A stretch of DNA of 64,000 bases. It comes from Leeuwenhoekiella palythoae. Its GTDB lineage: Bacteria > Bacteroidota > Bacteroidia > Flavobacteriales > Flavobacteriaceae. Location: positions 62,001 to 126,000 of the forward strand of contig NZ_FQXT01000007.1 of assembly GCF_900130045.1 (NCBI RefSeq). Reading direction: 5' to 3'. The position numbers were made by a program, and so were the translations under genes. The notes below the pieces were generated by a model. The model was given only the letters and a program-made list of their open reading frames with translations, ran no database searches and was not told the origin of the DNA. Shown here piece after piece: positions 1 to 64,000 of the stretch. Within the stretch, counting starts at the first letter, position 1. Each line of letters begins with the position of its first letter.

Positions 1-963
1 TATAATGAAGCTGGAGAAACTTTAGGCTGTAGCGAGGAATCTTTTAGTACAGTTTCAGCCATAGATCCTCCGCCCTGCACAACGTTGAGCAACCCTTCCC
101 CTAATGCTAATGGAGCATTTATAAACACTTCCTTTAGCTGGTTACCTGTTTCAGAAGCAAGTGGCTATTACCTTTCTATAGGTACTAATCCTGATGCCAC
201 ATCCTATATTGATGCTTTTGATGTGGGCAACTCAACCACTTATTATCTGCAGGATAACCTGCCCTACGATACTAGGATCTATGTGAAGATCACACCATAT
301 AATAATGGAGGTAAGGCAACTTCTTGCGAAATTTTTAGTTTTATCACTCAGGCAGAACCACTACCTCCGTTATGCACAGAACTGTTAAACCCAGTGCCAG
401 AAAGTGCTGATAACCCTACAGACCTTCGGTTTAATTGGGCTTCCGTAGAAAATGTCACTGGTTATATTTTGAATATCGGTTCAAATCCAAACACTCAAGA
501 TATTGTAAGTAATCTTGATGTAGGGAATATCACCTCCTATACCTTAAATGATCTTTTACCAGAGGAAACAGTTTTATACATTTCTATTACACCATACAAT
601 ACTAATGGCACAGCTTCAAACTGTGAACAGTTTTATTTTACTACTGCAACCGCAGAAGAAACTGCGATTTTTGATAAAAAATATGGCTTCTCACCAGACG
701 GAGACGGCATTAATGAATCGTGGTTTATTCCTAATATCACTGATCATCCAGATAATTTGGTTCAGATTTTTAACCGTTGGGGAGATCTTGTTTTTGAAAT
801 GGAAAATTATGACAACGCAACACATTCCTTTACCGGAATTGCAAATCGTAAAGTAAATTTTGGTGCCGGAAAATTGCCAGAAGGCACCTATTTCTTCAGA
901 ATTATTTTAACTGGAACCAACAATCAACCTCCTGCTGAAGGCTTCTTAGTTCTCAAGCGTTAA
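1..963 (+). CDS. Secreted repeat protein with T9SS type B sorting domain (5' partial)
   Basis: The frame is open from base 1, so the N-terminus lies outside the window; the TTG at 85 is internal, because the codons before it continue the same repeat pattern. Two to three fibronectin-III-like repeats of about 95 residues are visible, with recurring GYxLxIGxNP and YxxITPYNxxG motifs. The last roughly 100 residues form a gliding-motility-associated C-terminal domain: FSPDGDGINESW, then IFNRWGDLVFE, then LPEGTYFFRI and GFLVLKR at the end. In known families this domain directs export by the type IX system and surface attachment (type B signal). The PorP/SprF-like gene starts 10 bases downstream, and such partners are typical of type B cargo. 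Adhesin or cell-surface role is inferred from the repeats only. Confidence 0.9.
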   Translation, partial: YNEAGETLGCSEESFSTVSAIDPPPCTTLSNPSPNANGAFINTSFSWLPVSEASGYYLSIGTNPDATSYIDAFDVGNSTTYYLQDNLPYDTRIYVKITPYNNGGKATSCEIFSFITQAEPLPPLCTELLNPVPESADNPTDLRFNWASVENVTGYILNIGSNPNTQDIVSNLDVGNITSYTLNDLLPEETVLYISITPYNTNGTASNCEQFYFTTATAEETAIFDKKYGFSPDGDGINESWFIPNITDHPDNLVQIFNRWGDLVFEMENYDNATHSFTGIANRKVNFGAGKLPEGTYFFRIILTGTNNQPPAEGFLVLKR

Positions 964-973
964 TCAGTAAGCA

Positions 974-1882
974 ATGCTAAAATATCTTTTTACCGTTTTA
1001 CTAACCGGAAGCTATCTTATCGGCTTTGCCCAGCAACAGCCAGCCTTTGCAGAGTACAACTACAATACGATTTTAATAAATCCCGCACACGCCGGGTACT
1101 ATGAGAATTCTGAAGTAACGATAGCCAACCTATCTTCATTCTCAGGTATCGAAGGTGCACCATCAACCTTAAACGCAACCTTGAACCTAACGCTGAATAA
1201 CGACAATGTAGGTTTAGGAGGTGGTATAATGCGTGACGAAATTGGCGTCACTTCTACTAATAGTGCATTTATCGCTTATGCGTATAAATTGCATTTTGGC
1301 GTTCAAGCGCGTGCTCCACGATTTCATAATTTTAATCCAAATGTGTTGTCATTTGGCATTCAAGCTGGAGTTTACAACTACACTGAAAATTTACGTGAAC
1401 TCGGCATAACAGATGATCCTAATTTTCAAAACAACATACAAGGAACTGTACCTACACTAGGTTTAGGGGTAATGTATAATCGCAATCAACTCTATGCAGG
1501 GCTTTCAGTACCCAACGTTTTAGGTAACAGCCTTGCCACAGACAAGTCGATTAAAATTAATACAATCGGTTATGCATACGCCGGCTATCGTTTGTATGCC
1601 GGAGTTTTTGACGAATTTGAAATAAAACCAAATCTATTATTGCGCTATACCGAAGGCGCACCGTTAAACCTTGATTTGAACACTATTGTAAATTACAAGA
1701 ATAAAATTGAAGGAGGTCTTGGTTACCGAACATCATCTGCTGTGAATATCTTCGCCGGATTTTATTTCTTTAAGAGCTTTAGGTTTATTTACAATTACTC
1801 TATGCCACTTCAAGAATCACCTTTACCTGCAACACATGGATTGATTTTAAGCTACCGTTTTGGCAAAGGCTATAATTATTGA
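974..1882 (+). CDS. PorP/SprF family type IX secretion membrane protein
   Basis: This 302-residue protein has an N-terminal signal peptide ending near FAQQQ, followed by the family hallmark NTILINPAHAGYYEN, then beta-strand-rich sequence consistent with an outer-membrane barrel. PorP/SprF proteins are type IX secretion accessory proteins, and many are encoded directly after a protein with a type B C-terminal domain, as here (10-base gap). SprF is required for surface delivery of SprB in Flavobacterium johnsoniae. I infer that this copy serves the upstream repeat protein. The last 7 bases overlap the convergent ArnT-like gene. Confidence 0.9.
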   Translation: MLKYLFTVLLTGSYLIGFAQQQPAFAEYNYNTILINPAHAGYYENSEVTIANLSSFSGIEGAPSTLNATLNLTLNNDNVGLGGGIMRDEIGVTSTNSAFIAYAYKLHFGVQARAPRFHNFNPNVLSFGIQAGVYNYTENLRELGITDDPNFQNNIQGTVPTLGLGVMYNRNQLYAGLSVPNVLGNSLATDKSIKINTIGYAYAGYRLYAGVFDEFEIKPNLLLRYTEGAPLNLDLNTIVNYKNKIEGGLGYRTSSAVNIFAGFYFFKSFRFIYNYSMPLQESPLPATHGLILSYRFGKGYNY

Positions 1883-3519
1883 TCAATCTTTTTCACCAGA
1901 TACAAACACCCTATTCTTCTGCTTTTATAATTACGGTCTGCTTTGGTCGTGATATTACCATCGTAGCAGTGCACACGCTGCAGCGCATAGTCTGCGAGTA
2001 GCTCTTCTACCTCTTGGGTACGCTCTTCTTCTACAATTAAATAGAATGAAGCCTGCTCAGGAAGTTGCAATCCATCACGTGTTTTTAAAACCGGAACTCG
2101 CTGCCCTAGATCCCAGATAAGTTCTGGGGAAGAATTTTCAAATAAATATAGAGGTTTTTCCTCGTGCAATAGGTCTGCTACTTTAGGAGCGATCTGCTCG
2201 TAATCTTCGTTAGTATAACTCAATTCTACTAGCGGAAAGGCAAAACTCACGATCGCACAAGCAAAAATGACTACCGCAAAAAATGCACGCTCTATTCTTT
2301 TTTGCTGAAGACTTTTAACTATAATTATTGCAATAAACAGACTGCTTATCTGAAGCGACGCATACCAGAACCACAAGCTTCCTTCTAACTGATCTGCAAA
2401 CAGAAAAAGCGCAGCAGGCGCGGCTAACACCGCAGCAATAGTGATTATACTAAAATAAAAATATACAGGGATCGTCTCGCGCTTGTCACTCAAGGCTGGG
2501 AATCTCCTTACTAAATATTCAATATAAAAGCTGATATTCAAAGCCAACGGAATAAGCACCGGCAGCAGATATCTTGATTTTTTTTCAGGAATACAGGACA
2601 AAAGTACCACCGCAGCAAGCGTCCAGATCAGACTGAAGCGATAGGCTTTGAGATTAGCAACTCGAGTTTTTAAATACGGATACAGCAAGCTCACAAATGC
2701 CGGAATGGTCCAAATTCCGCTTTGTGTAAAAAAGCTCCAATAGTAATAAAAAGGCCTGGTATTTCTATTCGCCCAAGCCGTAGCCTCTTTATCTGCAATC
2801 GCTGTCGCCGTATCACTATCCCCAAAGTAAATCGCAAGCGCCCACCATGAACTCAAGCCTAAAGCAGTCAAGATCATAAGAGTAAATGGCGCTATTCGGG
2901 TTTTGTAGGAGTGTAATTTAAATACCCAGATATAGGCGATCAAAAATGGGAGTAAAAGCGCAAAGTGACTTACCGGACCTTTGCTCATAAAGGAAAGCCC
3001 TATAAACAATCCGGCTAATGCGGCGTTGCGATATTTTTGATCAGTACTGCTAAAGAACTGAAAGAGATAGTAAATCCCGCCAAGCATAAATGCGTGTGCA
3101 AAAATATCCCAGGTACCATTTCTTCCGGAAAAGAGGATATAAAATGATGTGGCAAGAATCAAACTTGCATACAGACTTTGCTTTGCACTCAGCTGTAAAC
3201 GCTTCCGCGAAAACGAAAAACTAAAAAGTACTAGAACCGTACTGATTATCGCCGAAGGCAAACGCAAGGCCCACAGCTTAGTAATTCCAAATAATGCTGC
3301 AGAAAGCGCGGCGAGCCACGTAGGCAACGGTGGTTTTTCATAACGCGCTTCACCATTCATCGTGGTCAGCACCCAATTGTTATGCTCCAGCATTTCACGC
3401 GCGGTATTAAAATTGCGCGCTTCCATAATATTTGCATACAGCACATCTAGATGCGGAAAAAACAACAGCAAACAAGCTGCTACTAAAATATAGGGATAAT
3501 GTTTTTCTGAAATTTTCAT
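1876..3519 (-). CDS. ArnT-like glycosyltransferase (GT83/PMT family)
   Basis: A 547-residue polytopic membrane protein. The N-terminal loop contains NIMEARNF followed by NGEARYEKPPLPTW, the pattern of ArnT/PMT lipid-linked sugar transferases that act on the periplasmic face of the inner membrane. About ten or more hydrophobic segments follow. It is the last gene of a three-gene operon (GT2, LAB_N, this gene) with overlapping ends (4 bases with the preceding gene). The partner GT2 probably makes a polyprenyl-phosphate sugar and this enzyme transfers it to lipid A or another envelope acceptor. Sugar and acceptor cannot be read from the sequence. Confidence 0.85.
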   Translation of the reverse strand: MKISEKHYPYILVAACLLLFFPHLDVLYANIMEARNFNTAREMLEHNNWVLTTMNGEARYEKPPLPTWLAALSAALFGITKLWALRLPSAIISTVLVLFSFSFSRKRLQLSAKQSLYASLILATSFYILFSGRNGTWDIFAHAFMLGGIYYLFQFFSSTDQKYRNAALAGLFIGLSFMSKGPVSHFALLLPFLIAYIWVFKLHSYKTRIAPFTLMILTALGLSSWWALAIYFGDSDTATAIADKEATAWANRNTRPFYYYWSFFTQSGIWTIPAFVSLLYPYLKTRVANLKAYRFSLIWTLAAVVLLSCIPEKKSRYLLPVLIPLALNISFYIEYLVRRFPALSDKRETIPVYFYFSIITIAAVLAAPAALFLFADQLEGSLWFWYASLQISSLFIAIIIVKSLQQKRIERAFFAVVIFACAIVSFAFPLVELSYTNEDYEQIAPKVADLLHEEKPLYLFENSSPELIWDLGQRVPVLKTRDGLQLPEQASFYLIVEEERTQEVEELLADYALQRVHCYDGNITTKADRNYKSRRIGCLYLVKKIDQ

Positions 3520-4145
3520 TCTTTGTCAATACCTATTGAAAGTCGCATATTTCTAAAATATATGAAAACTCCCATAAGATGTCCTACGAATAAAACGGGA
3601 TCTTTTCTGAGTATTGCATAAGTAAGAATGAGTAAACCGCCTATTAAACTCAGTAACCAAAATCCTAAAGGTAAACTTGATTTTTTCTTTCGCTCAGAAT
3701 AAATCCATTGATAGATAAAACGCAGTGTAAAAATCACTTGCGCGATACTACCTAAAATTAAAAGCCAAAGCGGAATATCCTCATTTTTAAAAAGTTTATC
3801 TACATCGTAATCCCCGTTATTATACCCGTAGATTACCAGTAAAACCGGAAAAATAAGCAAGAACCAACGTAGTATTTTTGGAGTTTTTACCCATTGCCCC
3901 TGTAATTGCAAATTGCGTATATACAAGAAATACGTGAGAGATTGCCCTAACATGATGGCAAAATCTTCTCTTAAATATCCATAAACAAAAAGTAAAAAAG
4001 ATGCGCCTAAACTCAACCACCAGAAGGTTGAAGGCGTTAATACGCGTTTCTGCTTTTCACTTAAAAACCACTGGATAACCAAGCGACCAGAGAACATCAA
4101 TTGGGCTAAAAATCCAACGCTATATATCCAAAACGGACTATCCAT
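3516..4145 (-). CDS. Tandem LAB_N-domain membrane protein
   Basis: A 209-residue protein made of two homologous halves, each with three hydrophobic segments. Half 1 has SGRLVIQWFLSEKQKR and later YIRNLQL; half 2 has TLRFIYQWIYSERKKK and later YFRNMRL. This is the small membrane domain named after the N-terminus of some lipid-A-disaccharide synthases, here duplicated and without the LpxB catalytic domain. Its overlaps with the upstream GT2 (8 bases) and the downstream ArnT-like gene (4 bases) imply co-translation and a shared role in lipid-linked sugar handling; a flippase-like role is only a guess. Confidence 0.85.
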   Translation of the reverse strand: MDSPFWIYSVGFLAQLMFSGRLVIQWFLSEKQKRVLTPSTFWWLSLGASFLLFVYGYLREDFAIMLGQSLTYFLYIRNLQLQGQWVKTPKILRWFLLIFPVLLVIYGYNNGDYDVDKLFKNEDIPLWLLILGSIAQVIFTLRFIYQWIYSERKKKSSLPLGFWLLSLIGGLLILTYAILRKDPVLFVGHLMGVFIYFRNMRLSIGIDKE

Positions 4146-4857
4146 TAGATTTCTTTGCTACATCATAATTGATATATTTTTTCTTCATCCATAGGTAGGC
4201 AAAGCAATCCATTAACGGACCTAAAAGACGGTTCCAAAGACCGAATTTTGCCGTACCCGCGATACGAGGAAAATGACGTATAGGAACTTGAATAGTTTTA
4301 CCGTTTTGCAACATGATCATCGCCGGCAAAAAGCGGTGCAACCCTCTAAACATAGGAATACGCTTCGCATAGTCGGTCTTGATAATTTTCAGCGGGCAAC
4401 CCGTGTCATCCATTCCATCGTGCGTAAAAGCACGACGGATGTTGTTAGCAATAGCGCTCGACATATTCTTAACGAAAGAGTCTTTACGATCTGCACGATG
4501 ACCGGTCACCAGATCATACTCGCCGATGTATTTTATCAAGATATTGAAATCTTCAGGAGTCGTTTGTAAATCACTATCAATATAGCCCACAAGCGGTGTG
4601 ATTGTATAATCAAAGCCGGCTTTAATCGCAGCGCTCAACCCGCAATTTTGTGCAAAGGATATATACTGAAACCCTTCACTACGGGCACAGATCTCTTCAA
4701 TGAGTTCTTGACTGCGGTCTTTAGAACCATCGTTTACAAACAGCACCTGAGTAGGTACGGCGGCAATTTCAAAATAATCTTGGAAAACTTTTTCGACGCG
4801 AAGCAAGTTATCTTGCTCATTGTAAACAGGAACGACTACTGTAAGACGGTATGACAT
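4138..4857 (-). CDS. DPM1/ArnC-like family 2 glycosyltransferase
   Basis: A GT-A fold family 2 enzyme starting TVVVPVYNEQDNL, with the metal/nucleotide motif DSDLQTTPEDF and the GxxDDTGCPLK region, as in polyprenyl-phosphate mannose/undecaprenyl-phosphate sugar synthases. I set the start at the ATG at 4857, which begins MSYRLTVV; an in-frame ATG 10 codons upstream would add a hydrophobic stretch that the family does not have. There are no strong C-terminal membrane helices, so it is DPM1-like rather than a full ArnC. First gene of the operon with the LAB_N and ArnT-like genes; the product is expected to be a lipid-phosphate sugar donor. Confidence 0.87.
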   Translation of the reverse strand: MSYRLTVVVPVYNEQDNLLRVEKVFQDYFEIAAVPTQVLFVNDGSKDRSQELIEEICARSEGFQYISFAQNCGLSAAIKAGFDYTITPLVGYIDSDLQTTPEDFNILIKYIGEYDLVTGHRADRKDSFVKNMSSAIANNIRRAFTHDGMDDTGCPLKIIKTDYAKRIPMFRGLHRFLPAMIMLQNGKTIQVPIRHFPRIAGTAKFGLWNRLLGPLMDCFAYLWMKKKYINYDVAKKSNG

Positions 4858-5101
4858 ACTAACAAATAAGGCTGCGAAAATAAGCATTTGTTCTAAAGGA
4901 AATTTGCAGAAGTCCCATTTTGTTGCTGCGAACTCCTGTTAATTGCGCTGAAATTGATTGAGATTAGTAATTAAATTCATTACAATACCTTAATTTGCAT
5001 AGTGTAGCATTGATTGCTTTTTTGCATCAAACTACTCAACTAAAACCTTTTACCAACCAAACAATCTCTGTCGTTTTCAGAGTTCTATTTACCTAATTCT
5101 C

Positions 5102-6703
5102 ATGCATAAAATATGCCCTTCCGTATTTGCGTTCAGTCTTATGCTTTTTGTGTTCTTTTCGTGTAAACCTGAAAAAGAGCCCCGCGTTTTAAACCTTCCA
5201 AAAACCGATTTATCTCAGGCGGATTTAATCCCTAAACCGGCTTTGCTTAATGCCAGTTATAGCGCGTTTCCGCTAGATCAATTTACTGCTATTCAGACAG
5301 CGCCAGACTCTTTGGGTTTTGAGGAAGTTGGGATTTTTCTTTCAGAAAAAATAAAAGATCGTACCCAATTGCAAATTTCAGTTAATACCGAATTTCCCGA
5401 GCAGGAAAGCGTGATCTACATTCAGCAATCAGACAGTTTATCAAAAATTAATAATGAGAGTTACGCGCTCAAGATCAACAAAGATTCTATTATTCTCAGT
5501 GCTGCGAGTGCTTCGGCTGCGTTTAGAGGAGTGCAAACCTTGAGACAGTTAATGCCTATGAAGGCCAGTGATTCTATCATTAATTATCCGGTGTGGCCCA
5601 TCGCTTCCGGAACTATTAATGACACCCCGTTTTTTGAATATCGCGGTGCTATGCTTGACGTTGCCAGACACTTTTTTACAGTAGAAGATGTGAAAAAATA
5701 CATCGACCTTCTCGCTTATTACAAATACAATGTGTTGCATTTGCATTTAACCGATGATCAAGGCTGGCGTATAGAAATTAAATCTTGGCCAAAACTTACA
5801 GAAATTGGCGGTGCAACCGAAGTTGGCACAGAACCCGGCGGATTTTACACCCAAGATGATTACAAAGCTATTGTGGCTTACGCTGCTAAAAATCATATGA
5901 CCATCGTGCCTGAGGTAGATATGCCGGGCCATACCAACGCCGCTTCTGTAGCTTATCCTATTTTAAATGGAAATGGTAAAACCCCTGAAATCTACCGCGG
6001 AACTCACGTAGGTTTCAGCACCTTTGACACGCGAAAAGACACCGTTTATCAATTTATAGATGATGTTGTGCGAGAAATTTCAGCGATCACTCCCGGGCCT
6101 TATTTTCACATTGGTGGTGATGAAAGTCACGTGACTCAAAAGGATGATTACATCTATTTTGTAAATAAGGTGGAGCAAATCGTTCAGAAATATGATAAGA
6201 AAATGATTGGCTGGGACGAAGTTGCTACTGCTGATATTGATACTTCTTCTGTGGTGCAATTCTGGCAAAGCAAAGAAAACGCAGAACTGGCTGTCACCAA
6301 GAATTTAAAGGTGATTATGTCTCCTGCCAAAAAAGCCTATTTAGATATGAAATACGATTTAAAATCTGAATATGGACTGAATTGGGCCGGTTATGTTCCC
6401 GTAGATACGGCGTATGTATGGAAACCGGAAGCCTACGAAAATATTCCTCGAGAAAATATTTTAGGTATCGAAGCGCCGCTTTGGTCTGAAACCATAAGTA
6501 CAATTAGCGAACTTGAATACCTAGCGTTCCCCAGAGCCATTGGCTATGCTGAATTAAATTGGTCACTACCCGAACAAAGGGATTGGGAAAACTACAAAGT
6601 GCGCTTAGGCAATCAGGCTCCATTTTTAGAGTCTATGGACGTCAATTACTACCCTTCTCCTTTAATAGATTGGAAAACGCAAAACAAAGCGATCAAAGAG
6701 TAA
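5102..6703 (+). CDS. GH20 beta-N-acetylhexosaminidase, lipoprotein
   Basis: 533 residues. The lipobox (FVFFSC, Cys21) predicts a lipid-anchored envelope enzyme. After a GH20b-like N-terminal domain (about 40-170) the catalytic barrel begins at EYRGAMLDVARHF, includes HLHLTDDQGWRIEI, and carries the catalytic pair Asp340-Glu341 in HIGGDESH. The family removes terminal GlcNAc or GalNAc from glycans or chitooligosaccharides by substrate-assisted catalysis. It is a single-gene unit bounded by a strong hairpin terminator just downstream. Substrate not determined; the gene is 47 kb away from the fucosidase/galactosidase operon and is not obviously part of it. Confidence 0.93.
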   Translation: MHKICPSVFAFSLMLFVFFSCKPEKEPRVLNLPKTDLSQADLIPKPALLNASYSAFPLDQFTAIQTAPDSLGFEEVGIFLSEKIKDRTQLQISVNTEFPEQESVIYIQQSDSLSKINNESYALKINKDSIILSAASASAAFRGVQTLRQLMPMKASDSIINYPVWPIASGTINDTPFFEYRGAMLDVARHFFTVEDVKKYIDLLAYYKYNVLHLHLTDDQGWRIEIKSWPKLTEIGGATEVGTEPGGFYTQDDYKAIVAYAAKNHMTIVPEVDMPGHTNAASVAYPILNGNGKTPEIYRGTHVGFSTFDTRKDTVYQFIDDVVREISAITPGPYFHIGGDESHVTQKDDYIYFVNKVEQIVQKYDKKMIGWDEVATADIDTSSVVQFWQSKENAELAVTKNLKVIMSPAKKAYLDMKYDLKSEYGLNWAGYVPVDTAYVWKPEAYENIPRENILGIEAPLWSETISTISELEYLAFPRAIGYAELNWSLPEQRDWENYKVRLGNQAPFLESMDVNYYPSPLIDWKTQNKAIKE

Positions 6704-6713
6704 GACTTATAAT

Positions 6714-6749
6714 AAAAAAGCCTCCTAAACTGAATTAGGAGGCTTTTTT
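6714..6749. terminator. Bidirectional intrinsic terminator
   Basis: Perfect 15-base inverted repeat (6714-6728 and 6735-6749) around a 6-base loop, with A-run on the left and T-run on the right, so it can end both the plus-strand hexosaminidase and the minus-strand polyamine operon that converge on it. Confidence 0.92.
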
Positions 6750-6770
6750 ATTTTAATTAAGTCTCAAAGA

Positions 6771-7745
6771 TTACATATCCAATAGATAGGCAAAAACAAG
6801 CGGCGCAACAATGGTTGCATCACTCTCAATGATAAACTTAGGGGTATTGATATCCAGTTTACCCCAAGTAATTTTCTCGTTAGGTACCGCTCCTGAATAC
6901 GAACCATAACTGGTTGTAGAATCAGAGATCTGGCAGAAATAGCTCCAGAATGGTGTGTCTTCACGTTCCATATCTTGGTAAAGCATCGGCACTACACAAA
7001 TTGGGAAATCTCCTGCGATACCACCGCCGATCTGGAAGAACCCGATTCCGTTTTCAGAATTGTTAGTATACCAATCTGCAAGGAAGGTCATATATTCAAT
7101 TCCAGACTTCATTGTAGAGGCTTTCAGTTCGCCTTTCAACACATAAGAAGCAAAGATGTTACCCATCGTACTGTCTTCCCATCCCGGGCAAATGATCGGT
7201 AAATTTTTCTCGGCTGCGGCGTACATCCAAGAGTCTTTTAAGTCGATCTCATAGTATTCTTCTAGAACACCGCTCAACAACATTTTATACATAAACTCGT
7301 GCGGAAGGTAACGCTCACCGGCGTCATCTGCTTCTTTCCAAATTTTATAAATGTGTTGTTGTAATCTACGGAACGCTTCCTCCTCAGGAATACACGTATC
7401 GGTCACACGGTTGAGACCGTTTTCAAGTAAATCCCACTCTTCTTGTGGTGTCAAGTCACGATAGTTAGGCACGCGCTTATAATGCGAGTGCGCTACCAAA
7501 TTCATGATATCTTCTTCAAGGTTAGCTCCGGTACACGAAATGATCTGCACTTTATCTTGACGGATCATTTCTGCAAAGATCTTACCCAACTCTGCGGTAC
7601 TCATTGCGCCTGCTAATGACACTAACATCTTAGCGCCATTGTTTAACTGCTCTTCGTATGCTTTTGCAGCATCAACTACAGAAGCAGCATTAAAGTGTAA
7701 ATAGTATTTTTCTATAAATTGAGAGATTGCTCCCTTAGTCTTCAT
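6771..7745 (-). CDS. Deoxyhypusine synthase-like protein (probable polyamine enzyme)
   Basis: 324 residues from the ATG at 7745 (a second ATG lies two codons upstream). It carries the deoxyhypusine-synthase NAD-binding motif SCTGANLEED and the active-site loop SGAVPNEKITWGKL, in which Lys296 matches the lysine that carries the aminobutyl group in the eukaryotic enzyme. Bacteria do not use eIF5A/hypusine, and bacterial DHS-like proteins have been linked to homospermidine or related polyamine synthesis. It is the last gene of an overlapping operon with arginine decarboxylase and agmatinase, so putrescine made by those two is the likely substrate. The exact product cannot be read from the sequence. 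Confidence 0.88.
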   Translation of the reverse strand: MKTKGAISQFIEKYYLHFNAASVVDAAKAYEEQLNNGAKMLVSLAGAMSTAELGKIFAEMIRQDKVQIISCTGANLEEDIMNLVAHSHYKRVPNYRDLTPQEEWDLLENGLNRVTDTCIPEEEAFRRLQQHIYKIWKEADDAGERYLPHEFMYKMLLSGVLEEYYEIDLKDSWMYAAAEKNLPIICPGWEDSTMGNIFASYVLKGELKASTMKSGIEYMTFLADWYTNNSENGIGFFQIGGGIAGDFPICVVPMLYQDMEREDTPFWSYFCQISDSTTSYGSYSGAVPNEKITWGKLDINTPKFIIESDATIVAPLVFAYLLDM

Positions 7746-8679
7746 CGTCATTTAAATCAAATTTATTAACGCCTCCTTTTGCAGGATTTGCCACGTAAGT
7801 ATTATCATAATTGTCTTCTACATCCTCACCTTCAAATTTGAAGCTAAGCATCTTGTAGTACAGTTTTGCCGCTAAAAAGTCTGAAGATTTATCGTGCTCG
7901 TTAGGGCAAAGTTCCATAAGGTCAAACCCTACCACATTTTTTTCAGCAAAAACACGTTTCAGGAAATCCATAGTCTCATACCAGAACAATCCGCCCGGCT
8001 CAGGAGTTCCTGTAGAAGGCATAATTGAAGGATCTAACCCATCAAGGTCAAAGGTGATAAATACATTATCTGTACAAAGATCGATCACGTTATCAACCCA
8101 ATATTCATCCTGAACCATCTCGTGAGCGAAGAAGGTTTTATCTTCATCCATCACAGTTTTTTCAAGCGCATCCATACTACGGATTCCTACTTGAATAAGG
8201 TTTGTGGTTTGGCTGGCTTCGTACATCGCACACGCGTGGTTGCACTTGCTCCCCATATATTCTTGACGTAGATCAGCATGCGCATCAATTTGCAATACTG
8301 TTAAGTCATCAAACAACTCGTTAAACGCTCTAATCGCACCAATAGAAACCGAATGCTCACCACCAAAAAGCGTCACAAACTTGTTACGCTTGATAAAATC
8401 TTTGGTCGTTTTATGCACCTCGGCCACCACAGCTTCAGGCGAACTTGCTTCGGTTATTGCAGGAGCGAGATAGATCCCTTGTTGATACACTTCAGTATCA
8501 GTCTCTATATCATAAGTCTCCATATTCTCTGATGCGTCTAAAAACGCCTGCGGACCTTTATCAGCTCCTTTTCCCCAGGTACTTGTCCCATCATAGGGTA
8601 CCGGGATTAGTACAATTTTTGAAGTTTCAAGTTTGGCAAACTCATCAGGAATGCCAGCATAATTTTTAGTTGTACTCAT
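7735..8679 (-). CDS. speB: Agmatinase (ureohydrolase family)
   Basis: 314 residues with all ureohydrolase metal ligands: GGEHS (His109), DAHAD (Asp132, His134, Asp136) and TFDLDGLDP (Asp211, Asp213). The family hydrolyses agmatine to putrescine and urea using two manganese ions. Guanidinobutyrase or arginase activity is possible from family alone, but the gene overlaps the arginine decarboxylase by 14 bases and the DHS-like gene by about 11, which strongly supports agmatinase. Cytosolic. Confidence 0.92.
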   Translation of the reverse strand: MSTTKNYAGIPDEFAKLETSKIVLIPVPYDGTSTWGKGADKGPQAFLDASENMETYDIETDTEVYQQGIYLAPAITEASSPEAVVAEVHKTTKDFIKRNKFVTLFGGEHSVSIGAIRAFNELFDDLTVLQIDAHADLRQEYMGSKCNHACAMYEASQTTNLIQVGIRSMDALEKTVMDEDKTFFAHEMVQDEYWVDNVIDLCTDNVFITFDLDGLDPSIMPSTGTPEPGGLFWYETMDFLKRVFAEKNVVGFDLMELCPNEHDKSSDFLAAKLYYKMLSFKFEGEDVEDNYDNTYVANPAKGGVNKFDLNDDED

Positions 8680-10066
8680 AACCTAAAATCTTAAGCAATT
8701 GTTCTGCTTTTTGTTGTTCATTAAATATACGGGTTGTTAAGTTACCATTTTCATCCCTATCTATAAGAATATGTTTAGGTTGTGGGATTAAACAGTGTTG
8801 AAGTCCGCCATAGCCTCCTATGGTTTCTTGATATGCACCGGTATTAAAAAAGCCGATGTATAAAGGTTTGTCTTTTTTATATCTGGGTAAATAAATCGCG
8901 TTGCTGTGCTGCTCGCTATTGTAATAATCATCACTATCGCAAGTAAGACCGCCTAATAGTACACGCTCATACTCTTCGTCCCAACGGTTCACCGGAAGCA
9001 TAATAAAACGCTTGCTTATCGCCCAAGTATCTGGCAATGTGGTGATGAATGATGAGTTGATCATATTCCATTTTTCACGATCGTTTTGCTGCTTTTGGTA
9101 CAACACTTCATAGATTGCGCCCCCGCTTTCGCCAACGGTAAAACTTCCAAATTCAGTAAAAATATTAGGAACAGGAACATCTGCCTCATCGCAGGTGATC
9201 TTGATCTGATTGATGATCTCGTCTACCATATAGGCATAATCATAATCAAAAGCCAACGAATTTTTAATAGGAAATCCTCCTCCAATATTTAAGCTATCAA
9301 GCGAAGGACATATTTTCTTTAAGCGAATATATACCTTAAGACACTTATTCAACTCGTTCCAGTAATACGCATTATCACGAATTCCGGTATTGATGAAGAA
9401 ATGCAACATCTTAAGATCTACCTGATCATTATTCTTGATTTGCTCTTCGTAAAACGGAACAATATTTTTGTACCCAATTCCTAACCTAGAGGTATAAAAC
9501 TCAAACTTAGGCTCTTCTTCCGAAGCAATACGGATTCCTATTTTGAAATCTCCTTTTATACCTTCGGTAAGCAGGTTGATCTCTTCGTAGTTATCAATAA
9601 TAGGGATACAGTTTTTTTGACCACCATTGATCAAATCTGCAATATTGTTAATGTATTGATCGCGTTTAAAACCATTACAGATCACAAACGTATCTTCGGT
9701 AATTTTACCGTTCTCTTTCAGCTTATTTACAATATTGATATCAAAAGCTGATGAAGTCTCAATATGAATATCGTTTTTTAAAGCCTCGTCAAGCACGTGT
9801 TTAAAGTGCGAACTTTTTGTACAATAGCAGTAATTGTACGAGCCTTTATAATTGTGTTTTGCAATGGCGTCTGCAAACCAGCCTTTTGCTCTGTTTATGT
9901 TCTCAGAAATTTTTGGCAGATAACTGAATTTTAATGGAGCTCCGTATTCTTTTACAAGCGCCATTAAATCTATATCGTGAAATTCGAGCTGATTACCCTC
10001 AAGTTTGAATTCTTCTTGAGGAAAGTAGAAAGATTGATCTATAAGATCTATATACTTAGTATTCAT
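8666..10066 (-). CDS. speA: Arginine decarboxylase (fold III PLP enzyme)
   Basis: 466 residues from the ATG at 10066 (MNTKYIDLIDQ); an in-frame upstream start would add 17 residues of unrelated sequence. PLP-binding lysine is in YNYCYCTKSSHF (Lys84), and the active-site cysteine motif CDSDDYY lies near the C-terminus. It belongs to the alanine-racemase-fold decarboxylases and is shorter than the 650-residue E. coli SpeA, as is usual in Bacteroidota. The adjacent agmatinase makes arginine the best substrate call. First gene of the polyamine operon: arginine to agmatine to putrescine and then the DHS-like step. Confidence 0.9.
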   Translation of the reverse strand: MNTKYIDLIDQSFYFPQEEFKLEGNQLEFHDIDLMALVKEYGAPLKFSYLPKISENINRAKGWFADAIAKHNYKGSYNYCYCTKSSHFKHVLDEALKNDIHIETSSAFDINIVNKLKENGKITEDTFVICNGFKRDQYINNIADLINGGQKNCIPIIDNYEEINLLTEGIKGDFKIGIRIASEEEPKFEFYTSRLGIGYKNIVPFYEEQIKNNDQVDLKMLHFFINTGIRDNAYYWNELNKCLKVYIRLKKICPSLDSLNIGGGFPIKNSLAFDYDYAYMVDEIINQIKITCDEADVPVPNIFTEFGSFTVGESGGAIYEVLYQKQQNDREKWNMINSSFITTLPDTWAISKRFIMLPVNRWDEEYERVLLGGLTCDSDDYYNSEQHSNAIYLPRYKKDKPLYIGFFNTGAYQETIGGYGGLQHCLIPQPKHILIDRDENGNLTTRIFNEQQKAEQLLKILGYEYN

Positions 10067-10190
10067 CAAATAATTTAAAGCGTGAAATGTAAAAAAAGAA
10101 ATTGAGATACGATACACTCATCTCTTAAGGTAATGTAAAAAATATCAAAAACACCACCTATTTCACTCTAAAAACCACTCAAACAAACAC

Positions 10191-11045
10191 TTAAAGCATC
10201 ATCAAGTTATGCACTTCTTGATCTTTTAAGTGACGATATTTACCGCGTGGCAAATCTTTTTTAGTCAACGTACCTAGAATTACACAATCTACGCGCACCA
10301 CTTGATAGCCTAGATGCTCAAAAATAGAACGGATAATACTATTACCTACATTACGCATTTTTAGCCCAACCTCTTTTTTAGGCGCTCCGTCAACGTAACT
10401 CAGATCTTCAATCTCTAAACGCTTACCATCAACAGTAAGTCCTTTTTTAATCTTTTCAAGATCTTCGGCCTTTAGGTTTTTATCCAGCTCGATATGAAAT
10501 AGTCTAGGAAGTCCGGTTTTAGAATTGGTAAGTTTTTTCATCACCTTATCATCATTGGTAAACAATAACAAACCGGTTGCATTGCGTCCCAAACGACCTA
10601 CCGGCTGAATACGTGATTTTGTAGAACTTGCCACAAGATCCATTACAGTCATTCCTTTAGAATTACTAGTCGTAACCGAAAAACCTTTGGGTTTATTAAG
10701 CAGCACATACGCTTTAGCTTCTGGGTTTATGCGACGACCATCAAAACGCACATCGTCATCAATATTGACTTTATAGCCCATCTCATTAACGATCTCGCCG
10801 TTAACCGAAACCTGCCCGGTACTTATATAAAGGTCTGCTTCTCGACGCGAACAGATTCCGCTGTTTGCGATATATTTATTAAGACGTATACCGCCTTTTC
10901 CCGTACTTGCAGTCGCAGTTCGACTACTACCGGTTGTATTCTTTTTAATAGGTGCATTACCTCGTGCATGACTTTTAGCACGATTGTTATTTGCCCCACG
11001 ACCAGACGCTTTCCCGCCCTTCTTACTCTCTTGATGTCTGCTCAT
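10191..11045 (-). CDS. RsuA/RluB-family pseudouridine synthase-like protein lacking the catalytic Asp
   Basis: 284 residues: a basic, low-complexity N-terminus (1-50), an S4 RNA-binding domain (about 52-100, IRLNKYIANSGICSRREAD), then the RsuA/RluB catalytic fold (YVLLNKPKG at 113-121). In this family the catalytic aspartate sits in GRLDxxTxGLLL; here the motif is GRLGRNATGLLL, with Gly153 in the Asp position. The DNA reads GGA at this codon, so it is not a frame problem. The gene would normally be called 23S rRNA pseudouridine synthase; the substitution leaves open whether it is catalytic or has kept only RNA binding. A good TATCTTTG promoter lies 18 bases upstream. Confidence 0.85.
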   Translation of the reverse strand: MSRHQESKKGGKASGRGANNNRAKSHARGNAPIKKNTTGSSRTATASTGKGGIRLNKYIANSGICSRREADLYISTGQVSVNGEIVNEMGYKVNIDDDVRFDGRRINPEAKAYVLLNKPKGFSVTTSNSKGMTVMDLVASSTKSRIQPVGRLGRNATGLLLFTNDDKVMKKLTNSKTGLPRLFHIELDKNLKAEDLEKIKKGLTVDGKRLEIEDLSYVDGAPKKEVGLKMRNVGNSIIRSIFEHLGYQVVRVDCVILGTLTKKDLPRGKYRHLKDQEVHNLMML

Positions 11046-11062
11046 AATTCTAAAATTTGGCG

Positions 11063-11092
11063 CAAAGATACATATTTAAAAATCGAAACAAA
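11063..11092 (-). promoter_or_regulatory. Bacteroidota-type promoter of the RluB-like gene
   Basis: On the minus strand, -33 box TTTG (11092-11089), an 18-base spacer and -7 box TATCTTTG (11070-11063). This matches the Bacteroidota sigma-ABfr consensus TTTG/TAnnTTTG. The coding start is at 11045. Confidence 0.75.
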
Positions 11093-11445
11093 TAAATTAC
11101 TAATGCACGTGATTCTTAATGAACGGCTCCTATTTTAAATGTGCTTTTAGATCTAAATAATCAAAATAATTCTACCAGTATTCCTCCTAGAATTCAAGTT
11201 GGCGTAACCTTAAGTTCACAAATCTTGATTTCGAATTATTCAGCTGAATACGTAATCGTATGCATCGCTCAGAACTTTGTACCAAAACTTAGTTAAACAG
11301 CCTTAAACTCATAGAAAACTTCGGTTTTATTTGCATAAAATGGAAATGTTTAGAAATAGTTTCCTGTTTTGAATTTTACACAAAATGAAAGGTTTAGCCC
11401 TAGTTTGATAACACATCAAATGCTCTGCTACGCAATCTTAACTGC
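11093..11445. other. Gene-free AT-rich intergenic region
   Basis: About 350 bases between the divergent RluB-like gene and the small secreted protein. No coding frame with credible start, no tRNA-like fold and no strong hairpin is seen; it probably holds upstream regulatory sequence for the two divergent promoters. Confidence 0.6.
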
Positions 11446-11453
11446 TACATTTG
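11446..11453 (+). promoter_or_regulatory. -7 promoter box (TACATTTG) of small secreted protein
   Basis: TACATTTG matches TAnnTTTG, 28 bases before the ATG at 11481. No clear -33 TTG at the expected spacing. A transcript starting just downstream excludes the in-frame TTG at 11451 as the translation start. Confidence 0.55.
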
Positions 11454-11480
11454 ACACATCAATCAGTAAAAAAAAGAACA

Positions 11481-11819
11481 ATGAAAAAATTACAAATTCT
11501 AGTCGTAGCCCTAGTATTATCTACATCAAGCTTATTCGCTAACACAGACCCAAAACCAGAAACCGCAAGTATGCAATTGCGTACACAAATCATCGAGCTT
11601 TTAGGAACTCCGGATCTTGAGTTGCAGCAAGATGTTTTAGAAAATGAAATTGAGTTTATGGTAACTGCACAAGGCAGCATCGTGGTTCTCAATGTAACCA
11701 CCGAAAATCCTGCAATTGAGAATTACATCAAAAACAGACTCAATTATAAAGAAGCAAAAGTAGCTGTTGGTAAAAACAAGTTCTTCAACCTAAGCTATAA
11801 GATCGTTAAGGAAATTTAA
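11481..11819 (+). CDS. Small secreted protein of unknown function
   Basis: 112 residues from the ATG at 11481. The first 20 residues are a clear signal peptide (MKKLQILVVALVLSTSSLFA), with cleavage probably after FA. The mature part is about 90 residues with an alpha-beta pattern ending in hydrophobic strands (VVLNVTT, KFFNLSYKIV); this resembles small periplasmic domains of the TonB-C-terminal shape, but that is only a fold impression. I do not recognise the family. It has its own promoter box and its own terminator, so it is a single-gene unit. Confidence 0.8.
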   Translation: MKKLQILVVALVLSTSSLFANTDPKPETASMQLRTQIIELLGTPDLELQQDVLENEIEFMVTAQGSIVVLNVTTENPAIENYIKNRLNYKEAKVAVGKNKFFNLSYKIVKEI

Positions 11820-11845
11820 TCGGTCTCGTTTATTTTATTAGCCAG

Positions 11846-11873
11846 AAGGTCATCAATGCGATGACCTTTTTTT
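11846..11873 (+). terminator. Intrinsic terminator
   Basis: 9-base inverted repeat (11846-11854 / 11860-11868), 5-base loop, then a run of seven T (11867-11873), 26 bases after the small secreted protein. The T-run touches the stop codon of the convergent UbiA gene. Confidence 0.88.
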
Positions 11874-12783
11874 ATACAATTCGATTAAGTACTATATCAG
11901 GATCAATAAGTAGAATGCTAAAAACTCCAAGTACTAAAATGAATTTTAAAATATTATGCAGCAATAGATAATGAAGCTTAGCATCTGACCACCACAGCAG
12001 GTATAAAAACACTATAAGCAGCAAGGTGCTGACATAAAAGTAGTAGCGCATTAACCCTATATCAAATTTATTAATCAATAAAAAAGCAGGAATCACAATC
12101 ACTCCAATAAGTAAGGAGATCAATGCTTTTGTAGATTTTTCTCCATAGACCACAGGAAAAGTATGGTAATTAAGCGCAATGTCTCCTTTAATGTTTTCAA
12201 GGTCTTTTATGAGTTCGCGCATCAAAATGATGAGACCTAAAAAAACGGCGTGAACAAAAATCACTTTTTCAAAATTGCGATAGTAGATAAAGACTGCGAA
12301 AAAGGGCGTGAGTGCCAAAGAAGCCGAAACAAGGTTTCCTAAGAATAAAACTTTTTTGAGTTTATGAGAGTAGATCCAAATACCGAAGATATAGGCCGAA
12401 AAAAACAGCACAGCAAAAAACGAGACATAACTAGCGACGATGATCGCAATAAAATTGAGTACAAAATAAAGCGAGAGCATCTTTTTCTGACTCACCAGAT
12501 GGTCTAGCTTGGTTTTATTAGGCCTATTGATCCAGTCTTTTTCACTGTCATAAAAGCTATTGATAATATAACCGCCGGCGATCACTACAGAAGTAGAAAC
12601 CACAATAAGAAAGAGATTAACATCAAACAGTACTTCTCTAAGCGGTAAATCTGGCGAAAGAATATAGATCGAAGCCAGATATTGTGCTATAACTATAATG
12701 AGAATATTGTACCCGCGCACCACCGAAAACAAACTCAGAAATTTTAAAAGCAACAGTTTGTTTCTACGGCTTATGCGTGACAT
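11872..12783 (-). CDS. UbiA-family prenyltransferase (geranylgeranylglycerol-phosphate transferase-like)
   Basis: 303 residues with about eight to nine membrane segments. Both Asp-rich motifs of the UbiA superfamily are present: N75-S-x-x-D79-x-x-x-D83 in the first cytosolic loop and D194-L-E-N-I-K-G-D201 in the second. These coordinate magnesium and the prenyl diphosphate. The gene lies 27 bases after mevalonate kinase in the same direction, so it uses an isoprenoid made from this pathway. Related flavobacterial genes are commonly named geranylgeranylglycerol-phosphate geranylgeranyltransferase, but quinone or other acceptors are possible. Confidence 0.82.
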   Translation of the reverse strand: MSRISRRNKLLLLKFLSLFSVVRGYNILIIVIAQYLASIYILSPDLPLREVLFDVNLFLIVVSTSVVIAGGYIINSFYDSEKDWINRPNKTKLDHLVSQKKMLSLYFVLNFIAIIVASYVSFFAVLFFSAYIFGIWIYSHKLKKVLFLGNLVSASLALTPFFAVFIYYRNFEKVIFVHAVFLGLIILMRELIKDLENIKGDIALNYHTFPVVYGEKSTKALISLLIGVIVIPAFLLINKFDIGLMRYYFYVSTLLLIVFLYLLWWSDAKLHYLLLHNILKFILVLGVFSILLIDPDIVLNRIV

Positions 12784-12810
12784 AAACAGATATTTAATAC
12801 CAAGAAATTC

Positions 12811-13749
12811 TTAGAAATTATAAACCACCTCAACCTTATGGCCGGCGAGTGCTTTACGGGCTTTATCAATATCCTGCGTGAAGCCAAGAATATAACCGCC
12901 ACCACCAGAACCGCAAAGTTTCAGGTAATAATCGTTAGTCTCGATACCTTGTTTCCAGAGATCGTGAAAACTTGCAGGAATCATAGGTTTAAAGTTGCGC
13001 AGTACAGTTTTAGACAATTGCTTTACATTCCCAAAAAGCGACTTGACATCCCCTTTTAAAAAGTCGTCAATACACGCATCAGTATGCTTTACAAATTGTG
13101 TCTTCAACATTTTACGGAAACCTTCTTTCTTCATGCTTTCCATAAAAATATTGATCATTGGGGCAGTTTCGCCAACAATCCCGCTGTCTAATAAAAACAC
13201 AGCGCCCTTTCCATCAGGAGTTTGAGAAGGAATTCCGGCAGGCTCGATATCGTCTTTACTATTAATAAGAATAGGAAGGCTCAAGTAGCTGTTAAGCGGA
13301 TCAAGACCTGAAGATTTTCCGTGGAAAAATGATTCCATTTGGCCAAAAATATGCTTCAGCTTCAACAGTTTTTCACGCGTTAAATTCTCGAGAATCGTGA
13401 TTTTATCAAAAGCATATTTATCATAAATCGAAGCAACCAGCGCACCACTACTTCCTACACCATATCCTTGCGGAATTGTGCTGTCAAAGTACATTCCTTT
13501 GGAAACATCTTCTTGAAGCGCTTCAATATCAAACTGAACTAAATCAGGCTGATCTTCTTGCAATTCTTTTAAATAAACCGCAAATCTGCCTAAGCTTTCA
13601 TTAGACTTAACCGCGACTTCATCAGGATGCTCATCAACCTTTAAAGCACCTTTATAAAAATTATAAGGTATTGATAAGCCTTTAGAATCTTTGATGATTC
13701 CGTACTCACCAAAAAGTAAAATTTTAGAATAAAATAAAGGTCCTTTCAT
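12811..13749 (-). CDS. Mevalonate kinase (GHMP kinase family)
   Basis: 312 residues. The GHMP ATP-binding loop is PQGYGVGSSGALVA, and the C-terminal GHMP motif KLCGSGGGGYILGF is intact. The N-terminus SKILLFGEYGIIKDSKG is typical of mevalonate kinase. It phosphorylates mevalonate in the cytosol. It sits 31 bases downstream of diphosphomevalonate decarboxylase on the same strand, which supports mevalonate rather than another GHMP substrate; phosphomevalonate kinase is the main alternative. Confidence 0.85.
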   Translation of the reverse strand: MKGPLFYSKILLFGEYGIIKDSKGLSIPYNFYKGALKVDEHPDEVAVKSNESLGRFAVYLKELQEDQPDLVQFDIEALQEDVSKGMYFDSTIPQGYGVGSSGALVASIYDKYAFDKITILENLTREKLLKLKHIFGQMESFFHGKSSGLDPLNSYLSLPILINSKDDIEPAGIPSQTPDGKGAVFLLDSGIVGETAPMINIFMESMKKEGFRKMLKTQFVKHTDACIDDFLKGDVKSLFGNVKQLSKTVLRNFKPMIPASFHDLWKQGIETNDYYLKLCGSGGGGYILGFTQDIDKARKALAGHKVEVVYNF

Positions 13750-13780
13750 AAAGCGTACAGGTTTTTAAACCGAAGCAAAT

Positions 13781-14863
13781 TTACAATTTAATTGCTCCAT
13801 TTCCCACATTGTCAAAAATATACCGATTATCTTGACAATATTTACTTAAATCATTCTTAATAAATTCTTGTACAGCTTCTTTATCTTTTTCTGGATATAA
13901 AACGTGCACATTGGCCCCGGCATCAAGCGTAAAACATACAGGCACACCGGTCTCTCGTCGGTATTCCCAGATTTTATCAATGATATGCAAGGTGTTAGGT
14001 TTCATCAGTATAAAATACGGATTACTGGTTAGCATCATTGCGTGTAGCGTAAGTGCTTCGCTCTCTACTAAAGTCACAAAACCATCTAAATCACCTTCCT
14101 GGAGAATAGGAATTATACGTGATAAATTTTCTACCGCCTGATCAAATCTGCTCGCGGCATAAGCGTGGTTATGCATTAAATTATGCCCCACGGTGCTGCT
14201 TACCGGTTTTTCGCCTTTATCTACTAAAAGAATCGTGTCTTGATAGTGATCAAAAACCGAATGGATCTGATAAGGATATTGCACACCATACACATCACTA
14301 CTTCCATCTACATCTGCGTGCTCTCCCCAAACCATAATAGGCCCTTCTAATGACCGGCAACCGCTACCCGAACCTAAACGTGCGATAAAAGAAGCCTTTT
14401 GCTTAAAATGTTTAAGCGTCATATCTGGCTGCATCTCACGCTCCATCTCCATCAAACACAAGGCTAATGCGCTTAATCCACTTGCAGAAGACGCGATCCC
14501 CGAACTGTGCGGAAAACTATTAGAAGTCTCAATGGTAAAGGCATAGTCTTTTATAAAAGGTAGATATGCTTCAATGCGCCCAAAAAACTGATGGATTTTA
14601 GGCTCAAACCCCGGTTTATGCTTTCCGTCTAAAATCACTTTTAATTCATAAGCATCACCCGGCTCAGAGCGTTTCTCATAACTTAAAGTAGTTGTGGTCT
14701 TGCAATTATTTAAAGTAAAACTTATTGAAGGGTTCTTAGGAATTTGAATGCCGTGCTTTCCCCAGTATTTAATTAAGGCAATATTACTGGGAGATTCATA
14801 ACTCACTGATTTTGTCGTCAATGCCTGAGTGTATGGTTCAGGATGAAATTTGGTAGTTGTCAT
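13781..14863 (-). CDS. mvaD: Diphosphomevalonate decarboxylase
   Basis: 360 residues. Family signatures: ESPSNIALIKYWGKHG near the N-terminus, the phosphate loop SSGIASSASGLSALAL, GSGSGCRSLEGP and DAGANVHVLYP. The enzyme makes isopentenyl diphosphate from mevalonate diphosphate with ATP. First gene of a mevalonate operon with mevalonate kinase and a UbiA prenyltransferase. Its TATATTTG promoter box ends only 4 bases before the ATG, so the mRNA may be leaderless. Confidence 0.92.
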   Translation of the reverse strand: MTTTKFHPEPYTQALTTKSVSYESPSNIALIKYWGKHGIQIPKNPSISFTLNNCKTTTTLSYEKRSEPGDAYELKVILDGKHKPGFEPKIHQFFGRIEAYLPFIKDYAFTIETSNSFPHSSGIASSASGLSALALCLMEMEREMQPDMTLKHFKQKASFIARLGSGSGCRSLEGPIMVWGEHADVDGSSDVYGVQYPYQIHSVFDHYQDTILLVDKGEKPVSSTVGHNLMHNHAYAASRFDQAVENLSRIIPILQEGDLDGFVTLVESEALTLHAMMLTSNPYFILMKPNTLHIIDKIWEYRRETGVPVCFTLDAGANVHVLYPEKDKEAVQEFIKNDLSKYCQDNRYIFDNVGNGAIKL

Positions 14864-14867
14864 ACTG

Positions 14868-14875
14868 CAAATATA
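14868..14875 (-). promoter_or_regulatory. -7 promoter box (TATATTTG) of the mevalonate operon
   Basis: Matches TAnnTTTG on the minus strand; only four bases separate the final G from the mvaD ATG at 14863. No clear -33 TTG is seen. Confidence 0.6.
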
Positions 14876-14966
14876 ACCTCTCTAAAAAGTTTTGAAAGCC
14901 CGCTAGCTTTTTTTTGAGGTCTGAAACTCATAAAAATTTTCTAATTTAGACAGCAATGCCCTTAAT

Positions 14967-15443
14967 ATGAATACACAAAAAACCTTTCATATTCTGATCC
15001 CGATTACGGTATGCCTACTCGTAGGCTTCTTAAGTGCTATTGCCACGCAAAGCAGTGTGCTCACGTGGTATCCGCAATTAGCAAAACCTGCTTTTACAGC
15101 ACCTAATTGGCTTTTCGCGCCTGTATGGACCGTACTTTATATTTTAATGGGAATCGCCGCAGGCCTGGTATGGAACAAAGGCTATTACCACAAATGGGTC
15201 AAAACAGCGCTCTATCATTTTGGATTTCAGCTTATTTTAAATGCAGCCTGGTCTATTGTATTCTTTGGAATGCATCTCGTTTTACCGGCTCTCCTTATCA
15301 TCTTAAGCTTATTGATCCTGCTCCTTTTCACGTTTAAATGGTTTAAAGTAGTGAAACCCGAAGCAGCCTATCTCTTATTTCCTTATATAATTTGGGTAGC
15401 CTATGCTTCTGCACTCAATTTTGAGATCTGGCGTCTCAATTAA
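14967..15443 (+). CDS. TspO/MBR family membrane protein
   Basis: 158 residues with five hydrophobic segments and the Trp/Pro-rich TspO signatures: WYPQLAKPAFTAPNWLFAPVWTVLY and, near the end, FPYIIWVAYASALNFEIWRLN. TspO proteins bind porphyrins and are involved in tetrapyrrole or stress-related signalling in bacteria. Single gene; its 3' end overlaps the convergent flavoprotein gene by 4 bases. The specific ligand cannot be inferred. Confidence 0.92.
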   Translation: MNTQKTFHILIPITVCLLVGFLSAIATQSSVLTWYPQLAKPAFTAPNWLFAPVWTVLYILMGIAAGLVWNKGYYHKWVKTALYHFGFQLILNAAWSIVFFGMHLVLPALLIILSLLILLLFTFKWFKVVKPEAAYLLFPYIIWVAYASALNFEIWRLN

Positions 15444-16693
15444 AGCTTTTGCGCTAGAGCTTGTGCGGCAATATATCCACCGGTCCAGGCATTTTGAAAG
15501 TTAAATCCGCCGGTTACTGCATCAATATCAAGAATTTCTCCAACCAGATAAAGTCCGTTTATTTTTTTGGCTTGATACGTTTTAAAATCAATTTCTTTCA
15601 GGTCAATTCCGCCTGCGGTTACAAATTCTTCTTTAAAGGTGCTTTTGCCACGAACTTCAAATTGGCCTTCGCGTAATTGAAGCTCCAGCTTTTGAAGCAT
15701 TACTTTAGAAAGATCTGCCCATTTTAAGGCTTCAGAAATAGTTGAAGCTAGAACCAGTTGCTTCCATAGGCGTTTCGGTATATTAAAAGGACTACGTTTA
15801 AAGACTTGCTGTTTGGCCAGGTCAAATTTTAGAGATCTGAGATGCGCTCCAAAAGACGCTCGGTCGTACTCCGGAAGCCAATCTACTCTTATAGAAAATT
15901 GATAGTCACAAGCGTGCAATTCTCGCGCCGCCCAAGCCGAAAGTTTTAAGATCCCTGGTCCGCTCATACCCCAATGCGTTATCAGCACAGGGCCGTCAAC
16001 ACCTTCTTGATCTATCGCATATTGCCCTGTTAAAAGCGGTTGGTTATTTGTATCAAAAAGGCGCACATTTGCCGGGGTAGCTAAGCCTGCAAGGTCTGTA
16101 ATACGCTCGTCATCTATATTAAAGGTAAACAGAGACGGAACCGCTGGAATTACCGCCAATCCATCACTCGCCAGTTGCCTAATCATTTTTGCGTTACTCC
16201 CAGTCGCAACCACCACAGAAGCACTGCTGAAGGTGTGCGTTTTAGTTTCAACTTGAAAGGTGTCATCTACTTTGTTAATAGCTGCTACCGGCATTTTAGT
16301 GCTCACCTCAACACCTAGTTTTTTAGCTTGATCAAGAAAACAATCTATAATGGTTTGCGAACTATCTGACTCCGGAAAAATTCTTCCATCTTCTTCTATT
16401 TTAAGCGCGACACCCAGCTCATCAAACCAAGCCATGGTATCCCCGCTCATAAAGCTGTGAAATGGGCCTAATAATTCTTTGATCCCCCTAGGATAATGCC
16501 CTGTCAGTGGTTTGGGTTCAAAAATAGCGTGCGTTACATTACAGCGACCACCTCCGGAAACACGCACCTTTTCTAACACTTGAGCCCCACGTTCTAAAAT
16601 AAGAATATTGAGATCTTGCCGCTGGCGTGCCAGATTGATTGCAGTAAAAAAACCTGCTGCTCCACCACCTATAATAATACAGTCATATATCAT
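15440..16693 (-). CDS. HI0933/YhiN-family FAD-dependent flavoprotein
   Basis: 417 residues. N-terminal dinucleotide motif GGGAAGFFTAINLA, the family motif VSGGGRCNVTH, and the C-terminal FAD motif GEILDIDAVTGGFNFQNAWTGG identify the HI0933-like (YhiN/YtfP) family, predicted NAD(P)/FAD oxidoreductases. The natural substrate of this family is poorly defined. Single gene; TATATTTG box sits 4 bases from the ATG. Confidence 0.9.
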   Translation of the reverse strand: MIYDCIIIGGGAAGFFTAINLARQRQDLNILILERGAQVLEKVRVSGGGRCNVTHAIFEPKPLTGHYPRGIKELLGPFHSFMSGDTMAWFDELGVALKIEEDGRIFPESDSSQTIIDCFLDQAKKLGVEVSTKMPVAAINKVDDTFQVETKTHTFSSASVVVATGSNAKMIRQLASDGLAVIPAVPSLFTFNIDDERITDLAGLATPANVRLFDTNNQPLLTGQYAIDQEGVDGPVLITHWGMSGPGILKLSAWAARELHACDYQFSIRVDWLPEYDRASFGAHLRSLKFDLAKQQVFKRSPFNIPKRLWKQLVLASTISEALKWADLSKVMLQKLELQLREGQFEVRGKSTFKEEFVTAGGIDLKEIDFKTYQAKKINGLYLVGEILDIDAVTGGFNFQNAWTGGYIAAQALAQKL

Positions 16694-16697
16694 AGAG

Positions 16698-16705
16698 CAA
16701 ATATA
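16698..16705 (-). promoter_or_regulatory. -7 promoter box (TATATTTG) of the HI0933-type gene
   Basis: TAnnTTTG match on the minus strand with a four-base gap to the ATG at 16693; same geometry as the mvaD promoter. Confidence 0.55.
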
Positions 16706-16753
16706 GAGGGAATTCTAAAATTTGAGATTTGACATTAAAAATCAATTTCGCTA

Positions 16754-16767
16754 CTTAATCGATTTAG
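16754..16767. promoter_or_regulatory. LacI-type operator candidate upstream of susC
   Basis: CTTAATCGATTTAG: a 14-base palindrome with a central CG and a single mismatched pair. It is the exact reverse complement of the site at 39617-39630 next to the LacI-family gene. The central CG palindrome is the usual LacI-family operator form. It lies about 340 bases before the susC promoter. Confidence 0.65.
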
Positions 16768-16778
16768 ATAAGGACATT

Positions 16779-16825
16779 AAACGTCAAATTAACCTTTAAT
16801 TAACAAAATGCTTGAATTGACGTTT
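16779..16825. repeat. Spaced inverted repeat (AAACGTCAAATT / AATTGACGTTT)
   Basis: Arms at 16779-16790 and 16815-16825 are inverted copies differing by one extra A, with a 24-base spacer. Placement 12 bases after the LacI-type palindrome suggests a second regulator site, not a terminator, because no T-run follows. Confidence 0.5.
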
Positions 16826-17091
16826 TGCCGAAAAAAGTAGGTGTTTTTTGCAGGTAAAAACGACGATTTTCACCCAATTTAGCCCTACTTTTTCAAAAAA
16901 TATTCATCATTTAAACAAGCGTGTAATTGATGCACTCTTTCTTGCGTAATTTTATTAGCTATGAATATTTCACAATAAAAACAGTAATTCTTAGCAAATT
17001 ATTAGTTATTTGATAAAATATTGCGAATAAGCGTACAAAATACAGTTTTCAAAACTATATCGATTTCGTTACTTAAACGTTGTAGTTGCCC

Positions 17092-17120
17092 TTGTTTATT
17101 CAATTATTTATATAAATTTG
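17092..17120 (+). promoter_or_regulatory. susC promoter
   Basis: -33 TTG (17092-17094), 18-base spacer, -7 box TAAATTTG (17113-17120), giving a leader of roughly 48 bases before the ATG at 17175. Good match to the Bacteroidota consensus. Confidence 0.75.
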
Positions 17121-17174
17121 GATACCAAGAAACATTATTGGAAAACCAAATAATTCAATTAAAATTCAAAACTT

Positions 17175-20100
17175 ATGAAGCAAGTAATACTTAGAAGTAT
17201 GTTGTTTTTCGCTTCGCTTTTACTGGCAGGTATGGCGCAAGCACAAACAGTATCCGGAACAGTATCTGAACCTAATGGTCCGCTTCCGGGCGCAAACGTT
17301 CTCGTAAAAGGAACTACTAATGGTACAACTACTGATTTTGATGGAAATTACACCTTAAACGATGTAGCTACCGGAAGTGTCCTAGTTTTTAGCTACGTAG
17401 GCTTTGCTCCTCAAGAAGTTGCTGTAAACGGTAGATCTACTGTTAACGTGACACTTCAAGAGGATGCTGCAGCTTTAGATGAAGTAGTTCTTATTGGTTA
17501 TGGGTCAACTACAGTTAAAGATGCAACGGGAACCGTTGCTTCGGTAACTTCAGAAGATTTCAACCAAGGGGTAATTGCTTCCCCAGAACAATTAATTCAA
17601 GGTAAAACTGCCGGGGTACAAATATCACAGTCTTCTGGTGAGCCGGGAGCAGGTATCAATGTGCGTATTAGGGGTTCAAACTCTATTCGTTCTGGGAACA
17701 ACCCCCTTATCGTTGTTGATGGTGTGCCATTAACAACCTCAGGAGCTCCTGCTGCAGGTGACTTAGGTGTAGGTGGTGGTTCTTCAAGAAACCCATTAAG
17801 TTTCTTAAACCCAACCGATATAGAAAGTATCTCTATTCTTAAAGATGCATCAGCAACTGCGATCTACGGTTCTCGTGGTGCTAATGGTGTAATCATCGTA
17901 CAAACCAAGAGTGGCCGTGGTAGCTCTGGAGGTGTTTGGGAAGTAAGCAGTAACGTAAGCTTCTCTTCTCCGGCAAGAGAATATGATCTACTAACAGCAG
18001 ATCAATACCTTAATGCTTTACCAGATTATGGAGGAGACCCTTCATTATTAGACTTTGGTTTCGCTTCTGACTTTCAAGATTTTTATACCAGAAATGCGAT
18101 CTCTACTCAAAATAACTTGAGCTATGCACACAGCTATACTTCTGGTAACGTGCGTGCGTCATTTGGTTATTCAGACCAGCAGGGTGTTATCAGAAACACA
18201 GGTCAAGAAAGAATTACTGGTCGTTTAAATGCTACGCAGCGTTTGTTTGATGATAAACTTACCTTAAGCTTACAGACCACTTTATCTCGTGTAAATGATC
18301 AAAACGCTCCTATTAGTGGTCAGGCTGGTTCAACAGGTGACTTAATTGGTTCATCAATTACAGCAAACCCTACTTGGCCAGTTGATGCTGACTTTTCTCC
18401 GGGAAGTAACTTATTAAACCCGGTTAACTTATTACGTTATTATCAAAGTGAGTCTAATACCAATCGTTTTTTAGCAAACCTTTCTGCGGAGTATAAAATT
18501 ACAGATGCAATTAGCGCTAAAGTAACCGGAGGTTATGACAAAAGTGATGCAAAAACTATCGCGCTTTTCTCCCCTGAAGTAGCTGGTATCAACCGTGTGT
18601 CTGGTAACGGTCAAGGAACCTACGGAACTTTTGATCAGACTAACAAGCTTTTTGAAGCTACTTTAAGCTACAACAAGCAGTTTGAAAACTCAAAAATTGA
18701 CGTAGTTGCCGGTTATTCTTATCAAGAATTTGCTCGTGAAGGAATAAACGCTGGTGGTATTGGCTTTGGTCCAGATATGGGCTTAGCTGCTAGCCAACTT
18801 GAAGATCAGTATGATTTGATCGCCAATACGATCTCTGGTTCGTTTCAAAACTTTGCTTACGACCAAGACAGAGATTATGTAAACCGAATTGATTTTGGAG
18901 CACCATTTGACTCTGCATTCGTTTCTGAACCCATCGGTACAAGTTACTCTCAGCTTTTTACTGCGTATTTCGCAAATACCTTTGATAACACAGATGAATT
19001 ACAATCGTATTTCGCTCGTGTAAACTATACGCTTGCTGATAAATACTTATTTACAGGAACATTCAGAGCTGACGGTTCTTCAACTTTCGGACCTGAAAAT
19101 CAATATGGTTATTTCCCTTCTGGTGCTTTTGCTTGGCAAATTCACGAAGAAGACTTTATTGGAGACAATGTATCTACCCTTAAGTTAAGATTAGGTGCAG
19201 GGGTTGTTGGTAACCAAGAAGGTTTAGGATACGCTAATTTCATCAGAAGAACACGTTTCTCTGATATCGGAATTACCGATAACTTGACGGTAACTAACTC
19301 AGGAACTCAGTTTGTAGGTAACAATAACGAAGCGCTTCAATGGGAGTCTACTTTGGACGTAAACATTGGTGTTGACTTTGGTTTCAACAACGATCGCTTT
19401 AATGGGTCTTTCAACCTGTACCGTAAAGAAACTACAGACTTACTATTATTAAGTACGCTTGCAGCTCCACAGGTTCCGGGTATCGAAACTATTTTCCAAA
19501 ACTTGACTGATGGTAAAGTAGTGAACCAAGGGGTTGAACTTGCGCTTAATTACGACTTTGTACAAACAGAAGATTTTACTTTCTCTTCTTCTTTCAACAT
19601 TGCTTATAACCATAATGAGGTGTTAGATACTGATCGTATCATTGATACAGGACCAATTAATGGTAATGGTTTAACTGGTGCTTTTGCGCAACGCTTACAA
19701 GCAGGGTATCCTTTATTCTCTTTCTATATGGCTGAATTCACAGGTTTTGATGAAAACGGAAATCCAACATATGTAGATGTCGATGGTAATGGTGAAGGAG
19801 ATCCAGATGCAGATAAGAAATTTGTAGGCGAAGATGCTCAGCCAGATTGGACTGCCGGACTTTCTTTAAACGCAACATATAAGAACTTTGATTTTGCTGC
19901 ATATTTTAATGGGCAGTTTGGATTCTCAGTTTATAACGCAACAGACAATGCATTCTTTAATGCAGGTGGTATCACAATCGCTAAAAACGTAACCACTGAT
20001 GTATTAACTAGTGGTGAAGCTCCAGGTTCTTCAGTAGCAGTTTCTACACGTTTCTTAGAGAAAGGAGATTTTGTACGCTTACAAACTTTAAGCGTAGGAT

Positions 20101-20318
20101 ATAATGTACCTATGAGCGGTGAAGGATTATTTGACTCACTTCGTTTTTCAGTAACAGGTCAAAACGTATTCTTAATCACTGGTTACTCTGGGCTTGATCC
20201 TGAAGTTTCTACAAACACAGGTAGTCTTAATGCTTCTAACATTCCTACCGCAGGTATTGAATACGCAGCATTCCCAAGACCTCGTACATTCTCATTTGGT
20301 GTTAACGCAAGATTTTAA
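17175..20318 (+). CDS. SusC/RagA-family TonB-dependent outer-membrane transporter
   Basis: 1047 residues. Signal peptide ends at GMAQAQT; residues about 25-115 are the carboxypeptidase-regulatory-like domain (SGTVSEPNGPLPGANVLVKGT, TDFDGNYTL); DEVVLIGYGS precedes the plug domain, with RIRGSNSIRSGNNPLIVVDG and LKDASATAIYGSRGANGVIIVQTK as SusC hallmarks; a long TonB-dependent barrel follows, ending in the aromatic FSFGVNARF. It imports oligomers bound by its SusD partner, encoded 11 bases downstream. Substrate is unknown; the shared LacI-type operator links it to the sugar locus at 35.5-43.5 kb. Confidence 0.95.
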   Translation: MKQVILRSMLFFASLLLAGMAQAQTVSGTVSEPNGPLPGANVLVKGTTNGTTTDFDGNYTLNDVATGSVLVFSYVGFAPQEVAVNGRSTVNVTLQEDAAALDEVVLIGYGSTTVKDATGTVASVTSEDFNQGVIASPEQLIQGKTAGVQISQSSGEPGAGINVRIRGSNSIRSGNNPLIVVDGVPLTTSGAPAAGDLGVGGGSSRNPLSFLNPTDIESISILKDASATAIYGSRGANGVIIVQTKSGRGSSGGVWEVSSNVSFSSPAREYDLLTADQYLNALPDYGGDPSLLDFGFASDFQDFYTRNAISTQNNLSYAHSYTSGNVRASFGYSDQQGVIRNTGQERITGRLNATQRLFDDKLTLSLQTTLSRVNDQNAPISGQAGSTGDLIGSSITANPTWPVDADFSPGSNLLNPVNLLRYYQSESNTNRFLANLSAEYKITDAISAKVTGGYDKSDAKTIALFSPEVAGINRVSGNGQGTYGTFDQTNKLFEATLSYNKQFENSKIDVVAGYSYQEFAREGINAGGIGFGPDMGLAASQLEDQYDLIANTISGSFQNFAYDQDRDYVNRIDFGAPFDSAFVSEPIGTSYSQLFTAYFANTFDNTDELQSYFARVNYTLADKYLFTGTFRADGSSTFGPENQYGYFPSGAFAWQIHEEDFIGDNVSTLKLRLGAGVVGNQEGLGYANFIRRTRFSDIGITDNLTVTNSGTQFVGNNNEALQWESTLDVNIGVDFGFNNDRFNGSFNLYRKETTDLLLLSTLAAPQVPGIETIFQNLTDGKVVNQGVELALNYDFVQTEDFTFSSSFNIAYNHNEVLDTDRIIDTGPINGNGLTGAFAQRLQAGYPLFSFYMAEFTGFDENGNPTYVDVDGNGEGDPDADKKFVGEDAQPDWTAGLSLNATYKNFDFAAYFNGQFGFSVYNATDNAFFNAGGITIAKNVTTDVLTSGEAPGSSVAVSTRFLEKGDFVRLQTLSVGYNVPMSGEGLFDSLRFSVTGQNVFLITGYSGLDPEVSTNTGSLNASNIPTAGIEYAAFPRPRTFSFGVNARF

Positions 20319-20329
20319 AAAAAATAACT

Positions 20330-21955
20330 ATGAAATATTTAAAACAACATTTTAAAACTTCTAGGTTTTTAGTAGGAGTCCTATCCTTAGGATTGGCTAT
20401 CTCTTGTACAGACCTAGAGATTGAAGAAACAGATTCAAGACAGTCACCAGACTTTCAAGGGGTAGGTGATGTAGATTTATTTATTGATGGTATCTACAAC
20501 AGTTTAAACGGAATCATTGGTAACCAGGCAGATTTCTTTGCGCTTAGTGAAGTGACTACAGATGCTGCACTGGTTCCTACCAGAGGTTCTGACTGGGGTG
20601 ATAACGGGATCTGGAGACAGTTGCACCAGCACGATTGGAGAACTGATCACCAGTATATCACAAACACATTCAACCAGTGGAACCAAACGCAGTTTGCTGC
20701 GTCTCAAGCTTTGTCTGACCTATCAAGCCCTAATGAAGAGCAACGCGCTCAAGCCTCTTTCTTAAGAGCATTAGGTGTATTCTTTGTTCTTGATAACTTT
20801 GGTCAAGTGCCTATTCGTGATCCTGAAGCGTCTTTATTAGACAATCCTGAAGTGATCACCGGGCAAGAAGCTGTTGATTATATCATTTCAGACTTGAATA
20901 CCGCAATCGCCGGTTTACCTACTTTAGGACCTGGTTCTGGCGTGGGAACTGCAACCTCTGATCACGCTAGAGCTTCCAAAGCTGCCGCACGTTATTTATT
21001 AGCAAAAGTGCTTCTTAACAAGCATATTTATGTAGGTGGCGAGCCTGCTACTGCAGATATGCAACAAGTTATTGAGCTGGTAGACGCTATTGATGCTGAT
21101 GGCTATGGAATTGAAGATGATTACTTTGATATCTTTAGAAATGAATTAGATGATGAAACGATCTGGTTTATCCCTACTTCTGTAGGTAACCGAATCTGGA
21201 ATGGTCTGCACTACAACAGTGCTCCTGAAATTGCAGGTGGTGGTTGGAATGGTTTTGCTACGCTAGCAGAATACTACGATATGTTTGAGGGAGATCCTAA
21301 TGTAAATACACCAGGATCTGGTCAAGAAGAACGTCGTGGTTTTGTTCCTACCGAAGGTCTTGCTGCAGGTTCGTTTGAAGGTTCATCAGATTCTAATGAT
21401 GATGGTTTTGCAGATGGATCAAACATTGGTTTTGGTTTCTTAGTAGGTCAGCAATACGATTATGATGGCACTCCATTAAATGATCGTGGTGGTAACCCAC
21501 TTACTTTTAAGAGACAATTTACGGACGGTAATGGTAATGTTAGCCTTATCAATAACAGCGAAACGACTGGTATTCGTGTACAAAAGTACAACGCCCGTTA
21601 CGGCGGATTTGTGGAGCACGAAATTTTCTTCCGCTATTCTGATGCGTATTTGATGAAAGCTGAAGCAATGTTTAGAGCTGGTCAAGACCCAACTGCAATG
21701 ATGAATGTGCTACGTGGTCTTCGTGAGGCTACTCCGTTTACTTCGGTTACTGAGCAAGACATTCTAGATGAAAGAGGTCGCGAACTTTATGCTGAGTTCT
21801 GGAGACGTAATGATATGATTCGTTTTGGTCAATATACCAGAGGATGGGAATTAAAAGCAGATTCTCAAATAGGAAATGAAAACAGAAACTTGTTCCCAAT
21901 TCCTGCCAGTCAGATAATTCTTAACCCTAATTTGACTCAAAATCCAGGATACTAA
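20330..21955 (+). CDS. SusD/RagB-family nutrient-binding lipoprotein
   Basis: 541 residues with a lipobox (LAISC, Cys26). SusD features: FLRALGVFFVLDNFGQVPIRD in the TPR region, ATSDHARASKAAARYLLAKVLLNK, and the C-terminal RDxL-like tail DILDERGRELYAEFWRRNDMIRFG and LFPIPASQIILNPNLTQNPGY. It is the surface lid of the adjacent SusC transporter. A strong hairpin terminator follows, which should make susCD more highly expressed than the genes after it. Confidence 0.95.
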   Translation: MKYLKQHFKTSRFLVGVLSLGLAISCTDLEIEETDSRQSPDFQGVGDVDLFIDGIYNSLNGIIGNQADFFALSEVTTDAALVPTRGSDWGDNGIWRQLHQHDWRTDHQYITNTFNQWNQTQFAASQALSDLSSPNEEQRAQASFLRALGVFFVLDNFGQVPIRDPEASLLDNPEVITGQEAVDYIISDLNTAIAGLPTLGPGSGVGTATSDHARASKAAARYLLAKVLLNKHIYVGGEPATADMQQVIELVDAIDADGYGIEDDYFDIFRNELDDETIWFIPTSVGNRIWNGLHYNSAPEIAGGGWNGFATLAEYYDMFEGDPNVNTPGSGQEERRGFVPTEGLAAGSFEGSSDSNDDGFADGSNIGFGFLVGQQYDYDGTPLNDRGGNPLTFKRQFTDGNGNVSLINNSETTGIRVQKYNARYGGFVEHEIFFRYSDAYLMKAEAMFRAGQDPTAMMNVLRGLREATPFTSVTEQDILDERGRELYAEFWRRNDMIRFGQYTRGWELKADSQIGNENRNLFPIPASQIILNPNLTQNPGY

Positions 21956-21982
21956 TTAGAAAACTTTAGTACTAGATTTATA

Positions 21983-22012
21983 AAAAGGAGGGTCAGCATT
22001 GGCCCTCCTTTT
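21983..22012 (+). terminator. Hairpin terminator after susD
   Basis: 10-base perfect stem (21983-21992 / 22003-22012), 10-base loop, ending in four T. It stands between susD and the first VCBS lipoprotein gene; partial readthrough is likely because no clear promoter is seen in the next 105 bases. Confidence 0.8.
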
Positions 22013-22117
22013 AAATTGAAAGATTTCTCAAACTTTACCTTCTAAATTGTTTCAACTTTAGAAAAAGACTCCTAGTTTTAAACACAAGCTACTTTTCCCT
22101 AAACTGTAAAAAAATCA

Positions 22118-25100
22118 ATGACAAGATTATACCCTTTCTTTTTGAGCGTATTACTTGCTATGAGTTTTTCTTGCAGTAAAGAGACCACAGAATCTAAATT
22201 CATTGAGGCTCAAAATACAGGCATTACCTTCAGCAACGACTTAACAAATACACCCCAACTCAACATTCTTAACTACTTGTACTTTTATAATGGTGCAGGT
22301 ACAGCCGTTGCCGATTTTAATAATGATGGCCTGCTGGATATTTATTTCACCGGAAATCAAGTCGCAGATCAATTATACCTGAATCAAGGAGATTTAAAAT
22401 TTATTGATATTACTGACAAAGCTGCCATATACACCGCTGCAGATTCTTGGAATACCGGCGTTACCACTGTAGACATTAATGCAGACGGACTCCTCGATAT
22501 CTATGTATGTACGGTAAGTGGTCATCTTGATCAAACCGGAAGTAACAAACTTTATATCAATCAGGGAGTGCACGGCACGGTGCCCATGTTTATTGAGTCT
22601 GCTGCTGCTTACGGCTTAGATTATTCCGGACTCTCTACACAGGCTAGTTTTTTTGATTATGATAAAGATGGAGATCTAGATATGTATCTCCTCAATCACT
22701 CAGTGCATCCTAATGCCAGCTACGGCAGAGCAGCCATCCGCAAGATCCCTGATCCGCGAGGCGGTGACAAACTCTATCGCAATGATGGTAATAAGTTCAC
22801 CGACGTAACCGAGCAAGCCGGGATCTTTAGTAGTAAAATAGGTTATGGGCTAGGTGTTTCCATATCAGATTTAAATAACGATGGCTACCCAGATATTTAT
22901 ATTGCTAACGATTTTTTTGAGAATGACTACGTTTACATCAATAATCAGGACGGCACATTTTCTGAAGTAAATACTACGCAAAACCTACTGGGGCACACCT
23001 CGCATTTTTCGATGGGAAGCGATATTGCTGACCTCAACAATGATGGCAATACAGACATTTTAAGCTTAGATATGTTGCCTGAAAACCTTGAAGTTTTAAA
23101 AGCTTCGGGAAATGAATACGCCTACCCTATTTATCAAAACCAACTCAGAAACGGCTATGATTATCAGTTTATGCAAAACACCTTACAACTTAATCTAGGT
23201 AATGGCAGATTTGCAGAAACTGCGTTTCAAAGTGGTGTCGCCGCAACTGAATGGTCCTGGAGCCCTTTAATGGCTGATTTGGACAACGATGGTCATAAAG
23301 ACATTTATATCGCTAACGGAATTCTGGGCGCTACTAATGATATGGATTTTGTGAATTTCATCTCCAACGAGAGTATTCAAAAGCGTTTAGGCAAAAATAT
23401 GTCCGAAACTGAAATGGAATTCATCAACAAACTTCCGGAAATCAAGGCGACCAATTATGCCTATAAAAATTTGGGTAACGGCACTTTTGACGATGTTACC
23501 GCACAATGGACTTCTAATCAAAAAACCTTTAGCAATGGTGCTACTTATGGAGATCTGGACAATGATGGCGATCTTGATCTGGTGGTAAATAACGTCAACC
23601 AGCCAGCATCTATTTTAAAAAACACCACCATTGAAACCTCACAACGTTCAAATGGAATTTCAGTTCATCTTATAGGCACTAAGCCCAATACTTTTGGGAT
23701 TGGCGCCAAAATCACAGCGTATACACCAAACCATACTCAGGTTTTTGAAAACTATAGCACACGTGGCTTTATGTCAGCAGTTGCTCCCTCCATTTTTATA
23801 GGATTGGGCAACGCCACACAATTAGACTCGTTAAAAGTACTCTGGCCTTCCGGAAAATCTCAAGTGATCGCAAATGTTAAAACCGAGCTGTTTTTGGATG
23901 AAAAAGACGCCTCGCAAACCGCTTTTAAAACTCAAGCTCCATCAGATCTTGTTTGGGTTCAAGACAGTACGGCAATAAATTTTCAGCACAAAGACGGGAA
24001 TTCTATTGAATTTAGTCGGGATCCTTTAGTTCCCTACGCAAACACTAACACCGGTCCGGCAATTGAAACCGGAGATTTGAATAATGACGGTCTTGATGAT
24101 ATTTTAATTCTAGGTGCCAAAGCGCAAAAAACGAGCATTTTCTTTCAGCAGGAGAATGGGAACTTTACTGAAGATTTTCTCCCTGAAAGTGAAGAAGACG
24201 CGATCAACGAAGATACCGCTGCGACACTTATTGATGTCAATAATGACGGTTTGCTCGATATTGTCATCGCCAGCGGCGGGAATGAATTCACCTCCGGAAG
24301 ACAACTAACACCTCGCCTTTACCTAAATTCGGAGGAAGGTTTTATTAAAATGAATAAAGCTTTTGAAGGCGTGACGCTTAATGCTTCGGCGATCACTGCT
24401 ATAGATTTTGATAATGACGACCATATTGATCTCGCTATAACCAGTGATCTGGTTCCTCAACAATTTGGCGCTACTCCGCAGCAATTCCTTCTAAAAAATG
24501 ATGGCAAAGGAAATTTCGCTGATGTTACCCAAAAATATGCTCCCGACTTTTCTTCCGCAGGAAATGTAAAGGATCTTATCTGGGTTGACCTTGACATCAA
24601 CGGTTTTAAAGATGCGATTGTCTGCGGTCACTGGATGCCTGTCAAGATCTTTATGAATTCGGGCGAAAAGCTAAAGCTTCTAAATTCGGATGACCTGAAA
24701 AACACAAACGGACTCTGGAATAGCATTCGTGCTGAAGATTTTGACGGCGATGGCGATATGGATTTGATTGCCGGCAATTGGGGCTTGAACACCCGCCTGA
24801 CCGCTTCGGTTGAAAAACCCTTGAATCTGTATCGTTTTGACTTTGATAATAACGGAAAGATTGACCCGATCACGACCTATTTCTACAAGGGAACCGAAAC
24901 CGTTTTGGCGACCAAAGATGAGTTGGTTAAGCAACTTCCGTTCTTGAATAAAAAATTCTTGAGTTATCACGATTTTGCAAAAGCCGGCATCACCGATTTA
25001 CTTTCTGAAGAAAAACTTGAAAAAGCCGAAAAAAAGCAAGTATTTACGCTTGAGACCACGTATTTTGAAAACCAAGGAAATTTAGCGTTTAAAGCAACTG

Positions 25101-25417
25101 CGTTACCGCAAATGGCACAGATTTCGAGTGTAAAATCAATCATAACCGAAGATTTCAATTCCGACGGTTTACTAGATATCTTGCTTTTAGGAAACGATAG
25201 CGAGATCAGCACCCAGTTGGGCCGCCTTGATGCTTCGCACGGTGTGTTTTTATTAAATACAGGATCGGGTTTCAACTATACCGGCAACCACACTATTGAT
25301 ATTAGAGGCGCTGTACGCAGCAACTCAAAGTTGAAAATTAAAGACGACCTTTTTTACATCATAGGTCGTAATAATGATAAACCGCTTTTTATTAGAAAAG
25401 AGACTGCACATGATTAG
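22118..25417 (+). CDS. CRTAC1-type VCBS/ASPIC-UnbV lipoprotein, copy 1
   Basis: 1099 residues with lipobox Cys19 (AMSFSC). Many FG-GAP/VCBS calcium-binding repeats are visible (for example DFNNDGLLDIYF, DINADGLLDIYV, DLNNDGYPDIYI, DLDNDGHKDIYI), consistent with two beta-propellers. Between them, at about residues 515-580, lies an ASPIC/UnbV domain (GIGAKI...STRGFMSAV...GLGNA...LWPSGKSQ). The family is common beside SusCD in Bacteroidota but has no established function. It overlaps the next paralogue by 8 bases. Surface ligand binding is an inference from the fold and the lipid anchor. Confidence 0.9.
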   Translation: MTRLYPFFLSVLLAMSFSCSKETTESKFIEAQNTGITFSNDLTNTPQLNILNYLYFYNGAGTAVADFNNDGLLDIYFTGNQVADQLYLNQGDLKFIDITDKAAIYTAADSWNTGVTTVDINADGLLDIYVCTVSGHLDQTGSNKLYINQGVHGTVPMFIESAAAYGLDYSGLSTQASFFDYDKDGDLDMYLLNHSVHPNASYGRAAIRKIPDPRGGDKLYRNDGNKFTDVTEQAGIFSSKIGYGLGVSISDLNNDGYPDIYIANDFFENDYVYINNQDGTFSEVNTTQNLLGHTSHFSMGSDIADLNNDGNTDILSLDMLPENLEVLKASGNEYAYPIYQNQLRNGYDYQFMQNTLQLNLGNGRFAETAFQSGVAATEWSWSPLMADLDNDGHKDIYIANGILGATNDMDFVNFISNESIQKRLGKNMSETEMEFINKLPEIKATNYAYKNLGNGTFDDVTAQWTSNQKTFSNGATYGDLDNDGDLDLVVNNVNQPASILKNTTIETSQRSNGISVHLIGTKPNTFGIGAKITAYTPNHTQVFENYSTRGFMSAVAPSIFIGLGNATQLDSLKVLWPSGKSQVIANVKTELFLDEKDASQTAFKTQAPSDLVWVQDSTAINFQHKDGNSIEFSRDPLVPYANTNTGPAIETGDLNNDGLDDILILGAKAQKTSIFFQQENGNFTEDFLPESEEDAINEDTAATLIDVNNDGLLDIVIASGGNEFTSGRQLTPRLYLNSEEGFIKMNKAFEGVTLNASAITAIDFDNDDHIDLAITSDLVPQQFGATPQQFLLKNDGKGNFADVTQKYAPDFSSAGNVKDLIWVDLDINGFKDAIVCGHWMPVKIFMNSGEKLKLLNSDDLKNTNGLWNSIRAEDFDGDGDMDLIAGNWGLNTRLTASVEKPLNLYRFDFDNNGKIDPITTYFYKGTETVLATKDELVKQLPFLNKKFLSYHDFAKAGITDLLSEEKLEKAEKKQVFTLETTYFENQGNLAFKATALPQMAQISSVKSIITEDFNSDGLLDILLLGNDSEISTQLGRLDASHGVFLLNTGSGFNYTGNHTIDIRGAVRSNSKLKIKDDLFYIIGRNNDKPLFIRKETAHD

Positions 25418-28400
25418 TTTTAAGAAAATATACTTTATCGGTATTTGTTTAGCTTTCGCTGCTTGTGATCAGGATAAGCAAGAAAATGATGCTGCAATAG
25501 ATCAAGAGCCTACTTTGTTTACCACAATGTCTCCCGATGAAACGGGCATCGACTTTGTGAACGCCATTAAAAATCAGAGCGACTTCAACATTTTTAAATA
25601 CCGAAATTTCTATAACGGTGGTGGTGTTGCGATTGGCGACATCAACAATGACGGTCTAGCAGACATTTACCTAACCGCCAATATGGAGCAAAACAAACTG
25701 TACCTCAACAAAGGAAATTTTCAGTTTGAAGACATTACCGAAAAAGCCGGTGTGGGCGGAAACAAACCTTGGTCTACCGGTGTGGTGATGGCAGATGTAA
25801 ACGCTGATGGTTTACTGGATATTTATGTGAGCAATGCCGGAAATATGAAAGGTAACAACCACGATAATGACCTGTACATTAACAATGGCGACCTTACTTT
25901 TACCGAAAAAGCACAGGAATACAATCTGGCAAAATCAGGATTTTCTACGCAAGCGAGTTTCTTTGATTATGATAAAGATGGTGACCTTGATGTGTATATT
26001 TTAAATAACAGCAACGTTCCTGTAAGCGGCTTGGGATATGCTGAGCAACGCGATACGCGGGCAGAAAACTGGGAGAATGTTCCTGATGTTTTTAAGGGTG
26101 TGGGTGATCTCCTTATGCGTAACGACGGTGGAACTTTTACAGACGTTAGTGAAGAAGCAGGAATTTACGGTAGTTTAATTGGTTTTGGCCTTGGCGTGAT
26201 GATCACAGACATCAATAATGATCTGTATCCGGATATCTATATTTCCAATGATTTCTACGAACGCGATTACCTCTACATCAATCAAAAAGATGGCACTTTT
26301 AAAGAAGAAATAAAAGAATGGACTTCCCACCTATCACTTTCTGCGATGGGTGTTGACATGGCAGATATCAATAACGATGGACTGCAAGATATTTTTATTA
26401 CCGATATGCTTCCCGAGCCGGAAGAGCGTGTAAAATCGGTAATGGAGTTTGACAATTATAATGTGTACAAACTCAAGCAGAGTAAAGATTTTTATCAGCA
26501 GTTTATTCAGAATACACTTCAAGTAAATAATGGCAACGGTACTTTTTCTGAAACCGCCTATTACAGTGGCGTAGATGCAACCGATTGGAGTTGGGCCGGA
26601 CTTCTTGTCGACCTTGATAATGATGGATATCGTGATATTTATGTCACCAACGGAATCAATCACGATTTAACTGATCTTGACTTTGTTGACTTTTTTGCGA
26701 ACGAGATCATTCAAAATATGGCGATGACCGGTAAGCGTCAAGCGATAGATTCGATCATTGATAAAATGCCTAAAAAGCCACTACCTAATGCGGTGTATCG
26801 CAATAAAAAAGATTTGACTTTTGAAGATGCCGGTAAAAAATGGGGACTTGATATGCCGAGTATGTCTAACGGTTCAGCCTACGGAGATTTAGATAATGAT
26901 GGTGATCTGGATCTGGTCGTGAACAACGTAAATATGCAAACCTTCATTTATCGCAATGAAGCTGCGCAACAAACGCAAAACCATTATTTAAGCCTAACCT
27001 TTAAAGGTGGCGAGCAAAACCCGTTTGCTGTGGGTGCTTCGGTGCGTTTGTATTTTGATGATCAGGAGATTTTTCAGGAATTGTATCCGGTGCGAGGGTT
27101 TCAATCTTCTGTAGATTATAAAATGACTATTGGTTTAGGCGCTACGCAAACTATTGATTCGCTTCGCGTTTTATGGCCTAATGATAAAACACAGCTTTTA
27201 ACCCAAGTTGCCACCAATCAAACCTTAGCTTTAGCTCAAGCTGATGCTACAGAAACCTATATTCCAAGAAAGCGACAGCCACAAGCTCAATTGCTAACCG
27301 AACTAAGCAACGAGAAGCTCAAAGCAAATACCGAAAACAATTATAACGACTTTGATTATGAAGGTTTGATCGCTAAAAAACTTTCGCAGGAAGGTCCGGC
27401 GCTGGCTACAGGGGATGTTGATGGTGATGGCAACGAAGATGTTTATGTAGGAGCACCTAGCGGAAGCGCAGGAACGCTGTATTTACATCAAGGCAAAGGC
27501 AAACTGAATATCAAAAACCAGTCGGCTTTTACCGAAGATGCTTTTTATGAAGATACCGCTGCAGCCCTTTTTGATGCCGACGGTGATGGCGATCTGGATT
27601 TAATGGTTGCTTCCGGAGGAAATGAAGTAGGTAAAAAAGAACAGTTAAAACCTAGATTGTATTTAAACGACGGCAAAGGAAACTTTAGCAAAGCTCCCGA
27701 AGAACTTCCTTCAGCATTTCAAAATATGAGTGTCGTTGCGCCTTACGATTTTGATAGCGACGGCGATATGGATGTATTTATAGGTTCGCGCAGTGTGGTT
27801 GGCGTTTATGGTATAGACCCTAAACAACTTTTCTTGGAAAATACCGGCAATGGTTTTTTTGTAAACGCAACAGAGCGTTTGGCTTACGACACCAAAGATG
27901 CAGGAATGGTAACTGACGCGCTTTGGCTGGATATTGACGAAGACGGTAAAGCCGATTTGATAACGGTTTCAGAATGGGGAGCGCCGCTTGTGTATAAAAA
28001 CTCGGGAAGACGATTATCCCTAAAAGAAACAAGTTTAAGCGATAAAACCGGCTGGTGGAACACCATCGCAGCGGTTGACATCGACAATGACGGTGATATG
28101 GATTTAGTATTGGGCAATGAAGGAGAAAATCTACATTATCTACCTTCGGAGCAACGCCCGATGTCTATGTACATCAACGATTTTGACAACAACGGAACAA
28201 TTGAACAAATCACTACGATGCACAAAAATGGGAAGGATTACCCATTGCATCAAAAGAAAGAGATCACCGCGCAAATGAGTTCGCTTAAAAAGCAAAACCT
28301 CAAAGCTTCAGATTATGCAAACCGCTATATCGACGAGATTTTCACTGAAGAAAGTCTCCGAAATGCGATTAAAAAATCGGTAAAATATGCGCAATCTATG

Positions 28401-28760
28401 ATCGCAGTAAATGATGGCAAGGGTAATTTCAGTTTAAAGCCCCTTCCCTATCAAACGCAATTATCGTGCGTTTGCGATATTGTCGCGACAGATATTAATA
28501 AAGATGGTTTAGCCGATTTGATTATGGCAGGGAATAACTTTGAGTTCAAACCGCAATATTCTCAGCTAGATGCCAGCTTTGGTAACGTATTACTCAATGA
28601 AGGTGATGCGTCGTATGCTTGGCAGAATTATGACAAGAGCGGCTTTTTCGTAAAAGGGGAAGTGAAGCATCTTGCGACCTTCAAAGATAAAAATGGAATT
28701 ACCTATTTAATCGCTTCGGTTAATGATGAAAAACCAAAAACCTTTGTGCTTAATGAATAA
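25410..28760 (+). CDS. CRTAC1-type VCBS/ASPIC-UnbV lipoprotein, copy 2
   Basis: 1116 residues from the ATG at 25410 (MISFKKIYF), which gives a proper lipoprotein signal (LAFAAC, Cys19); an earlier in-frame start would put 12 charged residues before it. Same architecture as copy 1: FG-GAP repeats (DINNDGLADIYL, DVNADGLLDIYV, DLDNDGYRDIYV), an ASPIC/UnbV domain around 535-600 (VGASV...PVRGFQSSV...GLGA...LWPNDKTQ), and a second propeller. The start overlaps the stop of copy 1 (ATGATTAG), implying translational coupling. Confidence 0.9.
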   Translation: MISFKKIYFIGICLAFAACDQDKQENDAAIDQEPTLFTTMSPDETGIDFVNAIKNQSDFNIFKYRNFYNGGGVAIGDINNDGLADIYLTANMEQNKLYLNKGNFQFEDITEKAGVGGNKPWSTGVVMADVNADGLLDIYVSNAGNMKGNNHDNDLYINNGDLTFTEKAQEYNLAKSGFSTQASFFDYDKDGDLDVYILNNSNVPVSGLGYAEQRDTRAENWENVPDVFKGVGDLLMRNDGGTFTDVSEEAGIYGSLIGFGLGVMITDINNDLYPDIYISNDFYERDYLYINQKDGTFKEEIKEWTSHLSLSAMGVDMADINNDGLQDIFITDMLPEPEERVKSVMEFDNYNVYKLKQSKDFYQQFIQNTLQVNNGNGTFSETAYYSGVDATDWSWAGLLVDLDNDGYRDIYVTNGINHDLTDLDFVDFFANEIIQNMAMTGKRQAIDSIIDKMPKKPLPNAVYRNKKDLTFEDAGKKWGLDMPSMSNGSAYGDLDNDGDLDLVVNNVNMQTFIYRNEAAQQTQNHYLSLTFKGGEQNPFAVGASVRLYFDDQEIFQELYPVRGFQSSVDYKMTIGLGATQTIDSLRVLWPNDKTQLLTQVATNQTLALAQADATETYIPRKRQPQAQLLTELSNEKLKANTENNYNDFDYEGLIAKKLSQEGPALATGDVDGDGNEDVYVGAPSGSAGTLYLHQGKGKLNIKNQSAFTEDAFYEDTAAALFDADGDGDLDLMVASGGNEVGKKEQLKPRLYLNDGKGNFSKAPEELPSAFQNMSVVAPYDFDSDGDMDVFIGSRSVVGVYGIDPKQLFLENTGNGFFVNATERLAYDTKDAGMVTDALWLDIDEDGKADLITVSEWGAPLVYKNSGRRLSLKETSLSDKTGWWNTIAAVDIDNDGDMDLVLGNEGENLHYLPSEQRPMSMYINDFDNNGTIEQITTMHKNGKDYPLHQKKEITAQMSSLKKQNLKASDYANRYIDEIFTEESLRNAIKKSVKYAQSMIAVNDGKGNFSLKPLPYQTQLSCVCDIVATDINKDGLADLIMAGNNFEFKPQYSQLDASFGNVLLNEGDASYAWQNYDKSGFFVKGEVKHLATFKDKNGITYLIASVNDEKPKTFVLNE

Positions 28761-31700
28761 GTTTTTCTCACTGCTCATTTTAGGTTTATCGATCGTTTCT
28801 TGTAAAGACGAGCCGGAATTATTTTTAAATCCAAGCCCTGAAAAAACTGGAGTGACCTTTAAAAATACGCTCGAGGCTACAGACGATATGAATATTTTGG
28901 ACTACCTCTATTTTTATAATGGCGGTGGACTCGCAATTGGTGATATCAATAACGACGGCTTACCTGATATTTACTTTTCAGGAAATCAGGTTAAAAATCA
29001 GTTGTACCTCAATAAGGGAAATCTAAAATTTGAAGATATCACTGAAAAAGCCGGAGTTGCAGGAAACAGCGATTGGAAAACCGGTGCGGTTATGGGTGAT
29101 GTAAACGGTGACGGCTTTCTAGATATTTATGTATGTGCGGTGGTTGGCCTCAATGGTTTAGACGGCTACAACGAACTTTTTATCAATAACGGCGATGGGA
29201 CTTTTACCGAACGCGCTGCAGCATATGGCCTTGATCTGGACACCTATTCTTCTTCTGCGGCATTTTTAGATTATGACCTGGATGGCGATCTAGACATCTA
29301 CATTCTCAATCACGCGGTGCATACGCAGAGTTCGTTTGGAAAGGCAGATTTACGCTACGAACGCAATCAACAAACTGGAGATCGCTTGATGCGGAACGAC
29401 GGCGGAACTTTTACCGATGTTAGTGAAGAAGCAGGGATTTATGGTGGAATTAACGGCTACGGATTAGGAATTGCGGTAGCAGATTTTAACCTTGATGGAT
29501 ATCCTGATCTGTATATTGGCAATGATTTCCACGAAGATGATTACTACTACATCAATAACGGTGATGGCACTTTTACCGAAGATTTAAAAAATCATTTTGG
29601 CCACACCAGCCGTTTTTCAATGGGAAGCGACGTGGCCGATCTCAATCACGACGGCTGGCCCGATCTGATTTCGCTAGATATGCTCCCACAGGATGAAAAG
29701 GTTTTGAAAGCTTCTGAAGGTGATGATAATATTCAGACACAGCGTTTGCGTACAGATCGATATGGCTACCACTATCAGTTTACGAGAAATATGTTGTTCA
29801 TTAATCGTGACGGAAAGGATTACCAAGAAACTGCGTTATTGAGTGGAGTTGCCGCTACAGACTGGAGTTGGAGTGCTTTGTTTGCTGATTTCAACCAAGA
29901 TATGCAGCAGGATCTTTTTATCTCTAACGGAATTCCAAAACGTCCAAACGACCTTGATTACATCAAGTTTGTATCCAACGAGCAGATTCAAAGTAAGATC
30001 AATAACACCGGCTTAATCGATACTAAAGCGCTCGATCTGATGCCTTCTGGAGTAACACATAATTATGTGTATGAAGGAAGCGCCGATTTACAGTTCAAAG
30101 ATCAGTCCGGCAAATGGATTGCGAACGACACCATTGTTTCCGGAGCGACGGCCTATGCCGATCTTGATAATGACGGCGACCTGGATTTGGTCACTAACAA
30201 CATCAATGCTTCACCTACCTTTTACATCAATAAAACTGATGAGAAAGCCAATTATCTTAAGCTAAAACTGAAAACGCAAAGCTCAAACACCTATGCTATT
30301 GGCGCTAAAGTGTATGCGTATGCCAACGGCATTAAGCAGTTTAAAGAGTTGTATACCGTGCGTGGTTTTCAAGCTTCTTCAGAACCTTTGATCCATTTTG
30401 GATTGGGCGATGCCAAAGTCGTTGACTCTGTGCGAATCATTTGGCCCGACAAGACAAGCCAAGTTCTTAAAGACATTAGCGCAAATCAAAGTCTTGTAGT
30501 GAATCAAGAAAACACCCAGGCTTTTGATTACAACAGTTTAAAACCTAAACAACAAAAGCTTTTCTCAAAAGTCACCAATTCTTTAGGGCTAGATTTTACA
30601 CACATTGAAGATGCCTATTCTGACTTTGATCGTGAGAAATTAATCCCTTATCAAATAGGTGATCGCGGGCCGGCGGTGGCAGTTGGCGATCTTGATGGGG
30701 ACGGTAACGATGATGTGCTTTTTGGTGGATCGAAATACATTCCTTCTCAGGTGTTTATTCAGCAGGATTCAGCTTTTGCAAAAACAGAATTTCCTGCCAT
30801 TAAAAAGGATTCGATCAATGAAGAAGTTACCGCCATTATCGCTGATTTTAACCAAGACAGAAAAAACGATTTGATGACCGGTACTGCAGGTGGTGACTTT
30901 TTCAACAGAGCAAAACCCTTGATAGACGGACTTTATCTAAACGACGGCGCAGCTTTTTCTTCAGCCGCAATGCCTGAGCTTTTTGATAATACTTCGGTGC
31001 TTGCAACTTATGATTATGACGGCGATGGTGATCTTGATGTTTTTGCCGGAACCCAAGCCATAACAGGAAGTTTTGGTAAAACACCGGTTTCGTATCTTTT
31101 AGAAAATGAGATTGGAAGTTTCCGCGTAGCGCAAGAATTTAAAGATCTCGGAATGGTTACCGCTGCTGTTTGGAGCGATTTTAACAGGGACGGAAAGTTA
31201 GACCTTGTGATCGTTGGCGAATGGATGGCTCCTACTTTTTTAGAAAACAAAAATGGTAGATTAACTAAAGTCGATTTAGGAACCGAAAATCTTAACGGAC
31301 TATGGCAAAGCGTGATTCCGTTTGATATTGACGGCGATGGTGATGAAGATTATTTAGTTGGAAACTGGGGCGAGAACAGCAAATTTAAAGCTTCGGCCGA
31401 TGCTCCAATGGTGATGTTTTACAATGATTTTGACAATAATGGTCAAACGGAAACTATTATCACTACAGCCAAAGAAGGCAAGTATTATCCCTTAATGGGA
31501 CTTGATGCGCTGGCTTCTCAAGTAGTTTCTTTCAGAAAAAAGTATCAGAATTACAGAGATTTTGCCGGTCAAACCATCGAGCAAATTCTTAGTAAAGAAC
31601 AGTTAGAAACAAGTACAAAACTAGAAGTACAAACCTTAGAAACCGGTTATCTGCGCAATGACGGCGGCAAATTTGAATTTGTAGCTTTAGGTCGTGATTT

Positions 31701-31989
31701 TCAGGTTGCACCCGTGTTAAGTTTTTGTAAATTTGATTTCGATAATGATGGTAAAGAAGAAGTTCTTGCTGCCGGAAATTACTTTGGCGTACAGCCGTTT
31801 CACGGAAGATTAGACAGCTTTAACGGCGCCTTGATCAAAGATGAAAACACGGTGATTCCGGGAGATCAGATAGGTCTCGATTTTGCACGAAAATCTATAC
31901 GAGATCTTTCTATACTTTCATTAAATGGTCAAAAGTATTTGCTTGCGACTCCCAACAACGCTACCAGCCAGCTATACAAACTAGATTAA
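28753..31989 (+). CDS. CRTAC1-type VCBS/ASPIC-UnbV lipoprotein, copy 3
   Basis: 1078 residues from the ATG at 28753 (MNKFFSLLILG), giving lipobox LSIVSC (Cys17). FG-GAP/VCBS repeats (DINNDGLPDIYF, DVNGDGFLDIYV, DFNLDGYPDLYI, DLDNDGDLDLVT), ASPIC/UnbV domain around 510-575 (IGAKV...TVRGFQASS...HFGLGDA...IWPDKTSQ), then a second propeller. The 8-base ATGAATAA overlap with copy 2 repeats the copy 1/copy 2 junction geometry. Copies 1 and 3 share the opening NILDYLYFYNG-type motif, so they look closer to each other than to copy 2. Confidence 0.9.
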   Translation: MNKFFSLLILGLSIVSCKDEPELFLNPSPEKTGVTFKNTLEATDDMNILDYLYFYNGGGLAIGDINNDGLPDIYFSGNQVKNQLYLNKGNLKFEDITEKAGVAGNSDWKTGAVMGDVNGDGFLDIYVCAVVGLNGLDGYNELFINNGDGTFTERAAAYGLDLDTYSSSAAFLDYDLDGDLDIYILNHAVHTQSSFGKADLRYERNQQTGDRLMRNDGGTFTDVSEEAGIYGGINGYGLGIAVADFNLDGYPDLYIGNDFHEDDYYYINNGDGTFTEDLKNHFGHTSRFSMGSDVADLNHDGWPDLISLDMLPQDEKVLKASEGDDNIQTQRLRTDRYGYHYQFTRNMLFINRDGKDYQETALLSGVAATDWSWSALFADFNQDMQQDLFISNGIPKRPNDLDYIKFVSNEQIQSKINNTGLIDTKALDLMPSGVTHNYVYEGSADLQFKDQSGKWIANDTIVSGATAYADLDNDGDLDLVTNNINASPTFYINKTDEKANYLKLKLKTQSSNTYAIGAKVYAYANGIKQFKELYTVRGFQASSEPLIHFGLGDAKVVDSVRIIWPDKTSQVLKDISANQSLVVNQENTQAFDYNSLKPKQQKLFSKVTNSLGLDFTHIEDAYSDFDREKLIPYQIGDRGPAVAVGDLDGDGNDDVLFGGSKYIPSQVFIQQDSAFAKTEFPAIKKDSINEEVTAIIADFNQDRKNDLMTGTAGGDFFNRAKPLIDGLYLNDGAAFSSAAMPELFDNTSVLATYDYDGDGDLDVFAGTQAITGSFGKTPVSYLLENEIGSFRVAQEFKDLGMVTAAVWSDFNRDGKLDLVIVGEWMAPTFLENKNGRLTKVDLGTENLNGLWQSVIPFDIDGDGDEDYLVGNWGENSKFKASADAPMVMFYNDFDNNGQTETIITTAKEGKYYPLMGLDALASQVVSFRKKYQNYRDFAGQTIEQILSKEQLETSTKLEVQTLETGYLRNDGGKFEFVALGRDFQVAPVLSFCKFDFDNDGKEEVLAAGNYFGVQPFHGRLDSFNGALIKDENTVIPGDQIGLDFARKSIRDLSILSLNGQKYLLATPNNATSQLYKLD

Positions 31990-32067
31990 TCGGAAGATAC
32001 AACACCTTAAAACAATTTAAAGTAGAAATCCTTTTCATCAAGGTTTCCCTAAAATAATTTGAAGATT

Positions 32068-33417
32068 ATGCTTAAAAAACTGAGCCTACTGGTTCTTTCT
32101 GCAGTTATGATTACTTCTTGCTCCAAAGAAGAAAAACCACTTGTAGTTACACCAGACGATTATAACAATGCGGTAGATAAAGTTACCGAGGTGATCATTC
32201 ATGATATTTTTTCGCCACCAGTGGCTAGCCGAATTTACGCCTACTCCAATATGGCGGCATACGAAGTTTTGGTGCAAAATAATCCTGATTATAAAAGTCT
32301 AGCCGGTCAAATTAATGAGTTGGGAGAAACGCCAAAACCTGATGCTGACGCCGCTGTAAATTATGATGTAGCTGCGCTTGTTGCTCAGATGGAAATGGCA
32401 AAAAGTCTAATCTTCTCTGAAGATCGTATTACCGAAATGCGCGACAGTTTGTATATGCAATGGAAAGAGCAAAACCCAACCGAGTTGGAAGCTTCAAAAG
32501 CTTATGGACTTAAAGTTGCAGATCACATCAAAGCTTGGATGGATGGGGATATGTATAAGCAAACGCGCACCATGCCAAAGTTCTCGGTAAATCCTGACAA
32601 TCCTTCTCGCTGGCAACCTACGCCTCCTGCATATATGGACGGTATTGAGCCACACTGGATGAAAATTAGAACGCTGGTAATCGATTCTGCAGATCAATTT
32701 AAACCAATTCCTCCACCGGCTTTCTCTTTGGAAGAAGGATCTGAATTTCACAAACAGTTGATGGAAGTTTATGACGTGCGTAACGCTATGACCGAAGAAG
32801 GTGATGAATCTGAAAAAATGGAAATTGCCAAATTTTGGGACTGTAATCCTTATGTATCTACGCACAAAGGACACTTGATGTTTGCTACCAAAAAGATCAC
32901 GCCCGGTGGCCACTGGATCGGGATTGTAAAAATCGCAACCAAAAAAGCCAATGCCGACTTGATGGAAACGGTTTATGTGTACACCAAGACTTCTGTTGCG
33001 CTTTTTGACGGCTTTATCAGCTGTTGGGATGAGAAATACCGCAGTAACCTCATCCGTCCTGAGACACTCATCAATCAATACATTGACGATGCTTGGGCAC
33101 CTGTTTTACAAACTCCGCCATTTCCGGAATACAGCAGCGGTCACTCTGTAGTTTCGGGAGCAGCAGCAGAAGTGCTTACCCAAATTTATGGAGATAATTT
33201 TCAGTTTGACGATGATACAGAAACCGCTTATGGTTTGCCGGTACGCAGTTTTGATTCGTTTAGAAATGCATCATCAGAGGCTGCTTTAAGTCGCCTTTAT
33301 GGGGGAATTCACTATCGTGCCGCAATTGAGGAAGGACTTAAACAAGGGCGTCAATTGGGTCAATTTGTTTCGCAAAATTTACAAATGAAAACAAATACTG
33401 CTCAAGCTTCTAACTAA
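32068..33417 (+). CDS. Vanadium-dependent haloperoxidase/PAP2-superfamily lipoprotein
   Basis: 449 residues from the ATG at 32068; lipobox MITSC (Cys18). All three metal/phosphate-binding motifs of the superfamily are present with the spacing of vanadium haloperoxidases: K323-x6-R330-P, S357-G358-H359, and R409-x5-H415 (SRLYGGIHYRAAIEEG). The residue after the last histidine that is often Asp is Glu421. These residues can hold vanadate (halide oxidation) or act as an acid phosphatase; sequence alone does not decide. It follows the three VCBS lipoproteins by 78 bases and is presumably exported with them. Confidence 0.88.
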   Translation: MLKKLSLLVLSAVMITSCSKEEKPLVVTPDDYNNAVDKVTEVIIHDIFSPPVASRIYAYSNMAAYEVLVQNNPDYKSLAGQINELGETPKPDADAAVNYDVAALVAQMEMAKSLIFSEDRITEMRDSLYMQWKEQNPTELEASKAYGLKVADHIKAWMDGDMYKQTRTMPKFSVNPDNPSRWQPTPPAYMDGIEPHWMKIRTLVIDSADQFKPIPPPAFSLEEGSEFHKQLMEVYDVRNAMTEEGDESEKMEIAKFWDCNPYVSTHKGHLMFATKKITPGGHWIGIVKIATKKANADLMETVYVYTKTSVALFDGFISCWDEKYRSNLIRPETLINQYIDDAWAPVLQTPPFPEYSSGHSVVSGAAAEVLTQIYGDNFQFDDDTETAYGLPVRSFDSFRNASSEAALSRLYGGIHYRAAIEEGLKQGRQLGQFVSQNLQMKTNTAQASN

Positions 33418-33422
33418 AAATT

Positions 33423-34331
33423 ATGCTTAAAAAAATCGGAGTTGGCTTCTTAATCCTAGTTGCCGTAGCCTTGATCTGGTATCTTTTTATAAAACCCAGC
33501 GATTACATCATCAATTTTAAAGTCGTGACCACACCGGGTACCGTCACACAATCAGTAAAAAGCTGGAATTATGATGTGCCCGACAGCGAGATCATAGCGC
33601 AAGACGGACTACATAAAGTGGTGCAACAGCGTCATTTTGGCGATTCGGTGGTGAATTATACGTATGAGGCTAAAATGATCAACGACTCGGTAACGCAAGT
33701 TAGCGTTGGAGTAAAAGATCTTGATCATAGTGTGGTCAACAGGCTTACCGCACCGTTTAAAAACACCCTTTTTAGAAAACGTAGTACCGAAAATGTCGAA
33801 ACTTTTTTTGAGATTCTTCGGGAGCATTTAGATCAGATCAAAATCGAAGTTACCGGCTTAGATCAAACCCGATCAACATATGTAGCTTATGTTCCGCTGA
33901 AAGGATTACAGGTGGAAAAAGCACGCGGTATGATGCAGTATTACGGCTATATAGGCGATGTATTACTAAAAAACAATGTAGAGCTTAATGGCCCGCCGAT
34001 CATTGAAGTTACAGATTGGGATACTGAAACCGATAGTATTGCCTATAACTTTTGCTTTCCTATCATCAGGTCTGAAAACTTACCCATTTCAAAAGACATC
34101 AAGTACAAGCGCCTTTTTCAGAAAGAAGCTGTGCACGCGGTTTACAATGGAAACTACATAACTTCAGATCGTGCGTGGTATGCCCTGCTTGAATATGCTG
34201 AGAGAAACAATCTGAAGGTTGAACATAAACCGGTTGAAATTTTCTACAACAACCCCAATATGGGTGGAAACGAGCTCGACTGGAAAGCTGACATCTACTT
34301 ACCGATCAAACAAGAATCTCCGCTGGAATAA
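33423..34331 (+). CDS. Membrane-anchored SRPBCC/GyrI-like domain protein
   Basis: 302 residues. One N-terminal membrane helix (GVGFLILVAVALIWYLFI) anchors it. Residues about 25-140 look like a degenerate SRPBCC (polyketide-cyclase-like) domain and about 150-300 like a GyrI/AraC-effector-binding domain (YVPLKGLQVEKARGMMQYYGYIGDVL, KYKRLFQKEAVHAVYNGNY). No DNA-binding domain. It starts 5 bases after the haloperoxidase-like gene, so the two are co-transcribed. The GyrI-like fold binds small molecules; the ligand is unknown. Confidence 0.78.
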   Translation: MLKKIGVGFLILVAVALIWYLFIKPSDYIINFKVVTTPGTVTQSVKSWNYDVPDSEIIAQDGLHKVVQQRHFGDSVVNYTYEAKMINDSVTQVSVGVKDLDHSVVNRLTAPFKNTLFRKRSTENVETFFEILREHLDQIKIEVTGLDQTRSTYVAYVPLKGLQVEKARGMMQYYGYIGDVLLKNNVELNGPPIIEVTDWDTETDSIAYNFCFPIIRSENLPISKDIKYKRLFQKEAVHAVYNGNYITSDRAWYALLEYAERNNLKVEHKPVEIFYNNPNMGGNELDWKADIYLPIKQESPLE

Positions 34332-34333
34332 GA

Positions 34334-34954
34334 TTAAGCTAGAAAATCAAAAGATAGCTTTAACCCTTGAATCACCATTGTAGTACCTATAATGGCGATG
34401 ATCAATCCCATAATTTTACCAATTACAGAGATTACGTTATTCCCCAATTTTCGGGCGATAAAGTCGCTTAAACTGAAAGCCAAATAGGTTAGCGCGCACA
34501 TTAAACCGAAAATTAAAATCACCAAACCTATATTTACATAAGTAGCGTTGGACACAAAGTTCATCGCGGTAACTATTGTTCCTGGCCCGGCAAGAATAGG
34601 AATCGCGAGAGGCGAAACCGCAATATTCTCATCAAAATTAGGTTCCTTTAAATGCTTTACATTTGACTTTTTAGACTGAAGCATTTCAAAACCTACAAAG
34701 AAAATTAAGATCCCTCCGGTGATTTTAAACGCAGGAATTGTGATCCCAAAAAGCTCGAATATAAATTTACCCAGCACTACAAAAATGGCGATAATGATAA
34801 ACGCTACCATCACAGCCTTTTTATTTACCGTTTGCTTTTCAGTTTTACTGGCACCTTCGGTTAAGGATAAAAAAATAGGAATATTAGAAACCGGGTTCAT
34901 AATGGCAAAAAAGCCTGTAAACACCGAAATTGAGTAGGTTAAAATTTCATCCAT
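34334..34954 (-). CDS. MarC family integral membrane protein
   Basis: 206 residues with six hydrophobic segments. Family signatures: FAIMNPVSNIPIFLSLTEG near the N-terminus and SPLAIPILAGPGTIVTAMN in the middle. MarC/UPF0056 proteins are inner-membrane proteins without a firmly established transport function. Its end is 2 bases from the convergent GyrI-like gene. Confidence 0.9.
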   Translation of the reverse strand: MDEILTYSISVFTGFFAIMNPVSNIPIFLSLTEGASKTEKQTVNKKAVMVAFIIIAIFVVLGKFIFELFGITIPAFKITGGILIFFVGFEMLQSKKSNVKHLKEPNFDENIAVSPLAIPILAGPGTIVTAMNFVSNATYVNIGLVILIFGLMCALTYLAFSLSDFIARKLGNNVISVIGKIMGLIIAIIGTTMVIQGLKLSFDFLA

Positions 34955-34993
34955 ACAGTGTAGGTTAGATTTAAGGATGCAGCGAAATTACAA

Positions 34994-35452
34994 CTAAATC
35001 TCAACATCAAGCACTTTACCTTCTGCAGCCGCCGCTTTATCTTTTTTGGCCCCTACAGCAGCACCTATTACTAATCCAATAGGTAATCCTACGCCTAAGA
35101 ATGCCATATTACCGAATGCTGAGCTAAAGGCTATACCTAATGGGATACCAAAAACACTCATTCCTAAAGCCGTCCACATATGTTTATAATGACCCTTTTT
35201 AACAATGCCTGTTTCCTCCTTGATCAATCGTAAAATGCTATGTTGAAATTTTATATACGCTTTATACAATTCCTTTTCTGACCCCTTTAGATCATTGAGT
35301 TTTTCGACCTTTTTATTTATAGTATTGCTTAAAGATTCAGGTAAGTTGCGTGTTTCCAATTCGGCTAAAAGCATATTGAGTTTTTCTTGCTTTTTAAATG
35401 CTTTACCTTCTTGTTGAAGTGCGGGTCTATATTTAAGTTGGTATAAGTTCAT
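34994..35452 (-). CDS. Hypothetical protein with C-terminal membrane hairpin
   Basis: 152 residues, family not recognised. Residues 1-90 are charged and helical; residues about 92-135 form a glycine-rich double membrane segment (GMSVFGIPLGIAFSSAFGN, LGVGLPIGLVIGAAVGA), followed by a short charged Ala/Lys tail. The start at 35452 lies only 16 bases from the terminator palindrome of the upstream gene, leaving little room for a promoter; an internal ATG at 35374 is an alternative start. Confidence 0.65.
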   Translation of the reverse strand: MNLYQLKYRPALQQEGKAFKKQEKLNMLLAELETRNLPESLSNTINKKVEKLNDLKGSEKELYKAYIKFQHSILRLIKEETGIVKKGHYKHMWTALGMSVFGIPLGIAFSSAFGNMAFLGVGLPIGLVIGAAVGAKKDKAAAAEGKVLDVEI

Positions 35453-35468
35453 ATCGATGTATAAAACA

Positions 35469-35500
35469 AAAGCCTTTGTTCTTTAAAGAACAAAGGCTTT
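35469..35500 (-). terminator. Terminator of the LacI-pgmB-GH65 operon
   Basis: A perfect 32-base palindrome (16-base arms, no loop bases) 21 bases after the GH65 stop codon, followed on the minus strand by a T-rich tract. Confidence 0.85.
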
Positions 35501-35521
35501 GATTAAAACTATAGTATAGTA

Positions 35522-37828
35522 TTAAACTTCGGTAGGCTCATCTGCAGAAATGCTAATCTCTTTTCCGTCTACCAAAATATCAAGATCATCTCCACCATCT
35601 AGGCTGAAGGTATATTTATCCTTAGCTACCGCTACTTTTACGATCTGATTTCTAAAATTCAGTTTGAAAGAAAAACCATCCCAGGCTTTTGGCATTTTTG
35701 GCGCAAAAGAAAGCTTGTCATCTTTGATACGCATTCCGCCGAAACCGGCAACAATACTCAACCAAGTCCCGGCCATACTAGTAATGTGCAGTCCTTCGTG
35801 CACTTCTTTATTATAATCGTCAAGGTCTAAACGTGCCGTACGCAAATAAAACGCATACGCTTGATCCATCTGATCTAATTTTGCCGCCTGAATCGAATGC
35901 ACACAAGGACTTAACGAAGATTCATGAACCGTGAACGGCTCATAAAAATCAAAATGCTTTTTGAGTTCGTCTTGTGAAAAATCATCTTCAAAAACATAAA
36001 AACCTTGTAATGTATCGGCTTGTTTTATGTAAGGTGAACGCAAGATGCGGTCCCAGCTCCATTTCTGATTGATGGGGCGCTCTGCTTTATCCAAATCCGC
36101 TACCGTAACTAATTCTTTATCTAAGAAGCCGTCTTGTTGTAAATACACGCCGTTTTCTTCAGAAAAAGGCAAGTACATTTTTTCTGCAACTTCGGTCCAC
36201 GAATTCAATTCTTCATTAGAAATACCCGTAGCTTCAGCAATTCGCTTATAATCTGATGCGAATACCTTGCTTACTTTCTTAGCATTTTCAACCGCATAAT
36301 TCAAACACCATTTTGCAAGATAATTGGTGTAAAAATTATTATTTATGTTATTCTCGTATTCGTTAGGTCCCGTAACACCAAGAATAACAAACTGCTCTTT
36401 TTTGCTCGACCAGGTTGCTCGTTGTTTCCAGAAACGTGCTACCCCGATCATTACTTCCAATCCCTTTTCCGGAACATAGCTAAAGTCACCAGTGTAATTC
36501 ACATAATCTCTGATCGCGAAGATCATCGCGCCGTTACGGTGTATTTCTTCAAAAGTGATTTCCCACTCGTTGTGGCACTCTTCCCCATTCATTGTAACCA
36601 TTGGGTACAACGCCGCGCCATTTTTAAAACCGAGTTTTTCGGCATTTTCTATAGCTTTCTCGAGATGGGTGTATCTATAGGTTAGCAAATTACGCGCTAC
36701 TTGCTGATCCTTGGTTGCCATGTAAAAAGGCAAGCAATAAGCTTCGGTATCCCAATAGGTAGAACCGCCATATTTCTCTCCGGTAAATCCTTTCGGCCCA
36801 ATATTCAAACGAGCATCTTTACCCAAGTAGGTCTGATTCAGCTGAAAAATATTGAAACGAATACCTTGCTGTGCTTTGACATCTCCGTCGATGACGATGT
36901 CTGCCATTGCCCAGATTGCTGCCCAGTCTTCCTTTTGCTTAGCTAACAATCGGGTGAATCCTTCTTCAAGAGCAGTGTCTAAAACAGCTTCAGCAGCTTG
37001 CTTTAATTCGTCTTTATCGTGATTGAAAGAGGTGATATATCCTGCATATTTCTGAATAGCAAAAGTCTCGCCTTCTCTGATATCAGTCTCATAAACGTGC
37101 CCGATGTAGGTCTCTGCTTTATTGGTTTTGAGGGTTAAAGAAATCTCTTTCCCATCAACGGTAAAGGTGTTTGACATCGCCGTACACACGTAAAACATCG
37201 TTTTCATCGTGTGCGCTGTGATATAGGCCTTATTGCCGTCTTCTTCTACCTCAAGCGTATTCCAGAACTTATCATCCCAGTTGGTATCCTCATTGGTAAT
37301 CCCACTGTCTAAATACGGCTCATAACTTATACTCACATCTTTATTTAGCGGAGTCACCTCATAATTGATCGCGCCCAGCTCATCGTGTTCTAAACTCAAA
37401 AAGCGTTTAGCTTTCACTTTAAGTTGCGTTCCGTTTTGTAATTCGGCTTCAAAACTGCGACCTAACCAACCTTCTTTCATGTTGAGTTCGCGACGAAATT
37501 TTGACACCGATTTTACGGTATTCAAATCAAGCGCTTCCCCGTCTACGGTCACTTTGATCCCGATCCAGCTTGGAGCATTAAGCACCTTTGCAAAATATTC
37601 AGGATAGCCATTTTTCCACCAGCCTACTCGGGTTTTATCAGGATAATAAACACCTCCTATATAACTTCCCTGAAACGTTTTTCCGCTATAGGCTTCTTCA
37701 AAGTTGGCTCGTTGCCCCATAGCACCGTTCCCAATGCTAAAAAGACTTTCTGAAGACTTTACGCGATCCTTTTCAAATCCTTCTTCTATTACTGCCCAGG
37801 GAGCAGGAATGATATAATCTTGATTCAT
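35522..37828 (-). CDS. GH65 glycoside phosphorylase (maltose phosphorylase-like)
   Basis: 768 residues, the usual length. GH65 features: N-terminal ESLFSIGNGAMGQRANFEE, the catalytic-acid region ECHNEWEITFEEIHRN (Glu within WEIT), GVTGPNEYENNINNN and KQADTLQGFY. The family cleaves alpha-glucosides such as maltose, trehalose, nigerose or kojibiose with phosphate, giving beta-glucose 1-phosphate. The beta-phosphoglucomutase gene 3 bases upstream converts that product, so the pair forms a phosphorolytic route. Maltose is the most common annotation; the specificity cannot be fixed here. Confidence 0.9.
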   Translation of the reverse strand: MNQDYIIPAPWAVIEEGFEKDRVKSSESLFSIGNGAMGQRANFEEAYSGKTFQGSYIGGVYYPDKTRVGWWKNGYPEYFAKVLNAPSWIGIKVTVDGEALDLNTVKSVSKFRRELNMKEGWLGRSFEAELQNGTQLKVKAKRFLSLEHDELGAINYEVTPLNKDVSISYEPYLDSGITNEDTNWDDKFWNTLEVEEDGNKAYITAHTMKTMFYVCTAMSNTFTVDGKEISLTLKTNKAETYIGHVYETDIREGETFAIQKYAGYITSFNHDKDELKQAAEAVLDTALEEGFTRLLAKQKEDWAAIWAMADIVIDGDVKAQQGIRFNIFQLNQTYLGKDARLNIGPKGFTGEKYGGSTYWDTEAYCLPFYMATKDQQVARNLLTYRYTHLEKAIENAEKLGFKNGAALYPMVTMNGEECHNEWEITFEEIHRNGAMIFAIRDYVNYTGDFSYVPEKGLEVMIGVARFWKQRATWSSKKEQFVILGVTGPNEYENNINNNFYTNYLAKWCLNYAVENAKKVSKVFASDYKRIAEATGISNEELNSWTEVAEKMYLPFSEENGVYLQQDGFLDKELVTVADLDKAERPINQKWSWDRILRSPYIKQADTLQGFYVFEDDFSQDELKKHFDFYEPFTVHESSLSPCVHSIQAAKLDQMDQAYAFYLRTARLDLDDYNKEVHEGLHITSMAGTWLSIVAGFGGMRIKDDKLSFAPKMPKAWDGFSFKLNFRNQIVKVAVAKDKYTFSLDGGDDLDILVDGKEISISADEPTEV

Positions 37829-37831
37829 AGT

Positions 37832-38488
37832 TTATGCGTTGATTAGTTGGTCTAAAAATGCGGTATCGATTTCGGTAAAATCCTTAAAATTATGATCGGC
37901 TTCGTGCAAGACCTGTGCATCGCCAATACCAATGCTTACCATATCGACCCGGTTTGCTGCCTGAATACCTGCAATTGAATCTTCAAAAACGACCGCATCA
38001 GTATAGGCAACACCTAAAGCGTCTGCACCTATGGTAAAAACTTCGGGATCTGGCTTAGCTTTGGTTACGTGATTGCCATCTACAATACTGTCAAAACGAT
38101 CAAAAAGCCCAACACGTTTTAAGATGGGTTGCGCGTTTTTACTGGCAGAACCAAGAGCCATAGGTATTTGCTTTTCTTGCAAATAATCAAGCACTTTTAG
38201 TACGCCCGGCAGAATATCATCTGAAGTCATTTTGGAAATATAACTCAGATATTCCTCATTTTTAGAAACGAGCCAGCCCTCTTTTTGTTCTTGAGTGGCT
38301 TTTACATCTCCTATTTCAAGTAAGATTTCCAGAGACCGTACGCGACTCACGCCTTTAAAACGCTCGTTTTGCTTTTCGGTAAATTCAAAACCCAATTCAT
38401 GAGCCAGATTTCGCCACGCTAAGTAGTGAAATCCGGCCGTATCCACAATTACTCCGTCTAAGTCAAAAATAAAACCCTTTTTACCCAT
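37832..38488 (-). CDS. pgmB: Beta-phosphoglucomutase
   Basis: 218-residue HAD-family phosphatase fold. Motif I FDLDGVIVDTA carries the nucleophile Asp and acid/base Asp; GSASKN is motif II; KPDPEVF and VFEDSIAGIQAA complete the site. The enzyme isomerises beta-glucose 1-phosphate to glucose 6-phosphate. Placed between the LacI regulator (2-base gap) and GH65 (3-base gap), which fits exactly. Confidence 0.93.
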   Translation of the reverse strand: MGKKGFIFDLDGVIVDTAGFHYLAWRNLAHELGFEFTEKQNERFKGVSRVRSLEILLEIGDVKATQEQKEGWLVSKNEEYLSYISKMTSDDILPGVLKVLDYLQEKQIPMALGSASKNAQPILKRVGLFDRFDSIVDGNHVTKAKPDPEVFTIGADALGVAYTDAVVFEDSIAGIQAANRVDMVSIGIGDAQVLHEADHNFKDFTEIDTAFLDQLINA

Positions 38489-38490
38489 CC

Positions 38491-39537
38491 TTATCTGCGC
38501 GTTACTTCTTTAGTAGATTCACGCTCTACAAGACTGGTATCAATATAGGTTGTGCTATATTCTTCTTCCTCGTCTTCAGGGCTTTCTAATTTATTGATAA
38601 GAATAGAAGCTGCTTTGCGCCCCATTTCTTCCCCGTGCTGACTCACCGCCGTTAAACTAGGCACTGCATGCTCAGACAATTGACCATCAGTAAAACAAAC
38701 CAGCGAAATATCATCAGGAATCTTTTTACCCAAAGCGTTGATCACACGAGATGCATGAACAGCAAAGAGTTCATTTACGGTAAACACACCATCAAGGTCG
38801 TTATTAGTGATAAAATCTTCGATACGCTTTTTAGATTTATCAGAAAGATCATCAATATTATCCAACTTCAAAATAAGCTTATCATCAGCTTTGATTCCAA
38901 AATCATCCAGAGCATCAAGATAACCTTCGGTACGCAGGCGTCCTACACTCACGTAATCTTCGCTGGTAATAATACCTATTTTACGACACCCGGAGCGAAT
39001 CATATGCGTCACCCCTTTTTTTGCGCCGGCTTTATCATCGATCAATACTCGATCACACTGAATCCCTTCAACCACACGGTCAAACATCACCACAGGCATT
39101 CCTTGATCGATCACTTCATTTAAGTGGTGATAATCTTCTTTCATCATCGTTTCTTTAGAAACCGAAAGAATAAATCCGTCTGTACTTCCATTAGCTAAAA
39201 GCTCCATATTGAGAACTTCTTTATCAAAAGCATTGTTTGAAAGACAAATGATCACGTTGTAATTATTCTCACGCGCCTCCTGCTCAATACCATAGATTAC
39301 TGTAGTGAAAAAGTGGTGTACAATCTGAGGAATGATCACCCCGATCGTATTGGTTTTACGATTTTTTAAACTCAGAGCTATATTGTTAGGCTTGTAGTTA
39401 TAGAGCTTCGCAAAAGCTTTGATCTTCTCACGGGTTTCTTCACTGATTTCCGGGCTGTCTCTAAGCGCTTTTGAAACGGTAGAGATCGAAACACCCAGCT
39501 CTTTTGCTATTGATTTTAGGGTTAACTTTCTTTTCAT
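38491..39537 (-). CDS. LacI-family transcriptional regulator
   Basis: 348 residues. N-terminal HTH (LTLKSIAKELGVSISTVSKALRDSPEISEETREKI) with hinge helix YNYKPNNIALSLKNRKT, then a periplasmic-binding-like sensor domain. First gene of the operon with pgmB and GH65 and divergent to GH32/MFS/PfkB. A LacI-type palindrome lies 80 bases upstream, overlapping its own promoter region, so autoregulation is likely. Effector probably a sugar or sugar phosphate from this locus. Confidence 0.93.
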   Translation of the reverse strand: MKRKLTLKSIAKELGVSISTVSKALRDSPEISEETREKIKAFAKLYNYKPNNIALSLKNRKTNTIGVIIPQIVHHFFTTVIYGIEQEARENNYNVIICLSNNAFDKEVLNMELLANGSTDGFILSVSKETMMKEDYHHLNEVIDQGMPVVMFDRVVEGIQCDRVLIDDKAGAKKGVTHMIRSGCRKIGIITSEDYVSVGRLRTEGYLDALDDFGIKADDKLILKLDNIDDLSDKSKKRIEDFITNNDLDGVFTVNELFAVHASRVINALGKKIPDDISLVCFTDGQLSEHAVPSLTAVSQHGEEMGRKAASILINKLESPEDEEEEYSTTYIDTSLVERESTKEVTRR

Positions 39538-39603
39538 AATTTGAAAAATCGGTTTAATTCTTTTTGTCTATCTTGAAAGACTATTGATAATTATTACTTG
39601 TGG

Positions 39604-39611
39604 CAAATTTA
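39604..39611 (-). promoter_or_regulatory. -7 promoter box (TAAATTTG) of the LacI-pgmB-GH65 operon
   Basis: TAnnTTTG match on the minus strand, 66 bases before the regulator ATG; the operator palindrome 39617-39630 lies 6 bases upstream of it, in the -33/-7 spacer. Confidence 0.55.
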
Positions 39612-39616
39612 AGCGA

Positions 39617-39630
39617 CTAAATCGATTAAG
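39617..39630. promoter_or_regulatory. LacI-type operator candidate in the divergent sugar locus
   Basis: CTAAATCGATTAAG: 14-base palindrome with central CG and one mismatched pair, between the divergent LacI and GH32 genes. The same 14-mer (opposite orientation) is upstream of susC at 16754-16767; the match extends to 15 bases. Confidence 0.7.
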
Positions 39631-39694
39631 TTCTCTTAATTTGTTTTAAATTTCGACTCTTGTTGACCGAAAGGTTTAATTAATGTAGTCTATC

Positions 39695-41248
39695 ATGAAA
39701 TATGTACATTCCATTCTGTTAATCACACTAATTATGAGTTCTTGTAAAAAAGAAAACACCGCAAATGATACCCCTAAAGATACGGCAGTTAAATCATATC
39801 ACGAAAATTTTCGCCCACAATATCATTTTTCGCCCGAAGCACACTGGATGAACGACCCTAACGGTCTGGTTTACAACGACGGAACCTATCATCTTTTCTA
39901 TCAATTTTACCCAGATTCTACCGTTTGGGGACCTATGCATTGGGGGCACGCGACCAGTGAGGACTTAAAAAATTGGAAAAACGAGCCAATTGCACTTGAG
40001 CCGGATGAATTAGGCTACATTTTTTCAGGAAGTGCCGTGGTTGACCACAACAATTCTTCTGGCTTAGGCACTGCCGAAAACCCGCCACTGATCGCCATGT
40101 TCACCTATCACGAACCCAAAGGTGCTGAGGCAAAAACTTTAGATTATCAATATCAGGGAATTGCTTACAGTCTTGATAACGGAAAGTCGTTTACAAAGTA
40201 TACCGGCAATCCCGTTGTGCCGAATAACGAAAACCTTATAGATTTTAGAGACCCGAAGGTTTTCTGGCACGAAGACTCTAATAAATGGATTCTAGTGCTG
40301 GTTGCCGGCGATCGCGCGATGATTTACAATTCTGATAATTTAATTGACTGGACCTACCTCAGCGAGTTTGGTAAGGATATCGGGGCTCACGGTGGCGTTT
40401 GGGAATGCCCTGATCTCTTTCCGTTAACGGTCGAGGAAACCGGAGAGACCAAATGGGTGTTGTTTATCAGCATCAATCCGGGCGCTCCTAACGGTGGCTC
40501 CGGAACGCAATATTTTATTGGTGATTTTGACGGAAAACAATTTACTACAAGCCAAACAGACGAAAAATGGATTGACCTTGGGCGTGATAATTATGCCGGG
40601 ATCACCTACAACAACCTACCTGATGAAGAACGCACGTTTATCGCTTGGATGAGCAATTGGGAGTACGGCCAGGAAACACCTACCGAAAAGTGGCGTAGCG
40701 CAATGACGCTTCCGCAAAAAGTGAGTCTGCATAAAAACAAGGATTATTTTTTAGCCAATACTCCGGTAGCCTCAATTACTGAAGGTTTAAGCGATGTTTC
40801 TATAGATATTTCAAGGGAGCAGAACACCTCATCATTTTCTTATAAAAACCTCAACCAAGCGGTAATTACCTTTAAATTACCTAAACCGCTTAAGGATTTT
40901 AAGATTAATGTCGGAAATGCAGATGGCGAAGAGCTCACGATTTCATTTGACGCCCAAGCCGCTAAATACAGTTTGGACCGAAGCAAAAGTGGTTTGACCG
41001 ACTTTTCAGATAAATTCGCACTCCCAATAATGGAAGCTCCTGCTGACTTCATCGACAGCGATTCAGCGGAATTTCAAATTTTCTTAGATGCTTCTTCGAT
41101 AGAATTTTTTGCTGATAACGGCGCTAATGCCATCACCGCACAGTTTTTCCCAGAAAAGCCATACACCCAGTTCAGCATCACTACCGAAGATGAAGTGAAA
41201 AATTTAAAAATCACCCCAATTCCTTCAATCTGGAAGAACAATAACTAA
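39695..41248 (+). CDS. GH32 fructosidase (levanase/invertase type), lipoprotein
   Basis: 517 residues, lipobox LIMSSC (Cys17). The three GH32 catalytic motifs are intact: WMNDPNG with nucleophile Asp54, FRDP with Asp186, and WECPD with acid/base Glu237. A C-terminal beta-sandwich follows (about 370-517). The enzyme releases fructose from sucrose or fructans at the cell envelope. The MFS porter and PfkB kinase directly downstream (17-base gap, then overlapping) would import and phosphorylate the fructose. Confidence 0.95.
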   Translation: MKYVHSILLITLIMSSCKKENTANDTPKDTAVKSYHENFRPQYHFSPEAHWMNDPNGLVYNDGTYHLFYQFYPDSTVWGPMHWGHATSEDLKNWKNEPIALEPDELGYIFSGSAVVDHNNSSGLGTAENPPLIAMFTYHEPKGAEAKTLDYQYQGIAYSLDNGKSFTKYTGNPVVPNNENLIDFRDPKVFWHEDSNKWILVLVAGDRAMIYNSDNLIDWTYLSEFGKDIGAHGGVWECPDLFPLTVEETGETKWVLFISINPGAPNGGSGTQYFIGDFDGKQFTTSQTDEKWIDLGRDNYAGITYNNLPDEERTFIAWMSNWEYGQETPTEKWRSAMTLPQKVSLHKNKDYFLANTPVASITEGLSDVSIDISREQNTSSFSYKNLNQAVITFKLPKPLKDFKINVGNADGEELTISFDAQAAKYSLDRSKSGLTDFSDKFALPIMEAPADFIDSDSAEFQIFLDASSIEFFADNGANAITAQFFPEKPYTQFSITTEDEVKNLKITPIPSIWKNNN

Positions 41249-41265
41249 TACTAGAATTTGAATAT

Positions 41266-42603
41266 ATGAAAGCAGTACAAAAATGGTCTGTAACCGTCGC
41301 ACTTGCCGGTTTTCTTTTTGGTTTTGACACCGTAGTAATTTCAGGTGCCAACTTACCGGTTAAAGAATTATGGAATCTCTCACCTTGGTTTCACGGACTG
41401 TTCATCATGTCAATGGCCCTGTGGGGAACCGTTTTGGGTTCTCTAACCGGCGGTATTCCTTGTGATAAATTTGGGCGCAAAAAAACCTTGTTCTGGATCG
41501 GGATTCTCTATTTTGCTTCGGCTTTAGGTTCTGCCTTATCTCCAGATCCGTATTTATTTTCCTTTTTTCGCTTCATTGGCGGTGTAGGTGTTGGTGCTTC
41601 TTCCGTAGCTGCGCCTACCTATATTTCAGAAATTACCACTGCTTCTAACCGCGGTAAATTGGTCGCACTGTATCAGTTTAATCTGGTTCTAGGTATCCTT
41701 ATCGCATTCTTTTCAAATTACCTTTTAGAAGGTTTTCAAGGTGAAAATGACTGGCGCTGGATGATGGGTGTCGAAGCGATTCCTGCGTTTTTATATACGG
41801 TTCTGGTAATGACCGTTCCTGAAAGTCCGCGCTGGCTGCTTCATAAGAAAAAGGATGAACAAGGTGCTTTTGCGGTACTCAATCAAGTTTATGGCAAACA
41901 GGAAACACAGCGTAAAATTGACAGCATTAAAACCGAATTAGCAAAAACGACTGATGACGTAAAACTCTTTACGGCACGATTTAAAAAACCCTTGATCCTA
42001 GCTTTTTTAATCGCCTTTTTTAATCAGGTATCCGGGATCAATTTCATTCTGTACTATGCCCCTGAAATTTTAGTAAAAGCCGGTTTAGCCACCGAAGATT
42101 CCTTGTTAAATTCAATTTCAATCGGCGTGGTGAACCTCATCTTTACTTTTGTTGGTGTTGGCTTGATCGACCGTCTGGGCCGTCGCACGCTAATGTTTAT
42201 CGGCTCGTTTGGTTACATCATCAGCCTTGTTACAGTAGCTTGGTGTTTTTACAGCGGCGCGAGTCCGGCGTTGTTACTTACCTTCATTCTGATCTTTATC
42301 GCATCACACGCTGTTGGACAAGGGGCTGTGATCTGGGTATTTATTTCTGAAGTTTTCCCAAATAAAGTACGTGCTTACGGGCAATCTTGGGGAACAGGAA
42401 CGCATTGGGTTTTTGCTGCGTTGATCACACTTTTGACTCCGGTTTTCTTAGATGGAGAAGACGGAATTTTTAAGGACAATCCGTGGCCTATTTTTGCATT
42501 TTTTGCGTTTATGATGTTTTTACAATTACTGTTCACCAAATTTATGATGCCCGAAACTAAAGGGATTTCGCTTGAAGAACTAGAAGAAAAAATATTGGGA
42601 TAA
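41266..42603 (+). CDS. MFS sugar porter (probable fructose/hexose or sucrose)
   Basis: 445 residues with 12 membrane segments. Sugar-porter signatures: GGIPCDKFGRKK in loop 2-3, PESPRWLLHK after TM6, GVGLIDRLGRRTLMFIG in the second half and the PETKG motif at the end. Inner-membrane proton-linked hexose or disaccharide uptake. The neighbouring GH32 and fructokinase favour fructose. Confidence 0.93.
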   Translation: MKAVQKWSVTVALAGFLFGFDTVVISGANLPVKELWNLSPWFHGLFIMSMALWGTVLGSLTGGIPCDKFGRKKTLFWIGILYFASALGSALSPDPYLFSFFRFIGGVGVGASSVAAPTYISEITTASNRGKLVALYQFNLVLGILIAFFSNYLLEGFQGENDWRWMMGVEAIPAFLYTVLVMTVPESPRWLLHKKKDEQGAFAVLNQVYGKQETQRKIDSIKTELAKTTDDVKLFTARFKKPLILAFLIAFFNQVSGINFILYYAPEILVKAGLATEDSLLNSISIGVVNLIFTFVGVGLIDRLGRRTLMFIGSFGYIISLVTVAWCFYSGASPALLLTFILIFIASHAVGQGAVIWVFISEVFPNKVRAYGQSWGTGTHWVFAALITLLTPVFLDGEDGIFKDNPWPIFAFFAFMMFLQLLFTKFMMPETKGISLEELEEKILG

Positions 42604-43496
42604 TGAAAGAGTCTTTAAACGCTATTTGCTTCGGGGAGATTTTATGGGATGTTTTTCCTGACGGAAAAGCTTTAGGCGGCGCTCCGCTAAATCTATGCTT
42701 ACGTATGAAAAGTCTGGGCGTCACGATGCAAATGATCAGCAGATTGGGCCAAGATGCTTTAGCCGAAGAAACCCGTGAAGCCATTCAAAAATTCCGTCTT
42801 GATCAAAGTCTGATTCAAGAAGATCCTGCTCTAGAAACCGGAAAAGTAGAAGTCACGCTTGATGCTTCGGGCAGTGCCTCGTACAACATCAAGAAACCGG
42901 TCGCGTGGGATGCTATAGCATTGACTGATAAAAACAAAAATGCTGTGCAGCAAGCCGATCTATTCATTTTTGGCTCCTTAGCAGCACGCAGCAACGAGTC
43001 GAGCAAAACGCTTAACAGCCTGCTTCAGCTTGCTGATTATGCCATTTTTGATGTGAATTTACGCGCACCGCATTACGAAATGGAAACGCTTATTGAGTTT
43101 ATGAAGCAAGCGCAAATGATCAAAATGAATGATGAAGAACTTGAAGAAGTGGTTGCGCATCTAAATATTACTGGTGAAACCATTCACGAGCAACTCGCTG
43201 AAATAAGCAAGCACACGGCTACTGAAATAATTTGCGTCACCTTGGGTGCCAAAGGCGCTGTTCTTTATCAAAATGGTACTTTGGTTAGCAATTCGGGTTA
43301 CAGTACAAAAGTGATAGACACTGTGGGTGCCGGGGATTCTTTTTTAGCCGGACTGATCTACCAACTTTTTAAAGTTGAAAACACACCGGAAAAAGCCTTG
43401 GCCTTTGCTTGTGCGTTGGGTGCTTTAGTAGCCGGAACCAAAGGCGCTAACGCCCCAATTACTTCAGAACAAATAGAAGCAAAAATGAGAGAATAG
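42603..43496 (+). CDS. PfkB-family carbohydrate kinase (probable fructokinase)
   Basis: 297 residues. N-terminal FGEILWDVFPDGKALGGAPLN and the C-terminal PfkB signature DTVGAGDSFLAGLIY with catalytic Asp are clear. The start shares a base with the MFS stop codon (TAATG), so translation is coupled. Phosphorylation of imported fructose is the expected role. Confidence 0.9.
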   Translation: MKESLNAICFGEILWDVFPDGKALGGAPLNLCLRMKSLGVTMQMISRLGQDALAEETREAIQKFRLDQSLIQEDPALETGKVEVTLDASGSASYNIKKPVAWDAIALTDKNKNAVQQADLFIFGSLAARSNESSKTLNSLLQLADYAIFDVNLRAPHYEMETLIEFMKQAQMIKMNDEELEEVVAHLNITGETIHEQLAEISKHTATEIICVTLGAKGAVLYQNGTLVSNSGYSTKVIDTVGAGDSFLAGLIYQLFKVENTPEKALAFACALGALVAGTKGANAPITSEQIEAKMRE

Positions 43497-43497
43497 T

Positions 43498-43523
43498 AAC
43501 CTTGGGGTAAACCCAAGGTTTTT
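43498..43523 (+). terminator. Terminator of the GH32-MFS-PfkB operon
   Basis: Perfect 9-base stem (43498-43506 / 43512-43520), 5-base loop, then T-run to 43523; starts two bases after the kinase stop codon. Confidence 0.92.
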
Positions 43524-43543
43524 GAATCTCAATTATCGCGTAA

Positions 43544-44968
43544 TTATTCGGCCATTTTCTCGCATAGCGCGATTGTTTCTTCTACATCGGCCAAGGTCGT
43601 ACGTGGATTGATCAAACACATACGCAATACAGTTTGCCCATTAAGAATGGTCGTCACTAGCATCGCCTCGCGAGAATCTACCACACCTTCTGAGATCTTT
43701 GAGTTGAGTGCATCAAGTTCTTGCTCAGACAGGTTTTGATCGATAGGGTTGTATCTAAAATTGATCACGGCTAGTGTAGCCGGAGAAACCACTTCCCACT
43801 TTTTACTTTTCCGAAGAATGCTTTCTACTTTTTCACACAGATCAAAATTGTATTGCACCGCTTCTCTAAAAGCTTTCAACCCAAAAGTTTTTATGCTCAT
43901 ATAGAATTTAAGCGCTCTAAAACGTCGGGTTAATTGGATTCCGTGGTCGTAAAAATTGATCTCAGAACTGTTCCCTTCAACATCTTTAAGATACTCAGGA
44001 ACTTCGGTAAATGTTCCGCTTAACCATTTGTGATTTCGCACGAGCAAGCACCCCATTTCATAAGGCTGATAGAACCATTTGTGCGGATCTACCGTTAGCG
44101 AGTCGGCTTTTTCAACTCCTTTTAAAAGTTGTTTTCCATTCTTTGCCAGAATGGCTGCGCCACCATAGGCCCCATCAATATGAAACCATAAATCTTCGGC
44201 CTTGGCAATAGCAGCCAATTCGGTCAATTGATCTACAGTTCCGGTATTCGTTGTTCCGGCTGAAGCCAGTAAGCAAAAAGGTTTCCACCCGGCAAGACGA
44301 TCTTTGTTGATCGCATTTTTCAGCTTATTGATTGCGAATTTAAATTCAAGATCGGTTGGGATCAAACGTATCTGTTCCTTTCTAAAGCCCATCACACGAA
44401 TCGCCTTGATATTTGAAGAATGCGCCTGATCAGACAGGTATATCACCGCTTTAGAAAAATCGTCGCCACATTTGATATTACGCGCAGTGATCAAAGCCGT
44501 AAGATTTGCCATCGAGCCACCGCTGGTGAAAATTCCGCCGCCGCGTTTTTTAGGAAATCCATATAAACTCAATAACCAGTTTATGGTCACGATCTCTAAT
44601 TCTGCAGCTGCCGGCGAAGCTGCCCAGCCTCCTGAAAACACATTAAACCCTGTTGCTAAAGCGTCTGCCATCGCACTCACGTAATTGCTGGGCCCGGGCA
44701 CAAACGAATAAAACTTAGGGTGACTCATAATGTTTGTGAAAGGCATCACCTTTTCCATTACAGTATTAAAAACCTCGTTAGCGGCTGTAGGCGCCTCTGG
44801 AGCGTGCTCGCGTAACAAAGAATCCATTTCTTCACGGCTTGCTTGCGCTACCGGTTTCTTTTTATGTTGGTTGAGGTGATGCTCAACTATAGCATCAACC
44901 ACTTTATACCCATAATCACGCATTTCTTGTTCAGACAATTCTAAACGCGCTATATCCTTTGCTTCCAT
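43544..44968 (-). CDS. Group II PLP-dependent decarboxylase (aromatic/acidic amino acid type)
   Basis: 474 residues from the ATG at 44968 (a TTG one codon earlier is not needed). The PLP lysine lies in TVDPHKWFYQP (Lys297), with the ring-stacking His183 (SDQAHSS) and HIDGAYGG (Asp265). The family includes aromatic-L-amino-acid, tyrosine, glutamate and 2,4-diaminobutyrate decarboxylases. FYSFVPGPSNYVS and the lack of a GAD-type N-terminus fit the aromatic/DOPA-like branch, but substrate is uncertain. Single gene. Confidence 0.88.
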   Translation of the reverse strand: MEAKDIARLELSEQEMRDYGYKVVDAIVEHHLNQHKKKPVAQASREEMDSLLREHAPEAPTAANEVFNTVMEKVMPFTNIMSHPKFYSFVPGPSNYVSAMADALATGFNVFSGGWAASPAAAELEIVTINWLLSLYGFPKKRGGGIFTSGGSMANLTALITARNIKCGDDFSKAVIYLSDQAHSSNIKAIRVMGFRKEQIRLIPTDLEFKFAINKLKNAINKDRLAGWKPFCLLASAGTTNTGTVDQLTELAAIAKAEDLWFHIDGAYGGAAILAKNGKQLLKGVEKADSLTVDPHKWFYQPYEMGCLLVRNHKWLSGTFTEVPEYLKDVEGNSSEINFYDHGIQLTRRFRALKFYMSIKTFGLKAFREAVQYNFDLCEKVESILRKSKKWEVVSPATLAVINFRYNPIDQNLSEQELDALNSKISEGVVDSREAMLVTTILNGQTVLRMCLINPRTTLADVEETIALCEKMAE

Positions 44969-44985
44969 CAATATTCAATTTTCTG

Positions 44986-44993
44986 CAAAACTA
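44986..44993 (-). promoter_or_regulatory. -7 promoter box (TAGTTTTG) of the PLP decarboxylase
   Basis: TAnnTTTG match on the minus strand, 17 bases before the ATG at 44968. No clear -33 box. Confidence 0.5.
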
Positions 44994-45106
44994 CGGCTTT
45001 AAATTCAGCTAAAACCCTTTGCCCCGTCATCCTTTCGTTGGAAGTACATCGCTCGAACTTTGTAAATATTTTAAGACTTAAAAAAAAGCCAACACCAGGA
45101 ATACGC

Positions 45107-45114
45107 TACCTTTG
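45107..45114 (+). promoter_or_regulatory. -7 promoter box (TACCTTTG) of trkH
   Basis: TACCTTTGCA, a strong match to TAnnTTTG. Transcription would start near 45120, which rules out a translation start at the TTG at 45038 and supports the TTG at 45140. Confidence 0.65.
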
Positions 45115-45139
45115 CACAGCAATTTTAAATCTTAAAAGT

Positions 45140-46906
45140 TTGAAAGAAACATTAGCAAATGTATTTACGCTAAAGACGTTGTTTCGCACCGCTTTCATTC
45201 TTAGTTTGCTTGGAGTTTTTGCTTTTATCCTTGATTTTGGTTACGAGCAATCTTCAAAATTGCAAACCTTTCTCAACGCCTATTACCTGTTTATTCTTTT
45301 TGTGGGAATCGCCGTTACCCTAGTACGCTATTTTACCCAATCAAAAAAACTAAGCACACAGGTCATTCTTTTTGACGCGGCCAGTATTCTGGTCATTTTA
45401 TATATCATAGGCATTCATTTTTTTGGTGCTGAAGCGCATAAGCATTTAAATTTTCTCTATAGTGACAGTTGGGTAAGGGCAGCGATCTTACTCACATTTA
45501 TTAGAGAATTTGCAGAGCAGCGCGTGAATTACAAAAAGAGCCACCTCAACCCGGCGCAACTCTTTATTGCCAGTTTTGTTGGGATCGTTTTATTAGGCAC
45601 TTTTTTACTGATGCTTCCCAAAGCTACTTATGACGGGATTTCATTTTTAGATGCCCTGTTTACTTCTACAAGTGCGGTTTGTGTAACCGGTCTGATCGTA
45701 GTAGATACGGGAACTTTTTTTACACCTCTTGGCCAAAACATCATCGTTTTTCTCATTCAATTGGGAGGTCTGGGTATTCTAACTTTTGCCAGTTATTTCA
45801 GTTATTTTTTTAAGGGAATGTCCACCTTTGAAAATCAGGTGGTGTTGAGTGATATGAATAATTCGCAAAAGATCAGTGAAGTCTTTTCTACGCTAAAACG
45901 TATTCTAATCATTACCTTTTCGATCGAAGCTGTTGGCGGAATTCTAATTTTTCTAAGCCTTAAGGCCGAAAACTTTCAAGACTTTACAGATCGGTTCTTT
46001 TTCTCGGTTTTCCACTCTATTTCGGCTTTTTGTAATGCCGGTTTTTCAACCCTATCTAATGGTATTTATGATATCAATTTTAGATACAACTATTTTTTAC
46101 AGCTCACCCTAATCGGACTTTTTGTTTTTGGCGGATTGGGTTTTCCTATTGTCATCAATATTCTGAAATATTTAAAGTACAAGATCGTGAACCCCATTAA
46201 ATATTGGGATCGCGGAACTTTAAGCAAACCTTGGGTGTTAAGTCTTAGCAGCCGTATTACGCTAATTACCACTACCGCATTATCGCTTTTAGGCACCGCT
46301 GTTTTTTATGCTAATGAGTACCACAATACGCTGGCTGAACATAATGGTTTTGGCAAATTTGTAACCGCACTTTTTGGAGCCACTACGCCCAGAACAGCCG
46401 GTTTTAATACGCTAGATATGAATCAGCTGCATTTTTCTACACTGATGATGATCTTCTTATTGATGTGGGTTGGCGCCTCGCCCGCTTCAACAGGAGGTGG
46501 TATCAAGACCAGCACCTTTGCGATTGCTACGTTAAACTTTTTGAGCCTCGCTAAAGGTAAAGAACGCATAGAAGTGTATCGCAGAGAGATCGCCGATATT
46601 TCGGTGAGAAGGGCTTTTGCTATCATCTCGTTATCGCTGGTGGTTATTGGTTTTGCGGTGATCGCTATCGCAGCTTTTGATCCTGATAAAACCTTGCTCA
46701 GTATTGCTTTTGAATGCTTTTCTGCATATAGTACCGTAGGCCTCAGTTTAGGCATCACTTCAAGTCTTTCAGCAGGTAGTAAAGGGGTATTGATCATCCT
46801 GATGTTTATTGGGCGCGTGAGTATGCTTACCATACTAATTGCGATCTTCAGAAAGATGAAATACAAAGCCTACCGCTACCCTAGCGAAGAAATTTTGATC
46901 AATTAA
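45140..46906 (+). CDS. trkH: TrkH/KtrB family potassium channel subunit (TTG start)
   Basis: 588 residues. There is no in-frame ATG before the first membrane helix; I place the start at TTG 45140 (MKETLANVFTLKTLF), 25 bases after a strong promoter box. About 12 membrane segments; the last eight form the four-pore-loop TrkH/KtrB core with filter-like loops such as TSTSAVCVTGL, SISAFCNAGFS, ATTPRTAGFNT and AYSTVGLSLG. The TrkA-type regulator follows 12 bases later. Sodium- or proton-coupled potassium uptake at the inner membrane. Confidence 0.9.
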   Translation: MKETLANVFTLKTLFRTAFILSLLGVFAFILDFGYEQSSKLQTFLNAYYLFILFVGIAVTLVRYFTQSKKLSTQVILFDAASILVILYIIGIHFFGAEAHKHLNFLYSDSWVRAAILLTFIREFAEQRVNYKKSHLNPAQLFIASFVGIVLLGTFLLMLPKATYDGISFLDALFTSTSAVCVTGLIVVDTGTFFTPLGQNIIVFLIQLGGLGILTFASYFSYFFKGMSTFENQVVLSDMNNSQKISEVFSTLKRILIITFSIEAVGGILIFLSLKAENFQDFTDRFFFSVFHSISAFCNAGFSTLSNGIYDINFRYNYFLQLTLIGLFVFGGLGFPIVINILKYLKYKIVNPIKYWDRGTLSKPWVLSLSSRITLITTTALSLLGTAVFYANEYHNTLAEHNGFGKFVTALFGATTPRTAGFNTLDMNQLHFSTLMMIFLLMWVGASPASTGGGIKTSTFAIATLNFLSLAKGKERIEVYRREIADISVRRAFAIISLSLVVIGFAVIAIAAFDPDKTLLSIAFECFSAYSTVGLSLGITSSLSAGSKGVLIILMFIGRVSMLTILIAIFRKMKYKAYRYPSEEILIN

Positions 46907-46918
46907 AACGTTTAGATT

Positions 46919-47602
46919 ATGAAATATATCATTGTGGGATTAGGAAGCTTTGGCGCTTCTTTAGCCGAAAAACTTACCGCTCAAGGCAACGAAGTTATTG
47001 GCATTGATATTAAAATGAACCGTGTAGATGCTTTAAAAGAAAAAATCACGCACACCATTTGTCTAGATGCGACTGATGAATCTACCGTAACCGGTTTACC
47101 CCTTAAGGATACTGACATTGTTGTTGTCGCTATTGGTGAAAATCAAGGTACCAATGTGATGGTTACGGCACTGCTCAAAAATCTAAAAGTAAAGAAACTC
47201 ATCAGTAGAGCGGTAAATCCTTTGCACGAGAATGTATTGAGCGCCATTGGTGTTGACGAGATCGTACACCCGGAACAAGAAAGCGCAGAACGCCTGGCAA
47301 AAAAGCTGTGTATGCGTGGCGTTGTAGATTCCTTTGAGCTGAACGAGTATTTCAGTATTGTAGAGGTGAAATTACCTAAGCAATATGAAAATAAAACGGT
47401 GGAAGAAGTTCAGTTTAGAGAACGCTATAATCTTCTTGTTTTAACCACGCTGAAGAATGCATATGTAGATACCGAAATTGGTAAAACCAAAACCATTATC
47501 GATGTTCAAAGTGTCGCCACACCCCATTTGCTATTAGAGCGTGGAGACATTTTAGTTCTTTACGGCGCCAACAAAGACATCCGAAAATTTATCAATTCTT
47601 AG
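46919..47602 (+). CDS. trkA: TrkA/KtrA-type potassium uptake regulatory subunit
   Basis: 227 residues: RCK-N domain with the Rossmann motif VGLGSFGASLAEKL and the acidic residue in VIGIDIK, then an RCK-C domain (about 140-225). It binds nucleotides and gates the TrkH channel encoded 12 bases upstream. Single-RCK length fits KtrA rather than the double-length E. coli TrkA. Confidence 0.92.
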   Translation: MKYIIVGLGSFGASLAEKLTAQGNEVIGIDIKMNRVDALKEKITHTICLDATDESTVTGLPLKDTDIVVVAIGENQGTNVMVTALLKNLKVKKLISRAVNPLHENVLSAIGVDEIVHPEQESAERLAKKLCMRGVVDSFELNEYFSIVEVKLPKQYENKTVEEVQFRERYNLLVLTTLKNAYVDTEIGKTKTIIDVQSVATPHLLLERGDILVLYGANKDIRKFINS

Positions 47603-48378
47603 AATAAGGTTATTGCGACTTCGATCGCTCCATACTCTTGCTCAGGATTCCACATTGCGGTTGCTGCCATTGGGATCGTGAACTTTTTAAGCACAGGAAC
47701 TTCTCTCGCATAAATTAAACCTACATTGGTTAGATTAGGCTTATCGCCGTAAAAATGAGCCTCATTTTCAAAAGAGAACGCTCCGCCCACAAAGGCGCTG
47801 ATCGACCAATCTTTCTTCTGAATCAAACCGTAACTAACCTCCACATAATTAGAAAACGCATTTTTCAGTTCGCCATCATTAGCAACATAAGTATCACGCC
47901 CTTGCACGATAGTGCTCCAAGAAAGCTTCAACGGGATAGGCTTAAATTCATATCCTAAAGTCACGTCGATAAAATGAGAAGTGGTGCTTCGGTCGTAGTC
48001 AAAAATACCGGCATCCGGAAAATCACTATAGTTGTTAATATCCCATACACTTAACGAAAAACCGTTTGTACTGTACGAAACGTAATAATCAAATTCAGTA
48101 TAATAACCTGTTACTCCAGCGCCTCCCCAAAGTCCGGCTTTGAATTTTCCATCACGTGAGGTATAATTAAGATCTACATCCAGAACCGGAGCATCGGTCA
48201 CGCGTAAACCCTTCCAGAGGTGCATATTTTTAGCCTTCAGATTAAATGCGAAAGGCTTGTATTTTGTTGCTGTAGAATCTTCAATTTGCAGATCTGAAGA
48301 GCGTAAGTCTTCCTGTGCCTGTAGCTGCTGAAGTGCGAGAATGCACCACAGCGCTAAGGCCGTTTTCAAAAATTTCAT
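47599..48378 (-). CDS. Putative outer-membrane beta-barrel protein of the glycerol operon
   Basis: 259 residues. Signal peptide ends near LQAQED; the mature part is rich in alternating amphipathic strands and ends in a terminal phenylalanine (VAITLF), typical of outer-membrane barrels. I see no catalytic motif. It resembles uncharacterised TorF-like putative porins only in general form. It follows glpF by 19 bases on the same strand, so a role in moving glycerol or glycerol derivatives across the outer membrane is inferred from position. Confidence 0.7.
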   Translation of the reverse strand: MKFLKTALALWCILALQQLQAQEDLRSSDLQIEDSTATKYKPFAFNLKAKNMHLWKGLRVTDAPVLDVDLNYTSRDGKFKAGLWGGAGVTGYYTEFDYYVSYSTNGFSLSVWDINNYSDFPDAGIFDYDRSTTSHFIDVTLGYEFKPIPLKLSWSTIVQGRDTYVANDGELKNAFSNYVEVSYGLIQKKDWSISAFVGGAFSFENEAHFYGDKPNLTNVGLIYAREVPVLKKFTIPMAATAMWNPEQEYGAIEVAITLF

Positions 48379-48397
48379 AAAATGATTTAGATATAAA

Positions 48398-49129
48398 TTA
48401 GTTTAAGGCTAAAAAGAGAAAGGCTGCTAAAACGGCGCCAATGATGGGACCTAAAACAGGAATCCAGGCGTAACTCCATCCACTATCGGTTTTGCCTTTT
48501 ATGGGTAGTAGTGCGTGAACAATACGCGGACCTAAATCACGCGCCGGGTTGATCGCATAGCCGGTTGTTCCTCCTAAAGAAAGACCTACTCCCCACACAA
48601 CAAATGCCACTGGAATCGCGCCAATAGAACCCAGACCCACTTTAGTTCCTGTACCGTCAGCAATTTCTGCATCAGAAAAATAGAATACACAAATAAGCAA
48701 CACGAAAGTCCCTAAAATCTCACTTACAATATTTCTAAAATTATTTGGGATCGCCGGATCTGTACAAAACACCGCACGTTTGAGTCCGCCGTCTTCGGTG
48801 GCATCAAAATGGTCTTTATACATCACATACACCAAGGAAGAACCTATCATCGCCCCAATAAATTCTGCTGCGAGATACGTAGGTACATCTGCCCACGGAA
48901 ACAATCCACCGGCTGCGAGACCTATGGTCACCGCCGGGTTTAAATGCGCCCCACTATACGGGCCGGCAACAACGACACCTACAAATACTGCAAGTCCCCA
49001 AGCGGTGGTAATGGTCATCCAACCACCACCATTTCCCTTGGTTTTGTTTAAAATATCATTAGCTACAATCCCTCCTCCTAAAAGGATCAATAAAGCCGTT
49101 CCTAAAACTTCTGCTATAAATGGTGTCAT
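48398..49129 (-). CDS. glpF: MIP-family aquaglyceroporin GlpF
   Basis: 243 residues with six membrane segments and both NPA boxes: GAHLNPAVTIG and GYAINPARDLGPR. The Asp after the second NPAR is the residue that widens glyceroporins relative to water channels. Inner-membrane glycerol facilitator; glycerol kinase lies 5 bases upstream in the same operon. Confidence 0.95.
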   Translation of the reverse strand: MTPFIAEVLGTALLILLGGGIVANDILNKTKGNGGGWMTITTAWGLAVFVGVVVAGPYSGAHLNPAVTIGLAAGGLFPWADVPTYLAAEFIGAMIGSSLVYVMYKDHFDATEDGGLKRAVFCTDPAIPNNFRNIVSEILGTFVLLICVFYFSDAEIADGTGTKVGLGSIGAIPVAFVVWGVGLSLGGTTGYAINPARDLGPRIVHALLPIKGKTDSGWSYAWIPVLGPIIGAVLAAFLFLALN

Positions 49130-49134
49130 AATTC

Positions 49135-50628
49135 TTATAATTTAGTCCAGTGTTCTAGTGCTTTAACTGCACGGTACCAACCTTTGATTCCGGCTTCTAC
49201 ATCCTCCTTAGGTTTAACGGGCTCAAAGCGTTTATCTTCTTGCCACATCTCTTGAATCTCTTCTTTACTTTCCCAGAAGCCTACGGCAAGACCTGCAAGA
49301 TATGCAGCTCCCAAAGCAGTAGTTTCGGTGATTTTAGGACGCACTGTTACTGAATCTAACACGTCTGCCTGAAATTGCATCAAGGTTTCATTTACTGAAG
49401 CGCCACCGTCAACACGCAATTCTTTAATATCAATTCCTGAATCGGCTTCCATAGATTTTAGAATATCCATCGTTTGATAAGCGATCGCTTCGATCGAAGC
49501 ACGTGCGATATGCGCATCAGTGGTTCCACGGGTTACGCCAAAAATAGTTCCCTTAGCTTTTTGATTCCAATACGGTGCACCAAGACCGGCAAATGCTGGA
49601 ATAAAATATACGCCATCTGTAGATTCAACAGACTCTGCCAATGGCTCCACATCTTCAGATTTATTGATAATTCCTAAACCGTCTCGTAACCATTGTACTA
49701 CGGCACCACCAATAAAAATGCTTCCTTCAAGCGCATATTCGGTTTTACCGTTAATTCTCCAGGCAACCGTGGTCAATAAATTATTTTTAGAGAGAATAGG
49801 TTTATCTCCAATGTTCATCAACATAAAACATCCCGTTCCGTAGGTATTTTTAACCATTCCTTTTTTGGTACACATCTGCCCAAACAATGCTGCCATCTGA
49901 TCTCCTGCGATTCCGGCAATAGGAATTTTAGATGCAAAAATGGTGGTTTTGGTATGCCCATATACTTCACTAGAATCTTTAACTTCCGGAAGCATACTTT
50001 TTGGAACATCAAAAAGCTCAAGAAGTTCCTCGTCCCATTCCATCGTATTGATGTTAAAAAGCAAGGTTCTACACGCATTAGTAACATCGGTCACGTGCAA
50101 TTCACCTTTAGTGAATTTCCAGATCAACCACGTATCTATGGTTCCTAAGATCAAATCCCCGGCTTCGGCTTTTTCGCGTGCACCTTCTACATTATCGAGT
50201 ATCCATTTTACTTTGGTTCCGGCGAAGTACGAGTCGATCACCAATCCGGTTTTCTCCTGAATCATTTCAGCCTTGCCATTTTCTTTCAGCTCTTCGCAAT
50301 AATCTGCTGTACGCTTGTCTTGCCAAACGATCGCGTTATATACCGGTTCGCCGGTGTTTTTATCCCAAACAACCACTGTTTCCCGCTGATTGGTAATCCC
50401 GATCCCTGCTATATTTTTTCCGTTTAAACCTTTAGAAACGGTGGCCTCGGCAGCAACACCCGCTTGTGTGGACCATATCTCCTGAGGATCGTGCTCTACC
50501 CAACCCGGTTTTGGGAAGTATTGTTTAAATTCTTTCTGAGCTATCGACACAATTCCACCTTTCTTGTCGAAAACGATTGCGCGCGAACTTGTTGTTCCCT
50601 GATCCAGGGATAATATAAACTGGTCCAT
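49135..50628 (-). CDS. glpK: Glycerol kinase
   Basis: 497 residues, standard length. FGGY-family signatures: [18 protein letters not shown] at the N-terminus, [23 protein letters not shown], and [18 protein letters not shown] near the C-terminus. Phosphorylates glycerol to sn-glycerol 3-phosphate in the cytosol, trapping it. In the operon glpD-glpK-glpF-barrel protein. Confidence 0.97.
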
Positions 50629-50655
50629 GTTGTATAATATAGGTTTAAAGATTAA

Positions 50656-50683
50656 GGCACTGCGACGTTAAAGCCGTAGTGCC
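50656..50683 (-). other. Hairpin between glpD and glpK
   Basis: 9-base stem with one G-U pair (50656-50664 / 50675-50683) and a 10-base loop in the 64-base glpD-glpK gap. No real T-run follows on the minus strand, so an mRNA stabilising or weak attenuating element is more likely than a terminator. Confidence 0.5.
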
Positions 50684-50692
50684 CGATTTTAT

Positions 50693-52285
50693 TTATGCGG
50701 TAACCGTATTGCCTTCAATGCAATAGTGGTTAGCCAATTTTGTAAATTCTTCTATCTGATTAAGTTTCCAGGCTTCATCACGATTCAGCTCAGCTGCGAT
50801 CAATCGCGCTACCTCAGCAGTCATTTCACGAGCAGCAGCCGCATCTAGAAACAAAGCTCTCACGCGTCTAGCCAACACATCTTCAACTGTGCGCGCCATT
50901 TCATAACGCACGGCCCAGATCACTTCCGCTTTCAAAAACGGAAGACGCTCGTGTAATTTCTCACCTAATTCCGGTTGTTCTTTTATAAGGCTCGCAATCC
51001 CCTTTTGATCACTTCCGTAGATGTATAAGTGATTGGTACGATCTTCTGTAGGCGTTGCTCCGTGAATTGCCAAATGCGCTGTTTCACAGGCTTTCTTCGG
51101 AAGTTTTTTAAGCGAAATCGCTTTATTTATCGTGTCTTGCGCCATTCTACGGTAGGTGGTCCACTTTCCGCCGGTAATGGTGATCAAACCGGTTTCTGAA
51201 ACGATCACTTTATGGCTACGCGAAATTTCTTTCGTTTTTTCTGAATCGTCTTTAGGCGCAGCAAGCGGACGCAAACCGGCAAAAATGCTTCGCACATCAG
51301 CGCGCGTCACTTTTTTATTCAAATAATTATTGAAGGTTTGCAGGATAAATTCAATTTCTTGCTCCTGAGCCTGAGGTTCCAAACTATGATCATCCAGATT
51401 GGTATCTGTAGTACCCACCAACACTTTATCATGCCAAGGCACTGCAAACAACACGCGACCGTCACTGGTTTTAGGGATCATAATCGCATCGTCTCCAGGC
51501 AAAAATGATTTATCAAAAACCAAATGCACCCCCTGACTTGGCACTACCGATTTTTTAGCTTCGGCGTTTTCCATACGCAGAATCTCATCTGTAAATACTC
51601 CGGTTGCATTGATCACAACATCACTTGAAAACGTATAATGGGCATCGGTTTCGGTATCTTTCGCTTCGACACCTATAATTTTGCCGGTATCGTTTTGCAA
51701 AAGATCAGTGACTTTAAAATGGTTAAGTAAAGTAGCTCCGTTTTCAATTGCGGTTTGTGCAATATTCGTTGCCAAACGCGAATCATCAAACTGGCCATCT
51801 TTATATACGACTCCACCATAAAGTCCTTTTTGTCTTAGGGTTGAAAGACGCTCTGTAGTCTTGGTTTTGTTGATATGCTTCGATTTTCCTAAACTCAATT
51901 TTCCGGCTAGAAAATCATAAGCTTTTAACCCGATGGTATAATAAATTCCTTCCCACCATCTGTAGTTTGGAATAATGAAGTTTTGGTTCTTCACCAGATG
52001 CGGTGCATTTTGCGCCAATAACCCGCGCTCGTACAAGGCTTCTTTAACCAGATCAATATCTCCTTGTGCGAGATAGCGCACGCCACCGTGTACTAATTTG
52101 GTACTTCGGCTAGAAGTTCCCTTTGCATAATCTACCTGCTCTAGCAACAAGGTTTTATAACCTCGAGTAGCACTATCTAAAGCTACTCCAAGTCCTGTTG
52201 CTCCTCCTCCAATCACAATCACGTCCCATTTTTTGGTTTGTGAAAGTTGTCCTGTCAAATGCTCACGCGCAAATATATTCGCCAT
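50693..52285 (-). CDS. glpD: Aerobic-type glycerol-3-phosphate dehydrogenase
   Basis: 530 residues. FAD-binding GGGATGLGVALDSATRGY at the N-terminus, TSSRSTKLVHGGVRYL and ITGGKWTTYRRMAQD are diagnostic for GlpD/GlpA. It oxidises glycerol 3-phosphate to dihydroxyacetone phosphate at the inner membrane and passes electrons to quinone. First gene of the glycerol operon; its promoter region carries candidate GlpR sites. Confidence 0.96.
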   Translation of the reverse strand: MANIFAREHLTGQLSQTKKWDVIVIGGGATGLGVALDSATRGYKTLLLEQVDYAKGTSSRSTKLVHGGVRYLAQGDIDLVKEALYERGLLAQNAPHLVKNQNFIIPNYRWWEGIYYTIGLKAYDFLAGKLSLGKSKHINKTKTTERLSTLRQKGLYGGVVYKDGQFDDSRLATNIAQTAIENGATLLNHFKVTDLLQNDTGKIIGVEAKDTETDAHYTFSSDVVINATGVFTDEILRMENAEAKKSVVPSQGVHLVFDKSFLPGDDAIMIPKTSDGRVLFAVPWHDKVLVGTTDTNLDDHSLEPQAQEQEIEFILQTFNNYLNKKVTRADVRSIFAGLRPLAAPKDDSEKTKEISRSHKVIVSETGLITITGGKWTTYRRMAQDTINKAISLKKLPKKACETAHLAIHGATPTEDRTNHLYIYGSDQKGIASLIKEQPELGEKLHERLPFLKAEVIWAVRYEMARTVEDVLARRVRALFLDAAAAREMTAEVARLIAAELNRDEAWKLNQIEEFTKLANHYCIEGNTVTA

Positions 52286-52316
52286 CGTTTGGTTTCTTAA
52301 TTTTTCTTTATGCTGC

Positions 52317-52324
52317 CAAATATA
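52317..52324 (-). promoter_or_regulatory. -7 promoter box (TATATTTG) of the glp operon
   Basis: TAnnTTTG match on the minus strand, 31 bases before the glpD ATG. The ATTTCATTT and GTTTCGTTT repeats (52345-52372) fall at and upstream of the expected -33 position. Confidence 0.6.
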
Positions 52325-52344
52325 TATAAAATGATACTAAAACG

Positions 52345-52410
52345 ATTTCATTTGAAAGTTAAAGTTTCGTTTAAATTGTTAAAAAACACAATATCGATTA
52401 AAAACGAAAC
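52345..52410. promoter_or_regulatory. Candidate GlpR/DeoR operator cluster
   Basis: Direct repeat ATTTCATTT (52345-52353) and GTTTCGTTT (52364-52372), 19 bases apart, and an exact inverted copy AAACGAAAC (52402-52410). The repeats lie between the divergent glpD and glpR promoters, next to the glpD -33 position. TTTCGTTT-type repeats are known for some DeoR-family regulators (for example AgaR); assignment to this GlpR is inference. Confidence 0.55.
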
Positions 52411-52416
52411 AAAAAG

Positions 52417-52438
52417 AAAGCGTTTTTAAAAACGCTTT
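52417..52438. repeat. Perfect 22-base palindrome in the glpR promoter
   Basis: AAAGCGTTTTTAAAAACGCT plus TT, perfect 11-base arms without loop bases, immediately upstream of the glpR -7 box (52446). Position in the promoter spacer suggests an operator; a terminator is unlikely because nothing transcribes into it. Confidence 0.6.
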
Positions 52439-52445
52439 AAGACCT

Positions 52446-52453
52446 TATATTTG
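52446..52453 (+). promoter_or_regulatory. -7 promoter box (TATATTTG) of glpR
   Basis: TAnnTTTG match 31 bases before the preferred ATG at 52485. Confidence 0.55.
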
Positions 52454-52484
52454 TAGTGCTTTTATGCGCTCAAACCTTATAGTA

Positions 52485-53237
52485 ATGGAACGTCATCAGG
52501 AAATTTTAGATCTTTTAAAAAAAGAGAAACATGTTAAAGTTGCGACCCTTTGTGAGCGACTCGATGTCTCAGCCGTAACCATAAGAAAAGATTTGAAACT
52601 TCTGGAAGATAAAGGCTTGCTCTTTAGAACACACGGTGGTGCCTCTTTAGAAAATCCTTATATGAACGAGCGCGACGTAAGCGAAAAAGCTTCAATATCT
52701 GCCGAAGAAAAATCGCTCATAGCAGAAGCGGCTGCTCAACGCATTCAGGAAAACGATTCTATTATTATCGCAAGCGGAACCACCGTACAACAGCTGGCGA
52801 AAGCGATTAAACCCATTGGTAAACTCAACGTGATTACCTCCTCGCTTCTCGTTGCGATTGAGTTGATGAAACATCGCGATATAGATATTATTCAATTGGG
52901 CGGAAACATTCGCCATCGCTCCGGTTCGGTTACAGGGCATTATGCAGAGCATATTTTGCAACACATTTCTTCTCATCAATTTTTTATGGGAGTTGATGGG
53001 ATTGATCTCGATTTTGGCTGTACTACCACTAATATTGAAGAGGCGATCTTGAATAAAAAAATGATGGAAGCCGCGCAGAAAACGATCATTCTAGCAGATT
53101 CTTCAAAATTTGGAAAACGCAGTTTAGCTAAGATCTGCGAACTTGATGAGATTAGCGAGATCATTACAGACAAGGATCTATCTGCCGCAGATGCAGAGCG
53201 CATTCGCGAGATGGGAATAAAATTAACCTTGGTCTAG
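52485..53237 (+). CDS. glpR: DeoR/GlpR-family transcriptional repressor
   Basis: 250 residues from the ATG at 52485 (MERHQEILDLL); an ATG seven codons upstream is possible. N-terminal winged HTH (HVKVATLCERLDVSAVTIRKDLKLLEDKGLLFRTHGGA) and C-terminal sugar-phosphate-sensing DeoRC domain (IIIASGTTVQQLAKAI, GVDGIDLDFGCTT, ILADSSKFGKRS). Divergent from the glp operon, so glycerol 3-phosphate is the likely effector. One base separates its stop from the convergent sialidase-like gene. Confidence 0.9.
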   Translation: MERHQEILDLLKKEKHVKVATLCERLDVSAVTIRKDLKLLEDKGLLFRTHGGASLENPYMNERDVSEKASISAEEKSLIAEAAAQRIQENDSIIIASGTTVQQLAKAIKPIGKLNVITSSLLVAIELMKHRDIDIIQLGGNIRHRSGSVTGHYAEHILQHISSHQFFMGVDGIDLDFGCTTTNIEEAILNKKMMEAAQKTIILADSSKFGKRSLAKICELDEISEIITDKDLSAADAERIREMGIKLTLV

Positions 53238-53238
53238 A

Positions 53239-54294
53239 TTACTCCAGCTTAAGTTGCAGGTATTTTATTTTTGACCGGTTATGCGTGTATGTTATATGCA
53301 CCAAACCTTCTGAATCTTGAATGATCGCAGGATAGCTGAATTCGCCTTCAGCCTCATCTTCTAACTGCAACACATCTTCCCAATGCGAACCGTCTGTACT
53401 GTACGCCAGATTGAGTTTATTACGCCCGTCTGACCAATCAGCTCCGGCTTCGGTAGGATTGTAAACCAAAAGAAAATTTCCGCTTTTAAGCGTAACCGCA
53501 TCAATCCCACTATTGGGATTAAGCATCGTTCCCTTGGTAGCTTCAGACCAGGTTTTACCTTGATCTGAACTTTCACTTTCTAAAATATAATTCTGATCGC
53601 TGCGTAATAAAGCTTTCAGATTTCCATTTTTAAGCTGAATCAAAGTAGGCTGAATGACTTTAACCGTATCTGCTGAAGGTATCCTAACGCGCTCCCAAGA
53701 ATAGCCGTTATCGCTTGATAATTCAATATGCGATTTCCAAACTGCACCGTCTTCTGACTCTACGCTAGACGGACTTACAATACTTCCGTTTGCAAGTTGA
53801 ATAGGCTTATTTTTGATAGGACCTAAAATTCCATCGGGTAATTGCTCTGCTGCTGACCACGAAGCGCCGTTATCTTCAGAAGTTTTCCATTTTCCCCACC
53901 AGGAAGATGGCGACGGACCTTCTTTGTAATACAGCATCAATGTATTTTCGGCATTTTTGAAAAGCACGGGATTCCACGTAGGGTAACTTAGCGTATCGTT
54001 TTCTACCTTACCGTCAGCTATTTTTTGCGGTGTTGACCAAACGGTATCCGTTAGTTTACTTTGATAGATACTTACGTCAGGATGCCGCTCGTATTCCCCA
54101 CCAAACCAAGCTGCGATAATACTGCCGTCCTGGGCCTCAACCAAGGTTGAAGCGTGACACTGCGGAAAAGGCGCTTCCTCGTAAATAAACCCTTCTTGTA
54201 CGATTCTTAATTTAGGCGTTTCGCTCGTTTGACACGCAGTAAACACACCTAAAACTAAAACGACTACGTGTGCTTTGATCTTTTCTAAATGCAT
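53239..54294 (-). CDS. Sialidase-like BNR-repeat lipoprotein
   Basis: 351 residues, lipobox VFTAC (Cys21). Three Asp-box/BNR repeats are clear: SEDNGASW (139-146), SSDNGYSW (193-200) and SSDQGKTW (242-249), with a fourth weaker one (STDGSHW). This is a six-bladed beta-propeller of the BNR_2 sialidase-like type. A true GH33 sialidase needs an N-terminal FRIP motif with Arg and a Tyr/Glu nucleophile pair, which I cannot assign, so the substrate may not be sialic acid. Last gene of the minus-strand glycan operon. Confidence 0.82.
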   Translation of the reverse strand: MHLEKIKAHVVVLVLGVFTACQTSETPKLRIVQEGFIYEEAPFPQCHASTLVEAQDGSIIAAWFGGEYERHPDVSIYQSKLTDTVWSTPQKIADGKVENDTLSYPTWNPVLFKNAENTLMLYYKEGPSPSSWWGKWKTSEDNGASWSAAEQLPDGILGPIKNKPIQLANGSIVSPSSVESEDGAVWKSHIELSSDNGYSWERVRIPSADTVKVIQPTLIQLKNGNLKALLRSDQNYILESESSDQGKTWSEATKGTMLNPNSGIDAVTLKSGNFLLVYNPTEAGADWSDGRNKLNLAYSTDGSHWEDVLQLEDEAEGEFSYPAIIQDSEGLVHITYTHNRSKIKYLQLKLE

Positions 54295-54297
54295 TGG

Positions 54298-54933
54298 TTA
54301 GGCTAATTCTCCAACGATCAATCTTCCGTGATACGCTTCTGCTTCCACGAGATGATGAAGTTCGGTTAAATTGAATTGAGTGATTTTTCCGGCAGGCATA
54401 ATCTCTAGTTTATTTCCCGCCATTGTTATTAGTCGGTTTAAATTTTCCGCCCCATCAAACGCATTAGATTTCCCTCCTGAAGTGAGTAAGGTATCTACAC
54501 CTTCAACCTGCAAAAGCTCTTTTAAAGCCGCGTCAATATCTGGTGTTGCATCAATGGCTTTATGAATCACCACTTTTAAAGGCTTTGCTGCTTTAGTAAG
54601 CATTTCAATAGCCTCAATATTGAGTTTCTTAGATTCATTTAAAACGCCAAAAACTACACCCTCAGCGCCTTCTTTCTTACAAAAGGCTATGCAGGCTTTC
54701 ATATGTTCAAGCTCTTCTTCACTGTAATTAAAGTCGCCATTACGCGGCCTGATCATCACGCGTACCGGGATCTTAACCGCCTTGATCACTTCAGAAATTA
54801 GATCTGGAGCCGGCGTTAAACCGTCAAAAGCAAGGTAAGCACAAAGCTCCAAGCGGTCTGCTCCTTTTTCTTCGGCTTTAATGGCCTGAGCCAGGCTTTC
54901 TACGCAAGCTTCTTTGATATATTTTTTTGACAT
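54298..54933 (-). CDS. cutC: CutC family protein
   Basis: 211-residue TIM-barrel protein. KEACVESLAQAIKAEEKGADRLELCA at the N-terminus, VRVMIRPRNGDFNYSEEE, VVFGVLNE and LLTSGG are CutC signatures. The family was named for copper homeostasis, but a direct copper role has been doubted. Here it lies inside a glycan-degradation operon (3 and 11 bases from its neighbours), which points to a sugar-related job. Confidence 0.9.
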   Translation of the reverse strand: MSKKYIKEACVESLAQAIKAEEKGADRLELCAYLAFDGLTPAPDLISEVIKAVKIPVRVMIRPRNGDFNYSEEELEHMKACIAFCKKEGAEGVVFGVLNESKKLNIEAIEMLTKAAKPLKVVIHKAIDATPDIDAALKELLQVEGVDTLLTSGGKSNAFDGAENLNRLITMAGNKLEIMPAGKITQFNLTELHHLVEAEAYHGRLIVGELA

Positions 54934-54944
54934 AGGGGCTTTGT

Positions 54945-56807
54945 TTAATTTTTTAGATCCTCAAGAATCGGTGTTTTTTGTGCGGAAATAGAAGTTACTG
55001 CAACGTCATTGAGTTGTTCAAAAATAGTAATAGTATTGTCCTTTTTCTTCAGCCAACATCCCGGAACGTAAAGCGTTTGCTGTGGGCCCACTTTCCAATA
55101 ACGCCCTAAATTATGTCCGTTTACAAAAACGATTCCCTTACCCACTTCGCTCATATTAAGAAAGGTATCTCCCTGCTTTTTCAAATCAAAATTTCCGGAA
55201 TACACAACAGGTCTTCCTGTTTTTACTTCCGTTGAATTTTCAACTTCCGGCACTTCCGCAAAAGGCGCTTTATACATCTCCCAACCACCTGTGATCTCAT
55301 AATCATTGATGCTCACGGGAGCGATAATTCCTTTAAGGTTATTCACGATCTCTGCCCCGTAATTGATGCGGCCCATATTCTCTACCAAGATCTCTAAACT
55401 CCCATTAAATGGAATTTTAATCGGCATTTCATACGAGTTGAAGACGCGGTTGAGTTCGCCTACTTTCTTACCATTTACATAAACGGTTGCAAAATCGCGT
55501 AACCCGGGCACTTTAAGCGTTCCGGTGATAGGTTGCGTAAAGCGTTTTTTATACAGCACATAACCATAACCTTGCTCGAGTTGCTCAAATGTAAGCGGAC
55601 TATCACTCGTCACCGGCTTTTGCTTTTTGATATACGTAAGCGCATCCGTTGTTTTTGCCAATTGAATCTGCGGAATTTCAATAACAGGAATTTGCTCCGG
55701 CACCTCCGGGATCTCATACGGTGCATATTTCTGCATCAATGCGCGAATACTGTCATATTTAGGATTTGCCCAACCTGCTTCAGAAATAGGCGCATCATAA
55801 TCGTAGCTGGTAATATCTGGTTGAATATCGTGCTCATCATTATAATTGGCTCCTGAAGTAAAACCGAAATTGGTCCCGCCGTGCGCCATATAAAAATTGA
55901 AATTCACACCGTTTTTGAGATATACTTCAGTTTGTTTTGCAATATCTGAAGCGCTGATTTTTACAAAAGGCTCTGCCCAATGATCTAACCAACCGGGATA
56001 AAACTCAGCAACCATATACGGTCCTTCGTTATTATTAAATTTATTGACCACCTTTTTCAGGTTATCGATATTTCCTTCTCCATTAGCTGTGGGTAATACG
56101 CCTTCTAGACTTCCGCCTTTAAAAAGCCACGCGCCATCAGAAGTGAAAAACGGCGCTTGAAAACCAGCATCTTTCAGCATTTTAAAAATAGCTTCTTTAT
56201 ATGCTTTATGATCTTCCGGAGCGATATCTTCCCGCTGAGCCACATACGAACCAAACTCATTCTCTACCTGCGTCATAATGATATTTCCACCATTATTGAC
56301 CTGCAACGGCGCAACTTGTTTAGCGAGTTCGTTGATGTATTCTTTACAAGCTGCTAAAAATTGCGCATTGTTCTCACGCACTTTAAGCCCCGGAATGTTT
56401 TGTAAAAACCAAGGATAGCCACCAAATTCCCACTCACCGCAGGCATAAGGTCCAGGGCGTAAAATGACAAACATCTCTTCTTCCTTGGCGATTTTAATAA
56501 ACTCGGCTACGTTTCGGTTTCCGGTTTCAAAATCCCAAACTCCGGGCGCAGGATTGTGGTAATTCCAGAATACATATGTTGCGATGGTATTCAAACCCAT
56601 CGCTTTCATCATCTGAATGCGATGACGCCAATATTCCTTTGGAATACGCTCGTAATGCATCTCACCAGAGTAAATAGGCGTTGGCTTCCCATTATATACA
56701 AAAGAGCCATTTTCTATTTTGAATGGTGCATCATCCTGAGCTTGAGCAAAGCCAAAACTCAACACAATTAAGACTAAAGCGAAAAAGTTTGTTCTTACAA
56801 CTTGCAT
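54945..56807 (-). CDS. GH35 beta-galactosidase
   Basis: 620 residues, signal peptide ending FAQAQD. GH35 barrel with GEMHYERIPKEYWRHRI, the acid/base motif TQVENEFGSY (Glu pair) and the nucleophile region MVAEFYPGWLDHW; PGPYACGEWEFGGYPWFL is also characteristic. C-terminal galactose-binding-like domains (about 480-600). Removes terminal beta-galactose from glycans in the periplasm or at the surface. Operon partner of two fucosidases. Confidence 0.94.
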   Translation of the reverse strand: MQVVRTNFFALVLIVLSFGFAQAQDDAPFKIENGSFVYNGKPTPIYSGEMHYERIPKEYWRHRIQMMKAMGLNTIATYVFWNYHNPAPGVWDFETGNRNVAEFIKIAKEEEMFVILRPGPYACGEWEFGGYPWFLQNIPGLKVRENNAQFLAACKEYINELAKQVAPLQVNNGGNIIMTQVENEFGSYVAQREDIAPEDHKAYKEAIFKMLKDAGFQAPFFTSDGAWLFKGGSLEGVLPTANGEGNIDNLKKVVNKFNNNEGPYMVAEFYPGWLDHWAEPFVKISASDIAKQTEVYLKNGVNFNFYMAHGGTNFGFTSGANYNDEHDIQPDITSYDYDAPISEAGWANPKYDSIRALMQKYAPYEIPEVPEQIPVIEIPQIQLAKTTDALTYIKKQKPVTSDSPLTFEQLEQGYGYVLYKKRFTQPITGTLKVPGLRDFATVYVNGKKVGELNRVFNSYEMPIKIPFNGSLEILVENMGRINYGAEIVNNLKGIIAPVSINDYEITGGWEMYKAPFAEVPEVENSTEVKTGRPVVYSGNFDLKKQGDTFLNMSEVGKGIVFVNGHNLGRYWKVGPQQTLYVPGCWLKKKDNTITIFEQLNDVAVTSISAQKTPILEDLKN

Positions 56808-56812
56808 AGAAT

Positions 56813-58264
56813 CTAGTATACTTCGATGTTAGAGATCAATGGGCAAGCTAATGCTTCGGTGATCTCGATTTTAAGTTTTGACGTTTCCACTCCGTTTAAT
56901 TTCAGAATGCGTTTATGCCCGATCGTCGTTTGGTTTTGCACTTCTTTCCAGGTACCATCTTCCCACACAGAAACCGTAAACGCAGCCACGCGCTGACCGA
57001 GTTTAATATACTCTTGAAGCGAAATATAATGCAGTATTTGTGGCGCTTCCCAGTTCAGTTCGATGCTTCCGGTAGTTACACCGTCATTTGTTGCCCAATA
57101 AGTTTCTGCATCGCCATCAAGCACTTTGTCTGCAGCATAAACTGGCTTATCGCCACGCACAGGAGTTGCGGTGGCAGTGGCTTTTTCGGCTAAATTTTCA
57201 GCAAAAACACTGTCTAATATTTTTCTGAATCCACGAAGTGACGCCACATCATTCTCGTGAAATAAACCACGACGGTCTGGCGGAATATTCAACAATAAGG
57301 TTGAACCGCGACCTACCGAAGTCAGATACAATTCAAATAAATTTTCTGGAGAACGCACCAGCGAATCTTCTGAAGCGTGATAAAACCAACCCGGACGAAT
57401 CGACGTATTTACCTCTGCCGGAATCCAGCTTTTTCCGTTTTTGGTTCCGCTTTGCAAGAGTTCTTCAATTCCTGCTTTACCTGCATAAAGCGTATCTGTC
57501 GTAATCGTATTCCAATGGGTTTCACCGCCTATTCCGCGCTCATTTCCTACCCAACGCAAATCTGGTCCTGCGTCGCTAAAAAATAACACAGGCGGTTGCA
57601 TCGAATCAACCATTTTTAAAGTCGTTGGCCAATCGTAATAATTTTGACGGTCGATCTTGCGCTCTTCATTGGCGCCGCCATAATAGCCGTCACCTCCGTT
57701 AGCACCGTCAAACCACATTTCAAAAACAGGTCCGTAACCAGTGAATAATTCCTTAAGTTGATTGCGGTAATAGGTGATATAAGATTCCTCGCCATAATCG
57801 GCGCGATTACGATCCCAAGGCGATAAATAAACCCCAAACTCTAATCCGTGCGCTTTAGCAGCTTCTGCAACTTCTTTCACTAAATCCCCTTTTCCATCTT
57901 TATACGGACTCGAAGCTATATCGTGCTCCGTGTATGCAGAAGGCCATAAAGCAAAACCATCGTGGTGTTTTGCTGTTAAAATGGTTCCGCTAAAACCGGT
58001 TTCTTCCAAAACAGACATCCACTGATCGACATCCAATGCAGACGGATTAAAAAGCTCTGGAGATTCGTCTCCATAACCCCATTCTTTATCGGTAAAGGTG
58101 TTTATGGTAAAATGAATAAAGGCATTCATTTCCATATCATACCAAGCGAGTTGATCTTCTGAAGGCACTGCACCATAAGGCTCAGGGACACCATCATTTG
58201 AAGATTCGCAGGCCACCAGACCGCACAATAAAAAACTTAAAAAAGGAATATAGAATCTATTCAT
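56813..58264 (-). CDS. GH29 alpha-L-fucosidase with C-terminal discoidin-like domain, lipoprotein
   Basis: 483 residues, lipobox GLVAC (Cys19). GH29 barrel: TAKHHDGFALWPS, LSPWDRN and the nucleophile in EMWFDGANGG (Asp186). Residues about 355-483 look like an F5/8 type C (discoidin) carbohydrate-binding domain. Compared with the second GH29 in this operon it has the FDGA-type nucleophile motif seen in the narrower alpha-1,3/1,4 (B-type) fucosidases, which is a family trend, not proof. Confidence 0.92.
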   Translation of the reverse strand: MNRFYIPFLSFLLCGLVACESSNDGVPEPYGAVPSEDQLAWYDMEMNAFIHFTINTFTDKEWGYGDESPELFNPSALDVDQWMSVLEETGFSGTILTAKHHDGFALWPSAYTEHDIASSPYKDGKGDLVKEVAEAAKAHGLEFGVYLSPWDRNRADYGEESYITYYRNQLKELFTGYGPVFEMWFDGANGGDGYYGGANEERKIDRQNYYDWPTTLKMVDSMQPPVLFFSDAGPDLRWVGNERGIGGETHWNTITTDTLYAGKAGIEELLQSGTKNGKSWIPAEVNTSIRPGWFYHASEDSLVRSPENLFELYLTSVGRGSTLLLNIPPDRRGLFHENDVASLRGFRKILDSVFAENLAEKATATATPVRGDKPVYAADKVLDGDAETYWATNDGVTTGSIELNWEAPQILHYISLQEYIKLGQRVAAFTVSVWEDGTWKEVQNQTTIGHKRILKLNGVETSKLKIEITEALACPLISNIEVY

Positions 58265-58273
58265 ACAAAGCGT

Positions 58274-59725
58274 TTATTCTGATTTATAAGAAAATGCAAG
58301 CGCTGCTTTTGCGGCGTTTCTTACCGAAGCAGGAAGCCTTACAGTTACCACATTATCTTTAATCGTATAGTTTAATTTTTTTCCGGTACTTACCAGTTTA
58401 AGACTGCTTCCTTTTTTAGGAAGATTTCCTTCCCAGCCCACCGTATTGGGTACCGCTTCACCTTCGGTCAATAAAGTTATTGCAAAGGTATTTTTGTCGT
58501 TTGCCGTAAAATACGTTGCCTCACTGTGATAATTGTCGATTGCATGGGTACCGTAAATTGCCTCACCGTTTGTATCTAACCAATCTCCTATTTCAGTGAG
58601 AATAGGTAGTGCATCAGGAGGTAACAAACCGTCTGGTTGTGGGCCCACTCCTAATAGCATATTTCCACCTTTGGCTACCACTTCAACTAAACTATGAATC
58701 ACCTTTGCCGAAGTTTTAAAGTTGTCATTAGGCACATACCCCCAGTTATTTCCTAAGGTCATATTGGTTTCCCAAGGATGATCTAGTTTGGTTTCCGGGA
58801 TCGAACGCTCAGGAGTTTGATAGTTCTCGTAAGGCCCGTGAACGGTACGGTCTGCAAAGATGATTCCCGGCTGTGCTTCGCGTGCCATTTTTGCGATGCG
58901 CGGCATATCCACTTCCTGGCTGAATTCTGGAATTGGAGCTCCCCAGGCACGCACTTCATCGGTTACGGTCTCACGCGGGCGCACCCAGCCACCATCTAAC
59001 CATAAAATGTCAATTGATCCATAATCGTGCATCAACTCACTGATCTGATTGAATGTGAAATCCTGAAAGCTTTTCCATTTTTCAGGATACTTTCTGATGT
59101 CATAATTCACATTACGGTCTGGTGTTGCATATTTATCCCACCAGAAATCTTGCGAATGCCAGTCTGGTTTAGAAAAATAAGCGCCAATCATAAAATCTTT
59201 CTTTCTAAATGCCTCAAATACATATTTGGCGACATTGGCTTTTGGATGGTTTTTGAAAGGTCCGTTGGTGATTTTATAATCGGTTTGCTGGGTATCAAAC
59301 ATATTGAAACCGTCGTGATGCTTGGTGGTAAAAACCACATATTTCATTCCGGCATCGGCAGCAGCATCAGCCCATTGGTCCGGATCAAAATTCACCGGAT
59401 TAAATACTGAACTCAGATTCCAATACCATTTTTTATAATCATTATACGAGATTCCTTCAGGACGCTCCAGCCAAGGTTCAGAGCAAATTTGCCAGCTCTC
59501 TATAATTCCGGGAACTGCATACACACCCCAGTGAATAAGCATTCCAAACTTTTGATCTCCCCAAACAGCAAGTTTTTCCTTTACCTGAGGATCGGTAGGT
59601 GCTTGATATATTTTTGATTGCTCGTGCAAATTACCCCCTTGTGCAAATAAGCCGTTGCTGCCGGATAGGGATCCCAGCAGCACAGCTAAAACATAAAAAA
59701 ACTTAGAGTATGAAAGGTCTCGCAT
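58274..59725 (-). CDS. GH29 alpha-L-fucosidase, second copy
   Basis: 483 residues, signal peptide ending LFAQG; no lipobox. GH29 signatures: GMLIHWGVYAVPG, TTKHHDGFNMFD, YFSKPDWH and the nucleophile motif DILWLDGGWVRP (Asp244). The catalytic pattern resembles the broader A-type group. With the B-like copy 9 bases downstream, the operon could remove two fucose linkages. C-terminal beta-sandwich of about 80 residues. Confidence 0.92.
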   Translation of the reverse strand: MRDLSYSKFFYVLAVLLGSLSGSNGLFAQGGNLHEQSKIYQAPTDPQVKEKLAVWGDQKFGMLIHWGVYAVPGIIESWQICSEPWLERPEGISYNDYKKWYWNLSSVFNPVNFDPDQWADAAADAGMKYVVFTTKHHDGFNMFDTQQTDYKITNGPFKNHPKANVAKYVFEAFRKKDFMIGAYFSKPDWHSQDFWWDKYATPDRNVNYDIRKYPEKWKSFQDFTFNQISELMHDYGSIDILWLDGGWVRPRETVTDEVRAWGAPIPEFSQEVDMPRIAKMAREAQPGIIFADRTVHGPYENYQTPERSIPETKLDHPWETNMTLGNNWGYVPNDNFKTSAKVIHSLVEVVAKGGNMLLGVGPQPDGLLPPDALPILTEIGDWLDTNGEAIYGTHAIDNYHSEATYFTANDKNTFAITLLTEGEAVPNTVGWEGNLPKKGSSLKLVSTGKKLNYTIKDNVVTVRLPASVRNAAKAALAFSYKSE

Positions 59726-59733
59726 AAGTATGG

Positions 59734-62169
59734 TTAGTTTTTTGTAAGTTGTATAGATTCTGTAAGTTCAAAACGTTCTTTAAGTCTAATATCTTGAGAA
59801 GAAGCTCCTAATTGCACTTCAAATTCCCCGGCTTCTGCAACGTGATTCATTTCGGCATCAAACAGCGCTAATTCTGAAGGAGTTAAGGTAAAAGTCACTG
59901 TTTTACTTTCGCCATTGGCTAAATGAATGCGTTCAAACCCACGTAATTGCTTTACCGGAGTGACCACGCTACTCACCACATCGCTCAGGTACAGTTGAAC
60001 GACTTCGTCTCCGTCCCGATCACCGGTATTTGAAACTTCAACCGAAACTTTGATGGTTGTGTTTGCAGCATTTCCGCTTTGCGAAATTTTCAAATCTGAA
60101 TAGTCAAAAGTGGTATAGCTCAAGCCGTGACCAAAAGCATATAATGGTGCCGAAGTTTCTTCAACATAATCTCGGCGTTTAGGCCACCAGTGGTTATAAT
60201 ACACCGGCGATTGCCCTACTGATTTTGGGATCGAGACCGGCAAGCGCCCCGCCGGATTATAATCACCAAATAAAACATCTGCCAGCGCGTGACCTCCCTG
60301 TGAACCGGGATACCACGTGTCTATGATCGCAGGAATGTGTTTGGCAGGCCAATTGATCAACAAAGGTCTGCCGGTAATCAACACTAATATTGTAGGAGTT
60401 CCTGTCGCTTCCACAGACTGCAAAAGCTCTAATTGTTTTCCCATAAGATCTAAGGTAGAACGGTCGTAACCTTCTCCACTTTCCATATCACTTAAAACTT
60501 GATCCTCTTTTGAGGAAACGGTCGCTGCACCGGTCTCTAGGTATTCGGTTTTAAAATCACGTGCGCTAGAACCACCGAGCACCACAATAGCGACTTCAGC
60601 ATTTTTTGCCGCTGCTACCGCTGCAGGAATATCGGTTTGTGTGGTATCACGAATGGCTGTTCCTTTTACATAAGTGATTTCAGCCTTTGGCATTTTGGCA
60701 CGAATTCCTTCCAGCGGCGTTACGATAAATTCGGGTTCTTGAGGCGCAGTATAGTCGCCTAATTGATTATACATCATATCTGCGTTAGGACCGATCACTG
60801 CTATTTTTTTAAGGTCTTTAGATAGCGGAAGCAAACCGTTCTCATTTTTAAGTAAGGTCACGCCTTCTAGCGCCATTTCTTTTGCGATTGCGATATGTGC
60901 CGCGCTTCGCACCATTTTTTTAGGCGCCTTTTCTTCTACATACGGATTTTCAAAAAGGCCCATTTTAAACTTTAAACGCACTACATATTTTACAGCTTCA
61001 TCTAAGCGCGCTTCAGAAACTTTTCCATTTTTAAAAGCGTTGAGTAATTCATCGTCAAAGCCATTCCCACCTAAATCTGCATCTACACCAGCATTCATTG
61101 CTAAGGCAGCAGCATCCTCAAAAGTTGCAGCCGCGTGATGATCACCTTTAATACCTTCGATGCTTGCTAAGTCTGAAACCACAAATCCTTCAAAACCCCA
61201 TTGCTCGCGCAATAAACCGGTAAGCAAGGCTTTGTTTGAAGTACTCGGAATTCCATCAACCGAACTGTACGCCGTCATAACCGAAAGCACACCAGCATCA
61301 ATCGCTTTTTTAAACGGATACATATAATCTTGCATAAGTTCGCGTTGCCCTATATGCACCGCACCACCGTTGTGACCACCTTCTGAAACGCCGTATGCAG
61401 CAAAATGCTTTAAGGTAGAAATTACACTTTCAGGATTTTCTATTCCATCACCTTGAAAACCTTCGATGACGCCCAATCCCATTTCAGAAATCAAATAAGG
61501 ATCTTCACCGAAGGTCTCTTCTACACGGGACCAGCGCGGTTCACGAGCAAGATCTAAAATAGGCCCGTAACCAATATGCGCCCCTTGAGCACGCAGCTCT
61601 TTTGCAACAGCGGCTGCCATTTTTTTATTCAATTCCGGATTAAACGTACTCGCCTGACCGATAGCTGATGGAAATTCGGTAGTCCCAATAGCCATATGGC
61701 CGTGCATCGCTTCTTCCGCCAGAAATAATGGGATTCCTAATCGACTTTCTTCGACAGCAACTTTTTGAATGGCGTTAGTCGCTTTTGCAGCGAGTTCCGG
61801 ATTCAGACCATTTGACAAGGTTTTTTGCGTCCAGGGATCGGCACGCATCACGCCCCAGAGAGCGCCTATTTTTTGAGTGGCAATCGCCTCTTTTAAAGCC
61901 TCACTAGCTTCAACCGAATTACCGGTTTTTGTGTACATTTTCCATCCCAAAAGTGTGGTGAGTTGTCCTACCTTTTCTTCGATGGTCATACGCTCTACGA
62001 GATCATTAACGCGATCTTCTATTGGCGCCTGCGCATTCTTATAGACTGCATTTGCCGGAACTTCTTCTTGAGCGCAAAGCTGTGCCACTGCGAAAACAAG
62101 CACGAACACAGTGGCAAACAACTTCTTCAAATAAATATAACACATAAGGTTCTTTATCAATTTTGGCAT
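59734..62169 (-). CDS. bglX: GH3 beta-glucosidase (BglX-like)
   Basis: 811 residues. Signal peptide; if the start is the ATG at 62169 it carries a short charged extension, and an internal ATG at 62145 gives an equally good signal ending QLCAQE. GH3 N domain with nucleophile in GFVVSDLASIEG (Asp333), LKHFAAYG, then the alpha/beta sandwich and a fibronectin-III-like C-terminal domain (about 690-800, RDGDEVVQLYLSD). Cleaves terminal beta-linked glucose (or xylose). First gene of the operon with GH29, GH29, GH35, CutC and sialidase-like genes. Confidence 0.93.
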   Translation of the reverse strand: MPKLIKNLMCYIYLKKLFATVFVLVFAVAQLCAQEEVPANAVYKNAQAPIEDRVNDLVERMTIEEKVGQLTTLLGWKMYTKTGNSVEASEALKEAIATQKIGALWGVMRADPWTQKTLSNGLNPELAAKATNAIQKVAVEESRLGIPLFLAEEAMHGHMAIGTTEFPSAIGQASTFNPELNKKMAAAVAKELRAQGAHIGYGPILDLAREPRWSRVEETFGEDPYLISEMGLGVIEGFQGDGIENPESVISTLKHFAAYGVSEGGHNGGAVHIGQRELMQDYMYPFKKAIDAGVLSVMTAYSSVDGIPSTSNKALLTGLLREQWGFEGFVVSDLASIEGIKGDHHAAATFEDAAALAMNAGVDADLGGNGFDDELLNAFKNGKVSEARLDEAVKYVVRLKFKMGLFENPYVEEKAPKKMVRSAAHIAIAKEMALEGVTLLKNENGLLPLSKDLKKIAVIGPNADMMYNQLGDYTAPQEPEFIVTPLEGIRAKMPKAEITYVKGTAIRDTTQTDIPAAVAAAKNAEVAIVVLGGSSARDFKTEYLETGAATVSSKEDQVLSDMESGEGYDRSTLDLMGKQLELLQSVEATGTPTILVLITGRPLLINWPAKHIPAIIDTWYPGSQGGHALADVLFGDYNPAGRLPVSIPKSVGQSPVYYNHWWPKRRDYVEETSAPLYAFGHGLSYTTFDYSDLKISQSGNAANTTIKVSVEVSNTGDRDGDEVVQLYLSDVVSSVVTPVKQLRGFERIHLANGESKTVTFTLTPSELALFDAEMNHVAEAGEFEVQLGASSQDIRLKERFELTESIQLTKN

Positions 62170-62429
62170 CGCTTTGTGAAAAACGCAAACTTTACGTTAG
62201 AATTTCAACAATAAGCTTTTTAAAACTAAAAGAACATTAAACAGATTTGAAAAATAATCGCTGAATAACCGCTGAACGTAGCTTAGTAACGCTAAATATT
62301 AAGATTTTTTTAAATGTTTGTAAAGTAGGTGTAATCGCCTCCAGCCTTTGAAAACGTTGTACTTGATTTAAAGATTAAATATTAAATTAGTCTAAAGTTA
62401 ATCCCAATGCAGGTCTGCGCTTAAACAAA
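62170..62429. other. Intergenic region upstream of the GH3-led glycan operon
   Basis: Together with the terminator beyond it, a roughly 310-base gap. No credible gene. A weak -7-like sequence (TAAAGTTTG, with a one-base longer spacer than TAnnTTTG) lies on the minus strand at 62186-62194, just before the GH3 start. I see no regulator binding site with the symmetry of those elsewhere in the window. Confidence 0.5.
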
Positions 62430-62457
62430 AAAAGGGTGCTTTTGCGAGCACCCTTTT
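62430..62457 (-). terminator. Terminator of the symporter gene
   Basis: 11-base perfect stem (62430-62440 / 62447-62457) with a 6-base loop, then a T-run on the minus strand, 23 bases after the symporter stop codon. It separates the symporter unit from the GH3-led operon. Confidence 0.9.
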
Positions 62458-62480
62458 CACCAGAAACAATTTAAAAAAAC

Positions 62481-64000
62481 TCAAAAAACTCTCGTTTTTA
62501 TGCGCTGCCATAGCTTCACCAGGGCTATGGTTGCAATCAGCGTGAGTAACGTTAGAATGCTGGCTTGGGTATAATACCCGTAAATCCAGTATCCGGTGCT
62601 AAAAAGCGCACCATATATTGTGACACAACCTACTAATGTGGCTAAAATACCCGCAGGAACAGACCATTTTTGATTGGTCGTAACTAAAGCTGCACCTTGG
62701 GCGCGAGCTTTAATTATAATTTTCTCCCAACCGGGACCACCAGGTTGTGTTTGTTTATAAAAATCAAATAAGGTTTTATCCTTTTCAGGACGCGTCAAGA
62801 AGGTAACTGCTAACCAAACAATTGAAGTTAAAAGCACTACAACAGGATAGGTTGACCAATTAGGCAACACACCATCTGCTTCGGCGGTACCAAAGAGCAC
62901 CACACCTAAAGACGTAAAGTTGAAAAGAATGGAAATAATTCCTGATGAGAACATTGCAGAAATCTCACTCCACGCGTTGATTCTCCACCAAAACCAGCGT
63001 AGAATAAATATCAATCCTGTACCTGCTCCAAACATCAAGATAATATTGAAGAGTTGGTATGCATTAGTCAATAGTAACGCAACCCCAGAACTCACCACCA
63101 TCAACAACACTGTTGAAATTCGGCCTACATTTACCAGTTCTTTTTGAGAGGCTTTCGGTTTAACATAGCGCGCGTAAAAGTCATTTACTACGTACGATGA
63201 ACCCCAGTTCAAATGCGTTGAAATTGTTGACATATAGGCTGCGATCAGCGACGCCATCACCAAACCTAACAATCCGCTTGGTAGTTTGGTCAACATAGCA
63301 GAATACGCCAAATCATCACCTAATTTACTTTCCACAATATTGGGAAATGCCTCGTGAATGCTCGCAATATCAGGATACACCACAATTGAAGCTAAGGCTA
63401 CTAAGATCCACGGCCAAGGACGCAACGCATAGTGCAAAGCATTAAAGAAAAAGGTTGCTCCAATTGCGTGATTCTCATCTTTAGCCGCAAGCATACGCTG
63501 CGCAATATAACCACCACCTCCGGGTTCTGCACCTGGATACCAAGCGCTCCACCACTGTACCGCAAGCGGAATAATCAATAGTGTGATCAGGGTCGTGGTA
63601 TCATTAAAATCAGGAAGTATATTTATTTTGTTAATAACCGCTTCATTCGCCATTAGACCTTCCATCCCACCAACTTCGGGTAGATTTACGCAATAATATG
63701 CTGCGCCAATACCACCTGCCATTGCTGCAAAAAAGAGAATAAAATCGGTATAAACAACGCCTTTAAAACCTCCGATCGTACTGAAGATCACGGTAACCAA
63801 TCCGGCATAACCTATGGTTTCTAACGGTGTTAAACCAAGCATAATTTGCCCGATTTTAATAGCAGCAAGCGTTACTGCACTCATCGCCATTACGTTGAAA
63901 ATCACACCTAAATATACTGCTCGAAAACCACGTAAAAACTTCGCAGGTTTTCCGCCATACCGCAATTCATAAAACTCGATATCGGTATTCACTTCAGACT
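62481..64000 (-). CDS. Sodium:solute symporter (SSS family), 5' partial
   Basis: The frame stays open to base 64000, so the N-terminus is missing; the GTG at 63992 is internal because the sequence begins after the first membrane helices. More than ten hydrophobic segments remain. Features typical of the SSS (SGLT-like) family include the TDFILFFAAMAGG region and LIAAYMSTISTHLNWGSSYVVNDFY. The family imports sugars, sugar acids or sialic acid with sodium. Neighbouring glycosidases suggest a monosaccharide substrate; a terminator separates it from that operon. Confidence 0.9.
   Translation of the reverse strand, partial: SEVNTDIEFYELRYGGKPAKFLRGFRAVYLGVIFNVMAMSAVTLAAIKIGQIMLGLTPLETIGYAGLVTVIFSTIGGFKGVVYTDFILFFAAMAGGIGAAYYCVNLPEVGGMEGLMANEAVINKINILPDFNDTTTLITLLIIPLAVQWWSAWYPGAEPGGGGYIAQRMLAAKDENHAIGATFFFNALHYALRPWPWILVALASIVVYPDIASIHEAFPNIVESKLGDDLAYSAMLTKLPSGLLGLVMASLIAAYMSTISTHLNWGSSYVVNDFYARYVKPKASQKELVNVGRISTVLLMVVSSGVALLLTNAYQLFNIILMFGAGTGLIFILRWFWWRINAWSEISAMFSSGIISILFNFTSLGVVLFGTAEADGVLPNWSTYPVVVLLTSIVWLAVTFLTRPEKDKTLFDFYKQTQPGGPGWEKIIIKARAQGAALVTTNQKWSVPAGILATLVGCVTIYGALFSTGYWIYGYYTQASILTLLTLIATIALVKLWQRIKTRVF

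Follow-up and report, generated by a model that had tools for sequence, protein, structure and literature searches.

A vanadium haloperoxidase and CRTAC1-type propeller lipoproteins beside SusCD in a gene block conserved across Flavobacteriaceae

The closest described counterparts of the gene block reported here are the polysaccharide utilisation loci and utilisomes of Bacteroides thetaiotaomicron for levan and dextran, in which, according to the accessible part of the source, a single operon encodes SusC and SusD and, after them, surface-type lipoproteins (PMC7618045). Simple alpha-glucan loci of marine Flavobacteriia are also alike by description: the available text of PMC11093988 reports SusCD with an open-type SusD, GH65 nearby and few enzymes, and Muricauda SusCD present in high amounts when the substrate is glycogen, bacterial extract, or xylan. 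The block differs from utilisomes in having CRTAC1-type double propellers where these usually have a glycan-binding protein, and a vanadium haloperoxidase where they have a glycoside hydrolase; neither V proteins (the propeller lipoproteins) nor a haloperoxidase are mentioned in the portion of PMC11093988 that was available. Two components have described relatives of their own. These are ZgVIPO1 of Zobellia galactanivorans (4cit, 4usz), known as an isolated enzyme whose role in an operon is absent from the literature searched, and cartilage acidic protein 1 (CRTAC1). We found no description of a SusCD - ASPIC/UnbV - haloperoxidase locus in that literature, although an earlier mention in the 2014 ZgVIPO1 paper is possible.

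Layout of the block

The window, a 64,000-nucleotide stretch of Leeuwenhoekiella palythoae DNA, contains the following features.

17175..20318, + strand: SusC/RagA-type TonB-linked outer-membrane importer, 1047 aa (TIGR04056, 704 bits; cut-off 368)
20330..21955, + strand: SusD-type lipoprotein, 541 aa (PF07980, SusD_RagB)
22118..25417, + strand: V1, FG-GAP/VCBS and ASPIC-UnbV lipoprotein, 1099 aa (PF13517, PF07593)
25410..28760, + strand: V2, V1 family, two propellers around an ASPIC/UnbV domain, ATG at 25410, 1116 aa (Pfam)
28753..31989, + strand: V3, V1/V2 family, ATG at 28753, 1078 aa (PF13517, PF07593)
32068..33417, + strand: VIPO, vanadium haloperoxidase lipoprotein assigned to the ZgVIPO1 subfamily, ATG at 32068, 449 aa (PAP2)
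33423..34331, + strand: GyrI-like protein with an N-terminal membrane helix, just past 33417, 302 aa (PF06445)
35522..37828, - strand: GH65, maltose-phosphorylase-like (1h54, E 1.4e-220)
37832..38488, - strand: beta-phosphoglucomutase-like HAD protein adjoining GH65 (open reading frame, named by sequence and place)
38491..39537, - strand: LacI-type regulator adjoining GH65 (open reading frame)
39695..41248: GH32 gene

The genes, lengths (1099, 1116, and 1078 residues for V1-V3), order and 8-base overlaps listed in a sequence-only reading of this DNA were all present on the + strand. The overlaps lie at V1/V2 and V2/V3, and 78 bases separate V3 from the haloperoxidase gene. For VIPO, the open reading frame tool gave a TTG start at 32059, and our searches used 32065, one residue upstream of ATG 32068. 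Family profiles identified a tandem SusC-SusD pair, a feature of polysaccharide utilisation loci, and lipobox-like N-termini were seen by eye in SusD, V1-V3, and VIPO.

We consider it fairly probable (roughly 0.6) that the block is a glycan-uptake locus, a polysaccharide-utilisation-type (Sus-like) operon in which VIPO and the V proteins take part. A Pfam scan detected no carbohydrate-active enzyme in 17175-34331. For this interval the claim that the block lacks a glycosidase held; beyond it the claim failed, as GH65 lies 1.2 kb past the block end on the opposite strand and GH32 lies further on. From its linkage in relatives, GH65 may belong to the block. That the operon itself has neither a carbohydrate-active enzyme nor a peroxide source counts against a role in glycan uptake.

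Components and their closest relatives

The solved chain closest to SusC was 8aa4 (E 2.8e-105), a dextran utilisome chain in the part of PMC7618045 that was available; this match and the LacI-type gene by SusC in relatives are further likenesses to utilisomes. For SusD, a single-sequence search returned starch SusD 3ck7 first (E 1.4e-25), while a 16-row profile ranked 3jys first and 3ck7 second. The top rank of 3jys, which has no stated ligand, counts against the glycan reading. In the profile alignment, W89 and N92 of SusD fall opposite two positions of starch SusD, presumably the ligand residues W98 and N101; since the middle region was unaligned, we treat this as a lead only.

VIPO matched ZgVIPO1 over its whole length (4cit/4usz, E 1e-208; 64.9% identity, 444 columns) and, judged by sequence, is a member of the subfamily of ZgVIPO1, the crystallised iodoperoxidase of Z. 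galactanivorans. The haloperoxidase had been presented as part of an undescribed kind of system; it is instead of a known kind. Residues K324, R331, S358, H360, R410, and H416, which we take to be those of the catalytic site, were kept in VIPO and in 140/140 relatives. The residues surrounding the site were also kept as in ZgVIPO1: W321 was present in all 140 relatives and, among 119 close relatives, D322 was found in 114 and F257, W258, and C260 in every one. In another genome, a gene 98.4% identical to that of ZgVIPO1 stands in the order V1-V2-V3-VIPO-GyrI. The AlphaFold2 model of the GyrI-like protein (pLDDT 87.5; helix at 2-23) matched CtaZ (7zhd) in Foldseek with E 1.3e-8.

In each of V1, V2, and V3, Pfam recognised an FG-GAP propeller (FG-GAP_3) followed by an ASPIC/UnbV domain (UnbV_ASPIC, 67-81 bits). 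Calcium-type motifs number 13 in V1, 13 in V2, and 12 in V3. Fold was compared for V2 alone, whose AlphaFold2 model (pLDDT 85.8) contains two propellers. Residues 33-612 of this model superimposed on CRTAC1 (9etn) with Z 39.2 over 459 residues (2.4 A, 21% identity). Unlike CRTAC1, the V proteins add a second propeller (about 624-1116 in V2) and a lipoprotein signal. This propeller matched LGI1 (Z 31.5), aldos-2-ulose dehydratase (4a7k, Z 29.1), and many WD-repeat proteins (about Z 26); these are generic propellers, and we draw no function from them.

The 8-base overlaps had been read as fixing the stoichiometry of the three paralogues. Because V1 is often absent, we find this unsupported. Relatives of the GyrI type have three V genes upstream in 41/68 cases, two in 24, four in 2, and one in 1, with some stretches ending early. 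The overlap recurred at V2/V3 in 38/61 relatives, but at V1/V2 in only 3/43.

Conservation and sugar context

The gene order SusC-SusD-V-VIPO is kept across Flavobacteriaceae in many genera. V genes lie near VIPO in 106/119 related loci, immediately upstream in 90, and in the order V-VIPO-GyrI in 68; whenever GyrI lies directly downstream of VIPO, a V gene lies directly upstream (68/68). Starting from V2, 72 of the 77 best relatives in Flavobacteriaceae (window included) have the haloperoxidase no more than 20 kb downstream in the same orientation. Outside this family, a same-strand ASPIC domain occurs within 5 kb in 13 of the 17 best VIPO matches, and V lies within 5 kb of only 3/11 further VIPO copies. 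Gene neighbourhoods in relatives are therefore not random. A surface system with SusCD had been proposed, and part of that proposal stands: the set of SusCD, paired propellers, and haloperoxidase is conserved, with an oxidising enzyme at the usual place of a surface enzyme, although the kind of haloperoxidase was already known. VIPO is found without V in 4/17 genomes outside Flavobacteriaceae and in 13/119 related loci; these counts, like that for the further VIPO copies, speak against the glycan reading.

The supposed absence of sugar enzymes proved to be local only, since in relatives the block is associated with LacI, GH65, xylose genes, GH97, and GH13, and some V genes of the L. palythoae genome adjoin enzymes of xylan type. 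A divergent LacI-type gene lies within 1.5 kb of SusC in 33/65 relatives' loci, and the window LacI, 21 kb from SusC, matched several of these SusC-divergent genes with 374-414 bits. GH65 is present within 45 kb of VIPO in 45/84 genomes, on the opposite strand in all 45, and not within this distance in 39. Among the 119 loci, 23 contain xylose isomerase, 23 a xylulokinase-like kinase, and 38 an SGLT-type symporter; xylose isomerase and/or the symporter occur in 40 and neither in 79. Scanning one member per cluster revealed GH97 downstream in 9/120 stretches and GH13 in 6/120. The linked sugar genes vary by lineage and may be mere neighbours, which counts against the glycan reading, as do the 39 genomes with no GH65 in range and the 79 loci with neither xylose isomerase nor symporter.

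The palindrome CGAAAACGTTTTCG precedes SusC in 19/64 relatives, in GyrI-type and other loci; the exact operator is missing in 45/64. Allowing up to 3 mismatches, the window has 7 matches versus 5.5 expected. As these are near chance, and the match at 17291 is inside SusC, we claim no operator in the window, a result that also counts against the glycan reading.

Elsewhere in the same genome, a SusC-SusD-V-haloperoxidase-GH10 locus adjoins GH97, GH43-CBM6, and a hybrid two-component regulator, and is a xylan-type locus with carbohydrate-active enzymes. Its haloperoxidase is of another subfamily than VIPO and is nearest to other vanadium haloperoxidases. A further locus has the order SusC-SusD-V-arabinofuranosidase-GH43-GH43. 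Points in favour of the glycan reading are the conserved gene order, the LacI, palindrome and sugar genes around the block in relatives, these two loci, the dextran-utilisome and starch SusD matches of SusC and SusD, and the two-propeller model of V2.

Possible roles of the haloperoxidase

A haloperoxidase in a sugar-import-type block suggests that halogen chemistry may be connected with the uptake of sugars. In the glycan-uptake model that we favor, V1-V3 occupy the position usually taken by surface glycan-binding proteins and probably capture substrate outside the cell, on its surface, and SusC and SusD, given their families, would import the ligand. VIPO would be the surface enzyme which, supplied with peroxide and halide, makes hypohalous acid beside the captured substrate, a reaction established in its subfamily. 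For the GyrI-like protein, a probable task is to bind or remove a small hydrophobic by-product, and a LacI-type sugar regulator probably controls expression in relatives, as suggested by gene order and by the operator in part of them. The weakest step is the chemistry itself: VIPO might remove oxidisable groups such as phenolics from a glycan that contains glucose or xylose, or cut that glycan, before import, which we regard as conceivable though rather less than an even bet. More tentative still is the generalization that many Bacteroidota possess an oxidative glycan-uptake machine, a surface vanadium haloperoxidase, held beside SusCD by giant CRTAC1-type calcium-motif propellers, that replaces or assists a glycoside hydrolase via hypohalous acid. 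If so, halogen chemistry would be a normal step of sugar import and ZgVIPO1, known as an iodine enzyme, one of its parts. If VIPO and V cooperate in sugar uptake, marine halogen and carbon cycling meet in one conserved block.

The description of ZgVIPO1 as an iodine enzyme counts against the glycan reading, and because of this enzyme we took an iodine-only reading first. Surface VIPO would use peroxide to oxidise iodide, V would hold hypoiodous acid or an iodinated carrier, and entry would be via SusCD. The subfamily of VIPO and the calcium-type motifs of the V proteins are consistent with this. PMC9296495, in the part available, describes Z. galactanivorans as an iodine accumulator, and a review, as far as its text was available, describes extracellular vanadium iodoperoxidases that oxidise iodide, with the product then taken up (PMC12535851). 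Arenibacter C-21 takes up iodine only when glucose, oxygen, and calcium are present; peroxide can drive this uptake, and the genome of the strain encodes at least 5 ZgVIPO1 homologues (PMC5064120). However, the recurrent neighbours are not iodine genes but xylose isomerase, xylulokinase-like kinase, SGLT-type symporter, GH65, and LacI; the other V-haloperoxidase copy in the genome, with a haloperoxidase of another subfamily, adjoins xylan-type enzymes; and the literature searched ties no such gene block to iodine. The inserted symporter is far closer to vSGLT (E 1.6e-237) than to the sodium/iodide cotransporter (7.8e-26), and for the one tested we reject an iodide-symporter reading. We therefore consider iodine acquisition unlikely. 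Were it true, the ability of marine flavobacteria to accumulate iodine would have its genetic basis in this locus. In either case the block gives a concrete gene set for asking how these bacteria accumulate iodine.

Less likely again is protection, with VIPO removing peroxide or making hypohalous acid against competitors or algal defences as a passenger of the SusCD operon. Expression of Z. galactanivorans vIPO3 rises with stress genes on fresh brown alga, but these data, in the part of PMC9296495 that was available, concern another copy and not ZgVIPO1. While the loci with VIPO and no V would fit a passenger, the tight coupling to V and SusCD over many genera and the copy in the xylan-type locus argue against one. 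The residues of K-x6-R, SGH, and R-x5-H, invariant in VIPO relatives, are common to PAP2 phosphatases and vanadium haloperoxidases, and a PAP2-fold enzyme acting on sugar phosphates or phosphorylated glycans at the surface, with halide oxidation a test-tube side activity, would suit a sugar-uptake operon, but the ZgVIPO1-like surroundings of the site and the affinities of the xylan-type locus haloperoxidase make this very improbable.

In a crude count of a surface-export signal, at least two acids followed the lipid-bearing cysteine in 39/52 SusD, 11/16 V1, 15/41 V2, 21/54 V3, and 17/55 VIPO sequences, and in 25/77 other lipobox open reading frames, a mixed outcome.

Composition of the block and its haloperoxidase

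As judged from sequence, the block is a real, widely conserved locus of the polysaccharide utilisation locus (PUL) type, in which a vanadium haloperoxidase occupies the place of the enzyme and has a putative part. Gene content and order were as the sequence-only reading had given them, with the families backed by Pfam and NCBIfam, and the 8-base overlaps at V1/V2 and V2/V3 are present in the window.

Genes of the block (open reading frames with Pfam/NCBIfam assignments)
17175-20318, + strand, SusC
20330-21955, + strand, SusD
22118-25417, + strand, V1, paired-propeller FG-GAP/VCBS and ASPIC/UnbV (CRTAC1-type) lipoprotein
25410-28760, + strand, V2, as V1
28753-31989, + strand, V3, as V1
32068-33417, + strand, vanadium haloperoxidase lipoprotein (VIPO)
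33423-34331, + strand, GyrI-like protein (N-terminal membrane helix and GyrI/SOUL-type domain)

VIPO matched the Zobellia galactanivorans vanadium iodoperoxidase ZgVIPO1 (PDB 4cit, 4usz) over nearly its full length (E 1e-208; 64.9% identity over 444 columns), and by these matches is a known, crystallised kind of haloperoxidase. PMC13198595 assigns 4cit to Z. galactanivorans. The genome around the window is Leeuwenhoekiella-like: its haloperoxidase shares 94% identity with the L. blandensis MED217 enzyme and 81-88% with the enzymes in seven other Leeuwenhoekiella records. Across 140 relatives, K324, R331, S358, H360, R410 and H416, which we take to be the vanadate binders, were invariant, and G359 was conserved in 139. 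One genome (G001) encodes a haloperoxidase 98.4% identical to ZgVIPO1 in the order V1-V2-V3-VIPO-GyrI, with matching SusC and SusD farther upstream, past inserted genes (L170). Therefore, the enzyme that was studied has a near-identical counterpart in the same kind of locus. Upstream of V1 in that genome, the space between SusD and V1 holds genes of DNA polymerase III alpha type and ImuB type (L055:15372-19635). The genome that contains the window also encodes a further, weak vanadium-haloperoxidase relative (C11:185590-186402; 499-residue frame); its contig has no ASPIC match.

An AlphaFold2 model of V2 (24 rows; pLDDT 85.8, pTM 0.84) predicts an ASPIC/UnbV domain flanked by two propellers. 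In this model, residues 33-612 resemble murine CRTAC1 (9etn; Z 39.2, 459 residues, 2.4 A), and residues 624-1116 form a second, generic propeller. V1, V2 and V3 contain 13, 13 and 12 calcium-type motifs.

Conservation of the locus

VIPO relatives (E <= 0.001) were found in 194 of 299 Flavobacteriaceae genomes (236 genera). Our survey set comprised the 125 listed matches of at least 480 bits, the window among them; 119 of the other 124 loci were examined with up to ~17 kb upstream, the five outside being G124 and G167, together with G232, G292:C32 and G137, which sit right at or close to the beginning of a contig. A V gene was present in the stretch at 106 of the 119 loci, directly upstream of VIPO at 90, and there was none in the stretch at 13. 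GyrI lay directly downstream of VIPO at 68 loci (GyrI-type), all 68 with V directly upstream and 57 with SusC and SusD inside the stretch. A second type (22/119) had at least two V genes, no GyrI and a SusD that was weakly similar or unseen. For 20 more distant VIPO matches (28-51% identity), V was in the stretch at 16 and directly upstream at 12. Viewed from V2, 72 of the 77 best relatives had VIPO on the same strand, no more than 20 kb downstream; the exceptions were one genome without a VIPO of that score, one in which contig ends hold both genes, and three rows on contigs other than VIPO's.

The sequence-only reading had also proposed a fixed set of three V paralogues. This was not supported, because the number of V genes upstream varied among the 68 GyrI-type loci: three in 41, two in 24, four in two and one in one. 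With starts set at the in-frame ATG closest to the preceding stop, a choice biased toward short distances, 38 of 61 loci had the 8-base overlap between V2 and V3, and 3 of 43 had it between V1 and V2. A family of ~202 aa (L041:15219-15830 and similar genes; 16 of 120 stretches) lies mostly on the VIPO strand; the L041 gene is between two V2-like genes, and the scanned member had no Pfam match.

On a FastTree tree of 141 rows, labels changed 13 times for V, 12 for GyrI and 15 for xylose genes; all three are clustered, not fixed. One stretch (L069) has an altered order, in which SusCD-V2-V3-GyrI is followed by a XylB-like kinase and a xylose isomerase, next by a symporter on the opposite strand, and last by VIPO; V3 keeps GyrI and VIPO stays beside the xylose genes.

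Across a phylum sample, VIPO was found at E <= 1e-20 in 79 of 395 genomes, 63 of them outside Flavobacteriaceae. ASPIC positions were checked in 17 of these 63. The best VIPO match had a same-strand ASPIC domain within 5 kb in 13 genomes (within 2.1 kb in 10) and none nearby in four; further VIPO matches in the 17 genomes had one within 5 kb in 3 of 11 cases. The genome of the window has seven ASPIC domains in 4.03 Mb, and therefore we estimate chance VIPO-ASPIC adjacency at well under 1%.

Sugar genes and regulators

Neighbouring genes were clustered over 120 stretches (L036-L155), with one or a few members per cluster scanned. An SSF symporter (SGLT-like where tested) recurred in 39 stretches, and 11 of its 42 copies share VIPO's strand; FGGY kinase and sugar isomerase recurred in 23 each, always on the VIPO strand; GH97 was found in nine and GH13 in six. 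The scanned isomerase passed the xylose isomerase cut-off (670 vs 533 bits), and for the scanned kinase xylulokinase ranked first, below cut-off (292 vs 380). An isomerase or strong symporter match occurred at 40 of the 119 loci, including 4 of the 13 without V. A ~300-aa family (L045:17806-18705 and similar genes) follows GyrI or VIPO in 39 stretches; two scanned members gave no Pfam match above cut-off and one weak SdiA-regulated match.

A regulator cluster, LacI-type where scanned, recurred in 35 stretches, and a LacI-type gene was divergent from SusC within 1.5 kb at 33 of 65 loci where this was visible. The palindrome CGAAAACGTTTTCG lay 111-398 bases upstream of SusC at 19 of 64 loci (GyrI-type 12/39, others 7/25); in the window, no operator match exceeded chance. 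In 45 of the 84 genomes with both genes among the matches listed, GH65 (closest match maltose phosphorylase) was no more than 45 kb away from VIPO, always on the opposite strand, upstream in 42 and downstream in three, one being the window. The closest chain to SusC was the dextran utilisome; SusD was closest to starch SusD as a single sequence, and as a profile to 3jys (no stated ligand), then starch SusD. After the LacI gene of the window, GH32 (scanned), sugar-transporter-like and fructokinase-like genes (39695-43496) are likely a fructan or sucrose cluster.

The strongest hint toward a sugar context came from V genes elsewhere in the same genome. All four other ASPIC genes are beside SusC and SusD, one with two genes between. 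L167 reads SusC-SusD-V-arabinofuranosidase-GH43-GH43, and L169 has two lipoprotein-type DUF genes ahead of V and a hybrid regulator behind. A further locus is:

C9:714000-733500 (L168; whole locus at stretch positions 690-19053), SusC-SusD-V-haloperoxidase-GH10 on one strand

Beyond GH10, the opposite strand carries a hybrid two-component regulator, and GH97 and GH43-CBM6 come after it, gene content that marks L168 as a xylan-type locus. V proteins are therefore ordinary components of glycan loci, and in one case V is paired with a haloperoxidase beside xylan enzymes. The L168 haloperoxidase belongs to a subfamily other than VIPO's (closest 9ptr, 9l8x and NapH1; NapH/VCPO-like).

Putative function

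We infer that V1-V3 would be surface glycan-binding proteins and SusCD the importer. VIPO might generate hypohalous acid near the captured substrate, removing phenolic or other oxidisable decorations or cutting the chain, and the GyrI-like protein could handle a small hydrophobic by-product. The results themselves establish gene order and its conservation, the families, the invariant catalytic residues and, in part of the relatives, a sugar-gene/LacI context. Against the proposal, the operon has neither a carbohydrate-active enzyme nor a peroxide source, no operator match in the window exceeds chance, linked sugar genes vary among lineages, and VIPO is found without V too. A role in iodine uptake has real support, as VIPO's subfamily is that of the ZgVIPO1 iodoperoxidase and iodine uptake by Arenibacter C-21 is linked to calcium and peroxide (PMC5064120).

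PMC11093988 describes alpha-glucan loci of marine flavobacteria that carry GH65, encode few enzymes and have an open SusD. It also reports that bacterial extract, glycogen and xylan each gave abundant SusCD proteins in Muricauda, a pattern that the GH enzymes did not share and that would fit the present locus. By the locus tags of that paper, one gene separates GH65 from SusC, whereas two do in the relatives examined here.
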